DNA of 20,842 nt from a virus, in IMG/VR virus record IMGVR_UViG_3300025127_008226, positions 1-20,842 of that record; one strand, written 5' to 3'. Within the stretch, counting starts at the first letter, position 1. Each line of letters starts with the position of its first letter. The translations under genes were made by a program, and so were the position numbers. Below the pieces are notes generated by a model. It had not been told where the DNA came from and did no database searches. It saw only the letters and a list, made by a program, of their open reading frames with translations. This document shows, in pieces, positions 1 through 20,842 of the stretch.

Positions 1-1
1 C

Positions 2-979
2 GGAGAGTCTACCCAACCTGAGAGATTCGATTTGGATCTCCTCATGGAGCGAAAGGCCAAGGTTGGCCCCAAGCTGTTTTCTTTGCACTACCACCTAGAT
101 ACCTCACTGGCTGATGCTGACAGGTATCCCCTTAGGTTGGCTGATTTGATTGTACTTGATTGTGATTATACAGTAGCCCCTGAAAAGATTGTTTGGGCAT
201 CTAAACACGTTAATAAAAAATTACCTTCTTTTGGATTGAGTGGAGATGTCCTGTATGAGCCTATGTGGGTTTCACAAAATTACGAAGATTATGTACATAA
301 AGTTATGCACATTGACCCTAGTGGTCGCGGAGCAGATGAAACTTCTGTATGTGTCTCCGGGTATCTTAATGGCTACGTCTTTATTCTTGAGTTGGATGGT
401 CTACAGGGTGGTTACTCTGAGCGAACGCTTGAGAAGATCGTTACGATGGCTATGGAAACAGAAGTAAATGTTATTAGGTTTGAGTCTAACTTTGGTGATG
501 CTATGTTTGGTCAAATCCTGTTGCCCGTGATGCGGCGTATGGGGTGTGACGCGGGCATCGAAGAGTTTAGAGTTACGGGTAATAAAAGTAAAAGAATTAT
601 CGGTACGCTTGAACCAGCTATGGCTGCTCACAGAATTGTAGTAGACCCTAAGGTAATTAGACAAGAAGAGACTCAGCGACAGTTGACCCGTATTACAGAA
701 ATGAAGGGATCACTGAAGCATGACGATAGAGTTGACGTACTCGCTTCTAGCGTATCGTACTGGGAAGATGCCCTTGGTATTAACGTAGACGATAAGATTG
801 CAGAGGCAGAATACATGAGAAATGAAGAAATCATTCAAAACTGGGAGAATGATGACCGAAGAATTAGAAGTATAGGTTACGATAGATGTATTGGTCGAGT
901 TGAAGTTAACGGCCAACATCTTAAAATGCAAAAACCAAGTTATTTTAATAACAGGCTTCTAAGGAAATTTAATCAATGA
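2..979 (+). CDS. terL: Terminase large subunit, C-terminal part (5' end outside window)
   Basis: Motor and nuclease subunit of the DNA-packaging machine: it pumps DNA through the portal and cuts concatemers. The frame is open to the window edge, reading GESTQPERFDLDLL, so the TTG at 32 is only an internal codon. About 325 residues are visible; T7 gp19 has 586, so the N-terminal ATPase domain lies upstream. Numbering from position 2, the nuclease motifs are HIDPSGRGADET (Asp105), ESNFGD (Glu161) and KHDDRVD (Asp241/242, Asp245), the acidic triad of the RuvC/RNase H-like nuclease. The phrase LDTSLADADRYPLRL just before them matches the linker typical of T7-type terminases. The stop overlaps the next start (ATGA at 976-979), so the two are co-translated. 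No catalytic residue appears lost. I am confident of the family; the T7-like subgroup is inferred from these phrases. Confidence 0.93.
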   Translation, partial: GESTQPERFDLDLLMERKAKVGPKLFSLHYHLDTSLADADRYPLRLADLIVLDCDYTVAPEKIVWASKHVNKKLPSFGLSGDVLYEPMWVSQNYEDYVHKVMHIDPSGRGADETSVCVSGYLNGYVFILELDGLQGGYSERTLEKIVTMAMETEVNVIRFESNFGDAMFGQILLPVMRRMGCDAGIEEFRVTGNKSKRIIGTLEPAMAAHRIVVDPKVIRQEETQRQLTRITEMKGSLKHDDRVDVLASSVSYWEDALGINVDDKIAEAEYMRNEEIIQNWENDDRRIRSIGYDRCIGRVEVNGQHLKMQKPSYFNNRLLRKFNQ

Positions 980-1467
980 GAGTAGTTACCGGAATAGGAC
1001 CAAGAGTTGGTACTTCGTTTACAATGAATTTTTTACGAAAAAATGGATTACCCATTGCTGGTAAAAAGTTTTTATATTTTACCCCTAAGGATGAAAATCC
1101 CGATGGGTTCTGGGAATTAGACCCTCAGATAATGGAAGAGGGTTGTAGAGATCATATGTGGAAAAACATGTATGTAAAGGTGTGGCCTGCCTTGTTGCTA
1201 AAAACCCCAGTGTATAACATAAACAGGCTTCTTATATTAGAACGCAAGGATAAAGAAAGACAATTAGAAAGCGTCAATAGAATTTATAAAAAAGAAAAGG
1301 AAATAGTTAATTTTACATCCCCTTTTAATCCACCTACAGATATCATTGATTGGTCTAGGTGGTGTCTTACAAGGGCTTTAGAAGAAGCTAATTACCCTAT
1401 CTTGCATGTCTATACAGAAGACATAAATGATAAATTAGACGAAATACTTTCTTTTATGGAGGATTGA
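976..1467 (+). CDS. Sulfotransferase-fold P-loop protein
   Basis: 163 residues. The N-terminal strand-loop VVTGIGPRVGTSF (residues 3-15) resembles the 5'-phosphosulfate-binding loop of sulfotransferases (consensus PRSGTT), with Val for the usual Ser. NPDGFWE (about residues 42-48) fits the conserved segment after that loop. The stretch around LLILERKDKERQLES is placed like the 3'-phosphate-binding Arg/Ser motif, with imperfect spacing. The C-terminal HVYTEDINDKLDEILSFME matches the 'vryEDL...l..il.fl' ending of the family. Such enzymes move sulfate from PAPS to a hydroxyl or amine; no substrate can be read here. The protein is shorter than typical family members (roughly 250-300 residues) and may be a minimal or non-catalytic version. 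The start is set by the ATGA overlap with terL and an AAGGAAA ribosome site at 961-967. Other P-loop kinase-like folds remain possible. Confidence 0.65.
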   Translation: MRVVTGIGPRVGTSFTMNFLRKNGLPIAGKKFLYFTPKDENPDGFWELDPQIMEEGCRDHMWKNMYVKVWPALLLKTPVYNINRLLILERKDKERQLESVNRIYKKEKEIVNFTSPFNPPTDIIDWSRWCLTRALEEANYPILHVYTEDINDKLDEILSFMED

Positions 1468-1468
1468 T

Positions 1469-2191
1469 ATGCCTTATTTAATGGCTGGAACTATGATTGG
1501 TGGCGGTATTTTAGGCGGCATCATGGGAGGAAGCGAAGCTGAAGCTCAGTATGCTAGAGAAGTTGCTATGTATAATGACCGAACAATTAAAGAAGCCTTT
1601 AATTCCGGTAAGCAGCTTTTTGGAGTCGCTAATGCTAACGCAATGAAGCGGTTACAGAATGAAATGAATGCAGAACAGATGGCACGAAACTATGCTAGGG
1701 GCCGTATTGATCTCCAGAAAAATGTAGAAGATAGGCGACAGGCTATGGCAGAAAACCAACGATTAACGGTTGCTGCTAACAACATTAGGATTACCCAGAA
1801 AATGGGAGCCAATAGTGGTACAGCCGAGCGTATTCGAGAACAGATGAAACACAAGGGAGCTAAGAACTGGGAGACTGAGTTCTTTAATACTCTCGATCAA
1901 GAAAAAGCTATGGAACAACAGTACAGAAATAATCTTAATCAGATCGACGATTCAATGGCACAAGCAGATGCCTACATGCCGGGTCTTCCCCCTCAGGCTC
2001 CTGACATGACTATGGCAATCATTAACGGTGCTATGGGCGGTCTTGTGCAAGGCGCACAACTTGGTGGTGCTTTAGGTAGCGCATTTGGTAATATACCTAC
2101 TGGAGGTGGGGACGGTGACTTAGGAACATTAGGTAATGCAGCGGCTTCTGATGCTACAGGAGCTAATTATATGGCCGCGTTAGGATTTTAA
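1469..2191 (+). CDS. Internal virion protein A (T7 gp14-like)
   Basis: 240 residues, in the position and with the look of T7 gp14 (196 residues), the smallest ejected core protein, thought to form the outer-membrane pore. The N-terminus carries a glycine-zipper hydrophobic segment, GTMIGGGILGGIMGGSEAE (about residues 7-25). A charged, Gln/Asn/Ala-rich helical middle follows (about 26-170; repeated 'Q..N...Q' and 'MA' elements). Near the C-terminus is a second small-residue hydrophobic stretch, AIINGAMGGLVQGAQLGGAL (about 184-203), then a Gly/Asp-rich linker. This hydrophobic-helical-hydrophobic plan is typical of gp14-like proteins. A strong GGAGGA ribosome site at 1458-1463 overlaps the end of the previous gene, and the start lies one base after that gene's stop. 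Family assignment rests on context and composition, not on a sharp motif. Confidence 0.72.
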   Translation: MPYLMAGTMIGGGILGGIMGGSEAEAQYAREVAMYNDRTIKEAFNSGKQLFGVANANAMKRLQNEMNAEQMARNYARGRIDLQKNVEDRRQAMAENQRLTVAANNIRITQKMGANSGTAERIREQMKHKGAKNWETEFFNTLDQEKAMEQQYRNNLNQIDDSMAQADAYMPGLPPQAPDMTMAIINGAMGGLVQGAQLGGALGSAFGNIPTGGGDGDLGTLGNAAASDATGANYMAALGF

Positions 2192-2202
2192 GGAGATAAA
2201 CC

Positions 2203-5200
2203 ATGCCAAGACCTACACAAAATGACAAACGACAACAGACAGGTCGCATTCCGGGCCAGCTTGAGCGAGTTCAACGACAGACCCCCGGTGTGTATGAGAC
2301 TCCTGAAACACTTGATGTATCCCAGCAGGGACAGATAAGATTTGGTGCTAACGCACAGTCTGCCTTTAGAACTGATGAAAGTTTAGCTGGTCAGTTACTT
2401 AAACAGTTACGTCCTATTACTGAAATTGTTACTGCAATTGATAAAGATAGAACTAGGCAGGACAGAGAGTTAGCAGAAGATTTGCAGATGACTGCTGATA
2501 AAATTATTTCTAACGATAATTTAACTCAAAAAGATAAACTTCGTCTGCTTCAAACTCAGTACTCTCAAGCAAAACCTAAAACAAGAAGGTTTGAAGCAAT
2601 CTTCAGTAATCAAGCTGCTGGGGCGCAGGCCAAAGTAAATGAATTAAATGACGAAGATTTTTTAATTAGTTGGATTACTAAGACAGAAGAACAAAATCTT
2701 AAAAACCCTGTATTTTCTACTAATCCTGATATCCCATCAAAAGCACAGTTTCGTAAAGATGCTGTAGAAGATGCTATTGTACAGTACCCTCACTTAAGAG
2801 ATAAATTAACGAGATGGGAAAAGGGGACAGAATTAAAAGCTTTGCAAGATCAGTTTAAATTTATTCAGGGGTTTGCTTTAAGTCAAGCAACAAATGAATT
2901 AAATATGTTAGCTTTACATGATCCTGATACATTTACGGGTTCTTTAGGAGGAGTACAGGCTACGGTAAACGGAGCCGTCTTCTCAATGGCGAAAGAAAAT
3001 GGAATTCCTGTAGAGTTAATCCGAGATAACCCAGCTATTATGGAAGAGATTACCAGCTTAGTAAAAGCAAAAACACAAGATGTTCAGAATATGGTTCAAA
3101 CTCAATCTAATATAGCAACTGCTCAAGCCAACCAAGAAAGTGCCTTTAATTCTTTTTCTACTATTCCAGAAGCTATAGCTAAAAGTAAAGGACTTAATCC
3201 ACAACAGGTATTTGCTGCTTGGAAACAAGGAAGGCAAATTAATCCCGCTTTAGCTCCGGGTCAGCTTGAATTTAATCTTTACGGTATTAGACAGGGAATT
3301 CAAGATATTGCTAATATGCAATTTGATGTCGCTGGTTCTGATATGATGTTAGATGCTATTCTTGCTTACCACCCTTTACAGTATAAAGGAGAAGAGGTAA
3401 GAGCTTTAGTAAAACAAATGAAAGAAGACCCCTCAAGTTTAGATATGGAATTTAGACAAGCAAATGCTACTTTAATTCAAAAGGTTTTAGATCAAACTTC
3501 TAATCTATATATGAATGATTTTTATGGGAGTTTAACTCCAGAAGAAAACGCGGCCCTTGCTTTAAAGGTAGGAAAAGTACAAGCAATGATGGAGTTTACT
3601 CCCTATCCTCCCTCGCCTAACGCTGATAAAACCATTCGTGATGCTCAAGTAGAACGGGCCTTATCTAGTGATGATCCTACAGATTATGAAATTGATACAC
3701 AGATGAATTTAAAAAATCTTGTAGAAGCTAAAATTGAGATGGGAATGAGCTATGGTATTCCTACTAATGAAGCGGTAGACTTACAGAAAGAATTAGATAA
3801 AGCTAGTTTTGGCACAAAATCCCCTACTCCTGAAATGATAGAAGCTAGAAACGCTCTTAATGAAAAGTTTGGAGATAGCTTTTTAACTGCTGTTGAATCT
3901 GCTGAAGATGCACAGAAAGCAGGAGAAGTTTTAAAAAATTTAGATACAGGAATTGATATTACTAAATCTGGGGGAGGTCAAATAGGGACTATATTAGATT
4001 TAGTAAACCAAAGAATTACAAGATCTATTAATTCTGTTGAAGATTTACCTCAATCCCAAGAAGGATGGCAGGCTTACTTCGGTCAGACGCAAGAAAAAGA
4101 ATATGAATACGATGCTTTGTCTGATCCTATTGACGTTACAATAAATAATTTAAGAGCTATATCAAATGCACATCCTCAGTTTATACCACTTAGAAATGTT
4201 ATTGATGATTTTGATAATGCAGAAGAAGGTGTAGATAAATACAATAACTTTATGATAGCTTTTGATGATATAGCCGATGACGAAAGACTTAAAGACTTAG
4301 AGGTAGGCGATCCTTTATCAGAATTAAGCCTTAACTTAACTGGCACTAGAAAAAATATGCTTAAAGCTATAGGACAAAACTTAGGTGGAAATGATTATCC
4401 ATTATATGATTTTAATCCTCAAACTGGTATGATTTCGTTGACTAAAGATAATACTATTGCTGTTCCTTTTCTTTTAAGCGATGCTGTTAGTCAATACGCT
4501 AATAACAACGGGAAAGTTAATAACGCTTCTGCTGAAATTTTAGCAGATAGAATGGAACAAGTAGCCGCAGAAGTTATTACTTTAGATCCAGAAGCAAGAG
4601 CAGAGTGGTTTAAAAAGAATATAAATACTGTAGTAACTTTACAAAATTTAGCTACTATAACTGATTCACCTTTGTATTCAAATAAAAAACTTAAGAAATC
4701 AACGTTCGCTTTTATAGGCGGTGTAGTAGGGTTAAAGAAAACAACTTCTGATAAATTAGCTGAGGCTGACCCAAAAAAAAGCCCCCGATTAGCCGCCATT
4801 GCTCGTAGTGTTCAAGCTAATACAGCAATGTTATTACAGGGTGGTCAAGATCTTGCAAGAGCCGCTGGTTATAGAGATGTTCTTGAAAAAAGCGTTAATC
4901 TTGTTACTAATTTTACTGAAGTTCCTGTTGAAGATATGCCAGCCAATCAAACAGATATTACAGGAACTTATAATACAAACGAAGTTCCTTATGATGATAT
5001 ATTTTATAATAGTGACAGAGACGATTATTTTCTTTTTGATATTGCAGGCGGAGATATTTGGAATAAAATACCAGTAATAGGTTGGGCGGACCCTGTTAGT
5101 CCTTTTCCAACAACTGGTGAAGTACAGGTTAGTCCTCTTTTAATGGGTTGGAGATCTCGTCCTGCTATGAAAGGAGAAGTAGCTCCTATAGATCAAAAGG

Positions 5201-6396
5201 AAATTAGAGATCTTACTAATGAAGCATACTATGACATAATTGGTACTATTGATCAAGGACGATTATTCCGGCTTGCCTCTGAAAGCGGTAAGCTAGAAGC
5301 AGGCGTAAGTGCAGCACTAGCAGCATCAGATGGTATGTCTACTACTGCAATGTCAGATCCTTTAATGGACAATTTATTAGAGGTCGGTAGAAATATGGGA
5401 TATCAGGTAATTCTTTCTCCAATGGAAGACATTGATGGTGACCGAGAAAAAAATAGAGTTTTAACCGAGGCACTAGGAGAAGAAACAGAAGGAGAAAACG
5501 CTACTAATTTTTCTATTCAAGCCTTACCTATTATCCGTTCAACCTATAATGATAATCCTCCAGCAGCTATTGAACCGCTTAGACCTAATGAAAAACAATT
5601 AGAAGTTATCCAAAATAAACTTGGATCTACAGCAGAACAACCTAATTGGGCTATGCTTGAACCTCAAGTTATACGACAACAAGCTATGCTTGGTGCTGTT
5701 CCTGCTCCCGGTAATTCAGGAGAAACTCTAATGGGACAAGTAGTTACATGGGGTTTACCAGAAGAAGACCAAAGAAGAATTGGAAAAATTCTGGATAAAA
5801 CTTTATACGAAAGAGGAGAAGGAAGAGGACCGCTTACTAAAGTAAGAACAAAGCCGGGAGACGTTAGGAAAGGATACGCGCAAACCCCGTTTAGTGCTGA
5901 AGTAGGAGGCGGTTCTTATTTAGGTTTACATAACTCAGTCGCTACTGTAACTTACTTACATAAAATGTTAATTGAAGATCCCGAGAACTTTGATTCTGTT
6001 TTAAGAGATTTAGAAAAAGACTTAGAACTTACAGATATTCAAATATCAGAAGAAACAGGGAATAATATTGTAGCTTTTTCAGAGTATAATGAAAATTCAG
6101 GGGAGTATATTTTTTACCATAAAAACGGTAAAGACGGTAAACTTGTTTTAAATGCTACCGCAACAGATAGAGAAGCAGGAATACTTGATCCTAAAGCTCT
6201 TCTTAAATTAGTTATAGACGGTGGTATTAGACACTTTGAAGGGCTTTCTCATAATGTTACTGTCGGAGGAACGGGAGAAATAGTGACTGATCCCCGCCAA
6301 CCAGTTGAGTATACTTTTTACAGAGAAGACAATTATGTTCAAAATGAGCAATATAGATCATTAAGCGATTATGAAAAAATCGTACTAGATAATTAA
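2203..6396 (+). CDS. Internal virion protein B (T7 gp15-like), enlarged
   Basis: 1397 residues. Second gene of the putative ejectosome trio, matching gp15 (747 residues in T7), which with gp16 lines the ejected channel across the periplasm. The N-terminus is Pro/Gln/Arg-rich and polar (MPRPTQNDKRQQTGRIPGQL), followed by a long alpha-helical acidic body with no signal peptide and no convincing membrane helix. The C-terminal third (from about residue 900) is richer in Gly, Pro, Tyr and Trp, for example GGDIWNKIPVIGWADP, and may hold a separate globular domain ending in a beta-rich tail. ESGKLEAGVSAALAASDGM at residues 1027-1045 faintly recalls the transglycosylase ESG...GLMQ signature but lacks the GLMQ part. 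The start has a TAAGGAGA ribosome site that includes the previous stop. Nearly twice the length of T7 gp15; the role is inferred from order. Confidence 0.7.
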   Translation: MPRPTQNDKRQQTGRIPGQLERVQRQTPGVYETPETLDVSQQGQIRFGANAQSAFRTDESLAGQLLKQLRPITEIVTAIDKDRTRQDRELAEDLQMTADKIISNDNLTQKDKLRLLQTQYSQAKPKTRRFEAIFSNQAAGAQAKVNELNDEDFLISWITKTEEQNLKNPVFSTNPDIPSKAQFRKDAVEDAIVQYPHLRDKLTRWEKGTELKALQDQFKFIQGFALSQATNELNMLALHDPDTFTGSLGGVQATVNGAVFSMAKENGIPVELIRDNPAIMEEITSLVKAKTQDVQNMVQTQSNIATAQANQESAFNSFSTIPEAIAKSKGLNPQQVFAAWKQGRQINPALAPGQLEFNLYGIRQGIQDIANMQFDVAGSDMMLDAILAYHPLQYKGEEVRALVKQMKEDPSSLDMEFRQANATLIQKVLDQTSNLYMNDFYGSLTPEENAALALKVGKVQAMMEFTPYPPSPNADKTIRDAQVERALSSDDPTDYEIDTQMNLKNLVEAKIEMGMSYGIPTNEAVDLQKELDKASFGTKSPTPEMIEARNALNEKFGDSFLTAVESAEDAQKAGEVLKNLDTGIDITKSGGGQIGTILDLVNQRITRSINSVEDLPQSQEGWQAYFGQTQEKEYEYDALSDPIDVTINNLRAISNAHPQFIPLRNVIDDFDNAEEGVDKYNNFMIAFDDIADDERLKDLEVGDPLSELSLNLTGTRKNMLKAIGQNLGGNDYPLYDFNPQTGMISLTKDNTIAVPFLLSDAVSQYANNNGKVNNASAEILADRMEQVAAEVITLDPEARAEWFKKNINTVVTLQNLATITDSPLYSNKKLKKSTFAFIGGVVGLKKTTSDKLAEADPKKSPRLAAIARSVQANTAMLLQGGQDLARAAGYRDVLEKSVNLVTNFTEVPVEDMPANQTDITGTYNTNEVPYDDIFYNSDRDDYFLFDIAGGDIWNKIPVIGWADPVSPFPTTGEVQVSPLLMGWRSRPAMKGEVAPIDQKEIRDLTNEAYYDIIGTIDQGRLFRLASESGKLEAGVSAALAASDGMSTTAMSDPLMDNLLEVGRNMGYQVILSPMEDIDGDREKNRVLTEALGEETEGENATNFSIQALPIIRSTYNDNPPAAIEPLRPNEKQLEVIQNKLGSTAEQPNWAMLEPQVIRQQAMLGAVPAPGNSGETLMGQVVTWGLPEEDQRRIGKILDKTLYERGEGRGPLTKVRTKPGDVRKGYAQTPFSAEVGGGSYLGLHNSVATVTYLHKMLIEDPENFDSVLRDLEKDLELTDIQISEETGNNIVAFSEYNENSGEYIFYHKNGKDGKLVLNATATDREAGILDPKALLKLVIDGGIRHFEGLSHNVTVGGTGEIVTDPRQPVEYTFYREDNYVQNEQYRSLSDYEKIVLDN

Positions 6397-6415
6397 TCTA
6401 AGATAAGGAAAACAC

Positions 6416-9400
6416 ATGCCTATTAACTTTAGTAGTGAGAACTACTCTAAAAACGCATCTGATTATTACAAGTCTGTTCAGCAAAGTAAATACGATGAAA
6501 TTTATAAAACAAAACGAATTTCGGATATTACAGAAGAATACGAAAAAAGCGTTCAAAATACTTCTTTTGCTCTTCAGTACGGAACAGCCGCTGAAAACAT
6601 GTTAGATGAAGAAGAAGTAAATGCTTTATCAAACCAGTATGAAAATATCTTAGAGAATTCGTTTACTGCCTTTAGGTTTGACCCTAAAGAAGTTACAGAG
6701 CGTATTGCTAGAGATAATAGATTAACAATGAGTATGGTAGCAGAAGCGAATGAGGCAGGTCTTGAAACTATTCGTTTTCAGGGTAGCGATGATTTTGTAG
6801 AAAAAATTAAATACGCAATGGCTAACCCCTTAATGGCTCCTAATATTTTAAATAACCGTTTAGTTGGTTGGTTACCTGATAATTTAGGCGGTACATTTTT
6901 TGATTTAAGCGAATCTTGGAGTCAGGCATCTTATGAAAATGCTATAAACGCTCACAAAGCAATGAGTTTGTTTGGTCAGGTTCCTGAGTCCGTAGCTAGA
7001 TTAGCTAGTTATAATATAGCTGACAGGGAAACAAGAGGCGCAGTTAAAATGATTCTTGAAATGATCAAAGAAAAGGATCCTTCCTTTGAAGATGATATAG
7101 ATGCTGAGATTGTTTTAAGGCAGGCTCAGGCATTATCTATTGAAGAAAATGTCGATTGGGATAGAGACGGTTGGATGGCATGGGATATGGTTACTAGCGG
7201 TATAGACGTAATTACCGGAAAAAGTCAAGTAAACCCAGCAGCGGATTTAATTAGGTATACAGATCCTATTTGGGTTGGAGGCGAAAACAAAGAAGGAATT
7301 AGAGATCTTATTTTAAAAGCTATCGAAACTTCTGATACTTTAGATCCTAAAATTCAAGATTGGTTATCTAATAATCCAGATATTATTGATCTATTGAAGA
7401 CCTCTAGAAACGGAGCAGCTTTTACTTCTGCTATTAACCAAAAGAAACAAGAATATAAAATGGCTGCTATGTTCCAAGCAAACATGGGCGTTAAAACTTA
7501 CGGCGCACACGCTAAAGTTTTTGCTCATGGTTTCGCATTAGATCCTACTTTAGGTCTAGACATTGCTGCTACCATCGGAACAGGCGGGTTAAAAATAGTG
7601 GGAGGTATTGCTACAGGAGGTCTTAAATTAGCCGGAGCAGCATCTACTAGGATCGCAGCTAAGGTAACTTCTAAAACTCCGTTGTTAACTCGATTGAATA
7701 GTATGTCAATTAAGGCTCTTGAAAGAGAAACTAGATTTCTAAAAGCGGCTAAATTTTTAGAAAGAGGGACAGATAAAATTACCCTCCTTCAAAAATTCAT
7801 GCCTACTCAGATCTTGTCCGAATTGTTAGTTCCCTTAGGGAAACGATTGCTTACATCTGGTAAAGACGAAACCACCGATTTAATCAGCTATTTAAAGGGA
7901 TCTGATTATTTACCAAAATCAGTTACAGGTAGAGCTATGTACAGATCTATAGCTGGTTCAATCGAAGGTCTTGCTTGGGGTAGGATCGAATATGGTTATG
8001 CGTCAGCCTTTGAAGACTCCTTAAACGTAGCAATGTACGGTCAAGAACAGGCTGATACAATTGCTTATATGAGGAACCAGTCGGGAATGATGACTCAATC
8101 AATGATCATGGGTGGTATCATGGGCGGTGTCTTAGGTCCAGCTATTGGCGGAACTTTTGACGCTGCTGGAGCAACTGTTACCGGAACTGCTAAACTTCTC
8201 AATAAGTGGTCTGAAGTTAACCCTGATAACTGGCTTAATAGAACTACCGCATTTGCAGAAAAAAACTTTCAAGATAGGATAGCTAAAACATCTTGGTGGG
8301 GTGTAACAAAATCTATTGTTAATGTTGCTACAGAAAACAACATCACAGCAGATTCTCGTCTTAGTGTAAACAAAGCTCTTCCTAAAATTGACTTCGGTTC
8401 TTCAGAAGAATCAGTCTCTAATAATATTAATGTATTAGAAACCGAGTTGAGCAAGTTAGCCTCTGACTCAAGTGAAGCTGGGGTTGTAAACTTCCAGAAA
8501 GCAGTTGACAGTGTAGTTGACAGTATTCCTGAAGGGGAAACAATTAGTGCTGCTGATTTTACAATGAAAGTGCAAAACGCTTTAGCTGAACAAATTAAAG
8601 ATAGACGGAAAAGGCTGGGGTGGCGTGTCAACTTACTTAAAGGAACTGTTAAACAAATCTCTGATTTAGATAGCGATACAAAAAGAAATAACTTAACTAA
8701 TGACGGTAAAGAACCAGAAGTAATACGAGAAACAGAAGGCAACGAGTTTTCAGAAGAAGCTAGTAGATTGGCTGAGGAAAAAGCAGCACGGGAAACCACG
8801 TTAGCAGAAAAAGAAGAACAACTTGAAACCTTAACAGAACAGGTAACTGATCAAAAAAACAAAAACAAAGAAAACCCAGAAGAAGCTGATACGGAAGCTG
8901 TAACTGAACTAGAAGAAAAAATTCAAGAGCTTGAGCCTGAGATTGAAACAGAAAAACAAGACATCGAAGAATTGGGACTTAGGGTCGCGCAAGCAGCCGC
9001 CAATCACTCTGCCACTAATAAAGAAAGTGTTATTAACAATCAAACAGTATTTAACAAGCTTCTTAAAAAGAAGTTGTTAGCGGATATTGGCAAAGAAGGT
9101 AAAATGCATCCTATTGCTGCTATGATGGCATTTGGTATGGATGAAACCTTAGTTCGTAAGATGAAAAACGGAGCTACCTTAGAACAAAAAGCTGTTTTAG
9201 ATAAACTGTTAGCTTTTGATCCCGAACTAGCACCATTAGATGGTAACGAAATTTCTGCTCTTAAGGATGTTATTGAAGAAAACTTCTTACAAGAAATGGG
9301 CGTTAGGGATGAAGTGATGCCTCACACTTTATTCGATCAGCTAATCAAAGAAGGAGTCTCAGAAGAAGCTGCGTTTAACGAAGCCTATAACTTCTCATTT

Positions 9401-12400
9401 GAGGAGCTTGCCGCTGATGACGCTAGGAAAGGATTAGACGTACTTACTGATGACGAGGGTAATTCTTTACTTACCGAAGAACAGCAGTCTGCTCTTGATA
9501 AAGCAATCGAAGATGTTAACCAAGTTCGAGATAGAATTAATGAGGGCGATGTCTCTGATTTAAGCTTTAACAAAAATCTTCTTAATAATCTAGCAGAAGC
9601 TTTAGGTATTGAGAGACCTAATAAAATTAAAGATAAGAAAGTTCTTGAAGCTAAAATTAAAGAAGCGTGGGCTAAGGCTTCTAAAGAACAACGAGAAGCT
9701 TATGATGATATTATTATTGATAGAGATCTCACAGACGATATCTTTAAAAGCAAAGCTACTCAAAACATTGAAGCAACTATTAGAGCGGCTGTAGAAGAAC
9801 AAGGTGATGATTTAATTAAAAGGATGAAACAAACCTTACGAAATGAAAGTGATGAGTATCAGCTTGTTCAGAAAAAAATCAGCGACTTTTTAAAACCTTT
9901 CAGAGAACAGGTGACTATAGGAACTGATGCAGATACGGCAAAATCTAATAAGTCAAGTACTGTCTTGTTGTTACTTGGTTTAGTAGAAGCTAATAAAGTA
10001 AACGAAATGCGTACACAGAAGTTTATCAATCTTTTGTCGGAGGGGCGGTTTGAAGCAGCCCTTGAAATGCTCCTTGTTCGTCAAGGCGATGATCCACAGC
10101 AAATAAAAAACAATGAGTGGGCTACGGCTATGGAGAAAGGCATTGGAACGATAGGGTCGGTTAGAGATATGATGGGAAGGGCTAGTAATGGTAAAGACCC
10201 TAACGCAACCCAGTATCTTCGGAGTGAACTTCCTAGATCGTGGAGAGAAAGAGGCGATGGTCTTAAGGTTAATACTATCGAAGTAGTCGAACAACCTAAG
10301 ACTGCTAGAGATTATTTAGCAGAGAACGGAACAGATCAACAAAAGAAAACTTTTGCTGCTTTAGAAAAAGAAGAAGCGAAGGTACGGAAAGCTATTGACT
10401 CTTACGTAGAAAGTCAACGACAGCAGATTATTAACGATAAGGTTAGAAAGTCTGCTGAACGTGTTATTGCTCAGACTAAACCAGCTATTGGTTTTGTTCG
10501 TCCTATTTTAAAAGCATTGCAGTCTGTAAACGGACATATTGTAAGAGCTAAAAGTAGCACAGCTAATGTGTCTGGTGACATTCAAACTGAATTTTCATTT
10601 GATATTTCAATTGGAAGAGATGAATTAATTGGTGTTTTAAAAGCTAATGACTTATTAGGAGTTATGCACGAAATTGACAAACAATCAGGGACTCTTAATC
10701 AAAAAGTCGAAAAATATGATTCTAAGATAGTAATGAATGCCCTTCAAGATAAACTAGTTAGCGTAGCCCCGTCTTTACGAGATGTGTTTATCCCCGGATT
10801 ACAAAGAATCTACGACAATATGTATAACAGTAGGATTGAAGGTACTGGTTTGTATAAGGGTGAAGGATCAGTTAGAAACTTACTAGATGAAATGGACAAA
10901 ACTTTAGATGCTGAAGCTTCTTTCTATACTAAAGAGTTTGAAGCTAACGGTAGTCGATACTACACTGACGAAAATTTATATGATTTAGATGCTGCATCTT
11001 GGGATAGGGAATTTACTAAAGCTCTTAATAACTTAGACTTTAAAGATTATTTCGATGACTTAGGAGAATCTGTTACCCCTGAACAAAAAGTCTCTAGGGT
11101 TTTATCGGATTTAAATGAAAGTTTAGGAGATAGAAAACTTACTAATGCTAATGAATTAGGATCGACTAGGGGAGCTTTAGGTCCAAAAAGAGCAGCTAGA
11201 GCTATAAGAAGTGCTTTGATGGGAGAAAGGGCTACTACTTCCTCAGTATCAGAAACATCTGCTATCGTTACAGGAGGACGTTTAGAAGCAAAGAGAACCT
11301 TAGGTGCTGACAGGGCTGTAGGTATTCAGAAGGAAACAGATAGCCAGCTTCTTGATATGTTTGACGAGTATGTGGTTCAGAAACGTCAAGGATATTTCTT
11401 AGATGACGATCTTACGGATGAAGACTTGGATGTGTTAGAAGAGTTCTTAACTAATGTTAGAATTAAAGATATTCCTAACAGGGTACGAGCAGAAAACAGT
11501 CTTCTGCCTACTATGGTTATTGAGTCCCTAACACAGAAACTTCCTCAAAACATCGAACAATTAATTGAGCAGAATAAAATTAACATGCTTAGAAGCGATC
11601 CAGCTTTTATGTCTACTGTTCACGATGCTATTTTCCCTATGCTATCGTCCGAAATTAGCACCAAAGGTAAGCACTTTGCGTGGAACTACAAGATTAAGGG
11701 TAAGGACGGAGAAGACATCTATCCGTTTAGAGGCTTAGGATTTGGTTTCCCTATTGCTGATGCACGACCTGATACAATCAATGCGGCATTAGCGGCAGCT
11801 ACTGAAATTACGTTTAACTACGAAAACTTACTTAGCACTGGATTTAAAACTTGGGAAACGGGATCATGGAGAAGTAAACTAGACCCTGCTACCAGAGAAA
11901 AAATTCCAGAAGATATGTCATTCGGAGACTTTTTCTTTGGGGATGGTATTAAACAGTTATCTAACGATGAACAAAAAGCTGTAGCAAAAGAATTGTTCCC
12001 TAACATCGGAGAATTTGATGCAGACGCTTCAGGTAACAACGTTGTAGTTGCTATTGTAAACGGAGTTGAAGGAGCAGGAGCTACTAGAGACTTCTTATCA
12101 GAGTTAATTAAACGGGTTGATGAAGGTCAGTTAAATGACTTTTTAGAAGAAAACTATAAAACCTCTTATGAGCGCACTAAAGATATCGTACAAAACGATT
12201 TAAACAGCGATAGCACAAGAGAAAGAATTAAAGAGGCAGCCAAAAGAGGTCAAGCCAGTCCTGATTTAGATGAAGCTATTCAAGTTTCTGCTCAAATTTT
12301 TAATTACGAAGACGCTGACGGTAATCCTTTGCTTGACTTAAAAGCAATCATGAAGAACCCCAGCATGACCCAACCTTACGGTGCTGGTGTCGGATCTATG

Positions 12401-15400
12401 GCGCAAGCTATTAGAGAAAACTTCTTTGTAAAGTATAAAGATCTACTTATTAAAGATGTAAATGTTCCTATTACAGCAGCAAACTTTGAACGTATGTCTA
12501 GGGTTGCCTCTACGTTATTAGCTAACGGTTTCCATGAAAGCTCCGCTAAACACGGATTATCTTGGGTTAATACTAACTTGTTCGGTAAAGACACTAAGAT
12601 TACTAACGAGACTCTTAGAGATACGTTAAACAGGTTTAGAAGCGTAAGAAAAGATTATCTTGGATCGTCTTCTCTTAGAGGAGCAGGAGATGCAATTAAA
12701 GACCCAAGCGGTGTAAGATCACTAGTAGCAGATAACACGGCAAAAGAACAATCACTCGATGCTATTATGGAAGGTGCTGATCCAGAACTGTCTCAAGCTG
12801 ATTCGTTTACTCATATGATGAGGCAAATGATGGCTCAGGCTGTTGTTCTTACTGATAATGGCTACGCTAAAAACGAAGTTCAAGCTGGGTCTGATATTAG
12901 AAAACTTATTATGGGTATGGTAAAAGACGCTGAAGGTAATACAGAACTTCAAAAAGCAATCGCCAACGAAAACTACCCAGAAGCACGAAGACTTTGGTCT
13001 GATATCACAAATCAAGACGAAGTTAATAATATTAAATTGTCTGCTCTAAATAGTTACATCCGACAGGCTCATACTTTTGACGGAGAAAAATTTAATAAAT
13101 TACTTACTAGCTTAAATCTCCAAACTCTTTCTGAAGATATTATGGACAGCTTATCGCCAATGGGCCGAAAAGCATTTGTTCAAAACTTCTTTAGAGAATT
13201 AGCAATCGGGCCTGATCACGGACGAATGTACACAAAAACAACTTCTCCCGATTTGTTAGTTGATAAATTAGTACGACCTGACGATACTTCATCTTTCTCA
13301 ATTGCCAGTATGAAGCCAGATAATCTTCCCCGTGATGCGGAATCTTTTGATGCTGAAATTAGAAAGTTAACGCTTCTTGATTTAGCTAAAAAGATTTCTT
13401 CTTTTGTGGAAGACGAAGATATGCCTGTTCTTCCTTCAAAGGGTAAATTCGATCCTTCAAGCAGAGAAGGATTCTTAAGGGAATGGAAAAACAACAGTGA
13501 CTTGTCACGAAAGATACGAAGAAAAGCAAAACAACAGCTTGTTAAAATTGACGGCCTTGAGTTTGATGGGTTAAACACAGAGAAAAAAGAAGCACTTATG
13601 GTGCTTAAGAAAATGTTGTCTAAAATTGTAGATAGCGGTATTGATGCTAGAGATGGTTCTATTGACGATCTTATGGCAGGAATTACCGAACGAGATACCA
13701 GACAACAAGTTAACGCTATGCCCAGTGCTTTAGGATTTTTACCTAAAACTTTCTTATCTGATTTTAACGAAGCACCTGCTACTATTCTTCGTAAAGCTCA
13801 GTTAGAACGAACCCAAAGCGTTAAAACAATGAGGTCTCTTGAAAGTCAAATTAAAGATAAAAGAGTTACCATACAGCAAGATCCTTTTTCAGTTGAAGAG
13901 TTAGCTTATGTTAATACCTTGGGTAATATCGAAGCTATTAAACCTCTTGCATTTAAAGCTATGTTACCTACGTCTGTCTTTGATACAGTGGCATTAAACA
14001 TTACAGATTCTCCTTCTCTTAGGACAACTCAAGCCGCCGTCAAAACAGAATTAGATACTTTTGTAGATAACGTAAAGTCAATCGGAGGTAATAAAGAATT
14101 AGAAGAGGCAGCTAAAAAAGGTAAATACGATATTGTATTATTACATTATTTTGCTACGTTGGCTTCAAAGCAAGCTATGAAAAACAGACAAGACATTAAA
14201 TTAGCTTCTGATGCTTTTGAAGAACGCAAAAGAACTTTTGTTGCCTCTCTTGGTAAAGTAACTGACGAGGAGATTATCGAAGCTATCAAATCAAACAGTG
14301 CTTTGCAGGATGCTGAAAAAGAACTTAGATTGCTTATTGATGCTTCTTTATTAGAAGAAGAAAGTACCTTACGCAGTCTTCTTCAGTGGGGACATGACGC
14401 AAAACGAAATATTACTGACTTATATGATCTCCAAGGCGATTCTATTGATACAGTGTATTCAGGTAGAACTATTGAAGAAAGTATTCAAAACACAATTGTA
14501 AACAATGACATTACAGCAGGTAACTTATTAGCTTGGCTTGCTAACGACGCTGAGTTCTTAGGACAGGTTTTAGTAGATGATCCCGCATCTAGGTATGTTG
14601 ATGCTCATGGTGGTAATAGACCCGAACGAGCTTTAAACGCTCTAGGTGTCTTTTCTACAGGTGACTCACCTTCGTTATATTTAGCTGCTTACGCTCAAAA
14701 CTATGGAAAGCGGTATACCATTTCTTCTATTTTAGGCGTACCCCAAGAAAACATTACTTCAGCGGAAATTCAAGCTTATAGAATTTGGTTAGATGCTAGG
14801 TATAAACTAGATTATGAAACAATGGATAGAATTAAAACGGATTTCCCTGACTTAGTAGAAGCTTTAGAAAATCCAGATAATGCTTCTAATCTTTTAAAAC
14901 TAGAGTTAGAAGGTAAACAAGCCGCAGTAAAGAGTTTTGATAACACAGCTTTGTTAAGTGAAATAACTAGAAATATTCCGTTAACAGAAGCCGTTGCAAA
15001 CGATCTTTTAGAACAGTATCCTAACATTGAGCAAATTATTTCTAGGGTTAGCCCTGATATGACTCTTGAACGTTTACTGTCCAGTAAATCAGAAACATTG
15101 CTGGGTAATAAACATAAAGCTCTTGTTAACCAGTTTGGAGATGTTACTGCTCCTCACAGAATTATAGGTAACGCTAAAATTAAACTAATGGCAGGAGAAA
15201 AATTAAACTCTGCTAACTCGATTGGAAGTAAAGATTTAGTTGATGCTATGCGATTAACTTCTTCTCTTGGTTTAGAGTCAATGCCTTTTGATCAAACCTT
15301 AGCTGGTAATATTACAAGTTATGATCCGTTTACTAAATTCGGGTCATCAATTAGCAGAACTAGAAGACAAGCTGCTATTCTTACAGAAGCAATGAAGGGT

Positions 15401-18400
15401 ATTGTTAAAGGTAAACCAGAATCAGAAATTGTTGTGGATAAGCGGAATAGTTTTATTTCAGGAGGTAAAACAAAACAAGCAGAATTTATTGCTTACAGTC
15501 CCGAACAAATTAGTACCGCTCTTTCAGTCTCTGAAGAAATTATGGCTAAGGGTATATTGCGTGATTTAGATTTAGATGATGTTATGTTAGATAGTATCTT
15601 TAACACAGAAGATAATAAAAGCCGAAATAAGAGCGACGTTTATAGGGCAGCTAGGCTTGTTCCCTTCCTTTCAAAAGAATCTTCAGAGTATAACATCTTT
15701 AAAAGGCAGCAGGCTATTAAAGAATCGTTAAGAAGCAATAAACTAATTGACGATATTACGTTGTTCAATGATTTTAAAGATAATGTTCTTCCTATTCTTA
15801 AGGATATTAAAAAAGCTATTCATAAACGAAAAGAAAGTAAAATTAAAAACGATCCGAATGTTTCTCAAAATATGTTTGATGATTTCTATCTTTCTGATGA
15901 TTGGTTTAATGCTACAGTAAGAAATACTGACGCATCAGATGATTTAAACACTCCTTCTGTTAATGATACTTCTGTTTATGAAAGCAATTCTGTAGAAACT
16001 GTAAAAACAGAAGCAGTTGCTGAAGCAGAGATAACTACATTAAGACAAAGAAACAATAGTTCGGATGCTTTAAGCGGAGTTAACACAATTGATTTTGCTT
16101 TCAGCGATCAGTCGTTTGGTTCTTCTAAAGCACACCGTAGATTTTTACAGGGTATTAATCCGTTGGTTAAAAGAGGCGTTTTAACTAATGACGATGCTCT
16201 ATTACTTAAAGTAGTATTTAACGATAGATCTAATGCAGGGTTGTTAGAAAGTTTATTTGATCAAGAAGATTCAGTAACCTTTGGAGTTAACGAAGAGGCT
16301 ATTAGTTCTTCTGTGACTGACTTGCAAACTTTTAGAACTAGAATTGAAGTCGCTCATAATCTTGCTACACAGTTTGGTAAAATTAACGAGTTGGGTGCTG
16401 CTGGGGTTGTCTTAGAAGAACTTGGACACGCTATTGGTAAACGAATGAGCAATCAAGGAGTTCAAGAGTTTATCATTAGGGCGAAACAGTTATTAAAAAA
16501 CGAAGAAGGGTTTGACTCTTTTATTGCTCTTGAAAAAGAACTGTTTGGTGATACAACAAGAGTAGATTACGATAGTAGAATTCAACATATTCGTAAGTTT
16601 ATTGATGAAGACGAAGATGTAAAATCTGTCAGAAGTAATGAAACATTTGGAATTATGTTTGCTATTTCTACTATTTTAGGTAAAGATGTCAAGAGTTTGC
16701 TTAACACTGAAGAACATTTATTTAGTGAATTATACGGAATGAGTAATCACTATATGGCACGATTAAACTCGTTTTATAATTTAGCTGAATCTTCTCCCTT
16801 AAGTATTGATGATTTTCAACACCCTATTAATATTAAAGATAATTTAACTTCGGTTGTTTACACTATACACGACAAACCGGCAGATCCAAGGCCAGACTTT
16901 GATCCAAATCACATGTATAATAGGGCAACACAAACAGGTAATTTAGACGAGCAAAGAGAGGCTTATTTAGACGATAACATTAAAGCTGCTACTGAACCAG
17001 ACGGGCGATTTAACCCTAATAAATTAGACGATAACCCTCATAACAAAGTTAGGGCTATTTCAAAACATTTAGATAGTCTTGTTAAAGACGCAAGTGCTGG
17101 TACGCTTATTGATACTCCAATGTTTGAGTTAATGTCTAATCTTTCTGGCGGTTTAATGTCAAGACAATTTGTTGAAAAAGCTATGCTAAATCTTGCTCAA
17201 CCATTTGGAGGAAGAAAATTCGCTTTCTTAGCAAACAATAAAAATGGCATGAGTGGTACTTTATTGCTTCTTATGGGTATGGTTGACACCAAGATGCTTG
17301 TGTCTACTTCGTCCTTTAACACAGCACTTCCTACTATGCAGGGTCTTCAAGTTCATTTAGATGGTATTTTTGAACCTTTAATGAAACCATTGTTAGAAAT
17401 TAAAAGACGTAACATTACTGAAGGTATGGACAAAAACAGTTCGTACAGAACTTTTGTTAATCTCTTTTGGAAGATGACAATGAATAGAGATGATGCTGGT
17501 AATATTAGGGGATGGGCCGGTGAAACAAGAGCTAAAGAAATTGCTATAGATGAGTTAGCTAAATCTTACCAGAGATCAGGAGAAGAATTACCGTTTGACC
17601 CAGAAACGGGCAAATTAACTGATCCAGAGTTAGACAACACAGTAGATGTTTTAGTGTCTACCGTAAAGGCTTGGTCAAACTCTGAGAATGGGATTTGGCA
17701 ACAGATTTTAACTGCTCAAGTTGATAACGGTAAGTTTGACGCTACTTTTGCTACGGACGCTATTATGAGTGGTGTTGTCCCAGTTAAATTTATTGATGAA
17801 GTATTTACAAGAGGAGAAGCAAGCACTCAAGATGTACGAGAAACCTTTAGGTTTGATTTTGCTGATCATCTTTATTCTTCAATGACTGACAGAAATAATA
17901 TGTTTATACACGAAGATTTATTCCACTTAGTGTTTGCGGATAAATTAGAAGGAGACGTTAATGCTCCTACTCGTATTAACGGTATGTCAAAAGCTACTGG
18001 TGTTTACCAGAAGTATTTAGAAGATTCTACAACTCCTTCAGAAGCTTGGGGTAATTTTACATCTGATATTAAATCAGGAAAAATCAGTAAGTACGATTTA
18101 TTAGACGGAGAAGAACTTAAGTTTTTCTACGAAGCTATAGATAAACAAGACTTTAACTTAACTAAAAACCAAGCTGAAATAATGAATATGCTTGAGAATA
18201 GGCTTAATGCTCAAACAGCCAAATCAGGTAAAAGGTCAATTTCAACAAGTAATAAGAACAAACTTACAGAATTTGTAGCGGAAAATTATATAGCAAGGGC
18301 AGGTTCTTCTGCATACACCTTTATTAACGATAGATTTTTAAATACTTCTCGACTCCTAGATGACCCCACTATGGAACCCTACCTTAACATGGATCCAATT

Positions 18401-20341
18401 GAAATTTTTGATTCATTGAAACGAGGTCAAGCGGGTCAAGCATTTGATAGACAGATTATGGGAAATGCATTAGGAATGAAAGGATTTGGAATTGGTGATT
18501 TAATTCGTTTACTTCGTACTACCAATGAAGATTCTACTTTTAAACAAGAAGATGTTATTGTAAACGCTAACTTACAGGGCGTTACAAAAAGAACCTTAGG
18601 TCAAACAGAAAAAGAAAAATACTCTAAAGCACTTGAGTATCTTGAAGATGCTTACAATTTTGCAATGGGTAATTTATCTTACGATAAGGTAGACGGAAAG
18701 GCTATTCCCTTTATTGGAATGCTTACGACTATTGCCGATGCAGGTACAGCTTTAAGTGTCGGCCCTCGTTTAGGTATGGCTGCATTACTTGAAGAAACTC
18801 CTATGGCTCTTATTGGGGAGCTTAAATCATCCTTAGATTCTATTAGGCAAGAAGGCCGATCTTCTCTGTTAAGTTTATTTAAACTTGGTAACAAAGATGA
18901 ACTCCAAGGTTGGATTCAGGGTATGGGCCACATTACAAGAGACTTGCAATTTGAATCTAACCAGATGTTGGCTAAATTAGGCGTTGACCCAAGGCAAATT
19001 AAGGGTAATGTAATGGACTCCGGCATCCAACGTCTGTATAAGTGGACTTCAGCAGGTTTGACATCTCAGACTAACATTAACCGCGCCCGTGGCGTTAGGA
19101 AGTGGATTAACGATTTAAACACAATGTTTATGAATGAGTCAGAAGCAATTATCACGTTTAAAGATGCTGACGGTAATGATGTTACTGTTAATGGTAAAAA
19201 CTTAAAAGAAAACGCGACTTTTGATATGGTATATGAGGTGGTTCAAGAAATGGGCGATCTCACTCAGTATACCTCTACGGAAATTAAACAGAACCTTAAA
19301 CAACTTAAAATCAATGATGAAACATTAGATATTATTATTGACATGATGAAAAATGGTTTATTTACAGAAGAGTTAGCACCTATCTTTAAAAAGCTTTGGT
19401 CGGATAACTATGAAGCTATTGTCCAAACAGGAATTCCGTTTGAAGAGATGATGAAGACAATTACGTTTGATTATAACTCTTCAGCTAAAGAAAGAGCAAA
19501 AACTTCTCAGGTTATTATGGCTTTGAGAGAGATTGCATTTACTGCTTCTACTAGATATGCAAAGCAGCCCACTCTTTCAGAAAATGCTAGTATCGGCTCC
19601 CGAAGACTTGGTGCTTTCTCTCGGTTGGCTGTTCAGTTAACAAACTATGCTTCTTCTGTGTTTGGATCATTAAGAAAAGCAGCAAGTATTTCTCCTGCTC
19701 TATTTGCCTCAGCTTTCTTAGGACATGCCATTTCAGGGTACATGTATTATAAATTAGTCCAAATGCAAAACTCTAAATCTTTTGATGAAATTCTTAAAGA
19801 TTGGGAAAAAGATCCTATGCAGGAAATTAGAGATGCTTTAATGTCTGTGCCATTCTTTGGTATGAACCAAATGGTTATTACGGCTATGCTGCAAGTGTTA
19901 CGAGGTGAGCGTCCCACAAACACGCAAATCTTTAACTACGCTTCGTTGTCCATGATTAACAGGATTCTTCAGTTACCCGCCAAAACAATGAAAAGCGTTG
20001 GTGATATTCAGGAAGGAAATACTGAACGCGGTGTTGCTAACATATCGTCTACGGTCCCCCTTCCCTATATGCCTATTCTCTCTGCTGCAATCAGATCTTG
20101 GGATAAAAGCTCGCCTACTCCCCAGCTTATGAGAAACAGACAGAAAACCAATAGGCCACTCCCGGCACCCCCAACTCCAGCTAAAACTAAGTTGCCTGCT
20201 CCTGAGGTGCCTAAGAAGAAATCCGCTGCTCCTAGACAAACAACGACTACCCCCGAAAGAAGGGGAATAGACAGTCCTAGTGCAGTTCCTAAGGATCTAA
20301 AAGAAGCTCTTAATCAAAGCTTTAAACCAAAGCCGTATTAA
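6416..20341 (+). CDS. Giant internal virion protein C (T7 gp16-like / large polyvalent protein)
   Basis: 4641 residues, roughly 510 kDa, against 1318 for T7 gp16. As third gene of the core trio it is expected to be packed inside the capsid and ejected first into the cell envelope. Visible parts: helical N-terminus; glycine-zipper hydrophobic segments (383-409, 563-585); acidic coiled coil (779-859); a small SAP/HeH-like helical motif (1051-1085); a very long polar helical body; a zincin-like segment with EELGH (3334-3338); a region with weak RNA-polymerase-palm resemblance (3583-3842); amphipathic and hydrophobic helices (about 4109-4140 and 4400-4500); and a Pro/Lys-rich tail (4567-4641). 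No lysozyme or transglycosylase motif was found at the N-terminus, where T7 gp16 has one. The start has TAAGGAA at 6404-6410, five bases before ATG. The 13.9-kb frame is uninterrupted. Alternatives: an N4 virion-RNA-polymerase relative or another 'polyvalent' co-injected protein. Virion location is likely; exact chemistry is unknown. Confidence 0.72.
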   Translation: MPINFSSENYSKNASDYYKSVQQSKYDEIYKTKRISDITEEYEKSVQNTSFALQYGTAAENMLDEEEVNALSNQYENILENSFTAFRFDPKEVTERIARDNRLTMSMVAEANEAGLETIRFQGSDDFVEKIKYAMANPLMAPNILNNRLVGWLPDNLGGTFFDLSESWSQASYENAINAHKAMSLFGQVPESVARLASYNIADRETRGAVKMILEMIKEKDPSFEDDIDAEIVLRQAQALSIEENVDWDRDGWMAWDMVTSGIDVITGKSQVNPAADLIRYTDPIWVGGENKEGIRDLILKAIETSDTLDPKIQDWLSNNPDIIDLLKTSRNGAAFTSAINQKKQEYKMAAMFQANMGVKTYGAHAKVFAHGFALDPTLGLDIAATIGTGGLKIVGGIATGGLKLAGAASTRIAAKVTSKTPLLTRLNSMSIKALERETRFLKAAKFLERGTDKITLLQKFMPTQILSELLVPLGKRLLTSGKDETTDLISYLKGSDYLPKSVTGRAMYRSIAGSIEGLAWGRIEYGYASAFEDSLNVAMYGQEQADTIAYMRNQSGMMTQSMIMGGIMGGVLGPAIGGTFDAAGATVTGTAKLLNKWSEVNPDNWLNRTTAFAEKNFQDRIAKTSWWGVTKSIVNVATENNITADSRLSVNKALPKIDFGSSEESVSNNINVLETELSKLASDSSEAGVVNFQKAVDSVVDSIPEGETISAADFTMKVQNALAEQIKDRRKRLGWRVNLLKGTVKQISDLDSDTKRNNLTNDGKEPEVIRETEGNEFSEEASRLAEEKAARETTLAEKEEQLETLTEQVTDQKNKNKENPEEADTEAVTELEEKIQELEPEIETEKQDIEELGLRVAQAAANHSATNKESVINNQTVFNKLLKKKLLADIGKEGKMHPIAAMMAFGMDETLVRKMKNGATLEQKAVLDKLLAFDPELAPLDGNEISALKDVIEENFLQEMGVRDEVMPHTLFDQLIKEGVSEEAAFNEAYNFSFEELAADDARKGLDVLTDDEGNSLLTEEQQSALDKAIEDVNQVRDRINEGDVSDLSFNKNLLNNLAEALGIERPNKIKDKKVLEAKIKEAWAKASKEQREAYDDIIIDRDLTDDIFKSKATQNIEATIRAAVEEQGDDLIKRMKQTLRNESDEYQLVQKKISDFLKPFREQVTIGTDADTAKSNKSSTVLLLLGLVEANKVNEMRTQKFINLLSEGRFEAALEMLLVRQGDDPQQIKNNEWATAMEKGIGTIGSVRDMMGRASNGKDPNATQYLRSELPRSWRERGDGLKVNTIEVVEQPKTARDYLAENGTDQQKKTFAALEKEEAKVRKAIDSYVESQRQQIINDKVRKSAERVIAQTKPAIGFVRPILKALQSVNGHIVRAKSSTANVSGDIQTEFSFDISIGRDELIGVLKANDLLGVMHEIDKQSGTLNQKVEKYDSKIVMNALQDKLVSVAPSLRDVFIPGLQRIYDNMYNSRIEGTGLYKGEGSVRNLLDEMDKTLDAEASFYTKEFEANGSRYYTDENLYDLDAASWDREFTKALNNLDFKDYFDDLGESVTPEQKVSRVLSDLNESLGDRKLTNANELGSTRGALGPKRAARAIRSALMGERATTSSVSETSAIVTGGRLEAKRTLGADRAVGIQKETDSQLLDMFDEYVVQKRQGYFLDDDLTDEDLDVLEEFLTNVRIKDIPNRVRAENSLLPTMVIESLTQKLPQNIEQLIEQNKINMLRSDPAFMSTVHDAIFPMLSSEISTKGKHFAWNYKIKGKDGEDIYPFRGLGFGFPIADARPDTINAALAAATEITFNYENLLSTGFKTWETGSWRSKLDPATREKIPEDMSFGDFFFGDGIKQLSNDEQKAVAKELFPNIGEFDADASGNNVVVAIVNGVEGAGATRDFLSELIKRVDEGQLNDFLEENYKTSYERTKDIVQNDLNSDSTRERIKEAAKRGQASPDLDEAIQVSAQIFNYEDADGNPLLDLKAIMKNPSMTQPYGAGVGSMAQAIRENFFVKYKDLLIKDVNVPITAANFERMSRVASTLLANGFHESSAKHGLSWVNTNLFGKDTKITNETLRDTLNRFRSVRKDYLGSSSLRGAGDAIKDPSGVRSLVADNTAKEQSLDAIMEGADPELSQADSFTHMMRQMMAQAVVLTDNGYAKNEVQAGSDIRKLIMGMVKDAEGNTELQKAIANENYPEARRLWSDITNQDEVNNIKLSALNSYIRQAHTFDGEKFNKLLTSLNLQTLSEDIMDSLSPMGRKAFVQNFFRELAIGPDHGRMYTKTTSPDLLVDKLVRPDDTSSFSIASMKPDNLPRDAESFDAEIRKLTLLDLAKKISSFVEDEDMPVLPSKGKFDPSSREGFLREWKNNSDLSRKIRRKAKQQLVKIDGLEFDGLNTEKKEALMVLKKMLSKIVDSGIDARDGSIDDLMAGITERDTRQQVNAMPSALGFLPKTFLSDFNEAPATILRKAQLERTQSVKTMRSLESQIKDKRVTIQQDPFSVEELAYVNTLGNIEAIKPLAFKAMLPTSVFDTVALNITDSPSLRTTQAAVKTELDTFVDNVKSIGGNKELEEAAKKGKYDIVLLHYFATLASKQAMKNRQDIKLASDAFEERKRTFVASLGKVTDEEIIEAIKSNSALQDAEKELRLLIDASLLEEESTLRSLLQWGHDAKRNITDLYDLQGDSIDTVYSGRTIEESIQNTIVNNDITAGNLLAWLANDAEFLGQVLVDDPASRYVDAHGGNRPERALNALGVFSTGDSPSLYLAAYAQNYGKRYTISSILGVPQENITSAEIQAYRIWLDARYKLDYETMDRIKTDFPDLVEALENPDNASNLLKLELEGKQAAVKSFDNTALLSEITRNIPLTEAVANDLLEQYPNIEQIISRVSPDMTLERLLSSKSETLLGNKHKALVNQFGDVTAPHRIIGNAKIKLMAGEKLNSANSIGSKDLVDAMRLTSSLGLESMPFDQTLAGNITSYDPFTKFGSSISRTRRQAAILTEAMKGIVKGKPESEIVVDKRNSFISGGKTKQAEFIAYSPEQISTALSVSEEIMAKGILRDLDLDDVMLDSIFNTEDNKSRNKSDVYRAARLVPFLSKESSEYNIFKRQQAIKESLRSNKLIDDITLFNDFKDNVLPILKDIKKAIHKRKESKIKNDPNVSQNMFDDFYLSDDWFNATVRNTDASDDLNTPSVNDTSVYESNSVETVKTEAVAEAEITTLRQRNNSSDALSGVNTIDFAFSDQSFGSSKAHRRFLQGINPLVKRGVLTNDDALLLKVVFNDRSNAGLLESLFDQEDSVTFGVNEEAISSSVTDLQTFRTRIEVAHNLATQFGKINELGAAGVVLEELGHAIGKRMSNQGVQEFIIRAKQLLKNEEGFDSFIALEKELFGDTTRVDYDSRIQHIRKFIDEDEDVKSVRSNETFGIMFAISTILGKDVKSLLNTEEHLFSELYGMSNHYMARLNSFYNLAESSPLSIDDFQHPINIKDNLTSVVYTIHDKPADPRPDFDPNHMYNRATQTGNLDEQREAYLDDNIKAATEPDGRFNPNKLDDNPHNKVRAISKHLDSLVKDASAGTLIDTPMFELMSNLSGGLMSRQFVEKAMLNLAQPFGGRKFAFLANNKNGMSGTLLLLMGMVDTKMLVSTSSFNTALPTMQGLQVHLDGIFEPLMKPLLEIKRRNITEGMDKNSSYRTFVNLFWKMTMNRDDAGNIRGWAGETRAKEIAIDELAKSYQRSGEELPFDPETGKLTDPELDNTVDVLVSTVKAWSNSENGIWQQILTAQVDNGKFDATFATDAIMSGVVPVKFIDEVFTRGEASTQDVRETFRFDFADHLYSSMTDRNNMFIHEDLFHLVFADKLEGDVNAPTRINGMSKATGVYQKYLEDSTTPSEAWGNFTSDIKSGKISKYDLLDGEELKFFYEAIDKQDFNLTKNQAEIMNMLENRLNAQTAKSGKRSISTSNKNKLTEFVAENYIARAGSSAYTFINDRFLNTSRLLDDPTMEPYLNMDPIEIFDSLKRGQAGQAFDRQIMGNALGMKGFGIGDLIRLLRTTNEDSTFKQEDVIVNANLQGVTKRTLGQTEKEKYSKALEYLEDAYNFAMGNLSYDKVDGKAIPFIGMLTTIADAGTALSVGPRLGMAALLEETPMALIGELKSSLDSIRQEGRSSLLSLFKLGNKDELQGWIQGMGHITRDLQFESNQMLAKLGVDPRQIKGNVMDSGIQRLYKWTSAGLTSQTNINRARGVRKWINDLNTMFMNESEAIITFKDADGNDVTVNGKNLKENATFDMVYEVVQEMGDLTQYTSTEIKQNLKQLKINDETLDIIIDMMKNGLFTEELAPIFKKLWSDNYEAIVQTGIPFEEMMKTITFDYNSSAKERAKTSQVIMALREIAFTASTRYAKQPTLSENASIGSRRLGAFSRLAVQLTNYASSVFGSLRKAASISPALFASAFLGHAISGYMYYKLVQMQNSKSFDEILKDWEKDPMQEIRDALMSVPFFGMNQMVITAMLQVLRGERPTNTQIFNYASLSMINRILQLPAKTMKSVGDIQEGNTERGVANISSTVPLPYMPILSAAIRSWDKSSPTPQLMRNRQKTNRPLPAPPTPAKTKLPAPEVPKKKSAAPRQTTTTPERRGIDSPSAVPKDLKEALNQSFKPKPY
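7562..8170 (+). other. Glycine-zipper hydrophobic segments of the giant protein
   Basis: Two membrane-seeking stretches lie within residues 383-585. The first has an internal near-repeat, GTGGLKIVGGI followed by ATGGLKLAGAA. The second reads MIMGGIMGGVLGPAIGG and resembles the N-terminal segment of the 240-residue gp14-like protein. Gly-x-x-x-Gly spacing of this kind favours close helix packing in membranes. I infer that these segments insert into the host envelope after ejection; that they are real membrane helices is not shown. Confidence 0.5.
8750..8992 (+). other. Acidic coiled-coil segment of the giant protein
   Basis: Residues 779-859 are almost purely Glu/Lys/Gln/Leu/Ala with heptad-like Leu spacing, for example EKEEQLETLTEQV and LEEKIQELEPEIETEKQDI. 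A break around NKENPEEADTE separates two helices, so a helical hairpin is likely. It would act as a spacer or oligomerisation element; no enzymatic role is suggested. Confidence 0.6.
9566..9670 (+). other. Possible SAP/HeH-like helix-extended-helix motif
   Basis: Residues 1051-1085 show LLNNLAEALGI, a short basic link (RPNKIKDKK), then VLEAKIKEAW. This fits the 'L..la..lGi...k.kk.eLi..I' pattern of SAP, HeH and LEM-type nucleic-acid-binding helices. If real it could hold DNA or RNA inside the capsid or during ejection. The motif is short and could arise by chance in a helical protein. Confidence 0.3.
16088..16750 (+). other. Zincin-like metallopeptidase segment with altered HExxH motif
   Basis: Within residues about 3225-3445 a hydrophobic run leads into VVLEELGHAIGKRM. 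Zincin metallopeptidases carry HExxH followed by A/I at this point; here the first His is Glu3334, while Glu3335 and His3338 are kept. About 100 residues later TEEHLFSELYGMSNHYM places Glu3438 where a gluzincin-type third zinc ligand would sit. Comparable HELGH...E segments are known in large polyvalent phage proteins. With a metal ligand missing, the domain is probably inactive as a protease or uses another geometry. Confidence 0.5.
19613..19915 (+). other. C-terminal hydrophobic helical region of the giant protein
   Basis: Residues 4400-4500 contain a small-residue, aromatic-rich hydrophobic run (NYASSVFGSLRKAA, then ASISPALFASAFLGHAISGY) and, after a charged break, SVPFFGMNQMVITAMLQVL. Similar hydrophobic regions close to the C-terminus are common in gp16-like and other co-ejected giant phage proteins. 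I infer a role in membrane passage or core assembly at the portal. Confidence 0.5.
20114..20338 (+). other. Proline/lysine-rich C-terminal tail of the giant protein
   Basis: Residues 4567-4641 are low-complexity and basic, for example RPLPAPPTPAKTKLPAPEVP followed by KKKSAAP and TTTTPERR, ending in FKPKPY. The tail is expected to be disordered. It could bind packaged DNA, act as a docking peptide for portal or core partners, or be the leading end in ejection; none of these is shown by the sequence. Confidence 0.65.
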
Positions 20342-20363
20342 AAACCCACAGTATAACAAAAGT

Positions 20364-20411
20364 GAGTGGGAGTCTATAGATTTCTTTCTATAGACTCCCC
20401 TCTATTATACT
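20364..20411 (+). terminator. Rho-independent terminator after the ejectosome genes
   Basis: A perfect 13-bp stem, GGGAGTCTATAGA (20368-20380) with TCTATAGACTCCC (20387-20399), encloses a 6-nt TTTCTT loop. It can be lengthened by GAG (20364-20366) with CTC (20400-20402) around a bulged T. A T/A-rich stretch follows rather than a clean T run, so efficiency is uncertain. It sits 27 bases after the stop of the giant gene and would end or reduce the long virion-gene transcript. Confidence 0.78.
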
Positions 20412-20447
20412 ATATATTATTATAACTAAGTACACCTATAGATTTCT
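20374..20447 (+). repeat. 12-bp direct repeat CTATAGATTTCT (two copies)
   Basis: CTATAGATTTCT occurs at 20374-20385, inside the left arm and loop of the terminator hairpin, and again at 20436-20447, just before the next gene's ribosome site. The palindromic hexamer CTATAG appears a third time at 20388-20393 in the right arm of the hairpin. The feature spans both copies; the intervening 50 bases are mostly the rest of the hairpin and an AT-rich block. Confidence 0.7.
20418..20447 (+). promoter_or_regulatory. Candidate phage-type promoter upstream of the small membrane protein
   Basis: Downstream of the terminator an AT-rich stretch leads into AAGTACACCTATAGATTTCT. T7-family RNA polymerase promoters end in CACTATAG with initiation at that G; here CACCTATAG (20433-20441) is close, and the preceding bases agree only partly with the T7 consensus. 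The location between a terminator and the next gene suits a promoter. The AT-rich block 20403-20429 could instead supply a host -10 element, but I see no clear -35 box. The actual promoter of this phage is not known from this window. Confidence 0.35.
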
Positions 20448-20460
20448 GGGGGGAAAACCT

Positions 20461-20664
20461 ATGGAAGAACACTTTATTACTATTGCTATTAGTATCGCCG
20501 GACCCGCTCTTCTGGGTATCTTTGGACTCGTCTGGCGACTCACAAACAAAGTATCTTTACACGAAAAACAGATTGAAGCCCACGACAGACGCATCCGAGA
20601 CATCTCAGTGCGGCTTCAGAAACTCGACGATAAACAATATTCTATTGTAAAAAATATTAAATAA
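20461..20664 (+). CDS. Small one-pass membrane protein, holin/lysis-accessory candidate
   Basis: 67 residues. After MEEH comes one hydrophobic segment, FITIAISIAGPALLGIFGLV (about residues 5-24), then a charged helical tail (VSLHEKQIEAHDRRI...RLQKLDDKQ) with heptad-like spacing that should form a coiled coil. No catalytic residues are present. Small proteins of this plan are frequent beside phage lysis genes and are often annotated as holins or spanin-like accessories; T7's holin is also 67 residues, but I see no sequence similarity to it. The start is preceded by a run of six G (20448-20453) seven bases upstream, an atypical but usable ribosome site. It is the first gene after the terminator and may be driven by the candidate promoter. 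Base composition is visibly more GC-rich than the giant gene. Function is a guess from topology and position. Confidence 0.6.
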   Translation: MEEHFITIAISIAGPALLGIFGLVWRLTNKVSLHEKQIEAHDRRIRDISVRLQKLDDKQYSIVKNIK

Positions 20665-20671
20665 GTTCACT

Positions 20672-20684
20672 GCGGCTATGCCGC
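20672..20684 (+). other. Small GC hairpin before the last gene
   Basis: GCGGC (20672-20676), TAT loop, GCCGC (20680-20684) gives a 5-bp all-GC stem just upstream of the AGGAG ribosome site (20689-20693). It could modulate translation of the following gene or ribosome passage between the two genes. It lacks a T tract, so it is unlikely to be a terminator. Confidence 0.35.
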
Positions 20685-20699
20685 TCTCAGGAGTCTAAC

Positions 20700-20842
20700 A
20701 TGTTGAAATACCTCGCCTTAGCCGCTCTTATGGCTACCCCTATGGGGGACGCTACTGACGAATGGTCTATCGAGTATAACACTTACGTAGAGGGACCACG
20801 CACCGTATACGAAGGTACGGCTAGGTTATACGCCACGGAGGA
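20700..20842 (+). CDS. Putative secreted or envelope protein, N-terminal part (cut by window edge)
   Basis: The frame is open from ATG 20700 to the right edge, giving 47 full codons. The ATG is six bases after a good AGGAG ribosome site (20689-20693), which favours it over the in-frame ATG at 20730. The first residues, MLKYLALAALMATPMGDA, look like a short signal peptide: one Lys, a hydrophobic core and a small-residue cleavage region. A polar stretch then begins, TDEWSIEYNTYVEGPRTVYE. No lipobox Cys is visible. Placed right after a holin-like gene, it may be an envelope-acting or lysis-related protein, but no family is recognisable from this fragment. Confidence 0.6.
   Translation, partial: MLKYLALAALMATPMGDATDEWSIEYNTYVEGPRTVYEGTARLYATE

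What the first reader, a model, noticed from the sequence alone, without database searches (positions are those of the whole stretch)
6416..20341. A 4641-residue virion protein in a T7-type ejectosome
The sequence shows one uninterrupted 13.9-kb reading frame directly after gp14-like and gp15-like genes. T7 gp16 has 1318 residues, so this is about 3.5 times larger, near 510 kDa. If the T7 stoichiometry of about four gp16 copies applied, some 2 MDa of this protein would have to be packed in the capsid and passed through the portal. Such a size suggests it carries several domains into the host besides the channel-forming part. The middle, residues about 900-3200, has no recognisable domain and is unexplained.
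Basis: partly seen in the sequence, partly recalled or inferred. Interest (0 to 1): 0.75.

Follow-up and report, generated by a model that had tools for sequence, protein, structure and literature searches.

The report
Giant injected phage protein with RNA polymerase
A T7-related phage carries one 4641-residue, cysteine-free protein, probably packed in the virus and injected into the host, whose unexplained middle holds the full catalytic signature of a phage RNA polymerase in a rearranged order, so these phages may bring their own transcription enzyme into the cell, as phage N4 does.

Summary
The 4641-aa ORF is real: one full-length relative is 71% identical with dN/dS about 0.2, and intact giants of 4609-4735 aa, or an adjacent A+B pair, occur across a clade of uncultured T7-type phages. 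It is not a recognisable T7 gp16: no transglycosylase domain and no profile match to T7-type gp16s were found. The 'unexplained' middle (about residues 1540-2420) is a divergent single-subunit RNA polymerase domain. In 28 homologs the eight invariant columns are H-D, G, D..G, K, Y and R: the catalytic set of T7/N4 polymerases. Two relatives hit the PHROG RNA polymerase family (1.9e-13, 5.6e-6) and one passes Pfam RNA_pol above its cut-off. The motif order is C-A-B-T/DxxGR, where T7 and N4 have T/DxxGR-A-B-C. The giant, gp14-like and gp15-slot proteins contain no cysteine (about 77 expected); neither do N4's ejected gp50-52. Where the giant is split, protein A has one cysteine, in its last six residues, and B one at residues 3-6, suggesting an end-to-end disulfide that replaces the fusion. 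Best reading: an ejected virion RNA polymerase like N4 gp50 but structurally distinct. Activity and virion location are inferred; AlphaFold models were too poor to decide.

The parts
2..979 (+). 3' part of the T7-type large terminase gene (gp19-like)
   Evidence: PHROG terminase large subunit 2.9e-46; Pfam Terminase-T7_RNaseH-like 3.7e-32
1469..2191 (+). gp14-like first ejection protein, 240 aa, no cysteine
   Evidence: Pfam T7_gp14 E=0.021 (below cut-off) plus position; 0 Cys
2203..6396 (+). gp15-position second ejection protein, 1397 aa, no cysteine
   Evidence: Position; 0 Cys; 38 gp15-slot proteins of the clade hold 3 Cys in 53,425 aa. No family match.
6416..20341 (+). giant ORF, 4641 aa, 0 cysteine: proposed ejected virion RNA polymerase
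6416..9265 (+). residues 1-950: region homologous to the separate 'A' ORF of two-ORF relatives
   Evidence: Window-clade profile hits A ORF G009a (2e-5) and G021a (1.6e-3); A-ORF profile hits single-ORF giants G007 (1.9e-16), G008 (5.5e-9), G004 (5.6e-5)
11033..13675 (+). residues about 1540-2420: single-subunit RNA-polymerase-like domain
   Evidence: 28-member alignment A11; window clade vs B-type profile 703 columns, E 1.4e-18; catalytic columns invariant
11615..11632 (+). motif C-like TVHDAI, H1736-D1737, placed upstream of motif A
   Evidence: H and D invariant in A11; G019b MIHDDYGT aligned to motif C MIHDSFG of T7-type RNAP
12011..12043 (+). motif A EFDADASGNNV, D1868, G1873
   Evidence: Invariant columns; relatives IDGAQNGVRHALA and FDxxxNGxHHxLA
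12341..12388 (+). motif B block around KNPSMTQPYGAG, K1980, Y1988
   Evidence: Invariant columns; relatives KRPVMTRSYGAG, KPPVMTKPYGAG
13211..13234 (+). T/DxxGR-like PDHGRMY, R2270, placed downstream of motif B
   Evidence: R invariant in A11; hhalign A11 vs T7-type RNAPs aligns this block to the FRGR motif, E=2e-4
16406..16651 (+). residues 3331-3412: degenerate zincin-like metallopeptidase site (EExxH; HExxH in several relatives)
   Evidence: Motif; SprT-like below cut-off in relatives only
18113..20095 (+). residues 3900-4560: best conserved C-terminal region of the giants
   Evidence: Window-clade slices hit G008 (1e-10), G017b (5.6e-8), G007 and others
20356..20400 (+). terminator-like hairpin just after the giant gene, also present after the giant gene of G001
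   Evidence: GGGAGTCTATAG-ATTTCTTT-CTATAGACTCCC read; same sequence in G001

Best explanation
The giant is the third, cytoplasm-reaching ejection protein of a T7-type podophage and works as a virion RNA polymerase. It would be packed in the head, threaded through portal and tail after the gp14-like and gp15-like channel proteins, refold in the host, and transcribe the incoming genome before host or phage-made polymerase takes over. Its polymerase core (residues about 1540-2420) is a divergent single-subunit RNA polymerase whose catalytic motifs run C-A-B-T/DxxGR instead of T/DxxGR-A-B-C. The N-terminal ~950 residues are a module that relatives encode as a separate protein A; there, a single cysteine at the end of A and one at the start of B probably join the chains by a disulfide. 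Shown: the ORF and its conservation, homology of the domain through the clade, the invariant catalytic residues and their order, absence of cysteine, the terminal cysteine pairs. Inferred: virion location, ejection, catalytic activity, the disulfide, timing of transcription.
For: Eight invariant columns in 28 homologs: H, D, G, D, G, K, Y, R. PHROG RNA polymerase phrog_414: relative G019b 1.9e-13, G023 5.6e-6. Pfam RNA_pol PF00940: G019b 1e-8, 34.9 bits against cut-off 22. tblastn of the G019b domain against 50,697 phage records returns nine records, all RNA polymerase genes. hhalign of G019b against T7-type RNAPs gives in succession A-B (1.8e-6), T/DxxGR (0.012) and motif C (0.017); 31 control slices from elsewhere in the giants score 0.13 or worse. 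Window clade to B-type E 1.4e-18; B-type to G019b 1.2e-10. Against about 1130 proteins the A11 profile's top non-family hits are N4-type vRNAPs and a T7-type RNAP, 1.1e-5 to 9e-3; hhalign to the N4 vRNAP profile over motifs A-B 4e-4. 0 Cys in 4641 aa, 57 expected, P about 1e-25; N4 gp50/51/52 also 0 Cys. 13 distinct A proteins: one Cys each, in the last 6 residues, P=1.6e-29 under uniform placement; B proteins with Cys at 3-6.
Against: The window protein itself reaches no Pfam/PHROG RNAP model; the link goes through relatives. The A11 profile finds no RNAP among 177,635 PDB sequences. Two AlphaFold2 models are poor (pLDDT 54 and 63; the palm is under 50) and fold searches are uninformative. 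The C-A-B-T order is not a cyclic permutation of T-A-B-C, so it needs more than one rearrangement. Genome G001 also has an ordinary T7-type RNAP gene. Cysteine depletion fits any ejected protein, with or without polymerase.
Confidence: 0.72

Rival explanations
1. An over-grown T7 gp16: an ejection protein that builds the inner-membrane/cytoplasmic part of the channel and pulls DNA in, with no enzymatic polymerase; the extra length is linker or host-acting cargo.
For: Third position after gp14-like and gp15-slot genes in a T7-type phage; cysteine-free like gp15/gp16 of CRP-114 and the Limnohabitans phage.
Against: No match of any window-clade slice to three T7-type gp16 proteins; no SLT/transglycosylase hit; polymerase catalytic residues invariant through the clade.
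Confidence: 0.15
2. A polymerase-derived domain that has lost catalysis and serves as a DNA-binding scaffold or motor during genome entry.
For: Window-clade motif A lacks the His/Gln pair usual in T7-type motif A (DADASGNNV); the sister phage also has its own T7-type RNAP; the zincin site of the same protein is degenerate.
Against: All eight catalytic-set columns are invariant in 28 sequences that are otherwise only 13-46% identical to the query, which is unexpected for a dead enzyme.
Confidence: 0.1
3. A nucleic-acid polymerase with another job, for example DNA synthesis, repair or priming on the incoming genome together with the exonuclease domain present in relatives.
For: B-type relatives carry a DnaQ/RNase_H_2-like 3'-5' exonuclease domain upstream of the polymerase region (PF13482 1.5e-6; 10 relatives).
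Against: Motifs A (Dx3[SN]Gx[QH]H) and B (Kx3MTx2YG) are of the RNA polymerase type, not those of family A DNA polymerases; family hits are RNA polymerases. The exonuclease is not detected in the window clade.
Confidence: 0.07
4. A polyvalent host-acting protein (counter-defence type) delivered with the DNA, the RNAP resemblance being coincidental.
For: Mosaic of unrelated-looking domains including zincin-like and exonuclease-like ones; strong divergence beside near-identical terminases.
Against: Significance of the RNAP matches and the co-occurrence of all catalytic motifs.
Confidence: 0.05

Closest known systems
N4 virion RNA polymerase gp50 (Schitoviridae) with ejection proteins gp51 and gp52
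   Same: Giant single ORF as third gene of an ejection operon behind a small and a medium ejection protein; no cysteine in any of the three; single-subunit RNAP catalytic residues in the middle of the chain; motif A with D-x3-N-G and motif B with K-N-P...Y-G alike.
   Different: 4641 against 3500 aa; motif order C-A-B-T against T-A-B-C; no detectable similarity outside the A-B block and the GR motif; T7-type terminase and a T7-type RNAP gene in the sister genome; split A+B forms with terminal cysteines.
T7 internal virion protein gp16
   Same: Genomic position after gp14 and gp15 genes; cysteine-free in the T7-type phages checked; presumed ejection into the host.
   Different: Three to four times longer; no transglycosylase domain; no sequence similarity to gp16 proteins; RNAP-like domain.
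T7-type single-subunit RNA polymerases (PF00940, phrog_414)
   Same: Motifs A and B in order and similar spacing, motif C and the DWRGR-type motif recognisable in relative G019b, catalytic residues invariant.
   Different: C lies before A and T/DxxGR after B; the domain is embedded in a giant cysteine-free chain.
Polyvalent proteins of phages (large multidomain injected proteins)
   Same: Many domains in one long chain, including zincin- and exonuclease-like modules in relatives.
   Different: Core is polymerase-like; no recognised polyvalent-protein domain family was hit.

Membership tests
N4-type virion RNA polymerase (gp50 family) | Single-subunit RNAP catalytic residues (motif A Asp, motif B Lys/Tyr, motif C Asp, T/DxxGR Arg) | tested here: met
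   D1868, K1980, Y1988, H1736-D1737, R2270 in invariant columns of A11
N4-type virion RNA polymerase (gp50 family) | Motif order T/DxxGR-A-B-C | tested here: not met
   Order is C-A-B-T/DxxGR
N4-type virion RNA polymerase (gp50 family) | Sequence homology over the full polymerase domain and to N- and C-terminal domains | tested here: not met
   Only the A-B block and weakly the GR block align; no other slice hits N4 gp50
N4-type virion RNA polymerase (gp50 family) | Third gene of an ejection operon, cysteine-free | tested here: met
   Gene order; 0 Cys in giant, gp14, gp15 and in N4 gp50-52
N4-type virion RNA polymerase (gp50 family) | Present in the virion and injected; hairpin promoter recognition | not testable with these tools
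   No isolate; needs proteomics and biochemistry
T7 gp16 (internal virion protein D) | Position after gp14 and gp15 in a T7-type phage | tested here: met
   T7-type terminase, gp14-like hit, gene order
T7 gp16 (internal virion protein D) | N-terminal transglycosylase domain | tested here: not met
   No SLT/transglycosylase family at E<=1 in Pfam or PHROGs
T7 gp16 (internal virion protein D) | Sequence similarity to gp16 of T7-type phages | tested here: not met
   No hit of ten window-clade profiles to gp16 of CRP-114, YIMV22061 or HTVC200P; no tblastn match in 50,697 phage records
Single-subunit DNA-dependent RNA polymerase (PF00940) | Match above the curated cut-off | tested here: inconclusive
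   Met in relative G019b (34.9 bits, cut-off 22); the window protein itself does not match
Single-subunit DNA-dependent RNA polymerase (PF00940) | Right-hand polymerase fold | tested here: inconclusive
   Models with pLDDT 54 and 63, palm not resolved; fold searches uninformative
Zincin metallopeptidase (SprT-like) | HExxH motif | tested here: not met
   Window has EELGH at 3334-3338; HExxH in G007, G008, G009b, G023; SprT-like below cut-off in relatives

The most novel reading that the evidence does not exclude
A lineage of uncultured T7-type phages uses an ejected virion RNA polymerase of a new architecture: a single-subunit RNAP whose palm motifs are rearranged to C-A-B-T/DxxGR, carried in a nearly or wholly cysteine-free chain of roughly 4.6-5.7 thousand residues. 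In most members the chain is made as two proteins that are stapled end to end by one disulfide between the last residues of A and the first residues of B, possibly released in the reducing cytoplasm; in the window's clade the staple is replaced by fusion.
Probability: 0.5. Interest if true: 0.92.

Novelty: new variant of a known kind. Interest (0 to 1): 0.86.

Why it matters
Single-subunit virion RNA polymerases are known from the N4-like family (Schitoviridae); finding one in the ejection cassette of T7-type phages would mean that this strategy arose or spread beyond that family, and that T7-type phages need not wait for host RNA polymerase. A polymerase with its catalytic motifs rearranged would be a natural test of how much connectivity the palm fold tolerates; permuted palms are known (from general knowledge) for some viral RNA-dependent polymerases, and no T7-type example was found in the literature searched here. 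The terminal cysteine pair is a directly testable case of two proteins made to travel as one thread through a portal. Cysteine absence is also a simple marker for predicting which phage proteins are injected.

Tried and rejected
Direct Pfam and PHROG scans of the giant: only chance-level hits (DUF1659 below cut-off, phrog_14853 E=0.006). tblastn of three giant slices against 50,697 phage records: no match. Internal repeats as the source of the size: none beyond chance-level short families. AlphaFold2 of window residues 1500-2420 (pLDDT 54) and of the same region of G016b (62.9): too poor; Foldseek and VIA-align gave mostly helical-bundle matches and no RNAP of this type, which says nothing either way. 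PDB sequence searches: no RNAP. A downstream motif C candidate in the window clade (TDNGYA, residue 2147) was rejected because its Asp is not conserved in G002/G003. DnaQ-like exonuclease in the window: not detected. CTATAG as a repeated phage promoter: not enriched in the sister genome G001. Bacterial genomes: no relative of the domain. Early scans with the whole giant found only G001; the clade was reached through the terminase.

Full report
Observation. The window (a 20,842-base virus record) contains one uninterrupted ORF at 6416-20341 on the + strand, 4641 aa. It follows a T7-type terminase (2-979), a small sulfotransferase-like gene by eye (976-1467; no family match), a gp14-like gene (1469-2191) and a 1397-aa gene in the gp15 position (2203-6396). 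The ORF is not an artefact of one assembly: IMG/VR contig IMGVR_UViG_3300031851_000014 (G001) has a 4661-aa homolog with 71% identity end to end, with dN 0.21 and dS 1.05. G001 encodes a T7-type phage: RNAP, primase-helicase, DNA polymerase, exonuclease, ribonucleotide reductase, head-tail adaptor/portal, major head protein and gp11/gp12-type tail proteins.

The clade. A terminase-based scan of IMG/VR returned 80 loci with 47-100% terminase identity. The closest cultured terminases are only 36-42% identical, mostly from ~40-kb phages; three of these have gp16-slot proteins of about 1.2-1.6 thousand aa. The contigs downstream of the terminase show that the giant is general in this clade. In one form it is a single ORF: 4641, 4661, 4609, 4674, 4735, 4668 and 4715 aa. 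In the other it is two adjacent ORFs, A (853-1511 aa) and B (3946-4172 aa in the complete cases). A-ORF profiles match the N-terminal part of the single-ORF giants, so the single ORF corresponds to A+B.

The middle is a polymerase. Aligning the B proteins with the giants exposed a block whose few invariant columns are catalytic. In the final 28-sequence alignment the invariant residues are H, D, G, D, G, K, Y and R. In window numbering these include H1736-D1737, D1868, G1873, K1980, Y1988 and R2270. They read as motif C (VHDA), motif A (FDADASGNN), motif B (KNPSMTQPYGAG) and the T/DxxGR motif (PDHGRMY) of single-subunit RNA polymerases. Relatives are closer to the textbook motifs: G019b has IDGAQNGVRHALA, KPPVMTKPYGAG, MIHDDYGTL and VQDWRTRMYVSSAILNPKG. 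Independent support: PHROG RNA polymerase at 1.9e-13 for G019b and 5.6e-6 for G023; Pfam RNA_pol at 1e-8, above its cut-off, for G019b; the only tblastn hits of the G019b domain among 50,697 phage records are nine RNA polymerase genes. The window clade is tied to these relatives by profile-profile alignment (703 columns, E 1.4e-18 to the B-type; B-type to G019b 1.2e-10), by collinearity, and by shared C-terminal homology.

The order is rearranged. In T7-type and N4 polymerases the order is T/DxxGR, A, B, C. In the giants it is C, A, B, T/DxxGR. hhalign of G019b against four T7-type RNAPs returns three successive local alignments: A-B (E 1.8e-6), T/DxxGR (0.012) and C (0.017), in this changed order, whereas 31 control slices from other parts of the giants score 0.13 or worse. 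The B-type family shows the same for T/DxxGR and A-B against T7-type and, weakly, N4-type profiles. This is not a simple circular permutation. Structure prediction could not test it: both models are of low confidence and fold searches with the second are uninformative.

Signature of ejection. The giant has no cysteine in 4641 residues; 57 are expected from the phage's other proteins, P about 1e-25, and 63 from the base composition of the gene itself. The gp14-like and gp15-slot proteins also have none, and 38 gp15-slot proteins of the clade have three in 53,425 residues. N4 gp50, gp51 and gp52, the three ejected proteins of N4, have none either. Other proteins of the sister genome mostly run at 0.5-2.7% cysteine, with one cysteine-free 426-aa exception and one 2221-aa protein at 4.1%. 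N4 gp52-gp51-gp50 form a conserved operon for an outer-membrane complex, a periplasmic tunnel and the virion RNA polymerase, the last present in 4 +/- 1 copies per capsid (PMC12633501). The window cassette has the same small-medium-giant order.

The cysteine pair. In two-ORF relatives, 13 A proteins that share only 20-44% identity where they align each have exactly one cysteine, always within the last six residues (P=1.6e-29 under uniform placement). The B protein that follows has a cysteine at residue 3-6 and mostly no other. Flanking residues are not conserved. The fused giants of the window clade have none. The natural inference is a disulfide that joins A's C terminus to B's N terminus so that both travel as one chain; the reducing cytoplasm could then release B. 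This is inference.

Other modules. B-type relatives carry a DnaQ/RNase_H_2-like exonuclease upstream of the polymerase, not detected in the window clade. A zincin-like site lies near residue 3334: HExxH in G007, G008, G009b and G023, EExxH in the window clade and in G005, with SprT-like matches below cut-off.

Verdict. What it works like: N4 gp50, an ejected virion RNA polymerase. Membership: not filed as an N4 gp50-family member (motif order and wider homology not met), nor as T7 gp16 (no transglycosylase, no similarity). It is a new variant of the virion-polymerase kind. The polymerase homology of the domain is well supported; catalytic activity, virion location and the disulfide are inferred.

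Noticed in passing
L055, L052, L028, L038, L021, L079, L053, L061, L043, L071, L029, L076 (A/B junctions): In two-ORF relatives protein A has a single cysteine in its last six residues and protein B a cysteine at residue 3-6; nearly no other cysteine in about 5000 residues.
   Followed up: yes
window 2-6396 against L011 (G002): Terminase 99% and the sulfotransferase-like gene 98% identical to G002, but gp15 (34% over its N-terminal part) and the giant (29-37%) are very different; with G001 the giant is 71% but gp15 only 40% identical. The ejection genes look exchanged or fast-evolving.
   Followed up: partly
window 6416-20341 residues 3331-3412; L102, L099, L103, L101: Zincin-like site with the first His changed to Glu in the window clade and in G005, intact HExxH in other giants.
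   Followed up: partly
L111, L110, L103, L108, L112, L115, L105, L113: DnaQ/RNase_H_2-like 3'-5' exonuclease domain in B-type giants, degenerate in some, undetected in the window clade.
   Followed up: partly
L108 16978-18768; L114 3411-5300: A second, short T7-type RNA polymerase gene lies just downstream of the B giant in some relatives (profile E 2.3e-13 and 1.5e-8), a possible parallel to N4's later polymerase.
   Followed up: no
window 20356-20400 and 20436-20447: Strong hairpin after the giant gene, also found in G001, sharing CTATAGATTTCT with a second site 62 bases downstream in the window.
   Followed up: partly
L004 9500-16165 (G001): 2221-aa protein with 91 cysteines (4.1%), no PHROG match; the opposite of the ejection proteins.
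   Followed up: no
window 976-1467: Small gene between terminase and gp14 that reads like a sulfotransferase-type P-loop protein (judged by eye, no family hit); conserved in many loci of the clade.
   Followed up: no
window 20461-20664: Small ORF after the hairpin with an N-terminal hydrophobic stretch and a charged tail, possibly a lysis gene.
   Followed up: no
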